From the NCBI GenBank assembly GCA_016210985.1, contig JACQTD010000058.1:1-40323 (forward strand): a stretch of 40,323 nt of DNA, read 5' to 3'. The notes below the pieces were generated by a model. It was not told where the DNA came from. It did not search any database and saw nothing but the letters and a program-made list of their open reading frames with translations. Below, one piece after another: positions 1 to 40,323 of the stretch. This stretch comes from Acidobacteriota bacterium. Lineage in GTDB: Bacteria; Acidobacteriota; Blastocatellia; HR10; JACQTD01. A program made the translations under genes and the position numbers. Position 1 is the stretch's first letter, and the number at the start of each line of letters is the position of its first letter.

Positions 1-970
1 ACCGGGCCGGGAGGGTGTAGTTGAAGCGGGCGAGGGCTTCCGGCTGAGCGTGAACAATCTTATCGATCGTCTCACTGCCGTTGGCGCCGGAAAACGGCAG
101 ACGCCCAGTCGTCATCTCGTACAGCACCACGCCCAAGCTAATGAGGTCGGTCCGCTGGTCAAAGGCTCGTCCCAGCGCCTGCTCCGGACTCATGTACGCC
201 ACCGTACCCATCACCAGGCTGGGTTCGGTTGTAGTTGCAAGTACGCCGTCACCGCTCAGCGCGGGCTCCTCGGTTCGGGTCACTCTGGCCAGCCCGAAGT
301 CAACCACCTTCACACGACCGTCAGGCGTGATCATGATGTTGCCGGACTTGATGTCCCGGTGAATGATGCCTTCCCCGTGTGCCTCCTTAAGCGCGTCCAC
401 TACCTGGATACCGATGTCGATGACCTGAGCGTTCTCCAGTGAGCCGGCCTGGAGCCTGGCTGCCAGCGTCTCCCCTCGGACATACTCCATCGCGATGTAG
501 TTCACACCCTCCACGTCACCGATGTCATAGAGCGTGGCGATGTTCGGGTGGCTTATCGCCGAGGCCGCCCGCGCCTCCTGCTGAAAGCGCTTAACCCGCG
601 AGCCATCCGTGGTGAAGTATTCAGGCAGCAGTTTCAGCGCCACCTGACGCCCCAGCCGATGATCCTGGGCCAGGTAGACCTCTCCCATTCCGCCGGCGCC
701 AAGGCGGGACACAATCCGGTAGGGACCGATGTCTTCCCCGATCCTTGACCCGGTCTGTTCTTCAGCCATTAACTCAGCCGCTACATCCACCGCAGGGGCC
801 TCGATGAAGCTCCCCGCCTCCGCGTGCGCATGAAGCATCGCCTCGACTTTCCCACGCATCTCGTCATCGTTCGCGCAGGCTTTGTCCAGCAGTGCGGATC
901 GTTGCTCAGGCTCGTGCCCGAGGGCCGACTGGAAGACATTCTTGATCTTTTGCCAGCGCTCCGGGGTCAT
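1..970 (-). CDS. Serine/threonine protein kinase, partial (N-terminal 323 residues)
   Basis: This is a Hanks-type Ser/Thr kinase that reads leftward and leaves the window, so its C-terminus is unseen. Reading from the ATG at 970, the protein begins MTPERWQKIKNVF. An N-terminal region of about 75 residues, common on acidobacterial kinases that sit beside ECF sigma factors, comes before the kinase domain. The domain shows the glycine loop LGAGGMGEVYLA, the ATP lysine in VALKLLP, the catalytic loop HRDIKSGNIM, the metal-binding DFG in VVDFGLA, and an activation-segment motif GTVAYMSPEQ. The RTDLISLG stretch matches the conserved helix F region. No transmembrane segment falls in the visible part. 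It lies just downstream of a decayed sigma factor gene on the same strand, a pairing usual for TIGR02999-type sigma factors. No clear Shine-Dalgarno precedes the start. The kinase call is firm; the substrate is unknown. Confidence 0.93.
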   Translation of the reverse strand, partial: MTPERWQKIKNVFQSALGHEPEQRSALLDKACANDDEMRGKVEAMLHAHAEAGSFIEAPAVDVAAELMAEEQTGSRIGEDIGPYRIVSRLGAGGMGEVYLAQDHRLGRQVALKLLPEYFTTDGSRVKRFQQEARAASAISHPNIATLYDIGDVEGVNYIAMEYVRGETLAARLQAGSLENAQVIDIGIQVVDALKEAHGEGIIHRDIKSGNIMITPDGRVKVVDFGLARVTRTEEPALSGDGVLATTTEPSLVMGTVAYMSPEQALGRAFDQRTDLISLGVVLYEMTTGRLPFSGANGSETIDKIVHAQPEALARFNYTLPAR

Positions 971-974
971 ACAC

Positions 975-1033
975 CATGACTCATCATTCCTCACTCCTCA
1001 CGCATCATTCGTCAATCATCACTCGCCACTCAT
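975..1033. repeat. Low-complexity degenerate TCATCACTC-type tract
   Basis: The interval between the kinase start and the sigma remnant is built of imperfect repeats of a short TCAT/CACTC unit, such as TCATCATTCCTCACTCCTC and TCATTCGTCAATCATCACTC. It overlaps the last codons of the sigma remnant, so the final residues of that remnant may be tract sequence and not original protein. It looks like a slippage-prone simple repeat. No promoter can be read in it. Confidence 0.55.
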
Positions 1034-1466
1034 CCCTGTATTCGTGATTTCGCAATAAAGCCATGCGCCAGCAGTCTGCCATTCGCGTTCTACCGTCGCA
1101 TGTGAAATCTGGAGCACCTCGGCCGTCTCAAAGCGACACCCGGAGGGCTCCGCCTCAACGCTTAGCGTGACGATGACTCCGGGCATGGTCCACCAGGACG
1201 CGACGCATCAATTGGGCGGCAACGCCGAAGAAATGGGCTGGATTCTGCCAGCGGATATTCTTGTAATCAATCAGCTTCAGGTACGCCTCATTGACCAGGG
1301 CTGAGGTTTGCAAGGTGTGGCCCGGGCTCTCCCGGCGCATGTAGAGACTGGCGAGCTGGCGCAGCTCCCCATCGACCATCGGAACCAGTTTCTCAAGGGC
1401 TGTCTGGTCCCCATTCCTCCAGTCCAAAAGCAGCTGGGTTACTTCCCCCTGTGAGGATGTCGCCAT
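1019..1466 (-). pseudogene. ECF sigma factor (TIGR02999/Sigma-70_X6 type), broken
   Basis: The first 103 codons encode a good N-terminal half of an ECF sigma factor. It begins MATSSQGEVTQLLLDW, and region 2 is visible in LVNEAYLKLID and FFGVAAQLMRRVLVDHARSHRHAKR. A TGA at 1155-1157 then stands where a glycine codon is expected, because the following codons still read GGALRVSL as in intact family members. After that the frame shifts and about 45-50 residues are missing. The text resumes in another frame as ETAEVLQISHATVEREW, the region 4 helix-turn-helix, and ends near WLYCEI. Intact members are about 185-195 residues. The gene therefore carries a nonsense change plus an internal frame-breaking deletion with its junction near 1125-1135. 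It sits directly upstream of its usual kinase partner. Loss of function is inferred from these lesions. Confidence 0.8.
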
Positions 1467-1638
1467 AGCCCCTCATTTGCCTGATCAGATTGGTCTTGCA
1501 AGACGCAAGCATATCACATGCTCTCACCAGCGGACATTCCTGCGAAACCCGGGTAGTGGGTCAGTTTCGATGGAACAACCATGTATTACCATTTCCAAGG
1601 AACCGGATGGAGTGCCAATTCTGTAGATAGTATGAGAA

Positions 1639-1719
1639 GGCCAGTTTCCACGGAGTACCGGTAAAATGGTCTCCAGATTGAGAAAATCACGGGCTCGAAG
1701 CCCAAGGAGGAAACTGGCC
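1639..1719 (+). promoter_or_regulatory. Structured leader before the IS110 transposase; candidate bridge-RNA segment or RBS-masking fold
   Basis: An exact 11-bp inverted repeat, GGCCAGTTTCC at 1639-1649 and GGAAACTGGCC at 1709-1719, closes a domain holding two further hairpins. One pairs GGAG-T-ACC (1652-1659) with GGTCTCC (1668-1674); the other is GGGCT-CGA-AGCCC (1691-1703). The right outer arm begins inside the transposase ribosome site AAGGAGG (1704-1710) and ends one base before the ATG. The fold could therefore hide the ribosome site. IS110-group elements encode a bridge RNA in the non-coding DNA upstream of the transposase, so part of such an RNA is an alternative. The pairing is seen; both functions are inference. 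Confidence 0.45.
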
Positions 1720-2796
1720 ATGACCGAGTATAGCGCAACGATACCGAGCAGGACGATTGGAATCGATTTAGGGGATCAGTACAGCCACTTTTTTGTGTTG
1801 GATGAGGCCGGGCAGGAGGTGGAATCAGGGCGGGTAGCGACCAGCCAGGCGGGTATGAAGAAGTTCAAAGGGATGGAACGGGCACGGATCGTGATCGAGG
1901 TGGGGACGCACTCGCCGTGGGTGAGCCGGAAGCTGGAGGAATGGGGGCACGAGGTGGTGGTGGCCAATGCACGGCAAGTGCACTTGATCTCGAAGAATGA
2001 TCGCAAGAGCGACCGGGTCGATCCGGAGCTGTTAGCGAGGCTGGGGCGGATGGATACGAAGCTGTTGAGGCCGCTTCGGCATCGTGCGGCGAAGGGGCAG
2101 GCGGATCTGGCGGTGTTGAGATCCCGGGATGCGCTGGTGCAGGGGCGCAGTGCGCTGATCAATCACGTGCGAGGATCGGTGAAATCGTGGGGGGCGAGGA
2201 TTCGGAAAGGCTCAGCCGAGGGTTTCCACAAACGGGTCGGGGACATACCGGAAGCGTTGCAGCCGGCGCTGAAGCCGGTGATGCAGACAATCGAGCGGCT
2301 GACGCAGGAGATTCGGCAATATGATCGGAAAGTGGAGAAGATGGGCGAAGCGGAATATCCGGAGACGGCACAACTGCGGCAGATCACGGGCGTCGGGCCG
2401 TTAACGTCGCTGGCGTATGTGTTGACGCTGGAGGATCCGCATCGTTTTCCGAAAGGGCGTACGGTGGGTCGATACCTGGGGCTGACGCCGAAGCAGAGCG
2501 ATTCGGGCGATCAAGCGCCGCAGTTGCGGATTAGCAAGGCGGGAGACCGGATGCTGCGAAGGTTACTGGTCAGCAGCGGACAATACATCCTCGGGCCGTT
2601 TGGGCCGGATTGCGACCTGCGCAGATGGGGGATGCAACGGTATGAGCGGGGAGGGAAGAATGCGAAGAAACGGGCGGTGGTGGCCGTAGCTCGGAAGCTG
2701 GCCGTGTTGTTGCACCGGTTATGGGTCAGCGGGGAGCAATATGATCCCTGGCGCCATCACCGGGGCCAACCGCCGGTTGTCGAAGCCGTCGCCTGA
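1720..2796 (+). CDS. IS110-family transposase (DEDD recombinase)
   Basis: This 358-residue DEDD-type recombinase moves its own element. The N-terminal RuvC-like domain shows the acidic residues in IDLGDQYSH, VIEVGTHS and KSDRVDPE. A central helical region follows. The C-terminal transposase_20 domain shows the conserved QITGVGPLTSLAY and the later LGLTPKQSDSG...ISKAGDRMLRRLLV block, which holds the family's serine. The ATG at 1720 is chosen because a strong AAGGAGG (1704-1710) lies 9 bases upstream; an in-frame ATG at 1666 lies inside the upstream hairpin. The length is usual for the family and no frameshift is seen, so the enzyme looks intact. Placement in the IS110 or IS1111 subgroup was not possible from sequence alone. 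Confidence 0.93.
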   Translation: MTEYSATIPSRTIGIDLGDQYSHFFVLDEAGQEVESGRVATSQAGMKKFKGMERARIVIEVGTHSPWVSRKLEEWGHEVVVANARQVHLISKNDRKSDRVDPELLARLGRMDTKLLRPLRHRAAKGQADLAVLRSRDALVQGRSALINHVRGSVKSWGARIRKGSAEGFHKRVGDIPEALQPALKPVMQTIERLTQEIRQYDRKVEKMGEAEYPETAQLRQITGVGPLTSLAYVLTLEDPHRFPKGRTVGRYLGLTPKQSDSGDQAPQLRISKAGDRMLRRLLVSSGQYILGPFGPDCDLRRWGMQRYERGGKNAKKRAVVAVARKLAVLLHRLWVSGEQYDPWRHHRGQPPVVEAVA

Positions 2797-3294
2797 GGTC
2801 AAAGCGTTAGGTTGGAGGCTAGGGCAACCCTGAAGCCAGGAGTGCCGAGAGAGAACCGTTCGAGCCTAGACGAGGATGCCAAGGAATACCATGAGCGCAT
2901 TGCCGGGTCCCGGTGACTGCGGACCTCCCCCAGACTCTACGACCGAACCCAACCGGGTAAGGTCGAGGTCGGGCTGTAGATGGCAGCACCGGAACTTGTC
3001 GAACACCATAGTGCACGTCGTCGCCCAGGGGTCGATGACACCCAAGTGCGAATGGAAGCAGGGCAAGCCAAAGGTGGAATCTCGAGGGCATCAAGCGCCA
3101 AGGCAAGGCATGGCCATTAAGGCACGATATCTGTGAGGGGCTGAACCCTGATCAGCAGGTATGACCGACCGAACGCACAGCCACAACGCAAGGGGACCTT
3201 AAGGGCGCAGTGAGAGGTGGTCCCGAAAGCACTACCAGCAAAGACCGTTGGATCTGCCCGCCACGTCGGGCTTGACAAGAGGCCTTCTCATGGA
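2797..3294. other. Non-coding stretch after the IS110 gene; no recognisable gene
   Basis: About 500 bases follow the transposase without any reading frame that resembles a protein on either strand; the short open frames look random. Local pairing is present, for example GGTTG at 2810-2814 with CAACC at 2825-2829. Part of this must be the right end of the insertion sequence, and IS1111-type elements carry their guide RNA here. The remainder may be decayed host DNA. I could not assign the boundary. Confidence 0.4.
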
Positions 3295-3396
3295 AGGGGG
3301 AGGTGGCCCTGCCTCCCCCGTCCTTGCGGTCAGGGAAGAATCGAGTCGGGTAAACAGCTCGGCGCAAACCCGGGGGAGGCAGGGCCACCTCCCCCT
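3295..3396. repeat. Exact 26-bp inverted repeat with self-palindromic arms (REP-like doublet)
   Basis: Positions 3295-3320 are the exact reverse complement of 3371-3396, separated by 50 bases. Each arm is also a hairpin by itself: GGGGGAGG, an 8-base loop TGGCCCTG, then CCTCCCCC. Such a pair of inverted hairpins is the layout of REP/BIME elements moved by RAYT transposases. It lies between the insertion sequence tail and the next gene. It could also act as a factor-independent stop or a cruciform. The repeat is certain; the class is inferred. Confidence 0.7.
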
Positions 3397-3456
3397 ACAG
3401 CCGATCCGGGAAGCCGGCTTGTTCGCTGAGGCCGATCTCTTTAAGATGATCGCGCA

Positions 3457-4299
3457 ATGTTTCTTCGGTTCATTGCCGTGACCATCCTGAGCGCGCTGTT
3501 GATCGGCGGCAACCTGCCGTATGGACAGGAGAAAGGCAGAGATAAAGGCAAGGATAAGGAGCCCCCGCCGGTCAAGCTGACGAGAAAGGGTGACAAGCGC
3601 GCGTTGGAGGCTGCCGACCGGGCTTCAGACGCCTATGGCGGTTCCGGAGCGCTCGCTCTTTTCCGTCAGAAGGGGCAGCTTCGGGGTATCCTGAAAATCT
3701 TTACCGATGAAGATACCCACAGGGAAGGCAGCATCACGATCCGGTTCAAACGCACCCTGGGCAAGATGGATGACTTTAAGCGAGTCGATATCGAACTACC
3801 GGGAGCGCCTATCCTGTCCATCGGGTACGACGGCGAGAAGATCTGGGGGGCCGAGAACGGCCAACCTACCGTCCTGCGCCTGCGGGCAGAACAGATGTTT
3901 CAGTTGGAATTGATCAACCACTACGAAACCCTGTTGCGGAATCGTGAGCTGGTTCACGAATTGAAGTATGTCGGTCGTGAGAAGCGGTCGGGTATCGAGG
4001 TCGACATCATCGACCTGGTCGCCGGCTCCGGAACGCCCTTACGGAACTTTGTCAGCACCAAGACGTCGCGGGTGCTTCGCGTTGAATACGACGTGGCTCT
4101 ACCCCGCGATGAGCGACCCATCCGCATTCAGGAAGCCTACTTCGATTTTCGCGTGGTGCAGAATACCCTCGCGCCATATCGCGTGGAGCGTTACGAGAAC
4201 GACCGACGCGTCCAGGAGATCCAATTCACCGAAATCGCCTTCGGCATCGCCATTGACGATGCCGTCTTCAAGTCCGCCGACGACCTAAAATCGAAATAG
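3457..4299 (+). CDS. Secreted LolA-like / outer-membrane lipoprotein-sorting-type protein
   Basis: This is a 280-residue exported protein of uncertain role. It starts with a signal peptide (MFLRFIAVTILSALLIGG) with likely cleavage near NLPYG, followed by a lysine-rich charged linker (about residues 25-50). The rest has alternating beta-strand character, with GYDGEKIWGAENGQPT and the late SGIEVDIIDLV...LPRDERPIRIQEAYFDFR block. This pattern recalls LolA/LolB-fold proteins that bind lipid chains in the periplasm and are abundant in acidobacteria. The start is the first ATG of the frame; its upstream ribosome site is weak. It converges on the DAHP synthase gene, whose end lies 13 bases away. The fold assignment is tentative. 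Confidence 0.6.
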   Translation: MFLRFIAVTILSALLIGGNLPYGQEKGRDKGKDKEPPPVKLTRKGDKRALEAADRASDAYGGSGALALFRQKGQLRGILKIFTDEDTHREGSITIRFKRTLGKMDDFKRVDIELPGAPILSIGYDGEKIWGAENGQPTVLRLRAEQMFQLELINHYETLLRNRELVHELKYVGREKRSGIEVDIIDLVAGSGTPLRNFVSTKTSRVLRVEYDVALPRDERPIRIQEAYFDFRVVQNTLAPYRVERYENDRRVQEIQFTEIAFGIAIDDAVFKSADDLKSK

Positions 4300-4312
4300 A
4301 CCGGACATCCTC

Positions 4313-5323
4313 CTAGATCGTCCTGCCCATCGCGGATACGATCACCCGCAACTGACCCATCAGCCCGTCAAACTGCGCGGGCAGGAGCGCTTGTGGGCCG
4401 TCGCACTGGGCGTTGTCGGGATCATGATGCACCTCCAGGATCAGCGCGTCGGCGCCTGCGGCCACCGCAGCGCGGGCCATCGGGATAACTTTGTCGCGGC
4501 GTCCGGTGGCGTGGCTGGGATCCGCCACCACCGGGAAATAAGTCAGTTTTTTCAGGACGGGGATGGCGGAGATGTCCAGTGTGTAACGGAGCGAGGTCTC
4601 GAACGTACGAATGCCTCTCTCGCAGACCAGCACCTGGTTGTTACCACCGGAGACGATATACTCGGTGGAGAGCAGCGTCTCTTCGATCGTAGCCGCCGGA
4701 CCCCGTTTGAGCATAACCGGTTTTCGCTGGCGGCCGAGTTCCCGAAGCAGGTTGAAGTTCTGCATATTGCGCGCGCCAACCTGGAGGATGTCGGCGTATT
4801 CGGACACCATGGGAATCTGGGAAATCTCCATGACCTCCGATATGACCTTGAGACCATGCCGGTCCGCGGCTTCGCGCAGGTATCGTAAACCCTCCTCACC
4901 CAGTCCCTGGAAACTGTATGGAGAAGTTCTCGGCTTGAAGGCGCCGCCGCGGAGAATCCTGGCGCCGCTCCGGCTCACGTACGAGGCGATCGTGTCCACC
5001 TGTTCGCGGCTCTCCACCGCGCACGGACCCGCCATGACCACGACCCGGTCGCCGCCGATCCGTACGTCGCCGATCCGGATCTCCATGCCTTCCGGCTTGA
5101 ACTCACGCGAGGAGAGTTTGTATGGCGTCGTGATCCGAACCACCTCCGCGACGCCTTCCAGCAGTTCAAGTTCGCGGGTGTCCACCACCTTGGCCCCTAC
5201 CGCGCCCAGAAGCGTTCGCGTTACGCCTGTGCTCCTGTGGGTGTCGAAACCGAGGTTGGTGAGTCGGTCGATCACCTTGCTGATTTGGGTTTCGGTGGCC
5301 TTCTCTTCCATTACGACAATCAT
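4313..5323 (-). CDS. aroF: 3-deoxy-7-phosphoheptulonate (DAHP) synthase, ferredoxin-like-domain type
   Basis: The enzyme joins phosphoenolpyruvate and erythrose 4-phosphate to DAHP, the first step of the shikimate pathway, in the cytosol. At 336 residues it matches the AroA-I-beta type found in Thermotoga and Bacillus. An N-terminal ferredoxin-like regulatory domain (about 1-70, [19 protein letters not shown]) comes before the barrel. Barrel motifs are [46 protein letters not shown] and [10 protein letters not shown], which include the metal and substrate ligands. It is the last gene of trpB-trpA-chorismate mutase-aroF and begins 4 bases after the mutase stop, so the two are probably translationally coupled. 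In related bacteria the adjacent chorismate mutase binds and feedback-regulates this enzyme; that is plausible here. Confidence 0.95.
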
Positions 5324-5327
5324 GGAA

Positions 5328-5654
5328 TTACCTCACTTGAGGATCGGGTTCGGGCGGCGAGTCGAACGAGGCCTGTTGAGGCCCATCCCCTGCCATGGTG
5401 ATACGCTCCAGCCGCCGCGCCTCGTCAATAATTCGCTCGAAGAGCCGGCGAATGGCATCATCGGGCAGGGGGCCGGGGTTGCAGTGCGTGACGTGCTCAA
5501 TGACCTCGGCTTCGCGCGCAGGTGAATAGATCTCCAGCCCGCGGGAGTGCTTGATCTTTCCAATCTCGACGGCGTATTGAGAACGCGCGTTGAGCAGGAT
5601 GACGAGCTGGCCGTCCACTTCATCGATTCTCTTGCGCCAATCCTCTATGTCCAC
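5328..5654 (-). CDS. aroQ: Chorismate mutase, AroQ class
   Basis: This 108-residue all-helical enzyme converts chorismate to prephenate for phenylalanine and tyrosine. AroQ features are the first helix [19 protein letters not shown] with its catalytic arginines, the lysine in [10 protein letters not shown], and the third-helix motif [14 protein letters not shown] tail of about 20 residues after ITMAGDG is probably disordered. The start is a GTG at 5654, four bases past the trpA stop; no in-frame ATG fits. It lies tightly between trpA and aroF, so the operon places mutase and DAHP synthase in equal supply and suggests a regulatory complex between them. Class is clear from sequence; the exact gene symbol varies among genomes. 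Confidence 0.88.
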
Positions 5655-5658
5655 GCGA

Positions 5659-6456
5659 TCATCCCTCCGAACCTTCCTTCAGCCACCTGAAGAAATCCGT
5701 GACGCGCTTGACCAGATCCGCCTGGCCTCGCCGTTGCTCAATCTCGCGAACCAGGGCGCTGCCGACGACAGCGGCATCGGCGAATTGCCATACCTCGCGT
5801 ACCTGTTCGGGGCGGGATACCCCGAAACCCACCGCGACAGGCAGGGAGGAGAATCTCCGGATCCGGCCGGCGAGTTGCCTCGCCGCCTCGGAGAGATTCT
5901 CCTGAACGCCGGTCACCCCGGTTCGCGACACTGCGTAGATGAACCCGGAGGCGGCCCGGCTGATCAGCTCTAGACGGTCATCCGTGCTCGTCGGCGCCGC
6001 CAGAAAGATGACATCAATCCCGCGCGCGCGGAACGCGGGCGTGACGGCGCCCGACTCCTCCGGCGTCAAATCGGTGACCAGCAGTCCCTCGATCCTGCTT
6101 TCCGACATCTCCTCGGCGAGGCGCTCCAGCCCGAAACTGAGTAGCGGGTTTAAATAACTGAAGAGCACGATCGGAAGGGAACACTCCCGCCGCGCCTGGC
6201 CGGCCAATGCGAGACAGTCAGAGACCGATACCCGGTTTTTCAGCGCCCTCTCCGAGGCGCGCTGGATCACGGGTCCATCCGCCATCGGGTCCGAAAATGG
6301 AACGCCGAGCTCCAGAACAGCTGCGCCCGCGCGATCCAGGGCGAGAATCAATTCGCCCGTGGTTTCGAGATCCGGATCGCCTGCGGTAATAAACGGAATC
6401 AGCCCATTAGGGCGCTGTCCCTCGACCCTCGCCAGTCTCGCTGCCGTGCCCGGCAT
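5659..6456 (-). CDS. trpA: Tryptophan synthase alpha chain
   Basis: The alpha chain splits indole-3-glycerol phosphate into indole and glyceraldehyde 3-phosphate and passes indole to TrpB. At 265 residues it has the usual length. The catalytic pair is present: Glu49 in LELGVPFSDP and Asp60 in MADGP, numbered from the ATG at 6456. Phosphate-binding loops GFGVSRPEQV and VVGSALV follow. That ATG overlaps the trpB stop by one base (TGATG), a usual sign of coupling; a TTG one codon upstream is less likely. It lies second in the minus-strand trpB-trpA-aroQ-aroF operon. The remaining trp genes are not in the window. Confidence 0.96.
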   Translation of the reverse strand: MPGTAARLARVEGQRPNGLIPFITAGDPDLETTGELILALDRAGAAVLELGVPFSDPMADGPVIQRASERALKNRVSVSDCLALAGQARRECSLPIVLFSYLNPLLSFGLERLAEEMSESRIEGLLVTDLTPEESGAVTPAFRARGIDVIFLAAPTSTDDRLELISRAASGFIYAVSRTGVTGVQENLSEAARQLAGRIRRFSSLPVAVGFGVSRPEQVREVWQFADAAVVGSALVREIEQRRGQADLVKRVTDFFRWLKEGSEG

Positions 6457-7709
6457 CAAAACGCCCCCGCGATCGGATCCGCGGCCAGCCTGTCAGCCAC
6501 CGTCTGTACGTCCTTGTCGCCCCGCCCGGAGAGATTGACGATCAGGATCTCACGAGCGGACATCGACGGAGCCATCTTGAGCGTATGCGCAACGGCGTGA
6601 GCCGATTCGAGCGCGGGGATGATGCCTTCGAGCCGGCTTAAGAGTTGAAACGCTTCGATTGCCTCATCGTCGCCGGCACGGGCATACTCGACCCGGCCGA
6701 GATCGTGGAGCAGCGCATGTTCCGGACCTACGGCGGCGTAGTCAAGACCGGCGGAGATCGAGTGCGTGCTCGCGATCTGCCCCTGGCCGTCCTGCAGAAT
6801 GAAACTCCGGGTTCCCTGGAGAACGCCGACGCGGCCGCCGTCAAACCGCGACGCATGCTGCCCGAGCGCCGGTCCCATTCCGCCGGCTTCGACACCCACC
6901 ATGCGGATTCCGGGCTCATCCAGGAATTCGTGGAACAGGCCGATCGCGTTGCTGCCTCCGCCTACACAGGCCACCAATGCATCCGGCAGCTTCCCTTCAG
7001 CCTCCATGATCTGCCCTCGGGTCTCTCTTCCGATGATCGACTGGAATTCCCGCACGATCAGCGGGTACGGGTGAGGACCGAGGGCGGAGCCCAGCAGGTA
7101 ATAGGTGGATTCCACATTGGTCACCCAATCCCGCAACGCCTCATTGATCGCGTCCTTAAGCGTGCGGCTTCCGGCCCCGACCGCTCGCACCTCGGCGCCG
7201 AGCAGGCGCATGCGGAAGACATTAAGCTCCTGCCGCCGCATGTCCTCCGACCCCATGTAGACGACGCACTGCAGCCCCATGAGGGCGCAGACGGTCGCGG
7301 TGGCCACCCCGTGCTGCCCGGCCCCGGTCTCGGCAATGATCCGGTGTTTGCCCATCCGGCGGGCAAGCAGGATCTGACCAATGGCATTGTTGATCTTGTG
7401 CGCGCCGGTATGATTGAGGTCTTCGCGTTTGAGGTAGATCCTGGCACCGCCGCAACGCTCGGTCAGCCGCCGGGCGAAGAACAGTGGAGTCGGCCGTCCC
7501 GAATAATGGCGCAGAAGCGCCCCGTTCTCAGCGAGAAATTCCGGATCGTGACGCGCCCGAAGGAATTGGCTCGTTAACTCCTCCAACGCGCGCATCAGCG
7601 TCTCGGGGACAAACCTCCCGCCATATTCGCCGAAGTGTCCAAGGGCGTCCGGATCGGACCGAAGACTCGGGCCGGTCGGTTGATGGGAGCGGGTTGATTG
7701 GTTGGCCAT
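6456..7709 (-). CDS. trpB: Tryptophan synthase beta chain
   Basis: The PLP-dependent beta chain condenses indole with serine to give tryptophan. The 417 residues match the standard TrpB1 type. An N-terminal extension of about 20 polar residues precedes the conserved [15 protein letters not shown]. The PLP lysine is K105 in [16 protein letters not shown]. The phosphate-cup GGGSNAIG and the later [11 protein letters not shown] and LSGRGDKD blocks are all present, so it looks functional. It is the first gene of the operon. The 146 bases upstream, shared with the end of the next minus-strand gene, hold a REP-like hairpin pair and no clear promoter. Confidence 0.97.
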
Positions 7710-7758
7710 CCCATCAACTATACGGGCATCGCCTCATAGCCGTAAAGTGGAGCCTGGC

Positions 7759-7824
7759 TCGTAGTTCCGCCTTATAGGCGGGCAGTGCCTGGGGGGCAAG
7801 ACCCGGCTGAGGCCGGAACTACGA
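7759..7824. repeat. REP-like inverted hairpin pair with compensatory stem change
   Basis: TCGTAGTTCCG at 7759-7769 is repeated in reverse complement as CGGAACTACGA at 7814-7824. Each copy leads into its own hairpin: CCGCC-TTATA-GGCGG (left) and CCGGC-TGAG-GCCGG (right). Read in the same orientation, the two stems differ at one pair by a C-G to G-C swap, so pairing was kept while sequence changed. This is typical of REP/BIME elements. It lies between the YCF48-like gene and trpB. Confidence 0.65.
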
Positions 7825-7855
7825 ACCCGGGGTACTACCATCACCATACGAACGC

Positions 7856-8926
7856 CTACTTCAATTCCTCGTACCGAAGGAGTACGCCCCCGTTTCCCGC
7901 CGCCCAACCGTGATTAGAGGTCAGGAATTGAATGTGGGTGAGATCCGTGGTGACGGTCGATTCAACGACACGCCAGTCGTTCCCGCCGTTGCTGGTGTAT
8001 AGCATCGTGCCGCCGTTACCCACGATCCAGCCTTCGCGAGGGTTGAGAAACCAGACATCACGCAGATCCTTGCCATGTCCGGCTCTTCGGTATTCCCAGC
8101 TCCGGCCTCCGTTGCTTGTCCGCAGCGCGTACCCGCCGTTGCCCACGATCCAGCCATGCTCAGTGTCGGAGAAACTCAGCGCGTTTCCGGTGAATCCTTC
8201 CCGCGTGGTCATCATCGACCAGCTCCGGCCACCGTCGGTGGTCTTGTAGCTGCTTCCCTTCATCTCGCAGGTCCAACCGTGATCGGCGTCGACAAAATCG
8301 AGCGCCACGATTTCATTGCCGAACGGATACCCGAGCGTCTGCCAGGTAGCCCCGCCGTCCACGGTCCGAAGCAGCACGCCGGGCATGGAGAATCCCGGCT
8401 GCTGCCGGCCGCCGCCCCAGGCCCAGCCTGTCTTTGCATCAACAAAGAACAGGTGGTCCACCGGCTCGGGCATTTCAACCAACTTCTTGCCCTCCGGCAT
8501 CGATTCGTTGCGGGCCTGGATCACGCCGGCCGAGCGCTGGACGGTCCAGAGCGCCCCGGCATCTTGCGTGTGGAGAATGTGGTTCTCCAGCGTGATCGCC
8601 CATCCGGTTTGCGGCGTGAGGAAGAATACCTTTCGAATCTTCGCCTCGGCCTGGCCGGTCATCGGTTTCCACGTCAGACCCGAATCGTCGGACACGATGA
8701 CCGTCCACCCTCCAGTCTTTCCTTCGCTCAGCCCGTCCCAACCGACGAGGAAGCCGTTTCGCTCGTCAATAAACCGCAGCCCGAAGAAGGCGTCCTGACG
8801 CATCGTCGGCTGCTGCACCCACCGGCCCCGAGCGCCTTCGCGGCCACAGCCCGCCGAAAAGAGGATAGGGCAGAACAGCAGCACTAGTCCGACCGTGCGA
8901 CAACCGCTGCTTCCGATCAATGCCAT
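7856..8926 (-). CDS. YCF48/BNR-type beta-propeller lipoprotein
   Basis: This is a 356-residue exported protein. A lipoprotein signal ends in the lipobox LFSAGC, so the mature protein should be lipid-anchored at Cys27. The rest is a run of about six to seven propeller blades, each carrying the repeat pattern hydrophobic-HGW...GG...LRTSNGGRSWE. Examples are GWAITLENHILHTQDAGALW, HGWTCEMKGSSYKTTDGGRSW and GWIVGNGGTMLYTSNGGNDW. The repeat is that of the YCF48/Hcf136 photosystem II assembly family, which is widespread in non-photosynthetic bacteria with unknown function, so no photosynthetic role is implied. It is transcribed alone between the AbrB-like gene and trpB. Confidence 0.85.
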   Translation of the reverse strand: MALIGSSGCRTVGLVLLFCPILFSAGCGREGARGRWVQQPTMRQDAFFGLRFIDERNGFLVGWDGLSEGKTGGWTVIVSDDSGLTWKPMTGQAEAKIRKVFFLTPQTGWAITLENHILHTQDAGALWTVQRSAGVIQARNESMPEGKKLVEMPEPVDHLFFVDAKTGWAWGGGRQQPGFSMPGVLLRTVDGGATWQTLGYPFGNEIVALDFVDADHGWTCEMKGSSYKTTDGGRSWSMMTTREGFTGNALSFSDTEHGWIVGNGGYALRTSNGGRSWEYRRAGHGKDLRDVWFLNPREGWIVGNGGTMLYTSNGGNDWRVVESTVTTDLTHIQFLTSNHGWAAGNGGVLLRYEELK

Positions 8927-8984
8927 TTCTCCCCCGGGCGGCGTACAAAGTGCGTCGATACTACATCATGCTCATGCGTGCGCA

Positions 8985-9278
8985 TCAGGGTGAGCCAGCC
9001 TTCTTCCTCTTCTTTGCCTCACTGTGCAAAAAACGAACCGATTCCTTTGCCGAAGCAAAGGGACCGTGGGTACGTCCGGCGCGAATGTCCTCGATGCTCT
9101 CGGCAAGCCGCTTCTCGATTAGCGTCTTCGGGGTGAAGACAAGCCGATGACCATGAAGGGCAACTTCGAGGTAGTCACCCGGAGCCAAGCCCAGCTCATC
9201 GTGGAGCTTCTTAGGAATTACGACCTGTCGGCTTACGCCAAGCTTAACAGCGGTACCCTTCTGAGATTGTATTTTCAT
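8985..9278 (-). CDS. AbrB/MazE-type DNA-binding protein (antitoxin-like)
   Basis: This is a small 97-residue protein. The N-terminal half (about residues 5-50) is a swapped-hairpin AbrB/SpoVT fold: VSRQVVIPKKLHDELGLAPGDYLEVALHGHRLVFTP. The C-terminal half is basic, ending in SEAKKRKKAGSP, and would bind either DNA or a toxin partner. Antitoxins of this type usually sit with a PIN-domain toxin, but none is adjacent: the upstream gene is a divergent peptidase and the downstream gene a propeller lipoprotein. It is therefore an orphan regulator or antitoxin. The upstream AT-rich stretch (about 9279-9300) could hold its promoter and an autoregulatory site; no good ribosome site is visible. Confidence 0.8.
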   Translation of the reverse strand: MKIQSQKGTAVKLGVSRQVVIPKKLHDELGLAPGDYLEVALHGHRLVFTPKTLIEKRLAESIEDIRAGRTHGPFASAKESVRFLHSEAKKRKKAGSP

Positions 9279-9472
9279 ATAATTGTATTGTCATATGCTA
9301 AGGGTCCTCCGTCAAGCCCAAATTGAATCGATTGGAGCGTGGCGGGTAGTCGAACTCACTGGTCGTGGTGTTCGCCCTCTTCCCGGCGCCTCTGCGGTCC
9401 TTGCGGGGCGACCGGGCCCTGGGGCAGAATCGCAGGTGCTTCCTCGCTAGCATGAAACTCGGGAGTTTTCGA

Positions 9473-11992
9473 ATGAAGTCCAGGTTCTCTCGCGGGTCGG
9501 CGTCACTCGGTCTCGCATTAATACTCCTTTCTCAAATTCTTTTTGCCCGGCCGTCTTATCCGGTTGTCATCCAACGTGAGGAAATCGCCTCAGCGCGGCG
9601 CGCGCTCGAAGAACGGCACTGGCGGAATCATGATTTTGACCAACAGCACATCCGGCTGGACCTCCGGTTCGACCCGGCGCGCAAGAGTGTAAAGGGAAGC
9701 GTTACCCATACGATCAAGCCGGTAATAGATGGCTTTGAGGTCGTCGAGCTTGATGCGGTCAACCTCGACATCGCCCAGGTTCGACTCGCCGGCGGGTTGC
9801 CCTTGCGATTTGAAGTCTCGAAAGAGCGGCTGAGGATTCATCTGGACCGGGCTTATCGGCGGGATGAATCGATTACCCTCTCCATCGACTACTCCACCAC
9901 CAATCCGAAAAAGGGCATCACGTTCATCGGGCCGGATGCGGGTTATCCCGACCGGCCGCAGCAGCTATGGTCCCAGGGAGAGGCCGAAGAGAGCCGGCAT
10001 TGGATTCCGCTCTATGACCATCCCAATGACAAGGCCACGACCGAGGCACTGATCACCGTCCCTCGGCCACTGACGGCCGTGAGCAACGGGAAGTTGATCG
10101 CGGTGACGGAGGATTCAGACGGCACGCGGACCTTTCACTGGTCCCAATCGAAACCGCACTCCTGCTACCTCATCACTGTTTCGGCGGCGGAGTACGTTGA
10201 AATCCACGACAAAGCTTACCAGGGAATTCCTATCGTCTATTACGCCCTGAAGGAACAAGCCCGCGATACCTTGCGGACCCTGGCCAAGACTCCGGCCATG
10301 ATGGCGTTCTTTGCCGAGAAGATTGGATTTCCATACCCGTGGGAAAAATATGCGACCGTGCTCGCCAGCGGTTTTCCTGGCGCGATGGAGAATACTTCGG
10401 CCACCACGGTGATGGACACCGCAATTCACGATGAGCGGGCGGCGCTCGACGTCACCAGCGATGACATCGCCAGCCATGAGATCGCCCACCAGTGGTGGGG
10501 AAATACCGTTACTTTTCGAAACTGGACGGACTTGTGGCTGAGCGAGGGATTCGCCAGTTATTCCGAGAATCTTTGGGAGGAACACGACCTGGGCTGGGAC
10601 CAGGCCAGCTACTCACGCGGGCAGGAGAACCAGATCTACATCATGCAGGCGCGCCACCGCCTCCGTCCGGTCGTGTACGCCGGGTATGACGATCCTGAAG
10701 AGCTGTTCGACATCACGACCTATAGCAAGGGCGGGGCGGTTGTGCACATGATGCGCTTCGTACTGGGAGACGAGGGATTCTGGAAAGCCTTGCGACATTT
10801 CATCCGCAAGCACGCTTTCGGCAGCGTAGATACAAACGATCTCAAAATCGCCATCAGGGAAGCGACCGGCCAGGACCTCGGATGGTTCTTCGAGGAGTGG
10901 CTTGAAAAGTCCGGATGGCCGGAGTTCGAGGTCAGTTATCGCTACGATGTTTCGAAGCGTGCCATCAGGCTGCGCGTGCGTCAGGTCCAGGAGACGAACG
11001 AACAGGTGCCCGTGTTCCGGATCCCGGTGGAGGTGGAAATCGTTTCCGCTACCGGGAGGCGGCTCGAGCGGGTGATGATCGACCAGAGGGAACACGAATT
11101 CACGCTGGCCACCAGTGCGGAGCCGCTGGCGGTCAATTTCGATCCCCGCAACTGGATCCTCAAAACGGTCAAGTTCAAGAAATCGAAAGCCGAGTGGCTC
11201 TATCAATTGAAGCATGACCCTCAGGCCTTGAACCGGGTCAGGGCGGTAGAGGAACTCAGGGCTTTCCTTGCCGAGGATGAGGTCATCGAAGCGCTTCAAA
11301 ACGCCATGTCGGGAGACAAATTCTGGGCGGTTCGATCCGAGGCTGCTCACGCGCTCGGGGATCAGGAAGGGGAGCGCATCCGGGCAATCCTGATTTCCGG
11401 ACTCAAGGATTCGGACGCCAAAGTCAGACGGGCCGCGGTGACCGGCCTGGCCCGGTACAACGACGAGACTACCATCGGGGAGCTCAAGCGCGTGTTCGCC
11501 CACGATCCCAGTTACTTTGCCTCGGCGGCGGCGGTCTCCGCACTCGCGCAGATCGGCGGGCCGGCGGCACAAGACGTGGTCATGACGGCGCTTCAGCGGG
11601 ATTCGTATCAGGAGGTGATCCGCGCGGCGGGTCTGAACGGGCTGATCGCAATCGAGCATGAGCGCACTCTGGAGATTGCCATGGAGTTTGCGGCGTACGG
11701 TAAACCGGGCATGCTACGGACGGAGGCGATCAGGGCCCTTGGCCGGTTTGGCCAGGGCCGAGGCGAGGTCACCCTGAAGTTGATCGGATTCCTGAAGGAT
11801 CAGTCTACATTCGTCCGCCTCACCACAGTGAGCGCACTCGGTAATCTTGGTGACGAAAGCGCACTTTCGCCCCTGGAGGAGTTGAGCAAGGGAGAAACCG
11901 ATCCCATGCTCCAGGGCGCGGTCCACCAAGCTATCGAACGGATCCAGGCCGCCATGAAGAAGGCGCGGGAAGTTGAAAAGAAGGCGGCCTGA
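9473..11992 (+). CDS. M1-family zinc aminopeptidase with C-terminal HEAT repeats
   Basis: This exported metallopeptidase removes N-terminal residues from peptides. The chosen ATG at 9473 follows GGGAG by 7 bases and opens a signal peptide (MKSRFSRGSASLGLALILLSQILFA); ATG 9452 and a GTG at 9365 are possible but poorer starts. From this start it has 839 residues. The M1 beta domain is followed by the substrate-binding GAMEN and the zinc motif HEIAHQWWGN, with the third ligand Glu in LWLSEGFASY. The last third (from about residue 560) is a chain of HEAT repeats such as DSDAKVRRAAVTGLARY and AVSALAQIGGPAAQDVV. HEAT repeats on M1 enzymes recur in acidobacteria and probably bind protein or shape the substrate cavity. 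It precedes an S9 peptidase by 60 bases, so the two may form a peptide-scavenging unit. Confidence 0.93.
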   Translation: MKSRFSRGSASLGLALILLSQILFARPSYPVVIQREEIASARRALEERHWRNHDFDQQHIRLDLRFDPARKSVKGSVTHTIKPVIDGFEVVELDAVNLDIAQVRLAGGLPLRFEVSKERLRIHLDRAYRRDESITLSIDYSTTNPKKGITFIGPDAGYPDRPQQLWSQGEAEESRHWIPLYDHPNDKATTEALITVPRPLTAVSNGKLIAVTEDSDGTRTFHWSQSKPHSCYLITVSAAEYVEIHDKAYQGIPIVYYALKEQARDTLRTLAKTPAMMAFFAEKIGFPYPWEKYATVLASGFPGAMENTSATTVMDTAIHDERAALDVTSDDIASHEIAHQWWGNTVTFRNWTDLWLSEGFASYSENLWEEHDLGWDQASYSRGQENQIYIMQARHRLRPVVYAGYDDPEELFDITTYSKGGAVVHMMRFVLGDEGFWKALRHFIRKHAFGSVDTNDLKIAIREATGQDLGWFFEEWLEKSGWPEFEVSYRYDVSKRAIRLRVRQVQETNEQVPVFRIPVEVEIVSATGRRLERVMIDQREHEFTLATSAEPLAVNFDPRNWILKTVKFKKSKAEWLYQLKHDPQALNRVRAVEELRAFLAEDEVIEALQNAMSGDKFWAVRSEAAHALGDQEGERIRAILISGLKDSDAKVRRAAVTGLARYNDETTIGELKRVFAHDPSYFASAAAVSALAQIGGPAAQDVVMTALQRDSYQEVIRAAGLNGLIAIEHERTLEIAMEFAAYGKPGMLRTEAIRALGRFGQGRGEVTLKLIGFLKDQSTFVRLTTVSALGNLGDESALSPLEELSKGETDPMLQGAVHQAIERIQAAMKKAREVEKKAA

Positions 11993-12052
11993 CACGATTC
12001 AGATACCACCCCGCTGGTTTCGGGACCGATTTCGTATGGAGAACAGAAGCAC

Positions 12053-14095
12053 ATGAAACCTTACAAGATCTTGGCATGGCTCATCCTGATCACTACAGCC
12101 CTCACCGGTTGCGTCCTCGCAGCCCAGCAGCGCCCCTTCACCGTCGAGGAGATTTACAAGTTCGCCAGGGTGTCGGACCCCCAGCTTTCGCCCGATGGGA
12201 AGACCGTGGCGTTCGTGATCAATAACGTCGACCTCGATGCCAATCGAGGCAACAGTGATATCTGGCTCGTCCCGGTCACCGGCGGCCCGCCACGACCGCT
12301 TACCAACAGCCCCAGGTCCGATGACCGGCCCCGCTGGTCACCCGACGGACGCCGGATCGCGTTCCAATCGACCCGCGAGGGCACGCCCCAGCTCTTTGTG
12401 ATCGACATTCACGGAGGCGAGGCGCAGAAACTCACTTCGCTTTCCACCGGCGCGACCGGGCACATCTGGTCGCCCGACGGACAGTTGATCGCCTTCCTTT
12501 CGGACGTCTATCCCGATTGCGGCGGCGACGATGCGTGCAACCGGAAGAAGAATGAAGCGAAGGAGAAGGATCCAGTCAAAGCGCGGCTACATGAGCATCT
12601 GCAATATCGCCACTGGGTAGCCTACGACGAGGGCACGCGGACGCATCTCTTCGTCGTTCCATCTTCAGGAGGGACACCGAAGGATCTGACTCCCGGACGA
12701 TGGGACGCGGTCCCCTTCGAGCTCTTCTCTTCGGCCGATGAATACGATTTCTCTCCCGACAGCCGGGAACTGGTCTTCGCGGCCAATCGAACCGAAACGC
12801 CCTGGAGTAACATCAATTGGGATCTCTTCACCGTGCCGGTAACGGGCGGTGACCTGAAACGCGTCACCAGCAACACAGCTCCGGACCAGCAGCCCCGCTA
12901 CTCTCCAGACGGCCGGTTCATCGCCTATCGCGCCGGCCGGCGTTACAACTACGAATCGGACCGCATGGAGTTGATGATCTATGACCGGCAGTCGGGCAGC
13001 TTTCGGAGTTTGACCGCAGGATTCGATCGCTGGGTACAGAATCTCTACTGGGCGCCGGGGAGCAAACGCCTCTATTTCACCGCCGAAGATCAGGGGAATG
13101 TCCCTATCTTCACCGTCTCACTGGAGGGGGATGACGTTAAGACTGTCGTGGGCGGCCGGGCTTGGAACGAGGGCGTCTGCCTGTCGCGTGACGGAAATCT
13201 CCTCGCTTTCACGCGCCGGGATCTGGCGCGGACACCGGAGGTCTATACGGCGACCACGGACGGCAGGACGCCACAGCCGCTGACTGCAATTAATGAAGGG
13301 TTCTTCAGGCAGGTGCGGACCCTCGAGGGTGAGGAGATCCGTTACCGCGGCGCGGGTGGAGCCGAGGTCCATGGATTCGTGATCAAGCCTTCGGGGTTTG
13401 ATCCGGCGAAGAAGTATCCGCTGGTGGTCGTGATTCATGGCGGTCCCCAGCAGATGTTCGGGAATGCGTTCCGATCGGAGTTCCAACTATACGCCGCCGA
13501 AGGCTACGTCGTCTTCTTTCCCAATCCGCGCGGGTCTCCGGGTTATGGCCAGAAGTTCATCGACGAGATTAACCGGGACTGGGACGGAAAAGTGGTTGAT
13601 GACATCATGGCCGGCGTCGATTACATGGTCCAGACGGGCTATGTCGACGCTTCACGCATGTGTGCTACGGGCGGGAGCTTTGGCGGTTTCGTGGTCAATT
13701 GGCTAGAGGGGCATAGCACAAAATTCAAGTGCCTGATTTCGCACGCGGGACTGGCCAATCAGTGGAGCATGTACGGGTCGACGGACGAACTTCATTTTCC
13801 CGAATGGGAATTCGGCGGCCCGCCGTGGGAACAACCGGAGATGTACAATCGGTATTCGCCTGTTTTCTATGCCAAAAACTTCAAGACACCAATGCTGATC
13901 ACGCACGGTGAACTCGATTTCCGCGTGCCCATCACCGAAGGCGAGCAGATGTTCACGGCCCTGCAAAGGCAGGGCGTGCCCTCGAAGATGCTGCGGTTTC
14001 CCGATGAAGGCCACTGGATTCTGAAGCCGAAAAACGCCGCGCTCTGGTATCGCACCATGTTAGATTGGTGCGCCGGGTATCTGAAGTCGCACTGA
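12053..14095 (+). CDS. S9-family prolyl oligopeptidase / acylaminoacyl-peptidase
   Basis: This exported serine peptidase has 680 residues and cleaves short peptides. A signal peptide (MKPYKILAWLILITTALTGC) is followed by a TolB/WD40-like propeller (about residues 30-420) with repeats such as SPDGKTVAF, SPDGRRIAFQ and SPDGQLIAFLS. The propeller gates access to the C-terminal alpha/beta-hydrolase domain. The catalytic Ser is in GGSFGGF, the Asp in HGELDFRVP, and the His in DEGHWI; the oxyanion HGGP motif is also seen. GC at positions 19-20 of the leader (LTGC) could be a lipobox. GGAGAA lies before the start. It follows the M1 peptidase in the same direction, suggesting co-expression. Confidence 0.94.
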   Translation: MKPYKILAWLILITTALTGCVLAAQQRPFTVEEIYKFARVSDPQLSPDGKTVAFVINNVDLDANRGNSDIWLVPVTGGPPRPLTNSPRSDDRPRWSPDGRRIAFQSTREGTPQLFVIDIHGGEAQKLTSLSTGATGHIWSPDGQLIAFLSDVYPDCGGDDACNRKKNEAKEKDPVKARLHEHLQYRHWVAYDEGTRTHLFVVPSSGGTPKDLTPGRWDAVPFELFSSADEYDFSPDSRELVFAANRTETPWSNINWDLFTVPVTGGDLKRVTSNTAPDQQPRYSPDGRFIAYRAGRRYNYESDRMELMIYDRQSGSFRSLTAGFDRWVQNLYWAPGSKRLYFTAEDQGNVPIFTVSLEGDDVKTVVGGRAWNEGVCLSRDGNLLAFTRRDLARTPEVYTATTDGRTPQPLTAINEGFFRQVRTLEGEEIRYRGAGGAEVHGFVIKPSGFDPAKKYPLVVVIHGGPQQMFGNAFRSEFQLYAAEGYVVFFPNPRGSPGYGQKFIDEINRDWDGKVVDDIMAGVDYMVQTGYVDASRMCATGGSFGGFVVNWLEGHSTKFKCLISHAGLANQWSMYGSTDELHFPEWEFGGPPWEQPEMYNRYSPVFYAKNFKTPMLITHGELDFRVPITEGEQMFTALQRQGVPSKMLRFPDEGHWILKPKNAALWYRTMLDWCAGYLKSH

Positions 14096-14099
14096 TGGT

Positions 14100-14144
14100 G
14101 GGAGGGGTCTCCCGACCCCGATGAGGTTCGCGGGTTGCGACCTC
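14100..14144. repeat. Two tandem hairpins after the S9 gene (terminator or REP-like)
   Basis: Just past the peptidase stop, GGGGTC-TCCC-GACCCC (14104-14119) forms a 6-bp hairpin; GGGAG-GGGT-CTCCC (14100-14113) is an alternative fold. A second hairpin, GAGGT-T-CGC with GCG-ACCTC (14123-14144), follows. No T-run is present, so intrinsic termination is uncertain. The paired design resembles the other palindromic repeats of this window. It separates the peptidase genes from the Tmk-like gene. Confidence 0.45.
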
Positions 14145-14234
14145 AAAGCCTATCGCGGAGCGACGCCGGAACAACGGCTTGTTCACGGGTAGCGAAACGT
14201 GGAGATAGATGTTAGGTTATCTTCATCGGTACGC

Positions 14235-14957
14235 ATGAAGATCTATGGACAGCACCGATTCCCCGGCCGCCTCTTTGTCGTCGAAGGCATCGACGGTTCG
14301 GGAAAATCCACCCAGCTATCCCTTCTCCAGCAATGGTTGGCTTCTGAAGGATATGGCACGTTTTTTAGTGAGTGGAACTCTTCCCCGCTCGTGAAGGACA
14401 CGACCCGCCGTGGAAAGCGGAAGCGCATGCTGACGCCCACCACGTTCAGCCTCATTCATGCGACGGACTTCGCCGACCGCACCGAACGGGAGATCATACC
14501 GCCGCTGAAGGCGGGTGCGCTGGTGCTGGCCGACCGTTACATCTACACCGCGTTCGCCCGGGATGTGGTCCGTGGAGTAGATCCGGGATGGGTACGGAAG
14601 CTCTATCAATTCGCCGTGAAGCCGACGATCGGGTTCTATTTCCAGGTTCCGCTCAAGGTCGCCATGAAGCGGATTCTCGGCGGCCGGGATGCCATCAAGT
14701 ATTACGAAGCCGGGATGGATCTCGACTTGAGCGAGGATATCGAAGAGAGTTTCAGGCTGTTTCAAGCGCGCATCATCGAAGAATATGAGAAAATGGTCGA
14801 GGAATTCGGACTGACGGTCATCGATGCCACCCGGTCCATCGAGGAGCAACAAAACGAGGTCCGCGCGCAAATCAAACGCAAGCTGATCGGCGTAAAGAAG
14901 GTAAGGGTACAGCGGTGGGTAAATTTGAGTTCTACGGTTCAGGGCTACCGGGGATAG
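14235..14957 (+). CDS. Thymidylate-kinase-like P-loop kinase, copy 1
   Basis: This is a P-loop kinase of the dTMP kinase fold, 240 residues from the ATG at 14235; a GTG at 14199 is an alternative start. Walker A is intact, GIDGSGKST at residues 18-26. The DR(Y/F) motif is ADRYIYTAFARD. The loop that in true Tmk reads TREPGG is SEWNSSP here, and ATDFADRTEREIIP replaces the usual lid approach. The protein is thus a divergent family member, not the housekeeping dTMP kinase. It overlaps the next gene, a clear paralogue, by 43 bases. The unit continues into Ppx/GppA and CHAD genes, which suggests a substrate tied to polyphosphate or nucleotide phosphate pools. Fold is certain; substrate is unknown. 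Confidence 0.82.
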   Translation: MKIYGQHRFPGRLFVVEGIDGSGKSTQLSLLQQWLASEGYGTFFSEWNSSPLVKDTTRRGKRKRMLTPTTFSLIHATDFADRTEREIIPPLKAGALVLADRYIYTAFARDVVRGVDPGWVRKLYQFAVKPTIGFYFQVPLKVAMKRILGGRDAIKYYEAGMDLDLSEDIEESFRLFQARIIEEYEKMVEEFGLTVIDATRSIEEQQNEVRAQIKRKLIGVKKVRVQRWVNLSSTVQGYRG

Positions 14958-15643
14958 ACCTCGAGGAACTTAGCGGCAAGCTTATCGTGCTCGAGGGCAC
15001 GGATGGCGTGGGTCGCTCGACACAAGTTTCGCTGTTAAGACCATGGCTCGAGCACTCCGGTCATGCGGTGATGGACACCGGCATGGCGCGATCCGCCCTC
15101 GCCGGCAAAGGCATTAAGCGCGCTAAGGAGGGTCACACGCTGGGCGGAATCGCGCTGAGCCTTTACTACGCCACGGACTTCGCCGACCGGCTGGAGAACG
15201 AAATGATCCCGGCGTTGCGGGCGGGCTTCATCGTGCTCACCGACCGTTACATATACTCGATGATCGCGCGTGCGATCGTCCGGGGAGCTTCACCGGAGTG
15301 GATCAAACAGGTTTACAGCTTCGCGCTGAAACCGGACGTCATTCTCTATCTCAGGATTTCCCTCGACGACCTGACCCCTCGCGTCCTGCATACCTCGGGG
15401 TTCGATTATTGGGAATCGGGCATGGATCTTCGACTCGGCGAGGATCTCTATGACAGCTTCGTCAGTTACCAGACCGGGCTCCTTCGCGAATTCGACCGGA
15501 TGGCTGAATCTTATGACTTTAAGATTATCGACGGTTCAGGTACGATTGAAGAGACGTTCGGCAAATTGCAGGAGGCGATCACGCCGTTGATCAGGACAAA
15601 GCCCATGTTGGATCTCGCTGCTGAACCGGCCGAAGTTCCGTAG
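14915..15643 (+). CDS. Thymidylate-kinase-like protein, copy 2, with altered Walker A
   Basis: This 242-residue paralogue of the preceding gene starts at a GTG (14915) inside it. The shared blocks YATDFADRLENEMIPAL, TDRYIYSMIARAIVRG and YSFALKPDVILYLR show the tandem duplication. The Walker A loop reads GTDGVGRST (residues 28-36), with the nearly invariant lysine replaced by arginine at position 34 (codon CGC at 15014-15016). Such a change usually lowers or abolishes phosphoryl transfer, so this copy may be a regulatory or structural partner of copy 1 in a heterodimer, as Tmk enzymes are dimers. It ends 6 bases before ppx, so the four or five genes form one unit. Confidence 0.82.
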   Translation: MGKFEFYGSGLPGIDLEELSGKLIVLEGTDGVGRSTQVSLLRPWLEHSGHAVMDTGMARSALAGKGIKRAKEGHTLGGIALSLYYATDFADRLENEMIPALRAGFIVLTDRYIYSMIARAIVRGASPEWIKQVYSFALKPDVILYLRISLDDLTPRVLHTSGFDYWESGMDLRLGEDLYDSFVSYQTGLLREFDRMAESYDFKIIDGSGTIEETFGKLQEAITPLIRTKPMLDLAAEPAEVP

Positions 15644-15649
15644 ACATCC

Positions 15650-16636
15650 ATGCGCATTGCCGCGATCGATATTGGATCGAACTCACTTCACCTCCTCATC
15701 GTTCGCGCTGATCCTACCCACCGCTTTCACGTCCTCCATAAGGAGAAGAAAATGATCCGCCTGGGTTCGGGATCGCTCCAGTCGGGAAAGATTCCGACCG
15801 CAGCCGCGGACCGGGCCTTGCGCGCACTGAGACGGTTTTCGGGGAAGTGCCGGAAATACGAGGTAGACGAAATCACGGCCGTCGCCACGAGCGCGATTCG
15901 CGAGTCGCAGAACCGGCAGCACCTTCTGGAGCGCGTCAGGCGGGAAACCGGGATCGTCGTCCGCGTGCTGTCGGGGGAAGAGGAAGGGCGTCTGATCGCC
16001 CTCGCCGTCTCCCGCTTCAATCGATCCCACGCGCTGAAGGATCTGATCATCGACATCGGCGGCGGGAGCACCGAGTTGATCGTCACGTCAGCCGGCAAAC
16101 CCTCCTATCTCAACTCCCTCAAGCTGGGATCGGTGCGCCTCACCGAGCGATTCCTCGAGAGTGATCCGCCCGCCCGGGAAGAACTTGCACAACTCCGCCG
16201 TTATGTACGGCGGCTGCTCGAAGAGCCGGCGGCCAGCATCAGGGCCGAAGGGTTCGACCGGGTAGTCGGCACTTCAGGCACGATTCGCGCGCTGGCAAGG
16301 ATGTGCTTGTGGACCGGAGATTCGCCGGGTGATTTGCGCCGGGCGGGACTGGCGTTCGGCACTCAAGCGCTTCAGGACTTGAACCGGCGCCTCTGCAAGC
16401 TGGCGCTGGCGCAGCGATCGGAACTGCCCGGACTCCCCGGACGGCGGGCCGATATCATCGTGGCCGGCGGATTGTTGCTCGAGGAGACCATGGCGGCGAT
16501 CGGCCTCGATCGGCTGACGACTTGCCCCTGGGCCCTTCGCGAGGGGGTGCTGCTCAGCTCGCTGCGGGCAAACGGCCTGCTCGATGCGCGATGGTCAACC
16601 AGGCCCATGGCGGGAAAATTACGCATTTCGGCCTGA
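15650..16636 (+). CDS. ppx: Ppx/GppA-family phosphatase (exopolyphosphatase or pppGpp phosphohydrolase)
   Basis: This 328-residue member of the ASKHA phosphatase family hydrolyses terminal phosphates from polyphosphate or pppGpp. The N-terminal phosphate-1 loop is AAIDIGSNSLHLLI. The catalytic Glu lies in VATSAIRESQNR, the second phosphate loop is IDIGGGSTELIV, and the adenosine-like motif appears as GTSGTIRALARM. The length equals the short Ppx type without the C-terminal HD-like domain. It starts 6 bases after the second Tmk-like gene and is followed by two CHAD half-genes. CHAD domains bind polyphosphate, so exopolyphosphatase is the more likely activity. The symbol is given on family grounds only. 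Confidence 0.9.
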   Translation: MRIAAIDIGSNSLHLLIVRADPTHRFHVLHKEKKMIRLGSGSLQSGKIPTAAADRALRALRRFSGKCRKYEVDEITAVATSAIRESQNRQHLLERVRRETGIVVRVLSGEEEGRLIALAVSRFNRSHALKDLIIDIGGGSTELIVTSAGKPSYLNSLKLGSVRLTERFLESDPPAREELAQLRRYVRRLLEEPAASIRAEGFDRVVGTSGTIRALARMCLWTGDSPGDLRRAGLAFGTQALQDLNRRLCKLALAQRSELPGLPGRRADIIVAGGLLLEETMAAIGLDRLTTCPWALREGVLLSSLRANGLLDARWSTRPMAGKLRISA

Positions 16637-16724
16637 GCTTTCACAAGTCGCCTGACGCCGACGGCTTGCAATTTTCCGGGCCCGACGGGACGGCAGATCA
16701 GACGAAGCCCGCGGACCCTGCCCG

Positions 16725-17201
16725 ATGGTCAAGTTTAAGCCTGAAGACGGCGTCACGCTCGCGACGCCCCTCCACCAATGCGCCAGCCAGCTCATCCGGC
16801 GGCGCCTTGAGAGCATGTGGAAACGGAAGCCGGTTGTGCTCACCCGCGCGGATCCTGAGGGTGTGCACCAGATGCGCGTGGCCTCCCGCCGATTGCGGGC
16901 GGCCTTGGCCGATTTGAGCGGCGCGCTCCCGGAAAAGGGGGAACGAAAGCTGAGACGGCGTCTCCGCGCCCTCACCGACGCCCTCGGGGCCGTCCGCGTC
17001 CTGGATGTTCTTCTGGGATCGCTCCAGATCAAACGAACTAAGCTTCCGCCGCGGCTGCGCACGGGCGTGGACCCGCTCATCCGCAGATACCGGCGGGAGC
17101 GTACCCTTCGGCACCGGGAATTGACGTCGTTACTCGGCCAGCTCGACGAGATGGAATTCGAGAAGCGGTTCCATCGTTGGCTGAAGCCCGGAGGCAGGTG
17201 A
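16725..17201 (+). CDS. CHAD-domain protein, N-terminal half
   Basis: This basic 158-residue protein corresponds to the first helical repeat of a CHAD domain. The hallmark GVHQMRVASRRLRAAL carries the conserved His and Arg residues that bind polyphosphate, followed by ALTDALGAVRVLDVLL. CHAD domains normally hold two such repeats in one chain of about 280-320 residues, and the second repeat is in the next gene. Its TGA (17199-17201) sits inside an AGGTGA ribosome-site-like sequence 6-7 bases before the next ATG, so coupling is possible. Either this is a natural split or an ancestral gene was divided by a one-base frameshift. It lies 88 bases after ppx. Confidence 0.82.
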   Translation: MVKFKPEDGVTLATPLHQCASQLIRRRLESMWKRKPVVLTRADPEGVHQMRVASRRLRAALADLSGALPEKGERKLRRRLRALTDALGAVRVLDVLLGSLQIKRTKLPPRLRTGVDPLIRRYRRERTLRHRELTSLLGQLDEMEFEKRFHRWLKPGGR

Positions 17202-17208
17202 TCGTGGC

Positions 17209-17766
17209 ATGAAAGCCGTGAAGCTCCCCTCCGTCGGTCCGGCGGAGACCCTCGGACAAGCGGCTGCGAAAATCCTCTCCGTCCGTCTTCGTGAGACCTG
17301 GTCAAGGGTGCGCCCGGTGATGAAGCGCGGCCGTGCGGAGGCGCTTCACCGGTTTCGAATCGCCATCAAGCGTCTCCGATACTCCATGGAGATTTACGCA
17401 CCCCTTCTCGGCGCTGAATTCCACGACGTGCTGGCAGAGATCAAGAACGCTCAGGACATCCTTGGACAGTTGCATGATCGGGACATGGCACTGGAGCGAC
17501 TGGCCGATTATCGTGCGAAGGTCATTGCCGTGCCCGCCAGGGCTCGGAATTCATCCGGATACCCGAAGGGCAGAGTGCTGGAGGAGCGGGCACTCGCGAA
17601 ACTGGCTACGGACTACCAGCGGGAACGTGACCTCCTGTACCGGAGGTTTCTATCAAATTGGCGCAGGATGGGTCGGTCCCGCATACGGGCCAGACTGCTC
17701 CACGCGCTCACGGTTCAGGCTCAACCTGCTCCCTCTCGGGGACGAAGACCGGCCACCTCAAGGTGA
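17209..17766 (+). CDS. CHAD-domain protein, C-terminal half
   Basis: This 185-residue basic protein carries the second CHAD repeat. ALHRFRIAIKRLRYSMEIYAP holds the conserved His and the Lys/Arg surface, and AQDILGQLHDRDMALERL is the closing helix motif. Its frame is +1 relative to the upstream half, and 7 bases separate the first stop from this ATG. The two halves could assemble into one polyphosphate-binding surface. The last 59 bases (17708-17766) overlap the 3' end of the convergent phoR gene; the extra basic, proline-rich tail (QAQPAPSRGRRPATSR) is read from DNA that is antisense phoR. The tail may be a readthrough extension without function. Confidence 0.8.
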   Translation: MKAVKLPSVGPAETLGQAAAKILSVRLRETWSRVRPVMKRGRAEALHRFRIAIKRLRYSMEIYAPLLGAEFHDVLAEIKNAQDILGQLHDRDMALERLADYRAKVIAVPARARNSSGYPKGRVLEERALAKLATDYQRERDLLYRRFLSNWRRMGRSRIRARLLHALTVQAQPAPSRGRRPATSR

Positions 17767-18964
17767 ATCGCGACCCACGCGCCGGCTGGCTCTCCACCTC
17801 GATCTGCGCGCCCTGGGCGCGCACCAGGTGCTTCACAATGGAAAGCCCGAGGCCGGTTCCGCCGCGTTCGGTAGATCGCGACTTGTCAGCACGGTAGAAC
17901 CGCTCGAAGATGCGGGGCAAGTCGGAACTGGATATCCCGATCCCCGAATCCTCGATGTCGATGACCACCACCTGACCGTCCCGGGAAGCACGAATGCAAA
18001 CCTCCCCTCCGGACTGGTTGAACTTAATCCCGTTATCCGCAAGATTGAGCAAGACCTCTTCGAATCGCTTCGGATCGGCCAGAATCATCAGTCCCGGAGG
18101 CACGTCGCATCGGATGGCCACGTTGAATTCCTGCGCGCGAGGCGAGAGCGTCCCGGCGATCTCCGCTACCACTTGCGACAGGTCGACCGCGCAGGGTTCC
18201 AGGCGGAGACTACCAGACTCGATGGCCGAGAGGGAGGATATATCCTCCACCAGGTTGGTCAATCGCTGAGCGTTGCGTCGTATGGTTTCCAAAAAGCGGG
18301 TGTTGTTCTCCTCATCCTCCAATCCGCCGTCCAGAAGCGTATCCGCATAAGCCGTGATCGAGGTGATCGGGGTCCGCAATTCGTGCGAGACGTTGGTAAG
18401 GAACTCCTGCCGGACTCGCTCCAATTCCTCAAGGCGGGTGATATCGAGGAACACACCCGCCGCGCGGTTTCCCGGCAGCGGGGTGATCCTCAGCGAGAAT
18501 GATCGCGCTTCCACGCCGGCGTATACCGTCACCTGACCCTCGTAGCGCGTCTGACTCATGACGGCGGCCTGAAAGGCGTCGTAGATCGGCTTCTCCCGCG
18601 TTACCTCGGCAAGCCGTTTCCCTCGTAGCGCGTCAGCCGGCTGATGAAATATCGCTGCCGCCGCGGTGTTGGCGAAAAACAATTTGAGGTCCAGGTCGAC
18701 GACTACTACGCCGTCGTGCGCCCGGTCGAGAATCGACTGCAACCAGGCCCGACGCTCCTGCTCCGCCAGGATCCGCCCCGAGAGAAGATCGAACTGCCGG
18801 AGCACTTCGTATCGGATGTCCTGATCGTCCAGGGCGCCTTCCAGTTTCGGAACACGTCCCGCCAGGTCAAGTTTCCAGGCTCGCTGCCGCATGCGTTCAC
18901 GACGAAGAAAGATCAGGGTCACGAGGCCCCCGGCCACCAAAGCTGTTAGAAGCACCGTAGTCAT
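17708..18964 (-). CDS. phoR: PhoR-type sensor histidine kinase
   Basis: This membrane histidine kinase has 418 residues. It has a single N-terminal membrane helix (about 3-20), a linker, a PAS domain (about 72-175, DRAHDGVVVVDLDLKLFFANT), then HisKA with the phosphorylated His194 in FLTNVSHELRTPI. The ATPase domain follows, with N box NLADNGIKFN, G1 DSGIGI and G2 GGTGLGLSIVKH. The absence of a large periplasmic domain fits PhoR, which senses phosphate through the Pst/PhoU complex. The likely partner PhoB lies 15 kb away at 34109, next to pst. It is convergent with the CHAD genes and overlaps their end. PhoR is assigned from architecture and regional context; other PAS kinases share this layout. 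Confidence 0.8.
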   Translation of the reverse strand: MTTVLLTALVAGGLVTLIFLRRERMRQRAWKLDLAGRVPKLEGALDDQDIRYEVLRQFDLLSGRILAEQERRAWLQSILDRAHDGVVVVDLDLKLFFANTAAAAIFHQPADALRGKRLAEVTREKPIYDAFQAAVMSQTRYEGQVTVYAGVEARSFSLRITPLPGNRAAGVFLDITRLEELERVRQEFLTNVSHELRTPITSITAYADTLLDGGLEDEENNTRFLETIRRNAQRLTNLVEDISSLSAIESGSLRLEPCAVDLSQVVAEIAGTLSPRAQEFNVAIRCDVPPGLMILADPKRFEEVLLNLADNGIKFNQSGGEVCIRASRDGQVVVIDIEDSGIGISSSDLPRIFERFYRADKSRSTERGGTGLGLSIVKHLVRAQGAQIEVESQPARGSRFTLRWPVFVPEREQVEPEP

Positions 18965-19024
18965 GCAGAACCGGATCGATTATCAGCCCAACCGGGTTTT
19001 CAAGTCACGCGATTCGCGCTTGGA

Positions 19025-19072
19025 GTTCAACCTTTAGGTTGGCCTCCGCTGGGTACAAGCTAAAGCTTGAAC
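19025..19072. repeat. Compact REP-like inverted hairpin pair with compensatory change
   Basis: GTTCAA (19025-19030) pairs with TTGAAC (19067-19072). Inside lie CAACC-TTTA-GGTTG (19028-19041) and CAAGC-TAAA-GCTTG (19056-19069). Read in the same orientation, the halves are GTTCAACCTTTAGGTTG and GTTCAAGCTTTAGCTTG: the only two differences within this 17-base core form one swapped base pair. This preserved pairing marks an inverted pair of REP-like units. It lies in the 224-base gap between divergent phoR and sixA, so it may also affect either promoter. Confidence 0.65.
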
Positions 19073-19188
19073 GCTGAACCGACCCGGTACCCCCCGTAGG
19101 GCTTGTTGTCGACTCAGAATCGACCTAGCATTTAGTGGGCCCACTCGCTCCGCGGAGGGATTGAACCCATGCCGACCGGGAGTAAATA

Positions 19189-19692
19189 ATGAGACTGATC
19201 CTGATCCGCCACGCCAAGGCAGGCAATCGCGACGATCCGAAGTATCCCGATGATCGGACCCGGCCACTGACCCGGGAGGGTCGGCGTGAGCACAAACGGA
19301 TCGCGGGCGCGCTGGCTAAGATGTCCGTCGACCTCGATCATATATGGACGAGCCCGATATTGCGCGCGAAAGAGACCGCCGAGATCACTGCACGGGAAAT
19401 GGGATTCACAGGCGCGCTTTTCGAGAGCCCGTTATTGGGCGAAGCCTTTTCGATCGACGGACTGATCGCCGCGCTCAAGCCGCTGCCTTCCGAGTGCAGC
19501 GTGGCCTGCGTGGGGCATGAGCCTCATCTCGGCAGACTGGCCGCCGCGCTGCTTCATCCGGATGGCTCGATCGCGATCAAATTCAAGAAGAGCGCGGCGA
19601 TGGGGCTGGATTTTCCAGCCCGGGCCGCCCGGGGAAAAGGGACGCTCCTCTTTTTCCTGCGCCCGGACCACCTCCTCTCCCTGCTGGGGTAA
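19189..19692 (+). CDS. sixA: SixA-type phosphohistidine phosphatase
   Basis: This 167-residue histidine phosphatase removes phosphate from phosphohistidine residues in proteins. The catalytic RHA motif is at residues 7-9 (LILIRHAKAG, His8). The second histidine is in CVGHEPHLGRLAA. WTSPILRAKETAEI matches the conserved substrate-arginine region. It is short, as SixA enzymes are. GGGAG lies before the ATG. SixA-like genes often lie beside CHAD and polyphosphate genes, which supports its membership in this module; it might dephosphorylate a histidine kinase relay or act on a small phosphorylated compound. It is transcribed divergently from phoR and toward the TonB receptor gene. Confidence 0.9.
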   Translation: MRLILIRHAKAGNRDDPKYPDDRTRPLTREGRREHKRIAGALAKMSVDLDHIWTSPILRAKETAEITAREMGFTGALFESPLLGEAFSIDGLIAALKPLPSECSVACVGHEPHLGRLAAALLHPDGSIAIKFKKSAAMGLDFPARAARGKGTLLFFLRPDHLLSLLG

Positions 19693-19815
19693 ACCCGTCA
19701 GCCTCGTCGTCTCTCCCTAAAATTCTTGGCAGTAGGTGGTTCGATGAGTACACCCCCGCTGTCGAACGCGAAATTCCACTTTCCCGAACCGGATGGCTCT
19801 CTGCCATCACGAATG

Positions 19816-19854
19816 TTCACATTGAATTAACATCTACGTAACAATCAGGTTACC
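19816..19854 (+). promoter_or_regulatory. Pho-box-like array of four 11-bp-spaced repeats
   Basis: Four hexamers stand exactly 11 bases apart: TTCACA (19816), TTAACA (19827), GTAACA (19838) and GTTACC (19849). PhoB/PhoP sites are direct repeats at 11-bp period, with TT(A/C/T)ACA in Bacillus and GTTCACC in actinobacteria. A CATAGA (19862-19867) could serve as the -10 box. The array lies 102 bases before the TonB receptor ATG, so that operon probably answers to phosphate starvation through PhoB. The repeats are seen; binding is inferred. Confidence 0.7.
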
Positions 19855-19955
19855 CCGCGGGCATAGAGTGCATCCGGTACTGCGGCATATGAGGTATCGT
19901 TGGTGGTTTCCAAGTTCGGCTTCAAGGAGGGAGAAGTGCGAGAGGATGTCTACCT

Positions 19956-22853
19956 ATGAGCAGAACTTTGATCTCCAGGCCCGCTAAATTGATCCTCGTT
20001 TTAGTTCTGAGTTGTCTGGTTTGCGCGTCGGCCCCCGGATCCACTCCTCCTGAAGGAAATGATCAGGGGACGGTCGCCGGCGTGGTGGTGGATGTCTCCA
20101 CCAACCGCAATATTACCAACGCGACGGTTATGGTGCCGGGAACGACGATTGCCGTCGAGACCGACCTGGATGGCAACTTCACCTTCCGTCTCAAACCCGG
20201 CACTTATCAAGTTCGAGTCAACCGTTCCGGCTATCAGGAGCACCTGTTGAGCAGTGTCATCGTTCATGCCAATCAAACGACCGGCGTTGAAGCGGCCTTG
20301 AGCTCGGAAGGCATGACGCTCGGGGAAGTTGTCGTGACGGCCGAGAACGGCGGCAGCGGATCAGAGGCTGGGCTCCTCGCGGACCGCAAAGCCGCGGGCG
20401 TCATGAGCGACGTGATCAGTGCGAGGGAAATGAGCCAGGACACCAGTTCCAATGCAGCCGGAATCCTGCAGCGAGTGGTGGGGATTTCGGTCGTACAGGA
20501 CAAGTACGTATACGTGCGCGGGTTGGGTGAACGTTACAGCAATACCGTCTTGAATGATTCCCTGTTGCCCACCACCGACCCGGACCGTCGCGTTGTCCCC
20601 ATGGATCTCATGCCGGCCCAGATGCTGGAGAATGTGAAGGTGTTCAAGACCTTCACACCCGACCAGCCGGGAGAGTTCTCCGGCGGACTGGTTAAGATCG
20701 CGGCGAAAGACTTTCCGCAGGGCAGCTCCTTGAAAGTTTCGATAACGGCTGGGGCCAACTCGCAGACCAGTTTCCGGGATTTCGTTACGTATCCGTCCGA
20801 TCGGCTTGACTGGCTGGGATTCGGAGCCGGCCGCCGATCGTTGCCGAGTATCATTCCCGCCGATGAGCGGCTGATTCGCGGCACGCCCTTCACACCCGGA
20901 TTTTCGCCGCAACAGCTTCAGACCTTCGGCCGGGCCTTCGAACCAATTTTGGAACCCGACCACGTTCACGCCCGCGCAAACCAGAGTTACAGCGTGTCCG
21001 GAGGCACGACGATCGGCAAGTGGGGCTTCGTGGGAGGGCTCACCTACTCCAACCAACTGCATACCCTTGAGGAGAACCGCCTCTACTACGTACTGGGCCG
21101 TGGCGGCCACCTCATCCCAAGAAGCGTTTTCGCCAGCGACGGATTCGTCCGTGACAACGGATTGGTCTCTACGCTGCAGGGAAGTGTTCCGGACGAATTT
21201 ATCACCAATGAGTTCCTGAAGGGTTACACCTCGGGTTCGAACGCCGTGCGCCTCGGAGGAACCGCGAACGTCGCGTACCGGTTGAGCACGAATCATAACC
21301 TGATGTTCAAGAACTTCTACACACACGAGGGCAACCGGAGTACGCGAACTTACGTAGGATGGTACGAAAGCCGCGGTACGCCGATTCGGGATGAGCGCCT
21401 TCGCTACCTGCAGGAAGGGATTTATTCAGGCCAGCTCTCGGGCGAGCATGTCTTTCCCGCATTCGGAAACAGTGTCCTGGCCTGGCGGTGGAACTATTCG
21501 CGCGCGACGCTCGATGAGCCCGACCTTCGAGAGAACATTTACGAATTCGATCAATCGGTCCAGCGGTTCAAGTTTTACAGCCAGTTACAGAGCAGCTTAC
21601 GGATGTTCAACACGATGAGTGAGAACCTCCGCGAGCCGGCGGTAGATTGGAGTACGTTCTTCTTTTTTCCGAATGTGACGCTCAATATCAAGGCCGGGGG
21701 ATCCTTCAGCAACCGCGATCGCGGCTTTCTCTCACGCCGGTTTCGATTTAACACCCGAGGGATAAAAGGTCTCGATTTTTACTCGCCGGCCGAGCAGCTG
21801 CTCGCGCCCGGGAACATCCGGCCGGATGGCTTTGAGATCTTTGAAGAAACTCGGCAGACCGATGCCTACACGGGCAGGCACGACATCTGGGCCGGGTATG
21901 GGATGGCCGATTTTACACTCAGGAAGTGGCGGGTCATCGGCGGTCTCCGGGTGGAGCGATCCGACCAGCAGGTCTTGACCTTCACGCCCATCAGCCGCGA
22001 CCCCGCGACCGTGACGGCGGGACAGGAGACTACCGATCTTCTCCCCAGCATTGGCCTGGTTTACGGATTCACCGGGAATATCAATCTGCGCGCCGGCTAC
22101 AGCCAGACGGTCTCCCGGCCCCAGTTCCGGGAACTCAGTCCCTTCGAATTCACCGATGTGACCGGCGGTCCCTCGGCCGTGGGCAATCCTAACCTGGTCC
22201 GCACGAAAATCCGGAACTACGACCTGCGCTGGGAATGGTTCTTCGCGCCGCAGAAGTTGATCGCGGTCAGTTTCTTTTACAAGGACTTCACGAACCCGGT
22301 CGAACAGGTCATTCAACCCTCGAATGAACTGACCGTCATTTCGTATCGCAACGTGCGGGCCGCGAAGAACCGCGGGCTGGAAGTGGAGTTCCGCAAGCGG
22401 CTCGGGGCGCTCTCCCCGCGATTGGAAAACCTGAGCGTGATGTTCAATTACACCTACGTGAACTCCACCGTGGAGATTGGTGAACAGGAAATCTCGGTCG
22501 TGACGTCGCTTAAGCGACCCCTGGTGGGTCAATCGGCGAATGTCCTGAACGCCACCGTACACTACGAGATCCCTCGCTGGAATCTGGAGGCGAGGACGAT
22601 GGTCAATTACGTCGGGGAGCGCATCAGCGATGTGGGTGCCTATGGCCTGCCCGACATCCGCGAAAAAGGATTTCCTACGCTCGACCTCTTCGTTTCGAAG
22701 AGGTTTCTGGGTGAGGCCAAGCGCATGGAGGCGAAATTCTCCGGAGAGAATCTGATCGATCGGGAAGTGCGATTCAATCAGGGTCCAATTCCGTACTGGT
22801 ATTTCCGCCGGGGTCGTTCGTTCAGTGTCAGCCTCTCCTACACTTTCTTTTGA
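19956..22853 (+). CDS. TonB-dependent outer-membrane receptor, probable Pho regulon member
   Basis: This 965-residue outer-membrane transporter is driven by TonB. After a signal peptide (MSRTLISRPAKLILVLVLSCLVCA) comes a carboxypeptidase-regulatory-like beta domain (about 38-120, GTVAGVVVDVSTNRNITNATVMV). The plug domain (about 140-260) contains SNAAGILQRVVGISVVQDKYVYVRG, and a 22-strand barrel ends in the signature SVSLSYTFF with terminal Phe. The Pho-box array upstream predicts induction in low phosphate, so the cargo is likely a phosphate-containing compound. An AAGGAGG-led 7-codon frame (GTG 19936 to TGA 19957-19959) overlaps this ATG, while AGAGGA (19941-19946) lies 9 bases before it and is the more likely ribosome site for the receptor. 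A secreted beta-helix protein follows 54 bases downstream. Confidence 0.92.
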   Translation: MSRTLISRPAKLILVLVLSCLVCASAPGSTPPEGNDQGTVAGVVVDVSTNRNITNATVMVPGTTIAVETDLDGNFTFRLKPGTYQVRVNRSGYQEHLLSSVIVHANQTTGVEAALSSEGMTLGEVVVTAENGGSGSEAGLLADRKAAGVMSDVISAREMSQDTSSNAAGILQRVVGISVVQDKYVYVRGLGERYSNTVLNDSLLPTTDPDRRVVPMDLMPAQMLENVKVFKTFTPDQPGEFSGGLVKIAAKDFPQGSSLKVSITAGANSQTSFRDFVTYPSDRLDWLGFGAGRRSLPSIIPADERLIRGTPFTPGFSPQQLQTFGRAFEPILEPDHVHARANQSYSVSGGTTIGKWGFVGGLTYSNQLHTLEENRLYYVLGRGGHLIPRSVFASDGFVRDNGLVSTLQGSVPDEFITNEFLKGYTSGSNAVRLGGTANVAYRLSTNHNLMFKNFYTHEGNRSTRTYVGWYESRGTPIRDERLRYLQEGIYSGQLSGEHVFPAFGNSVLAWRWNYSRATLDEPDLRENIYEFDQSVQRFKFYSQLQSSLRMFNTMSENLREPAVDWSTFFFFPNVTLNIKAGGSFSNRDRGFLSRRFRFNTRGIKGLDFYSPAEQLLAPGNIRPDGFEIFEETRQTDAYTGRHDIWAGYGMADFTLRKWRVIGGLRVERSDQQVLTFTPISRDPATVTAGQETTDLLPSIGLVYGFTGNINLRAGYSQTVSRPQFRELSPFEFTDVTGGPSAVGNPNLVRTKIRNYDLRWEWFFAPQKLIAVSFFYKDFTNPVEQVIQPSNELTVISYRNVRAAKNRGLEVEFRKRLGALSPRLENLSVMFNYTYVNSTVEIGEQEISVVTSLKRPLVGQSANVLNATVHYEIPRWNLEARTMVNYVGERISDVGAYGLPDIREKGFPTLDLFVSKRFLGEAKRMEAKFSGENLIDREVRFNQGPIPYWYFRRGRSFSVSLSYTFF

Positions 22854-22907
22854 TTGTCGCCGGCAGAATATCCCTTTGCAGTGACATCCGAATCGGAGAA
22901 AAACCCT

Positions 22908-24194
22908 ATGAACCTGAAAGTGATCAGCGCCTCGGCCGGGCTCATCCTGATCCTGGCCTCACTCTTCACACCCTTGACCCGCTCGGTCGCGGCCGATGGA
23001 TCAGCGATCATCGTCGTAACCGGCGACATCACCTCCAGCGTGACCTGGACGTCGACCAACACGTATCTCCTCAACGGCGCCGTCTTTGTCAAGGAACCCG
23101 CCATCCTTACGATTCAGCCCGGAACGACCATCAAAGGGCTGGATCGCAGCTTCCTCGTCATTGAGCGGGGCGCGAAGCTCATGGCGGAAGGAACACCGGC
23201 GGCGCCGATCGTCTTCACCAGCTCGCAGGAACCCGGGTTCCGCAGCCCCCGGGACTGGGGTGGATTGTGGATCAACGGCCGGGCCCCGATCAATACTCCG
23301 GGAGGTCAGGAACTTGGAGAGACCGGCATCACCGGCACCTATGGCGGCGGAGCCGATCCCGACCCGCACGACAATAGCGGTATCATTCGTTATGTCCGCA
23401 TCGAATTCGCGGGCTTCCCGGTTGCTCCCGACGCCGAGATCAACAATTTCACGCTCGCCGGGGTTGGTGATGGGACGAGAGTCGATCACATCCACGTCAA
23501 CCGGGGCGCGGATGACGGCATTGAGTTTTTCGGCGGTACGGTAAACGTAAAGTACATCCTCGCGACCGGAACGGGCGACGACGGATTCGACTGGCAGATC
23601 GGTTACGTTGGGAAGGTCCAGTTCGTGGTGATCCAAGCCGACAACACGGTCGATCCCGCCTCCGACCGGGGTATCGAAGCGGACAACAATGAGAATAACA
23701 ACAATCTCCTGCCCGTCTCCGATCCGCAGCTCTACAATTTCACCATCGTCGGCGACAAGGGCCCGGGCGGCGGCACGGCCGGCATTGTACTCCGCAGGGG
23801 CACCGCCGGAGACCTAAGGAACTTCATCGTGGTCAACTACAAGGGCGCCGGAATCGATATCCAGGGCGGAGTGGCACAGGCTCGTGCTGGCAGCGGCGAA
23901 CTCACGATCACCAACTCGATCTTCTTCAACAACAACCCAAATTTCCAGGCGGGTGTGAGCGATTTAATGTTAAGCCAGGTGGCCACGATCCTGCGTTCCG
24001 ATCCCCTGCTGCGGGATCCGCGGAATCTGACCGCCCCTGATTTTCGTCCGTTGGAGGGATCGCCGGCGCTCGATGCGAGCAACGTCGCCGTTCCTCCGGC
24101 CGATGGGTTCTTCACCCCGGTTGCATTCATGGGGGGTGTCGATCCTCAGAATGACTGGACCCAGGCCGCCTGGATCAGCGTCGTCAGGAACTAG
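22908..24194 (+). CDS. Secreted right-handed beta-helix protein
   Basis: This 428-residue exported protein starts at ATG 22908, 8 bases after GGAGA; the signal peptide is MNLKVISASAGLILILASLF. The body consists of parallel-beta-helix coils, seen in ILTIQPGTTIKGLDRSFLV, ERGAKLMAEGTPAAPIVFTS, YVRIEFAGF and VDHIHVNRGADDGIEFFGG. It lacks a recognisable lyase active site. The late ADNNENNNNLLPVSD stretch is Asn-rich. It follows the TonB receptor in the same unit, and this receptor plus beta-helix pairing recurs in Bacteroidetes and proteobacterial Pho genes. It may bind or present a phosphorylated ligand at the surface. That role is inference. Confidence 0.78.
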   Translation: MNLKVISASAGLILILASLFTPLTRSVAADGSAIIVVTGDITSSVTWTSTNTYLLNGAVFVKEPAILTIQPGTTIKGLDRSFLVIERGAKLMAEGTPAAPIVFTSSQEPGFRSPRDWGGLWINGRAPINTPGGQELGETGITGTYGGGADPDPHDNSGIIRYVRIEFAGFPVAPDAEINNFTLAGVGDGTRVDHIHVNRGADDGIEFFGGTVNVKYILATGTGDDGFDWQIGYVGKVQFVVIQADNTVDPASDRGIEADNNENNNNLLPVSDPQLYNFTIVGDKGPGGGTAGIVLRRGTAGDLRNFIVVNYKGAGIDIQGGVAQARAGSGELTITNSIFFNNNPNFQAGVSDLMLSQVATILRSDPLLRDPRNLTAPDFRPLEGSPALDASNVAVPPADGFFTPVAFMGGVDPQNDWTQAAWISVVRN

Positions 24195-24254
24195 GGAATT
24201 TCAACCACACACGCCCGGCTTCTACGGCGGGCAACGCGCGAGTGCGAGAGAGCC

Positions 24255-24791
24255 ATGTTCAGGATGACCTGGAAATTTACCGAAAGCCGCGCTTCCGCTC
24301 TCGCGCTGTGCATCCTGGGCCTTCTGTTCTCGTCGGGCTGCAGCATCATGGGTAGGGAGCCGCGAATGATGCCGAACGCCCAGCCGAGCCCGGAGGTCCT
24401 GGTTGAACAGGTGCTTGAGGCCCTCGCCCGTAACGATGGCGGGAGCCTCAAGAACCTGGCGCTTACAAAAGAAGAATTCTGCGATATCCTCTGGCCTGAA
24501 CTGCCTTCCAGTGAGACACCGAACCTGACGTGCGACTGGGTCTGGAACACGTTCGGACCGAGCAGCCTGAACAAGCTCAGTCAGACCTTGGGAGCGCATG
24601 CGGGCAGGAAATACCAATTGGTCCGCCTACGGTGTGTCAGGGGAACAACCGCCTACAAGAGTCTCAAAGTCCATGAGGATTGCCGGGTTGTTGTCGGGGA
24701 CGACGAAGGACGCGAGCGCGAGCTCAAACTATTCGGATCGATCCTGGAAATGGATGGTCAGTTCAAGCTCTGCAATTTTATCGTCGATTAA
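24255..24791 (+). CDS. Hypothetical lipoprotein
   Basis: I do not recognise a family. The 178-residue product has a lipoprotein signal with lipobox LFSSGC (about residues 24-29), followed by a short linker and a compact domain. Five further cysteines occur in the mature part (EEFCDIL, NLTCDW, LRCVRG, HEDCRV, KLCNF), so disulfides are plausible outside the cytoplasm. A start two or three codons later is possible. It lies 60 bases after the beta-helix gene in the same direction, so it may be the third gene of the Pho-controlled unit, but it could also be independent. GGAGCGACGCTCC (24896-24908) downstream is a weak hairpin without a T-run. Confidence 0.6.
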   Translation: MFRMTWKFTESRASALALCILGLLFSSGCSIMGREPRMMPNAQPSPEVLVEQVLEALARNDGGSLKNLALTKEEFCDILWPELPSSETPNLTCDWVWNTFGPSSLNKLSQTLGAHAGRKYQLVRLRCVRGTTAYKSLKVHEDCRVVVGDDEGRERELKLFGSILEMDGQFKLCNFIVD

Positions 24792-25003
24792 CTGAACGCG
24801 CTCCCGGGTATGGGGTCAATGCATCTCTCCGGTTCGCTCAGGACAAGCAGGCGCGACCGGGATGATCGGTCCGGGAATCGATTACGCCATCTTCAGGAGC
24901 GACGCTCCCCATCCAGCGGCTCTCGCACCGCAGCGGGGGCCGTGGAACTTCCCCGTTTGAAGACCTACCTCATGCAGGAATCGGATTGGCGTTGAAATTC
25001 TAC

Positions 25004-25039
25004 TTGACATTATTTGGTTATTTGGCTAAATTACCAAAT
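25004..25039 (+). promoter_or_regulatory. arsR promoter with 28-bp palindromic operator
   Basis: TTGACA (25004-25009), 17 bases, then TAAATT (25027-25032) make a near-consensus sigma-70 promoter. A 28-bp imperfect palindrome (25012-25039, 12 of 14 pairs matching) fills the spacer and the -10. Its core is ATTTGGCTAAAT (25020-25031), and its outer arms are ATTTGGT and ACCAAAT. Placement is that of an ArsR autoregulatory operator, which would block RNA polymerase until arsenite binds. A second copy of the core lies at 25403. Confidence 0.75.
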
Positions 25040-25047
25040 GGTTAATT

Positions 25048-25374
25048 ATGGAACGGAAACTCTTCAACCAGTACCAGGCACGCGCAAACGTGATCAAGGC
25101 ACTCGCGCACCCCACTCGTTTGTTCATTGTTGACGAGCTATCCAGGAGCGAGCGATGCGTTTGCGATTTGAGGGACATGGTGGGTGCCGACTTTTCGACC
25201 GTCTCCAAGCACTTATCAATATTAAAGAACGCGGGCATCGTGGACGCGGAAAAGCGCGGAGCACAGGTGATATATCGCTTGCGGATTCCATGCGTCCTCC
25301 ACTTTTTCGAATGCGTCAGTCAAATTATCGAGTCCGTGGCGAAAGAGCAGTTGCAACTCGTTGAGATTAGTTGA
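25048..25374 (+). CDS. arsR: ArsR-family arsenite-responsive repressor
   Basis: This 108-residue winged-helix repressor has the recognition helix in DFSTVSKHLSILKNAGIV. The metal site is the ArsR box ERCVCDL with Cys37 and Cys39; Cys82 and Cys89 (PCVLHFFEC) could supply the third thiolate for As(III). Binding would release DNA and open the ars genes. It is led by a strong promoter that carries a palindromic operator, so autoregulation is expected. A T-run (25379-25387) follows the stop without a strong hairpin. The next gene begins 151 bases later behind a second operator, so the two transcripts may be separately controlled. Confidence 0.92.
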   Translation: MERKLFNQYQARANVIKALAHPTRLFIVDELSRSERCVCDLRDMVGADFSTVSKHLSILKNAGIVDAEKRGAQVIYRLRIPCVLHFFECVSQIIESVAKEQLQLVEIS

Positions 25375-25402
25375 TTTGCTTTTTTTTGATTGATATATGG
25401 CG

Positions 25403-25414
25403 ATTTGGCCAAAT
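25403..25414. promoter_or_regulatory. Second ArsR operator, perfect palindrome
   Basis: ATTTGGCCAAAT is a perfect 12-bp palindrome and differs from the core of the arsR promoter operator by one base. ATGG and CCAT arms flank it with the same spacing as in the first site. TTGATT (25386-25391) is a possible -35 element. It lies 111 bases upstream of the ArsG-ArsA chimera, so a second ArsR-controlled promoter is likely. Confidence 0.65.
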
Positions 25415-25525
25415 AACCATTGATGACCGAAATTCAGTCATTAAGGAGTGGAGCCTGGTTGGCACGAGAGACCAGTTCATCCACTACGTTCAGACGAATG
25501 TACGGGCCTACCTCGGAGGTGGCTG

Positions 25526-26170
25526 ATGGACAGCCTCGCGATCGGTGTAGTCTCCGCGCTCTGGCTGGGCATTCTAACCTCGATAAGTCCTTGCCCACTG
25601 GCAACCAATATTGCAGTGATGTCCTTCATCGGGAAAGACCTGTCTTCCCCGCAGCAAGTTTTTCTGACCGGAATTTTTTACACTCTTGGGAGAACCCTGG
25701 CCTACTCGGTCCTGGCGGCCTTGGTGATCGCCAGTGTCCTGGCCATCCCGGAGGTTTCGTTCTGGCTCGAGACCTACATGAACAAACTCCTCGGGCCGAT
25801 CCTGATGAGCGACCTGCCCGAAGCTGTCTTGGAGTTACTGCCGCGTCTGCGCGACCGGAACTTTACCCGGATCCTTCTCGTGACCTTGCCGGAGGCGACC
25901 CCCGTGCACGAGGCGGGGCGGTTGCAGCAGGATCTGCTGCGGGCAGGCATCGAGCCATTTGCCTGGGTCATCAACCAGAGCTTTTCCGGCGACGCATTCC
26001 GCGATCCGGCGCTGGTCGAGCGCGGAAGCCGCGAGTTGCCGTACATTGCTGAGGTAGGCGATCGATATAGTAGCCGCGTGGCTCTGATTCCGTGGAAGGC
26101 CGAGGCTCCGGTGGGGCCCGAGAGACTCAGAGGTCTCGCGACCAACTCGATTCTATTGGCCGAGGTGTAG
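25526..26170 (+). CDS. In-frame chimera: ArsG-type permease N-terminus fused to ArsA ATPase C-terminus
   Basis: The 214-residue product joins two unrelated pieces. Residues 1 to about 93 match the start of ArsG-family (DsbD-like) arsenical efflux permeases: membrane helices, [19 protein letters not shown], and [12 protein letters not shown] up to [10 protein letters not shown]. From about residue 94 (near 25805) the text is the end of an ArsA arsenite-pump ATPase: [41 protein letters not shown] and [22 protein letters not shown]. The remaining ArsG helices and all ArsA nucleotide-binding motifs are gone, so neither original activity should remain. A deletion through an arsG-...-arsA operon would explain it. 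GGAGG lies 6 bases before the ATG, so it is probably still translated. It ends 2 bases before acr3. Confidence 0.85.
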
Positions 26171-26172
26171 TC

Positions 26173-27252
26173 ATGAACACAGCCGTCGCTTCCCGCCTCT
26201 CGTTCCTGGACAGGTATCTAACGCTCTGGATTTTCTCCGCGATGATCGCAGGCGTCGCTGCGGGGTACCTGGTCCCCGGCGTCGTGCCGTTGCTGAACCG
26301 GTTTAATGTTGGAACCACTTCGATTCCGATCGCCATCGGACTGATCCTGATGATGTATCCTCCCTTGGCCAAGGTCAAGTATGAGGAGATGGGCCGGGTT
26401 TTTGGACGTCGCAGGGTACTCGCGCTCTCCCTGATCCAGAACTGGGTCGTCGGTCCCATCCTGATGTTCGGACTGGCTGTGACCTTCCTGCCAGACAAAC
26501 CTGAATACATGACCGGCCTGATTCTCATCGGTCTGGCGCGATGCATCGCCATGGTCATCGTCTGGAACGATCTGGCGCGGGGCGACCGCGAATACTGCGC
26601 GGGCCTGGTGGCCTTCAACTCGATCTTCCAGGTGTTGTTCTTCTCCATATACGCCTACTTCTTCCTAGCTGTATTACCGGGATGGTTTGGAATGACTGCG
26701 GTGCATGTGAACATTTCAATGGGAGATATCGCCGAAAGCGTCTTCATTTACCTCGGCATTCCCTTCATCGCCGGGTTTATCACGCGCTTCGCCCTCACCC
26801 GGGTCAAAGGCAAGGATTGGTATCAGACAAAGTTCATCCCGAGGATCAGCCCGATCACGCTGATCTCGCTGCTGTTCACGATCGTGGTGATGTTCTCGTT
26901 GAAGGGCGAAATGATCGTAGAGCTCCCGTTCGATGTGGTGCGGGTCGCCACACCCCTGGCTGTTTACTTCGTGCTGATGTTCCTTGCCTCCTTCTGGATG
27001 AGCAAGCGGGTCGGCGCAAACTACGCGGAGACCACGACGCTGTCGTTCACGGCGGCATCGAACAATTTTGAGCTGGCCATCGCCGTCGCAATCGCTACGT
27101 TTGGCATCCATAGTGGCGCCGCGTTCGCGACCGTCATCGGGCCACTGGTTGAAGTGCCGGTATTAATCTCGCTGGTAACCGTAGCGCTCAGATTTGAGAA
27201 GCGATACTTCTCCGCTGCGGGAGCCGTGGGGCCGGGTGTAGCACGTGCCTAG
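26173..27252 (+). CDS. acr3: Acr3-family arsenite efflux permease
   Basis: This 359-residue inner-membrane carrier exports arsenite using the proton gradient. About ten membrane helices are visible. The conserved cysteine lies in helix 4 ([18 protein letters not shown], near residue 123), and [21 protein letters not shown] matches the helix 9 motif with its essential glutamate. The ATG at 26173 follows GAGGTG by 5 bases, with the preceding stop in between. It is the one intact transport gene of the ars locus. Co-transcription with the chimera upstream is expected. Because ArsA is truncated, Acr3 here must work without an ATPase partner, as most Acr3 proteins do. Confidence 0.94.
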
Positions 27253-27645
27253 TGCGCTCATTGACGGGATCCCTCCTTGCTCCAATTCACATTGGTGCCT
27301 CCAGTCTTGCTCGTGACACTGGTCATACGTCAGCTGGTGTCTGTGGACCAAGAATTGTCCCGCCTCCGCCAGGTTCTTGCTCACCTTGGCCGGGAACAGT
27401 GCCTTTGGTGACCGGATGGATTGCGGCCGAAGAGCCGTTCAACGCGACGGACACGTTGCATACTTCGTGATTGCGGGATAACTTCCAACCCTTTATCTGT
27501 TCTCGAGATCCATGAGCTTGATCACCCTGTGATCCACAGTTGGGCAATCATTTGGCGGACTTGGAAAATTGAGATAGTGCCTGACCTGATACATCGAACA
27601 TGCTTGCCGGTCGGGCAAGTCGTCACCAGGAGGGGGAAGATCATC
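27253..27645. other. Intergenic region between acr3 and porin; no gene seen
   Basis: About 390 bases hold no frame with protein character. A perfect hairpin, CTTGCC-GGTCG-GGCAAG (27603-27619), lies just before the porin ribosome site AGGAGG (27628-27633) and could affect its translation. No Pho-box-like repeat was found here, in contrast to the pstS and TonB promoters. No terminator with a T-run was found after acr3. Confidence 0.5.
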
Positions 27646-29445
27646 ATGTTCGCAATAAGATTCTATGTCATGCTCCTGATTTCCGCAGGTTTAACGCTCG
27701 TTGTCCATATTAGCTCGGCAACGGCCGGTCCACGCCGGGATGACCGCCGGGTGCAATCCTCAGAGACCTCCGAGCAAGCGGGTACCGGGAAGGAAAGTCT
27801 GAGAATGGACGATGGAGAGATTTCGACCAAGGGGCGGCCACGGCCGGAGGTCGAAATGGGTACGAAGCGTGATGCGGTGAGGTCCCGCTTAAATGATGCC
27901 GATTCCGATGACCTCGATCGGCTGAGAGAACAAATCGCCATCCAGGGAGCACGAATCGAGGAGCTGCGCCAGGCACTTGAAGAACAACGGCAGTTCATCT
28001 TGCTGAACCTGCAGTTCCTGCGGGAGCGGCTAGCGCCGAACGACCCGTCAATCCGGCTGCCCGAGGCAGATCCGGAAGGGCGATCATATCCCGGACAGAA
28101 TCGTACCGGTCTGGATGGGGTGCTTGCAGTCTCGGAGTCGGCGCCGTCGATCGAGCACGCGGCGAGCGTGTCATCCACTCCGTCACCAGGCCAGGCGGAA
28201 ACGCTCGCTAAGAAAGTTGAAGAGACCTCCAGGAATCTGGGCGGTTTCAAGTTCAGCGGCGACTTCCGCCTCCGCGCGGATATACAGTTACGCTCCGGCA
28301 ATGCCATTGGCCCGCCGCTGCAGAGCGCTCGCGCCCGGTACCGGCTGCGGCTGAACATCGAGAAGGAAATCGATCCCCGCTTCTCCTTCCGTCTTCAGCT
28401 GGCAACCGGCGCGCTTAATTCCGGCACGACCATGGACCAGGATTTTGCCGGCATGGTGGCCAGGCATCCCTTTTCGATTTCAGAGGCCTATGTGGACTTT
28501 CACCCGAACCCCAGACTCTCTCTCCGTGCGGGCCGGATGGAGGAAGTATTCGCCGATGGCATGAGATTCCTCTGGGACGACGATGTCCGCTTCAACGGGT
28601 TCCATCAGATCCTGACGATTCCCTTCAATTCGAGTCGATTCGGTGTCCATGCGCTCCAGTTCCGAGCCGGGGAGTACATTCTCAGCAATCCCAATATCGT
28701 GATTCTCCCGGCTTCCTCGCCGTTCGTACTCGCCGGCTACCAACCCGGACAAAAGGTGAGAGCCGCTAAGCTCTTTCATCCCGGTTTCGTCATCAAGGGG
28801 AATGTCAACGAACGATGGGGGCATCAATTCACGTCCGACATTCAGATCTTCCTGAATCCCAATCAGATCCAGCTGGCAACGCTGCCCAGCGGATTCCCGG
28901 TCCTGGTCAGTAACGCGCTGGGCATCGCACTATCGGGTCCGATCGGAGCGCGGGGGAACGGAACCACCACCGCTGATGGAGCCATCCTCAGCGCGCGGGA
29001 CTTCCAGATCGTACGGGCAGCCTATCGTCTGGAACGGAATGGGCTGATGTGGGGGAGCCGCGAAATGCCACTCTGGTTTGATTTGCAGGTTGCGCGAAAC
29101 ACCGGAACATCGAAATTGCGTGACGCGCTCTTGGCCTCGGTTAATCTCGGGGCTGTCAGGAAGTACGGTGACACTCGGTTTCTCTATCAGTTCGCGCTTA
29201 AGGATGCCAACTCACTTATTTCGCAGTTCACCGATGATGACATCGGTACCGGTATCGGGGTCAATGTGGCCACGCATGCACTGCGGTTTGATCTCGGTTT
29301 GACCCGGTTCCTGCAGTGGCAGAATCTGTTCTTCATTCAGAACGAACGCCGGGGCAACAACCCTGCGGAACAGTTTTTCGTCCCCCTGCAGAGAGAAGCC
29401 AAGACCACCTACAGGTATCTGGGTCAGCTGTTGTTCTCTTTTTAG
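27646..29445 (+). CDS. Putative outer-membrane porin (Porin_5-like) with N-terminal coiled coil
   Basis: This 599-residue outer-membrane protein starts at ATG 27646 after AGGAGG. It has a signal peptide (MFAIRFYVMLLISAGLTLVV), a charged segment, and a coiled coil at about 85-130 (DLDRLREQIAIQGARIEELR). A beta-barrel follows from about residue 200 (FKFSGDFRLRADIQLRSG) and ends LGQLLFSF with terminal Phe. The FSGDFRLR opening and the ALQFRAGEYILSNPN pattern suit the Porin_5 putative porin family. It lies just upstream of pstS, so passage of phosphate, and unavoidably arsenate, is plausible, but no direct sequence feature proves the substrate. Confidence 0.8.
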   Translation: MFAIRFYVMLLISAGLTLVVHISSATAGPRRDDRRVQSSETSEQAGTGKESLRMDDGEISTKGRPRPEVEMGTKRDAVRSRLNDADSDDLDRLREQIAIQGARIEELRQALEEQRQFILLNLQFLRERLAPNDPSIRLPEADPEGRSYPGQNRTGLDGVLAVSESAPSIEHAASVSSTPSPGQAETLAKKVEETSRNLGGFKFSGDFRLRADIQLRSGNAIGPPLQSARARYRLRLNIEKEIDPRFSFRLQLATGALNSGTTMDQDFAGMVARHPFSISEAYVDFHPNPRLSLRAGRMEEVFADGMRFLWDDDVRFNGFHQILTIPFNSSRFGVHALQFRAGEYILSNPNIVILPASSPFVLAGYQPGQKVRAAKLFHPGFVIKGNVNERWGHQFTSDIQIFLNPNQIQLATLPSGFPVLVSNALGIALSGPIGARGNGTTTADGAILSARDFQIVRAAYRLERNGLMWGSREMPLWFDLQVARNTGTSKLRDALLASVNLGAVRKYGDTRFLYQFALKDANSLISQFTDDDIGTGIGVNVATHALRFDLGLTRFLQWQNLFFIQNERRGNNPAEQFFVPLQREAKTTYRYLGQLLFSF

Positions 29446-29551
29446 CCGCCACTTCCGGTACAATGCCTTGTTCCTGCTAGGATTTGGATCACGTCAGGAG
29501 CGAAGGTTGGGTTGTTCAACCAGTGCGGTTATAGAGGGAGGGGATGGACTT

Positions 29552-29572
29552 GGATTTAACACGGATTTAACA
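29552..29572 (+). promoter_or_regulatory. Pho box upstream of pstS
   Basis: The ten-base unit GGATTTAACA occurs at 29552-29561 and again at 29563-29572, exactly 11 bases apart. A looser GTTAAT lies at 29585-29590. The TTTAACA core agrees with the TTAACA repeat found before the TonB receptor gene. This is the expected layout for PhoB binding ahead of pst genes. The site is 121 bases before the likely pstS start at 29693 and would make the ATG at 29600 part of the leader. Confidence 0.7.
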
Positions 29573-29692
29573 TTCCTCCGGTAGGTTAATTCATTCTAAG
29601 TGATTTTTTGTTTTCGCCTTTTTACATTTTCCACTAAGCCGCTGCCCGGTTGCGGTAGACTGATCAGTTTCCTTCGATTTGAGGCTTTTCCT

Positions 29693-30754
29693 GTGCGAAC
29701 TCAGCTTTCGATGCTCTTATTGTGTCTGCTCATCCTCTCCACTGGCGGGTGCGGAGGGACGAAGGACGGCGCGGAGGAAGTCTCGCTACAAGGCGCCGGC
29801 GCCACGTTTCCCTATCCGCTCTATTCCAAATGGATCAGTGAATACCACAAGGTCAATGCCCGGGTCCGCCTCGATTACCAGTCGATCGGCAGCGGGGGTG
29901 GAATCAAGCAGCTCACTGAACGGACGGTGGATTTCGGTGCCAGTGACGTTCCGATGACGGATGAACAGCTCCGGACGGCCGCGAAGGAAGTCCTTCACAT
30001 TCCGAGCGCCTTGGGAGCGGTCGCCGTCATTTACAATCTTCCGGGGGTCGCTTCGGGTCTCAAGATCACTTCCGATCTGCTGGCCGACATTTTTCTGGGA
30101 AAGATCACCAAGTGGAATCATCCAGGGATTTCCGCTCACAATCCGGGCGTGTCGATGCCGAATGCAGACATCCTCGTCGTTCATCGGACCGATGGCAGCG
30201 GCACGACCGCGGTCTTCGTGGATTATCTCAACAAGGTGAGCAGCGAGTGGGTAGGACGCGTGGGCAGAGGAACCTCCGTGAACTGGCCCGCGGGCATCGG
30301 CGGAAAGGGGAATGAGGGTGTGGCGGGCCAGGTCAAGCAGACGGCGGGTTCGATCGGATATGTGGAACTTGCATACGCGGAACAGAATCAAATCGCCTAT
30401 GCTGAAATCCGGAATCGGTCCGGTATTTTTCTCAAGCCTTCGGTGGCGAACATCACCGCGGCGGCGGCCAGTATGTCGGCGCAGGTTCCTGACGATTTGC
30501 GAGTCTCGATCACCGATGCCGAGGGACCTGCGGTCTATCCCATTTCGGCGCTGACCTACATCCTTGTTTTTCGCGAACAGGTCGATGAACAGAAGGGCAA
30601 GGCGGTGGGGGATTTCCTCTGGTGGGCGATTCATGATGGCCAAAAGTTCACCGGGCCGCTCCAGTACGCTCCGTTGCCCGATGACCTGGTGAAAAAGACC
30701 GAGACCAGGCTGAGACTGCTCTCCTTTAATAACCAGCCGCTCCTGCACCGCTGA
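29693..30754 (+). CDS. pstS: Phosphate ABC transporter, phosphate-binding protein PstS
   Basis: PstS captures phosphate outside the inner membrane for the PstCAB channel. From a GTG at 29693, 8 bases after GAGG, the product has 353 residues and a lipoprotein signal ending in LSTGGC; an ATG at 29711 is an alternative. Ligand motifs are GAGATFPYPLYSKW, the SIGSGGGIKQLTER phosphate loop, DFGASDVPMT and RTDGSGTTAVFVDYL, all typical of the family. The Pho box upstream predicts starvation control. It heads the gene set pstS-pstC-pstA-pstB-phoU-phoB, with the next start 4 bases after its stop. Confidence 0.96.
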   Translation: MRTQLSMLLLCLLILSTGGCGGTKDGAEEVSLQGAGATFPYPLYSKWISEYHKVNARVRLDYQSIGSGGGIKQLTERTVDFGASDVPMTDEQLRTAAKEVLHIPSALGAVAVIYNLPGVASGLKITSDLLADIFLGKITKWNHPGISAHNPGVSMPNADILVVHRTDGSGTTAVFVDYLNKVSSEWVGRVGRGTSVNWPAGIGGKGNEGVAGQVKQTAGSIGYVELAYAEQNQIAYAEIRNRSGIFLKPSVANITAAAASMSAQVPDDLRVSITDAEGPAVYPISALTYILVFREQVDEQKGKAVGDFLWWAIHDGQKFTGPLQYAPLPDDLVKKTETRLRLLSFNNQPLLHR

Positions 30755-30758
30755 ATTG

Positions 30759-31742
30759 ATGAGTTCTCTCGCGCTACGGGATAATGAACAGTCCGGGCTG
30801 ATGGCCCGCTGGTCGCGCAGCCGGCATCGTTGGAGCGACGTCCTGTTCCGGCGCCTCACGGCTTGCTTCGCACTGAGCATTCTGATCCTCCTCGTTTGGA
30901 TGCTGATCACCCTCGCGCTGAATGCCCGGCAGGCCCTCGCGCGATTCGGCTGGGGTTTTCTGTGGGGTCGGACCTGGGACCCTGTCAGGGAGCAGTTTGG
31001 AGCGCTGCCTTTTGTGTACGGTACCATCGTCTCATCGACGTTGGCGCTGTGCATCGCAGTACCTTTGAGTCTCGGTGTGGCCATTTTCCTGTCCGAGCAT
31101 GCTCCGCGCGGATGGGAAAACGTTGTGGCCTTCCTGGTGGATACGCTCGCGGCGATCCCGAGCGTGATCTACGGGCTTTGGGGAATCTTTATTCTCTCGC
31201 CGGCGTTGCGCAATTACATTGAGCCGTGGCTGGCGAGCACATTCGGGTTCCTTCCTTTGTTCCAAGGTCCGCCGTATGGAATCGGGATGTTGGCAGGGGG
31301 CATCATCCTCGCGATCATGGTCCTCCCGATCATCACGGCTGTTTCCCGCGATGTGCTGCAGGCCGTGCCTAATACACAGCGGGAGGCCGCGCTCTCCCTC
31401 GGCGCCACCCGCTGGGAGACGACCAGGGTGGTCCTGGCACATGCCCGTGCGGGACTCACTGGCGCGGTGATTTTGGGATTAGGCCGCGCGATCGGGGAGA
31501 CCATGGCGGTTACGATGGTGATCGGGAACCGGCCGGAGATCTCCTATTCACTTTTTGACCCTTCCTACACCATCGCCAGCGTGATCGCCAACGAATTCAA
31601 CGAGGCGACCTATGAGCTTTACGTGCAGGCGTTGATTGAGTTGGGCCTGATTCTCTTCCTGGTAACTTTAATCGTGAATGCGGTGGCACGACTTTTGGTC
31701 TGGAGCGTAACGAGAAGGACTCGAGAGGTGCAGCGGGTATGA
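30759..31742 (+). CDS. pstC: Phosphate ABC transporter permease PstC
   Basis: This is one of two inner-membrane subunits of the phosphate transporter, 327 residues with about six membrane helices. The cytoplasmic coupling loop that contacts PstB is REAALSLGATRWETTRVVLAHARAGLTGAVILGLGRAIGE, spanning the EAA motif. The N-terminal cytoplasmic segment (about 1-30) is basic. The start is the ATG at 30759, one codon after a TTG; it lies 4 bases past the pstS stop. Its stop overlaps pstA by four bases (ATGA), so expression is coupled. Confidence 0.96.
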   Translation: MSSLALRDNEQSGLMARWSRSRHRWSDVLFRRLTACFALSILILLVWMLITLALNARQALARFGWGFLWGRTWDPVREQFGALPFVYGTIVSSTLALCIAVPLSLGVAIFLSEHAPRGWENVVAFLVDTLAAIPSVIYGLWGIFILSPALRNYIEPWLASTFGFLPLFQGPPYGIGMLAGGIILAIMVLPIITAVSRDVLQAVPNTQREAALSLGATRWETTRVVLAHARAGLTGAVILGLGRAIGETMAVTMVIGNRPEISYSLFDPSYTIASVIANEFNEATYELYVQALIELGLILFLVTLIVNAVARLLVWSVTRRTREVQRV

Positions 31743-32590
31743 TCGACCCACTCCGTTACCGAAAGGTAGTCAATGGCGTCATGACGGGAGCGACGTTCAT
31801 TTGCGCGCTAGCTGTCCTCGCCATCCTTTTCGCGATCCTTGGATATATCGTCGCCCAAGGCATCGCCGCGCTGAATATCGACTTCCTGACCAAGTTGCCG
31901 AAACCGGTCGGCGAATCCGGTGGTGGGATCGCGCACGCCATTGTCGGATCGATGCTGCTGATCGGTATTGCCATCCTCCTGGGTCTGCCGTCAGGGATTC
32001 TTGCCGGGCTGTATCTGGCCGAGTTCGGTAAGAACAAACTCGGGCGATTCATCGAGTTCGTCACGGACATTCTGGCGGGTACGCCTTCGATCATCGTCGG
32101 CATTTTTGCCTATACCCTGATCGTCCTGCCGATGAAGCGGTTCTCCGCCTTTGCCGGGGGTGCGGCGCTCGCCCTCATCATGATCCCGATCATTACCCGG
32201 ACTACACAGGAGATCATCCAGCTCGTGCCGCAGACCTTACGGGAGGGGGCCCTGGCCCTGGGAGCGCCGCAGTGGCGCGTGACGCTCGGAGTCGTGCTGC
32301 GATCCGCGGCCGGCGGGGTGGCGACGGGCGTAATGCTCGCGATTGCCCGCGTCGCCGGCGAGACGGCGCCGCTGCTTTTTACCGCCCTGGGGAGCCACCA
32401 TTGGAGCACGGCCCTGGACCGCCCGGTTGCGTCGCTGACGGTCACGATTTACGATTACGCGAAGGCCCCGTATGATGACTGGCATGCCCAGGCTTGGGCA
32501 GGGGCACTGGTCCTGGTAATGATGATCGGCATGACCAATTTGGCGGTAAGGCTTTTCACCCACAGCCGATATTCAGGTACTCATCCATGA
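31739..32590 (+). CDS. pstA: Phosphate ABC transporter permease PstA
   Basis: This second membrane subunit has 283 residues and about six helices. The EAA loop for PstB is [47 protein letters not shown] in part, with the invariant glycine. [14 protein letters not shown] and [16 protein letters not shown] match other PstA proteins. It overlaps pstC and pstB by four bases on either side (ATGA at both joints), which fixes the starts and indicates tight translational coupling of the transporter subunits. Confidence 0.96.
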
Positions 32591-33423
32591 TGACCAAGGC
32601 GAAATTAGCTATGCCTGTAAACTTGCTGGAGAAGTCCACGGCTGAGCCGATGAAGCGGCCCGCCCTGGATAGCAAAGTCACGATCGAGCAACTGAATTTT
32701 TTCTACGGCCCGGTTCAGGTATTGTTCGACATATCGCTCACGATGCCCAGCCGGCGAGTCACCGCCTTCATCGGACCATCCGGATGCGGCAAATCGACCC
32801 TCCTGCGGACGCTCAATCGGATGAACGACATCATCCCGCACGCGCGTCTCCAGGGTCGCGTGAAGATCGATGGGACCGATATCTACCAGACCGGCATGGA
32901 TGTCGTGAGGCTCCGACAGCGCGTGGGAATGATCTTTCAGAAGTCCAATCCGTTTCCAAGATCGATTTTCGAGAATGTAGCCTATGGCCTGCGCATCAAC
33001 CAGCTGGTCCGGTCCCGGCGGGAGCTCGATGAGCGGGTGGAACAGGCGCTCCAACAAGCTGCGCTCTGGGACGAAGTGAAGGACCGGTTGAAGGAATCGG
33101 CCTTCGGGCTCTCCGGCGGGCAACAGCAGCGTCTCTGCATTGCCCGCGCGCTTGCCATCCGTCCCGATGTCATCCTAATGGACGAACCTGCCTCGGCCCT
33201 CGATCCGATTGCGACGCAGAAAATCGAAGAGCTCATCGTGCGACTGAAGGAGGAATATACGGTCGTCATTGTCACGCACAATATGCAACAGGCCGCCCGT
33301 GTCTCGGATCATACCGCCTTCTTCTGGATGGGCCGGCTTATTGAGTTTGATCCTACGGAGAAGATGTTCACCAAACCGGCACATCAGATGACGGAGGATT
33401 ACATCACCGGTAGGTTTGGCTGA
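32587..33423 (+). CDS. pstB: Phosphate ABC transporter ATP-binding protein PstB
   Basis: The cytoplasmic ATPase powers phosphate uptake. The ATG at 32587 gives 278 residues, overlapping the pstA stop. Walker A is GPSGCGKST (residues 63-71); the Q loop lies in [19 protein letters not shown], a PstB hallmark. The signature is LSGGQQQR, Walker [14 protein letters not shown], and the switch histidine is in [12 protein letters not shown]. About 25 residues of N-terminal extension precede the core, with no clear role. All catalytic motifs are intact. phoU follows 10 bases later with GAGGAG before its start. Confidence 0.97.
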
Positions 33424-33433
33424 GGAGTGATGT

Positions 33434-34099
33434 ATGCCTGAACACCGCTTAGTCGATCATGATTTGAACCGGTTGAGAGATAAGGTCCTGCTCATCGGCG
33501 GCGAGGCCGAGCGCGCCGTCGCCGAGGCCATGCAGGCTTTCATCTCGAGAGACAGTCAGCGAGCACGCGCCGTAGTCGATCATGACGACGCCATTGACGC
33601 CATCGAGTTGGAGATCGACGATTTGTGCATCGACGTGCTGGCCTTGAGGCCGCCCGTGGCCGGGGACCTGCGGTTCGTCATGACTTGCGCGCGGATCGCT
33701 CCGGTACTCGAACGCATCGCCGATCATGCCTGCAATGTGGCGCGGCATGCCCTGGCCCTGAACCTGGAGCCCCAGGTCAAGCCTTTCATCGATCTTCCGG
33801 AGATGGGGCGGCTCGCTGTCGAGATGGTACACGCCAGCATGGACGCGTTTGCCACGCGTGACGTGAGCCAGGCGAGAGCATTGATTCTCCGCGACCATCG
33901 CATCGATGACCTCTATAATCAGATTTTCCGGGAGCTCCTGACCTACATGATCGAGGACCCGCGGACGATCTCACGCGCCACACACCTGCTTTTTGCCGCC
34001 AAGCACCTCGAGCGCATCGCCGATTACGTGAAGAATGTCTGTGAGCAGGTTGTTTACATGGTGGAAGGGCGGGTCATCAAGCACGTCGGCATCGAATAG
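33434..34099 (+). CDS. phoU: Phosphate signalling regulator PhoU
   Basis: PhoU links PstB to PhoR and shuts the Pho response when phosphate is plentiful. The 221 residues form two tandem three-helix PhoU repeats. The metal-binding motif E/DxxxD appears in ERIADHACNVARHA (first repeat) and LERIADYVKNVCEQV (second repeat), the family hallmark. GAGGAG lies before the ATG. It sits between pstB and phoB, so the uptake and control genes share a transcript. Loss of the nearby phoR from this operon does not affect the assignment. Confidence 0.95.
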   Translation: MPEHRLVDHDLNRLRDKVLLIGGEAERAVAEAMQAFISRDSQRARAVVDHDDAIDAIELEIDDLCIDVLALRPPVAGDLRFVMTCARIAPVLERIADHACNVARHALALNLEPQVKPFIDLPEMGRLAVEMVHASMDAFATRDVSQARALILRDHRIDDLYNQIFRELLTYMIEDPRTISRATHLLFAAKHLERIADYVKNVCEQVVYMVEGRVIKHVGIE

Positions 34100-34108
34100 A
34101 AACCAACC

Positions 34109-34828
34109 GTGAAACGGCGGATCCTGATCATTGAAGACGACGCGGACATCGCCCGGTCGATTGCCTATAACCTGGAGCGCACGACGGGATTGAAGACCGA
34201 CTGGGCCGCGGATGGAGAGAGCGGCCTCGAGAAGGCCTTCGAAGTCCCTCCCGATCTGATCCTGCTCGATCTGAACCTGCCGCAGATGAATGGGGTGGAG
34301 ATCTGCCGCCGGCTCAGGCAGGAGAGCATGACGCGATTGATTCCGGTTCTCGTCCTGACGGCTCGTACCGGTGAGAATGACCGGGTCACTTGCCTCGACC
34401 TGGGGGCGGACGATTACATGGGAAAGCCGTTCAGTATGCGGGAGCTCGTGGCCCGAGTGCGGGCGCTCATCCGTCGATCCTATCCGGCTGAACAGGTTGC
34501 ACCTTACGATGACGGATTGTTGCGGGTCGATCATGAAAACTTCCAGGTGATTTCCGCGGGCCAGGAAGTGCGGCTCACCCGCAAGGAATTCGCTCTCTTC
34601 TGGCTGCTGGTGCAGAACCGGGGACGGGTGTTAACCCGCGACCTCCTGCTGGATCGCGTGTGGGGATTCAGCTACGGTGGAGAAACGCGGACGCTCGATG
34701 TCCACGTCCGGAGACTGCGGAAGAAGCTCGGAGAGCAATACAACTTCATCGAAACCGTAGTCGGCGTCGGCTACCGGTTTAACCCACCTAACTTGAAGGC
34801 CCTCTCCGCCGTCGGACTGTCGGAATAG
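34109..34828 (+). CDS. phoB: PhoB-type response regulator
   Basis: This OmpR/PhoB-family regulator has 239 residues. The receiver domain has the acidic pocket in IIEDDADI, the phosphorylated Asp54 in ILLDLNLPQ, and Lys106 in GADDYMGKPF. The C-terminal winged helix shows RLTRKEFALFWLLVQNRGRVLTRDLLLDRVWG and RTLDVHVRRLRKKLG. It starts with GTG 34109, 9 bases after the phoU stop. Pst and PhoU neighbours identify it as PhoB. Its probable sites are the 11-bp repeat arrays before pstS and the TonB receptor. The matching kinase is probably the phoR at 17708, on the other strand. Confidence 0.93.
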   Translation: MKRRILIIEDDADIARSIAYNLERTTGLKTDWAADGESGLEKAFEVPPDLILLDLNLPQMNGVEICRRLRQESMTRLIPVLVLTARTGENDRVTCLDLGADDYMGKPFSMRELVARVRALIRRSYPAEQVAPYDDGLLRVDHENFQVISAGQEVRLTRKEFALFWLLVQNRGRVLTRDLLLDRVWGFSYGGETRTLDVHVRRLRKKLGEQYNFIETVVGVGYRFNPPNLKALSAVGLSE

Positions 34829-34861
34829 CCGACCGTGATCCCGGATGGCTTGAACGTGCAA

Positions 34862-35182
34862 TTAGTTCTCCGATTCTATTCCAGCTGCGCCGCAAGCCAT
34901 CAGATTCATTAGCATTAGCAGCCAATTCCGGATCTGTCGACTGTCTGTTAAAAGCCAAGACTCAACTTCCCGGACAGCAATTCGAAAACACATGTAGGTA
35001 CTCGGTGCAGGTACCCATGAAGTTTTGAGTGGGGGAGCACCGTGCACCTCGTCATCGAGATCCACAAGAACCACCCAAGGACTGAATGGATATGTGTAAA
35101 TCGTGGAGTCCTGCTCGGTCGTGCACTCATAGAGTTGACAATAATCGCTCTGGAATAATGCGAAGATCGCAGGGTGTGATGA
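34862..35182 (-). pseudogene. Remnant of a conserved hypothetical gene
   Basis: A minus-strand frame without a usable start codon reads a protein-like text: LYECTTEQD, TYPFSPWVVLVDLDDEV, PAPSTYMCFRIAVREVE and SWLLTDSRQIRNWL. The pattern (VLVDLDD, then FRIAVREVESWLL) resembles a family of conserved hypothetical proteins with a VREVEAWLL block, which I cannot name with confidence. A stop lies just upstream in frame at 35183-35185 and the 3' part after NWL loses character. It appears to be the decayed middle of a lost gene. The AT-rich surroundings carry no other gene. Confidence 0.4.
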
Positions 35183-35234
35183 TCCTCACCAGAGTACAAC
35201 TCTTTCGCGAGAGTCAACAATCCCCTAAGGGGAC

Positions 35235-35531
35235 CTACCCATGCAACCGGGCCAATGATTCGTTGTAGGTTGGATTCCGGCCGTCCTCCACGTCTTTCCG
35301 CCGCAATTGATGAAACTGGGTAAGTAGGGTGTTCGACTTGGACAAGATGGCGATGCGCTCCGCGTAGGGTCCGACCTTGTTCCCAGGGAGCACCCAGAGC
35401 GCGATGTCATCCGAGATCGCATCGAGGTAGGCCCGGGCTCCGCAGCATCCGAGGCTCAGTGTCGCCCGGCCGCTGTTTACGCCCATACTTCGTGCAAGAT
35501 CAGCGCAAACGCTCATGACAGGCTCCCTCAA
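35235..35531 (-). pseudogene. 5'-truncated DUF169-like protein fragment
   Basis: The frame encodes up to 98 residues, including ARSMGVNSGRATLSLGCCGARAY and SDDIALWVLPGNKV. The block SLGCxGxRxY followed by an acidic stretch and an LPG recalls the C-terminal part of DUF169 proteins, which are about 230-260 residues long. A stop lies immediately before the first possible start (TTG 35531), so the N-terminal two thirds are missing. The fragment could still be translated from ATG 35516, but it looks like a remnant. The role of DUF169 is unknown. The identification is moderate. Confidence 0.5.
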
Positions 35532-35773
35532 TCATTCAATTTTACGAGTGACTCATCAGATCAAAGGATACCTTGACACGGTTCAGGAACGCGGGGAACG
35601 TGTTGGCTGGCCCTGAATGCAGCTTCCCAGAAACTTGCGAATCAATGCTAAACTACCCGGGACCCGGATGCGCAAAATAAACCCTTGGAGAACATGCCAG
35701 TTCAGCTTCAGTGGCATGAGGTCCATGTGACAATGGCCCGGGCAAGACGACAAGGACGACAAGGAGCGCTTAA

Positions 35774-36346
35774 ATGCTGAACCGATTGAGGATTCTAGTG
35801 GCCATGCTCGGGATCCTGTTTGCGACTGGATTCACCGCCGCAAATTGGAATCGAGGTCGAGACGCGGCTCCGGAAGTAGGGGGGCCGGCGCCTGACTTCA
35901 AGCTGCCCTACGCCACCCAGGAGGTGGTGAAATTCAACCCGGCCGAAGGGATGAGCCTGTCACAACTCAAAGGTAAGACGGTCGTGCTGGCGTTCTATCC
36001 CGCCGACTGGTCCTCGGGGTGCACCACGGAGGTTTGCACCTTTCGTGATGCCTTCGGCGATCTGGAGAGCCTGGGTACCGTGATACTCGGCATCAGCGGG
36101 GATTATGTCTTTTCTCACCGGGAGTGGGCGAAGCATCACAATCTGAAATTTCCGCTGCTTTCGGACCATGATCATGCGGTAGCCAGGTTGTACGGGAGTT
36201 ATGAACCGAAATTCGGCCTCAACAAGCGTACCGTTTACGTGATCGACAGCCAGGGCATCATCCGTTTTCGAAACCTCGAGTTCAAAGCGGCCAACAAGGC
36301 CGACTACGATGCGCTTCGGGCCGCGATTGATAAACTGAAGAAGTGA
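35774..36346 (+). CDS. Exported peroxiredoxin (AhpC/TSA, Bcp-like)
   Basis: This thiol peroxidase has 190 residues and an N-terminal signal peptide or anchor (MLNRLRILVAMLGILFATGF). The thioredoxin-fold core contains LAFYPADWSSGCTTEVCTFRD; the peroxidatic cysteine is that of GCTTE, with Thr and Arg nearby. The usual site reads WTPVCTxE or FTxGCTxE, so this is an ordinary variant. A second Cys four residues later (VCTFRD) is a candidate resolving residue. AAGGAG lies 7 bases before the ATG. It lies 4 bases before the acyl-CoA ligase gene and so seems part of the same unit. Confidence 0.88.
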   Translation: MLNRLRILVAMLGILFATGFTAANWNRGRDAAPEVGGPAPDFKLPYATQEVVKFNPAEGMSLSQLKGKTVVLAFYPADWSSGCTTEVCTFRDAFGDLESLGTVILGISGDYVFSHREWAKHHNLKFPLLSDHDHAVARLYGSYEPKFGLNKRTVYVIDSQGIIRFRNLEFKAANKADYDALRAAIDKLKK

Positions 36347-36350
36347 CACC

Positions 36351-37841
36351 ATGATCAGCGAATGGCTCGTCCGGGGTGATGAACGGAAGATCGCCGTCAA
36401 GGTCACCGAAGACGGTCCGGCCGTCAGTTACGAACAACTTCGAAGCCAGGTGGATCGATGGTCTGCGTGGCTGCGAAGCTTGGGCCTTCAACCGGAGGAC
36501 CGCATCGCGATAGCCTTGCCGAACGGTCTCGAAATGATTGTCGCGTTTCTGTCGGCCGCGACGGCAGGAACGGCCGCACCGCTCAATCCGGGCTACAAGC
36601 TCGATGAGTTCAGGTTCTTCCTCTCAGATACCCGCGCCCGAGCCCTGATTGTTCCCCGAAGGGGCGGCAGCGAAGCCTGCCGGGCCGCTGAAGGACTGGC
36701 GCTGATCATCGAAGCTGGTGTGGAGCCCGATGGTGAAGTCCAATTCGCTTCCGCGGGACCGCTCCAGAATTCTCGCGGCGATGCGACTTCGTCCACCGGC
36801 TCCATAGCGTTACTGCTGCACACCAGCGGCACGACGAGCCGGCCCAAACGGGTCCCGCTTACCCACGCCAACCTGGTTGCATCGGCGCGGAATGTAGCTG
36901 CGACTTATCGCCTCGGTCCGGAGGACACCTCCCTCTGCGTCATGCCGCTTTTCCATGTGCATGGCCTGGTGGCATCGACACTGGCTACCCTCCTGACGGG
37001 AGGCACGGTCGCGGTCGTTCCGCGTTTCAATCCGCTCTCTTTCTGGCCTACGGTGCGCGAACAGCATGCCACCTGGTACTCCGCGGTACCAACGATCCAC
37101 AGGCTGCTCCTTGCGAGGTCGAAGCCCGGCGAAAGGCCGCGCGGGGCGGAGGGCCTTCGGTTCATCCGCTCCTGCAGCTCGCCCCTGGCGCCTCGAATCA
37201 TGGAGGAAATGGAACACAGATTCGAAATCCCGGTTATCGAAGCCTATGGGATGACGGAGGCTGCGCATCAGATGGCGTCGAATCCGCTCCCTCCCGGAAC
37301 TCGTAAACCCGGTTCAGTCGGTCGCCAAACCGGATTGGAGATGACCATTCTAGATGACCATGGAAACCGGCTACCTTCCCTGGTCCGTGGCGAAGTAGCC
37401 ATCCGGGGAACCAATGTTTTCGGCGGCTACGAAGGCAATCCTCTTGCCAACGCCGAATCGTTTGTGGATGGCTGGTTCAGGACCGGGGACGAAGGATTTC
37501 TCGGTGAGGATGGTTATCTTACGCTGGTCGGACGGATCAAGGAGTTGATCAACCGCGGTGGCGAGAAAGTCTCGCCGCGGGAGATCGACGATGCGCTGCT
37601 TGCTCACCCGGCCGTGGCTGAAGCCGTCTGCTTCGGCGTACCGGACCGGATCTACGGAGAGGAGGTCGCGGCGGCCGTTGTGCTCAGGAGTCCGGTCACT
37701 GAAAAGGAATTGATCAACCATTGCCGAACCCTGCTGGCTGATTTCAAATGCCCGCGGGTGATCCATATTCTTGAATCGATGCCGAGGACCGTCACCGGGA
37801 AGATTCAACGGCGTCTGGTTGCGAAGCAGATTAGAGGATAG
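36351..37841 (+). CDS. Acyl-CoA synthetase, oxalyl-CoA-synthetase-like (AMP-forming)
   Basis: This ANL-superfamily ligase has 496 residues and activates a carboxylic acid with ATP and CoA. P-loop LLHTSGTTSRPKRVPLTH (A3), AYGMTEAAHQMASNPLPPG (A5), GWFRTGDEGFLGEDGYL (A7), RIKELINRGGEKVSP (A8 hinge) and PRTVTGKIQRR with the catalytic lysine (A10) are all present. The AYGMTEAAHQMASNPLPPGxRKPGSVG text closely resembles plant AAE3 and yeast Pcs60 oxalyl-CoA synthetases, so oxalate is the favoured substrate. It starts 4 bases after the peroxiredoxin stop and ends 7 bases before the reductase gene. The aminotransferase of the unit points to glyoxylate and oxalate handling. Confidence 0.88.
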   Translation: MISEWLVRGDERKIAVKVTEDGPAVSYEQLRSQVDRWSAWLRSLGLQPEDRIAIALPNGLEMIVAFLSAATAGTAAPLNPGYKLDEFRFFLSDTRARALIVPRRGGSEACRAAEGLALIIEAGVEPDGEVQFASAGPLQNSRGDATSSTGSIALLLHTSGTTSRPKRVPLTHANLVASARNVAATYRLGPEDTSLCVMPLFHVHGLVASTLATLLTGGTVAVVPRFNPLSFWPTVREQHATWYSAVPTIHRLLLARSKPGERPRGAEGLRFIRSCSSPLAPRIMEEMEHRFEIPVIEAYGMTEAAHQMASNPLPPGTRKPGSVGRQTGLEMTILDDHGNRLPSLVRGEVAIRGTNVFGGYEGNPLANAESFVDGWFRTGDEGFLGEDGYLTLVGRIKELINRGGEKVSPREIDDALLAHPAVAEAVCFGVPDRIYGEEVAAAVVLRSPVTEKELINHCRTLLADFKCPRVIHILESMPRTVTGKIQRRLVAKQIRG

Positions 37842-37848
37842 CGGGTCG

Positions 37849-38835
37849 ATGAAATTCGCGGTCATGGGAGCGGGGGCCATCGGGGCCTTCTTTGGTGCCC
37901 TAATGGCGAAGGCAGGCGAAGACGTGTCGCTCATAGCGCGAGGGCCGCACCTCCGAGCGATGCAACAGCATGGAATTCGCGTGCGGGGATCACTGGGTGA
38001 ATTTGCCGTCTTCCCGCCGGCAACCGATGATCCGGCCTCGATCGGCGCCGTCGATGTCGTGCTGTTAACGGTCAAGGCACACAGCCTGACCGACGTGGCT
38101 CCGAAGCTCGGCCCGCTTACTGGACCCGACACGGCAGTCGTTTGCATGCAGAACGGAATCCCCTGGTGGTATTTCTTCCGTCATGGCGGTCCCTGGGAGG
38201 GCACCCGACTCGAGACGGTCGATCCCGGCGGCACGATCTCCACCCATATCGATATTGATCGAGTGATCGGATGTGTCATGTATTGCTCGACGATCATCAG
38301 CGAGCCGGGGGTTATCGAGTACCTGGAGAACACACGGCTTTCGATCGGTGAATTGGATGGGGGTCACAGCCCGCGCTGCGAAGCGCTCGCGGCCGTATTC
38401 AAAAATGCCGGGATAAAGTGCTCCGTGCGGAGTGACATACGACAGGACCTTTGGGTGAAACTGATGGGGAACGTCGCTTTCAATCCGATCAGCGCACTCA
38501 CCGGAGCAACGTTGGAGGAGATGACCGAGTGCAATGAGATCCGTACGCTCGCCGGCCATATCATGAGCGAAGCGGGTGATGTCGCCGCCGCACTTGGAAT
38601 CAAACCGGGAATTACGATTGAGCAGCGAATCGCGGCCGCGGCAAGAGTGGGTCCCCACAAGACCTCGATGTTGCAGGACCTTGAGGCGGGCCGTCCTCTC
38701 GAGCTTGATCCCCTGGTCGGTGCCGTGGTGGAATTAGGTGAAAGACTTTCCATACCGGTGCCTCATACTTCCACTCTCTACGCCTGCACGAAACTCCTGG
38801 GCGCGCGACGGAGCGAGGAGTCGCATCCCCGGTGA
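37849..38835 (+). CDS. 2-dehydropantoate 2-reductase family protein
   Basis: This NADPH-dependent ketopantoate-reductase-fold enzyme has 328 residues and starts at ATG 37849. The dinucleotide loop is GAGAIGAFFG (residues 8-17). NGIPWWYFFRHGGP is a variant of the substrate loop seen in a broad subgroup. The catalytic Lys is in LWVKLMGNVAFNPISALTG. Members act on pantothenate synthesis or on other 2-oxo acids. Because it sits between an oxalyl-CoA-synthetase-like gene and a glyoxylate-type aminotransferase, reduction of a different 2-oxo acid is quite possible, so I give no panE symbol. Confidence 0.9.
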   Translation: MKFAVMGAGAIGAFFGALMAKAGEDVSLIARGPHLRAMQQHGIRVRGSLGEFAVFPPATDDPASIGAVDVVLLTVKAHSLTDVAPKLGPLTGPDTAVVCMQNGIPWWYFFRHGGPWEGTRLETVDPGGTISTHIDIDRVIGCVMYCSTIISEPGVIEYLENTRLSIGELDGGHSPRCEALAAVFKNAGIKCSVRSDIRQDLWVKLMGNVAFNPISALTGATLEEMTECNEIRTLAGHIMSEAGDVAAALGIKPGITIEQRIAAAARVGPHKTSMLQDLEAGRPLELDPLVGAVVELGERLSIPVPHTSTLYACTKLLGARRSEESHPR

Positions 38836-38880
38836 TCAGCTCTGAATGTCCGGCCGGCTGACAGGCCGCCAAGGAGACGA

Positions 38881-40029
38881 ATGACCACGAATAGACTGCT
38901 GTTGGGACCTGGCCCCAGCCCGGTAGATCAACGGGTGCTACGCGCGCTTTCAGAACCCTTGCTCGGGCACCTCGATCCGGAGTTTCTTCGAATCATGGAT
39001 GAGATTCAGGAGCTGCTTCGTTACGTCTTCGAGACCCGGAACCGCCTTACGATACCGATCTCGGGAACCGGCAGCGCCGGCATGGAGGCGTCGCTCGTGA
39101 ATCTGCTGGAGCCGGGCGATGCGGCCGTCGTCGGCATCGCCGGCGTCTTCGGCGAACGGATGGTTGACATCGTGGAGCGATCGGGAGCGAAACCTGTCGC
39201 CGTGCGGGCGGACTGGGGAAGGCCGATCGACTTGAGTCTCATCGAGGAAGCGGTAGCGAACTCACATCCGGCGGTCCTGGCGATCGTTCACGCTGAGACT
39301 TCGACCGGTGTCCTGCAGGAGCTAGAAGGACTGGCAGACCTGGCGCATCGCCACGGTGCGTTGCTGGTCGTGGATGCGGTGACTTCGCTCGGGGGTCATC
39401 CGGTTGGCGTGGATGCGATGGGAATCGATGTTTGCTATTCCGGCACGCAGAAGTGCCTGGGCTGCCCGCCAGGACTTTCGCCGATCACCTTTTCGGATCG
39501 CGCGATGGAGCGCATCCATGCCCGCAAACAGAAGGTGCAGAGCTGGTACCTGGATGTGAGCATGGTCGAGAAGTACTGGGGCGCCGACCGGACGTACCAT
39601 CATACGGCGCCGGTTTCGATGAATTATGCTTTGCGCGAAGCGCTCAGGATGATTCGTGAGGAAGGACTGGAGCCTCGCTGGAAACGTCACGAGCGCAATC
39701 ATCGGGGCTTCGTGGCAGGTATCGAAGCGATGGGCCTGGAAATGTTCGTCAGCCGGAAAAACCGGCTCTGGAGCCTGAACAGTGTTCGAGTGCCGGAGGG
39801 TATCGATGAGGCACGGGTGCGAGTGCGTCTCCTCGAACGGCATGGCATCGAGATCGGCGGCGGACTCGGGCCGCTGAAGGGCAAGATCTGGCGTGTCGGG
39901 CTGATGGGGTCCGGCAGCACGCGTGAGAATGTCCTTCTAGTCCTTGAGGCCTTGCGCGAGTCGCTTGAGTTCGAGGGCAAGGTCTGTCCATCCGGCGTCT
40001 CCGCCGCTGAACGGGTCTACTTCCCCTAG
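38881..40029 (+). CDS. Alanine-glyoxylate/serine-pyruvate-type aminotransferase (class V)
   Basis: This PLP enzyme has 382 residues and probably converts glyoxylate and an amino acid to glycine and a 2-oxo acid. The N-terminal [16 protein letters not shown] and the GTGSAGMEA phosphate loop are diagnostic. [10 protein letters not shown] and [12 protein letters not shown] bind the cofactor; the PLP lysine is K191 in [21 protein letters not shown] lies 5 bases before the ATG. It closes the unit peroxiredoxin, acyl-CoA ligase, reductase, aminotransferase. Oxalate activation and glyoxylate transamination in one unit suggest C2 acid metabolism. A weak hairpin (GGAGA at 40150, TCTCC at 40162) may stop transcription. 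Confidence 0.93.
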
Positions 40030-40323
40030 CCTTACTAAGCCACGACCATAAAGCGCTATGTCTTGGATGGAGCGGGATCGTGAAGGGCGATCAACCCAAA
40101 CCTTCCTGGAAAGAGCTCAAACCTTCGCAGTTCCATTAACGTAGCGAATGGAGAATGGAAATCTCCTCTTATATTTGAGCGTCTTGGCTTCTTTGAAATC
40201 TGGACCCTGGATATGAAATCACACGGATACAAGTGGAAGTCGACAGCTTTTCAAAACGTGTTTGCTGAGGCCATGGAGTGCGCAGCGATTGACCAAAGTG
40301 ATTCTACGAATACTTGATTGATC
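40030..40323. other. Right-edge non-coding stretch; no gene seen
   Basis: The last 294 bases are poorer in GC than the genes before them and hold no open frame with protein character. GGAGA (40150-40154) can pair with TCTCC (40162-40166), followed by TCTTATATTT; this may be a weak stop for the aminotransferase transcript. Confidence 0.35.

Follow-up and report, generated by a model that had tools for sequence, protein, structure and literature searches.

Relatives of the system analysed here are known from Caulobacter and Flavobacterium, where they are induced by phosphate starvation (PMC2996285, PMC8115612, PMC11208175). In Caulobacter crescentus, the surface lipoprotein ElpS is made at low phosphate and released in a manner dependent on the type II secretion system (T2SS), and the published gene order is elpS (cc0170)-cc0171-gspC-N (PMC2996285). 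ElpS itself is no phosphatase, and neither the purified nor the immunoprecipitated protein has phosphatase activity; overproducing ElpS raises that activity, deleting elpS left it unchanged, and cc0171 was reported to be constitutive (PMC2996285). The Caulobacter PhoB regulon includes the T2SS and several TonB receptors (PMC11208175). The ElpS data in the literature leave room for a role in uptake without establishing one. In Flavobacterium johnsoniae, the ElpS-related lipoproteins FI and FII adjoin TonB-dependent receptors (TBDTs) in the clusters PUSIII and PUSIV and are strongly induced by phosphate starvation; FII lies beside phoBR and OprP, the order of PUSIV being OprP-PhoR-PhoB-TBDT Fjoh_0545-FII Fjoh_0546 (PMC8115612). 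In phosphate-starved Flavobacterium, the most abundant exoprotein is one such relative (PMC8115612).

The locus that we compare with these systems lies in a stretch of 40,323 nucleotides (here, the window), which makes up an entire 40.3-kb contig. The contig comes from a draft genome of 3.85 Mb and 79% completeness, whose source organism probably belongs to the class Blastocatellia (Acidobacteriota). The core of the locus is a trio of genes for a TonB-dependent receptor, a right-handed beta-helix protein (here, BHP), and a small probable lipoprotein (here, LIPO), preceded by a repeat array (Table 1).

Table 1. Features of the window (positions counted from its first nucleotide)
Feature	Position	Strand	Basis or remarks
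PhoR/PnpS-type sensor kinase	17708-18964	-	Context; probable regulator
Four PhoB-type repeats, 11-bp spacing	19816-19854	+	Sequence, shuffles, matrix, pattern scan
-10-like hexamer TAGAGT	19864-19869	+	Fixed distance from last repeat, as in pst and orthologous promoters
TonB-dependent receptor, 965 aa	19956-22853	+	CarboxypepD_reg, Plug, beta-barrel
BHP, right-handed beta-helix, ElpS family, 428 aa	22908-24194	+	Signal peptide without lipobox
LIPO, small probable lipoprotein, 178 aa	24255-24791	+	Conserved domain, possibly NTF2-like
Porin (Porin_5; weak Porin_O_P)	27421-29445	+	Similar-looking coiled-coil/porin genes with same array in two relatives
pstS promoter array	29545-29587	+	-10 TAGGTT at 29582-29587
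pstS-pstC-pstA-pstB-phoU operon	29600-34099	+	Homologs in relatives in same order
PhoB-type response regulator	34109-34828	+	

An earlier, sequence-only reading of this DNA had described four TTAACA-like hexamers, spaced by exactly 11 bp and resembling PhoB boxes, ahead of the receptor gene, and this array proved to be far beyond chance. The repeats start with TTCACA at 19816, TTAACA at 19827, GTAACA at 19838, and GTTACC at 19849. Scored as four repeats, the receptor promoter reached 25.1; among 300 dinucleotide shuffles of its upstream sequence, the highest score was 3.7. To avoid circularity, we also trained a matrix solely on pst promoters of other genomes. Searches for PstS in relatives mostly returned no match or a distant one, and usable training promoters came from G010 (L118), G035 (L119, with six near-perfect repeats), and G001 (L122) only. 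With this matrix, position 19816 ranked first among all window positions on both strands (score, 30.2; mean, -35; standard deviation, 9.6), and the pstS array was among the next-best positions. That reading also noted a core common to this array and the one upstream of pstS. The pstS array is real, but it is weaker than had been stated: it has two perfect TTAACA repeats, at 29556 and 29567, and its flanks (TGGACT at 29545 and CCGGTA at 29578) are degenerate. Both promoters have the same -10 geometry, with a TANNNT hexamer (TAGAGT and TAGGTT, respectively) 15 nt after the start of the last repeat.

The pattern used to scan the 3.85-Mb assembly comprised three repeats and, at the fixed distance, a -10 hexamer (TANNNT). 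Exactly two sites matched with at most 1 mismatch, namely, the receptor and pstS promoters. Since these two and related promoters had served to design the pattern, their recovery was expected, and the weight of the result lies in nothing else matching as well. Allowing 2 mismatches gave three matches, compared with two for a reversed-pattern control, and further targets may be missing from the scan because the draft is incomplete.

The sequence-only reading had named absence of the 11-bp pattern from orthologous promoters as a result that would refute it. The pattern is in fact kept there, with arrays upstream of most orthologous operons. Under a three-repeat model, the array had a P value of 0.003, the limit of 300 shuffles, at 13 of 16 orthologous receptor loci (window included) and of 0.013 at the other 3. 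Nine receptor promoters (the window, L024 to L028, L030, L032, and L033) carry the TANNNT hexamer 15 nt after the start of the last repeat, as do four pst promoters at the same distance; the arrangement is less clear in L031, L034, and L036. The strict pattern occurs 0 to 5 times per genome in seven relatives, and these matches include the trio promoters of G010 and G032, the pst promoters of G001 and G010, and sites ahead of coiled-coil/porin-like genes in G002 and G004. Outside the class, an 11-bp array was found at a P value of <0.05 in 35 of 73 operons (3.7 expected) and at <0.01 in 15 (0.7 expected); these P values derive from 150 shuffles and a score set by hand, and loci that are related do not count as independent. 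Caulobacterales homologs have upstream CTGTCA-like repeats that might be PhoB boxes.

Could the array be a chance pattern, with the genes lying outside the Pho regulon? A simple IUPAC consensus scan of the window with 3 mismatches allowed did not by itself find the receptor array significant, which would fit such a view. A direct-repeat finder with a 12-base minimum likewise missed the array because its repeats are short and degenerate. Against chance stand the assembly-wide match, common to the pstS promoter only, and the retention of both array and fixed -10 position in orthologous promoters, and we consider this explanation very improbable indeed. That the receptor promoter is of the Pho type, and would be under the same phosphate-starvation switch as pst, is well supported by these comparisons.

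Two further arrays were seen in relatives. In G006, a second Pho-type array (L029, 4817 to 4858) lies just 3' of the lipoprotein gene and precedes a gene for a further small, probable lipoprotein, and in G001, a perfect array precedes a 120-aa open reading frame (ORF) upstream of the pst operon (L126, 4221 to 4264).

The surroundings of the trio are rich in phosphate-related genes. In order, the window has tandem thymidylate-kinase-like genes, ppx, CHAD genes, the PhoR/PnpS-type kinase, a SixA-like phosphatase, and the array with the trio, followed on the 3' side by an arsenic cluster, the porin, and pstSCAB-phoU-phoB. The two thymidylate-kinase-like genes (14199 to 15643; L030, 3882 to 5281) adjoin ppx and the CHAD genes and might not be true dTMP kinases but polyphosphate-related ones; in G001, both copies, ppx, a CHAD fragment, and a SixA-like gene are again found beside the trio. 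The CHAD domain is divided between two adjacent ORFs (16725 to 17766; profile positions 2 to 135 and 138 to 228 of 228), a break that might stem from a frameshift, a stop, or an assembly error. The arsenic genes include a single ORF (25448 to 26170), flanked by arsR and an ACR3/SBF-family carrier gene, in which a DsbD-like membrane region runs into the C-terminal portion of an ArsA ATPase; this ORF looks like a fusion by deletion. An IS110-like transposase gene, recognized from its translated sequence only, lies near the contig start (1666 to 2796).

Receptor, BHP, and lipoprotein genes run in one direction, as the sequence-only reading had it, with gaps of 54 and 60 bp and no terminator-like site on the plus strand within the trio. 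As an operon, the three genes are conserved in Blastocatellia, other Acidobacteriota, Latescibacteria, and Poribacteria. Within the class, members whose BHP is intact keep the trio, the exception being L034, where the third gene was not found. A degraded remnant, with short receptor, BHP, and lipoprotein pieces in order, is present in G029 (L037, 9531 to 10309).

Searching genome contigs with the single query P0002 confirmed nothing, and with the alignment A1 as the query it yielded 580 relatives. The BHP-receptor pair is found in many phyla, and TonB/ExbBD, phoBR, or pst genes often accompany it. Of 94 BHP loci, 83 have a receptor, in every case on the BHP strand and in 71 cases within 3 kb; many BHP loci that lack one are short contigs. 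Full-length relatives of the window receptor adjoin BHP genes in Myxococcota, Poribacteria, Bacteroidota, and others, and none of seven other TonB-dependent receptor loci tested in its own genome matches it at an E value of 1e-3. At the sequence level, a partnership of receptor and BHP is well supported. In gammaproteobacteria and deltaproteobacteria, the BHP loci add DUF3450, ExbB, ExbD, and TonB genes, and in Poribacteria they add a TonB gene. Co-occurrence with pst in other phyla, which had been proposed as a check, was also found: pst genes lie near BHP at 5 of 94 loci, where 0.4 to 0.8 would be expected on the assumption of one or two pst operons per 4 Mb, and phoR plus phoB at 11 of 94.

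This linkage bears on the cargo. TonB receptors most often carry metal complexes. An operon coregulated by PhoB might import something other than phosphorus, e.g., a metal or a cofactor for phosphatases; the operon contains no phosphatase or phosphodiesterase gene, and the acidic cluster of BHP described below could bind calcium or another metal. We nonetheless regard such cargo as unlikely, given the repeated linkage to phoBR and pst across several phyla, the repression of the F. johnsoniae relatives under iron or nitrogen limitation (PMC8115612), and the failure of iron depletion to induce elpS (PMC2996285). A plain metal receptor was considered as well and rejected or downgraded. With TIGR01782 (TonB-Xanth-Caul receptor), the window receptor scores 245 bits, below the curated cutoff of 310, and its match to the SusC model is confined to the N-terminal domain. 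A SusD-family partner was rejected, as none of the trio genes gave a SusD match.

For BHP, we take the ATG at 22908 as the start, where the ORF tool had placed a TTG start at 22854. It shares 39% identity over 300 aa (E value, 9e-48) with a T2SS-linked Caulobacterales protein at L144, where the order is BHP homolog (lipobox LASC), receptor, GspD, GspE, GspF, and GspG. Compared in this way through L144 and the published gene order, BHP is by homology classed as a variant of the ElpS family and not as an ElpS, because its lipobox is absent. By a regular-expression test, no lipobox occurs in BHP or in other Blastocatellia members, and one is present in 56 of 95 family members. Some gammaproteobacteria and Caulobacterales have two or three tandem BHP domains per protein or several BHP genes in a row (L090, 9800 to 13894; L103, 8525 to 11323; L112, 10064 to 13924).

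Searches of Pfam and NCBIfam with 20 diverse BHP members gave no family above threshold, the window BHP having a subthreshold Beta_helix match only, and sequence and profile searches of the PDB with BHP gave no relative. The AlphaFold2 model of BHP (pLDDT, 80.8; pTM, 0.83) is mostly beta, with successive short strands, and its best Foldseek matches are nearly all right-handed beta-helix proteins (best E value, 0.012; none significant). An acidic cluster (D202, D203, E206, D224, D225, D228, and E257) is invariant in the 20 diverse and 95 aligned members, and in the model, E206, D228, and E257 sit on strands that belong to successive rungs. Such a surface could belong to an enzyme: BHP might act chiefly as an extracellular glycosidase- or lyase-like enzyme on a phosphorylated polymer, with the receptor importing the product and ligand presentation being secondary. 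The invariant acids on successive rungs are consistent with this, as are the best fold matches, which are polysaccharide-cleaving beta-helix enzymes (GH87, PL6, and polygalacturonases), and the modelling of Flavobacterium relatives on polygalacturonase (PMC8115612). The fold matches, however, are not significant, no Pfam enzyme family was found in the 20 members, and ElpS lacks phosphatase activity (PMC2996285), which leaves a chiefly enzymatic BHP possible but rather doubtful.

LIPO had been called cysteine rich, and this is only mildly so: the mature part has six cysteines, of which two (75 and 93) are conserved in Blastocatellia and not in Poribacteria. Its model (pLDDT, 87.3) has weak NTF2-like fold matches only (best E value, 0.045), and the family was seen in Blastocatellia, other Acidobacteriota, Latescibacteria, and Poribacteria.

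Taken together, we consider it likely that the trio is a Pho-controlled, TonB-powered system for outer-membrane uptake of a phosphorus-bearing ligand, which BHP would capture or trim while the lipoprotein tethers it. At low phosphate, PhoR-PhoB would bind the 11-bp repeats, which stand where a -35 element would otherwise be, and would turn on the trio along with pst. The receptor would serve as a TonB-powered outer-membrane channel. BHP, probably exported and acting at or near the cell surface, may capture or partly process, by binding or by cutting, what we infer to be a phosphorylated compound, probably a polymer or glycoconjugate, contacting it through the conserved acidic, probably metal-binding face and handing it over to the receptor. 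The small lipoprotein may anchor or couple BHP, since the window BHP has no lipid anchor of its own.

More tentatively, though we find it plausible, ElpS-type beta-helix proteins may make up one more class of partner dedicated to TonB receptors, found across phyla and additional to SusD-like lids and other surface lipoproteins, that is Pho controlled and captures or trims phosphorus-bearing polymers; the three-part form of Acidobacteriota, Latescibacteria, and Poribacteria would then have an extra lipoprotein standing in for the lipid anchor in Blastocatellia. The BHP family spans many phyla and has invariant acids, yet it has neither a Pfam/NCBIfam model nor a solved relative. Its close pairing with a single receptor subfamily, its Pho-type promoters, and often its own TonB/ExbBD turn a "hypothetical lipoprotein" into a concrete hypothesis about the passage of phosphorus compounds through the outer membrane of diderm bacteria, testable in Caulobacter and Flavobacterium.

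The sequence-only reading had found no described system to name for this set. Described relatives do exist in ElpS/CC0171 and PUSIII/PUSIV, and the three-part form differs from them. Like ElpS/CC0171 of C. crescentus, the window has a homologous beta-helix protein with a TonB receptor next door and phosphate-starvation control. ElpS, however, is a lipoprotein encoded 5' of the receptor by a type II secretion operon, whereas the window BHP has no lipobox, lies 3' of the receptor, and is followed by an extra third gene for a lipoprotein, with no gsp genes seen in the window. PUSIV-type clusters share a TBDT followed by an ElpS-related protein near phoR/phoB and a porin, a relation that rests on PMC8115612 and on Bacteroidota loci here (e.g., L082 and L107, with TBDT-BHP beside phoR/phoB); they differ in that FI and FII are lipoproteins, pst is not reported in the PUSIV cluster, and LIPO has no described counterpart there. 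SusCD/PusCD of Bacteroidota also combine a TonB channel and an extracellular partner in one operon, but that partner is SusD there and a beta-helix protein here. The system is not new in kind; its cross-phylum unity, its uncurated family, and its three-part variant make a long-unexplained protein directly testable. It is of a poorly understood kind already glimpsed in Caulobacter and Flavobacterium, and what is new here is the three-part variant.

Follow-up and report, generated by a model that had tools for sequence, protein, structure and literature searches.

An open reading frame in the genome of an Acidobacteriota bacterium, in which the first half of arsG runs without interruption into the end of arsA, is very probably a deletion scar in a degraded arsenic operon. 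The frame lies directly before acr3 in a 40,323-nucleotide contig (GenBank assembly GCA_016210985.1, contig JACQTD010000058.1; 'the window' in what follows) of a draft genome of 3.85 Mb, 347 contigs and 79% completeness. We read the frame as a scar because relatives keep the two parent genes intact and separate, because the junction proved unique in our searches, because a second scar is present just upstream, and because another ars locus in the same genome, L115, is eroded as well. The original prediction had offered two readings, this one and a membrane-tethered ArsA-like domain; the first stands on these same grounds, whereas nothing positive speaks for the second: the ArsA part is devoid of nucleotide-binding motifs, and a conserved counterpart was not found. 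In order along the window, the features are these:

25020–25031, + strand: ArsR operator-like palindrome, ATTTGGCTAAAT, overlapping the arsR promoter at its –10 region
25048–25374, + strand: arsR, metalloregulator of 108 aa, 65% identical to the first arsR of the related locus L005
25403–25414, + strand: second ArsR operator-like palindrome, perfect, ATTTGGCCAAAT, just 3' of arsR
25449–25526, + strand: arsF remnant, last 24 codons and stop, LVGTRDQFIHYVQTNVRAYLGGG (stop), the gene start apparently removed by deletion 1
25515–25519, + strand: predicted Shine-Dalgarno sequence GGAGG, inherited from arsG, 6 nt 5' of the hybrid ATG
25526–26170, + strand: arsG'-'arsA hybrid frame, 214 aa, no internal stop
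25526–25804, + strand: ArsG residues 1–93, the first half of the permease, with the sole cysteine, C23, in SPCPLATN
25805–25807, + strand: junction codon 94, ATG (Met94), the site of deletion 2; parental overlap 1–3 nt, no repeat
25808–26170, + strand: ArsA C-terminal ~120 residues, matching TIGR04291 from position 465; no P-loops, no DTAPTGHT
26162–26167, + strand: predicted Shine-Dalgarno-like GAGGTG for acr3, inside the 3' end of the hybrid frame
26173–27252, + strand: acr3, intact arsenite efflux permease, 458 bits over the full profile, 80–85% identical to acidobacterial relatives

The architecture first described—ArsG to residue 93, the end of ArsA from about residue 94, one open frame, a strong ribosome site, the nucleotide-binding part of ArsA lost—is borne out in every part. 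Hybrid residues 5–94 match positions 4–93 of the 225 in the NCBIfam ArsG profile NF040495 (E 6e-34, 117 bits), and residues 94–193 match positions 465–564 of the 565 in the ArsA profile TIGR04291 (E 6e-29, 101 bits). Because each half is partial, both scores fall far below the curated cut-offs, 200 bits for ArsG and 650 bits for ArsA, and by full-length profile match the hybrid belongs to neither family. Solved structures match the ArsA part only: residues 485–583 of the 594-residue ArsA in 9nbl, and residues 484–582 of the ArsA chain in 1f48. The ribosome site appears to be the ancestral arsG site, situated within the end of arsF, and the hybrid stop codon, TAG at 26168–26170, lies 2 nt from the ATG of acr3.

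The hybrid was also said to lie between an ArsR operator and acr3, and so it does, if the palindromes of the window are what they resemble. Four matches to the palindrome occur in the window, counting both strands, against 0.38 expected. One overlaps the arsR promoter (TTGACA-N17-TAAATT, 25004–25032), the perfect one follows arsR, and ArsR may bind both. From the 3' end of arsR through this second palindrome, the sequence aligns with the corresponding stretch of L005 at a score that none of 1000 shuffles reached; there, the counterpart of the palindrome lies between arsR and the gene for an arsP-like permease. Pairs of palindromes flanking arsR, one before and one after, occur in L005, L028, L038 and L043, too, with a sequence that differs from locus to locus.

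Between the second palindrome and the hybrid is a feature that the original prediction had overlooked: the tail of arsF, whose stop codon overlaps the start of the hybrid (TGATG) as it would overlap the start of arsG. Aligned with the corresponding end of ArsF in L005, WELVRSKADFFRYVQTNVKECLG, the remnant scores 64, compared with a maximum of 41 among 5000 shuffles, and it aligns also with the ArsF ends of L007, L030, L087, L094 and L095. Nothing else of arsF, beyond these last 24 codons, is present at the locus. The remnant thus points to a deletion separate from the one that formed the hybrid. In two other relatives, L003 and L004, arsR and arsR2 are ~500 bp apart, and this interval was considered as a further home for arsF or arsG remnants; it holds a different small open gene, instead.

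Comparison with relatives, which had been proposed as a check, shows arsG and arsA intact, separate and in the same order in L005, a locus in a Bryobacterales MAG, as would be expected of the parents of a gene remnant. Its genes run in one direction: arsR, operator, permease, arsF, arsG, arsR2, arsD, arsA, acr3. (The permease distantly resembles the SaoE and SO_0444 families; we name it arsP-like here.) The window shares with this operon arsR, both operators, the arsF/arsG overlap, the start of arsG, the end of arsA, and acr3 in last place, and differs from it in having lost ~1.7 kb and ~2.9 kb. What it keeps, then, is arsR, both operators and the whole of acr3, along with three fragments: 24 codons from the end of arsF, the 5' half of arsG and the final fifth of arsA. 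The retained half of ArsG is 68% identical to that of L005 (68–70% with L087 included), and the retained end of ArsA 71% (70–75% among acidobacterial ArsA proteins generally). The acr3 of L005, in contrast, is of a different subtype, and that of the window is of the type found in L003, L004 and L007. For this reason we reconstruct the ancestor from several relatives rather than from one. L003 and L004, in Candidatus Solibacter MAGs, carry arsR, arsR2, arsD, arsA and acr3, the last 80% identical to the acr3 of the window.

A search for the same junction in other genomes, also proposed at the outset, produced no second example. The fusion is absent from the best 80 loci obtained by scanning 84,980 species genomes; among 162 genomes of the class the sole match is the window's own genome; and of 396 genomes sampled from the phylum, 66 have a match, but apart from the window's own no match extends across the joint into both halves. 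Where ArsG or ArsA matches strongly in this sample, the open frame is ~230–420 aa or ~580–780 aa long, as whole genes would be. Among 2080 plasmid records with an arsG- or arsA-like match, none reaches 80% coverage of the query, and the literature searched holds no report of such an arsG-arsA hybrid. Many relatives did at first match query residues 31–212 within ~540 bp, as fusions might; on re-alignment, the N-terminal part of these matches proved to be a spurious extension into upstream ArsA. Like a gene remnant, then, the hybrid has no conserved counterpart in the genomes and plasmids searched.

We can suggest how the locus came about. Two inner segments would have been lost from an ancestral operon that ran arsR, operator, arsP-like permease, arsF, arsG, arsR2, arsD, arsA, acr3. 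Deletion 1 would have taken the permease gene together with all but the end of arsF; because it spared the operator, the second operator now precedes the hybrid and acr3. Deletion 2 would have taken the second half of arsG, arsR2, arsD and ~80% of arsA, fusing codon 93 of arsG to arsA in frame, an outcome that a random deletion has one chance in three of producing. Most likely, the working unit is now ArsR plus Acr3. Arsenite would free ArsR from both operators and so permit transcription of acr3, which would then be translated from the ribosome site within the 3' end of the hybrid frame. The hybrid might at most be a leader whose translation carries ribosomes on toward acr3, and the protein made from it is probably inert or broken down. 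If so, the locus is a clear snapshot of a large arsenic-resistance operon shrinking, by two inner deletions, to a minimal arsR-acr3 unit with acr3 left behind an ArsR operator. It is a warning, too, to compare partial-domain 'fusions' of this kind with intact relatives before taking them for new proteins.

The hybrid might be such a new protein nonetheless: half of ArsG as a membrane anchor, joined to an ArsA-derived cytoplasmic domain that aids Acr3. The frame is open and in phase, it has inherited a Shine-Dalgarno sequence, it occupies an operon position before acr3, and in some operons ArsA is believed to power Acr3 (PMC2963123). Nor is there any sign of relaxed constraint. Among conserved positions, 0 of 44 are changed in the ArsA part and 1 of 29 in the ArsG part, which is similar to the intact ArsR and Acr3; if the frame is neutral, the rule of three puts the share of such positions changed since the deletion below ~7%. 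Because it shows no decay, either the deletion is recent or the hybrid is still constrained, and an undecayed frame with good translation signals counts against a scar, although it fits a recent deletion as well as it fits continued selection. Against a functional protein stands the composition of the hybrid itself. ArsG (an aromatic aminobenzylarsenical efflux permease, CcdA/DsbD-like) has paired cysteine motifs, one per half, and relatives carry both SPCPLATN and SFCPVSA; the hybrid keeps the first, along with the start that overlaps arsF, but lacks residues 94–225 and with them SFCPVSA and the second cysteine. ArsA (the arsenical pump-driving ATPase) has P-loops and DTAPTGHT switch motifs in two domains, two of each in L005; the hybrid, though it adjoins acr3 as arsA does, has none. 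The first ~465 ArsA residues are gone: all of domain one and, in domain two, the stretches with the P-loop and the switch. According to a published analysis, ArsA is no longer catalytic once one of its two domains is lost (PMC2963123). The AlphaFold2 model, built from a thin alignment, is poor (mean pLDDT 59, the ArsA part mostly below 60), with helices where the ArsG residues are and nothing convincingly folded in the rest. With no second example in the genomes or plasmids searched, we give this possibility very little credence. A broader proposal, that the hybrid is retained for its product or for its translation—as an anchor whose ArsA tail modulates Acr3, or as a leader coupling acr3 to the former arsP-type operator—earns little more than that. 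Were function to prove true, the hybrid would be a new architecture; nothing here points that way.

A different concern is that the junctions are products of assembly, either a misjoin or a consensus drawn from variant strains, in a draft that has the look of a metagenome assembly. The draft state and incompleteness of the genome lend this some weight, as do abrupt truncations in two of its ars loci, but we consider it unlikely. At the joint, ArsG relatives read ...CCGATCCTGATCCTG or ...CCGATCCTGGTTCTG, ArsA relatives read ...ACCATGAGCGAC, and the window reads GGGCCGATCCTGATGAGCGACCTG; the parents have 1–3 nt in common there. In L005, arsG and arsA share no string above 12 nt, and the 12-nt one, which sits at another place in the genes, is too short for the usual k-mer misjoin. 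So short an overlap suits an illegitimate deletion, instead. Deletion between repeats was ruled out, no repeat being found across the junction. The missing pieces, moreover, are on no other contig: at the thresholds used, the 79%-complete assembly, which may lack 21% of the genome, yielded no other ArsG, full ArsA, ArsD, ArsF or L005-type permease. The window's other genes that can be assigned to families are mostly of full length, and even a junction borne by part of the population would be a genuine deletion.

Deletion as the source of the hybrid also accords with the state of L115, which occupies positions 404–1674 of contig C56 on the minus strand, with a divergent arsR at 1800–2240 on the plus strand. 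Its acr3 matches 47 of 327 profile positions and is cut after ~58 residues, and its arsC is cut to ~33 of 129 positions; its arsM is present and looks intact. In the window, the housekeeping and pst (phosphate-transport) genes that can be assigned to NCBIfam families match them mostly from end to end. In the stretches looked at, gene loss is concentrated in ars genes.

Elsewhere in the window, a full-length transposase of the IS110 family lies near the start (1666–2796), and two adjoining reading frames at 14199–15643 match thymidylate kinase (TIGR00041), the second at positions 3–151 of 196 and under the cut-off. After the ars remnant, at 27646–34828, come a porin and the cluster pstS-pstC-pstA-pstB-phoU-phoB, an arrangement like that of arsenic/phosphate islands.
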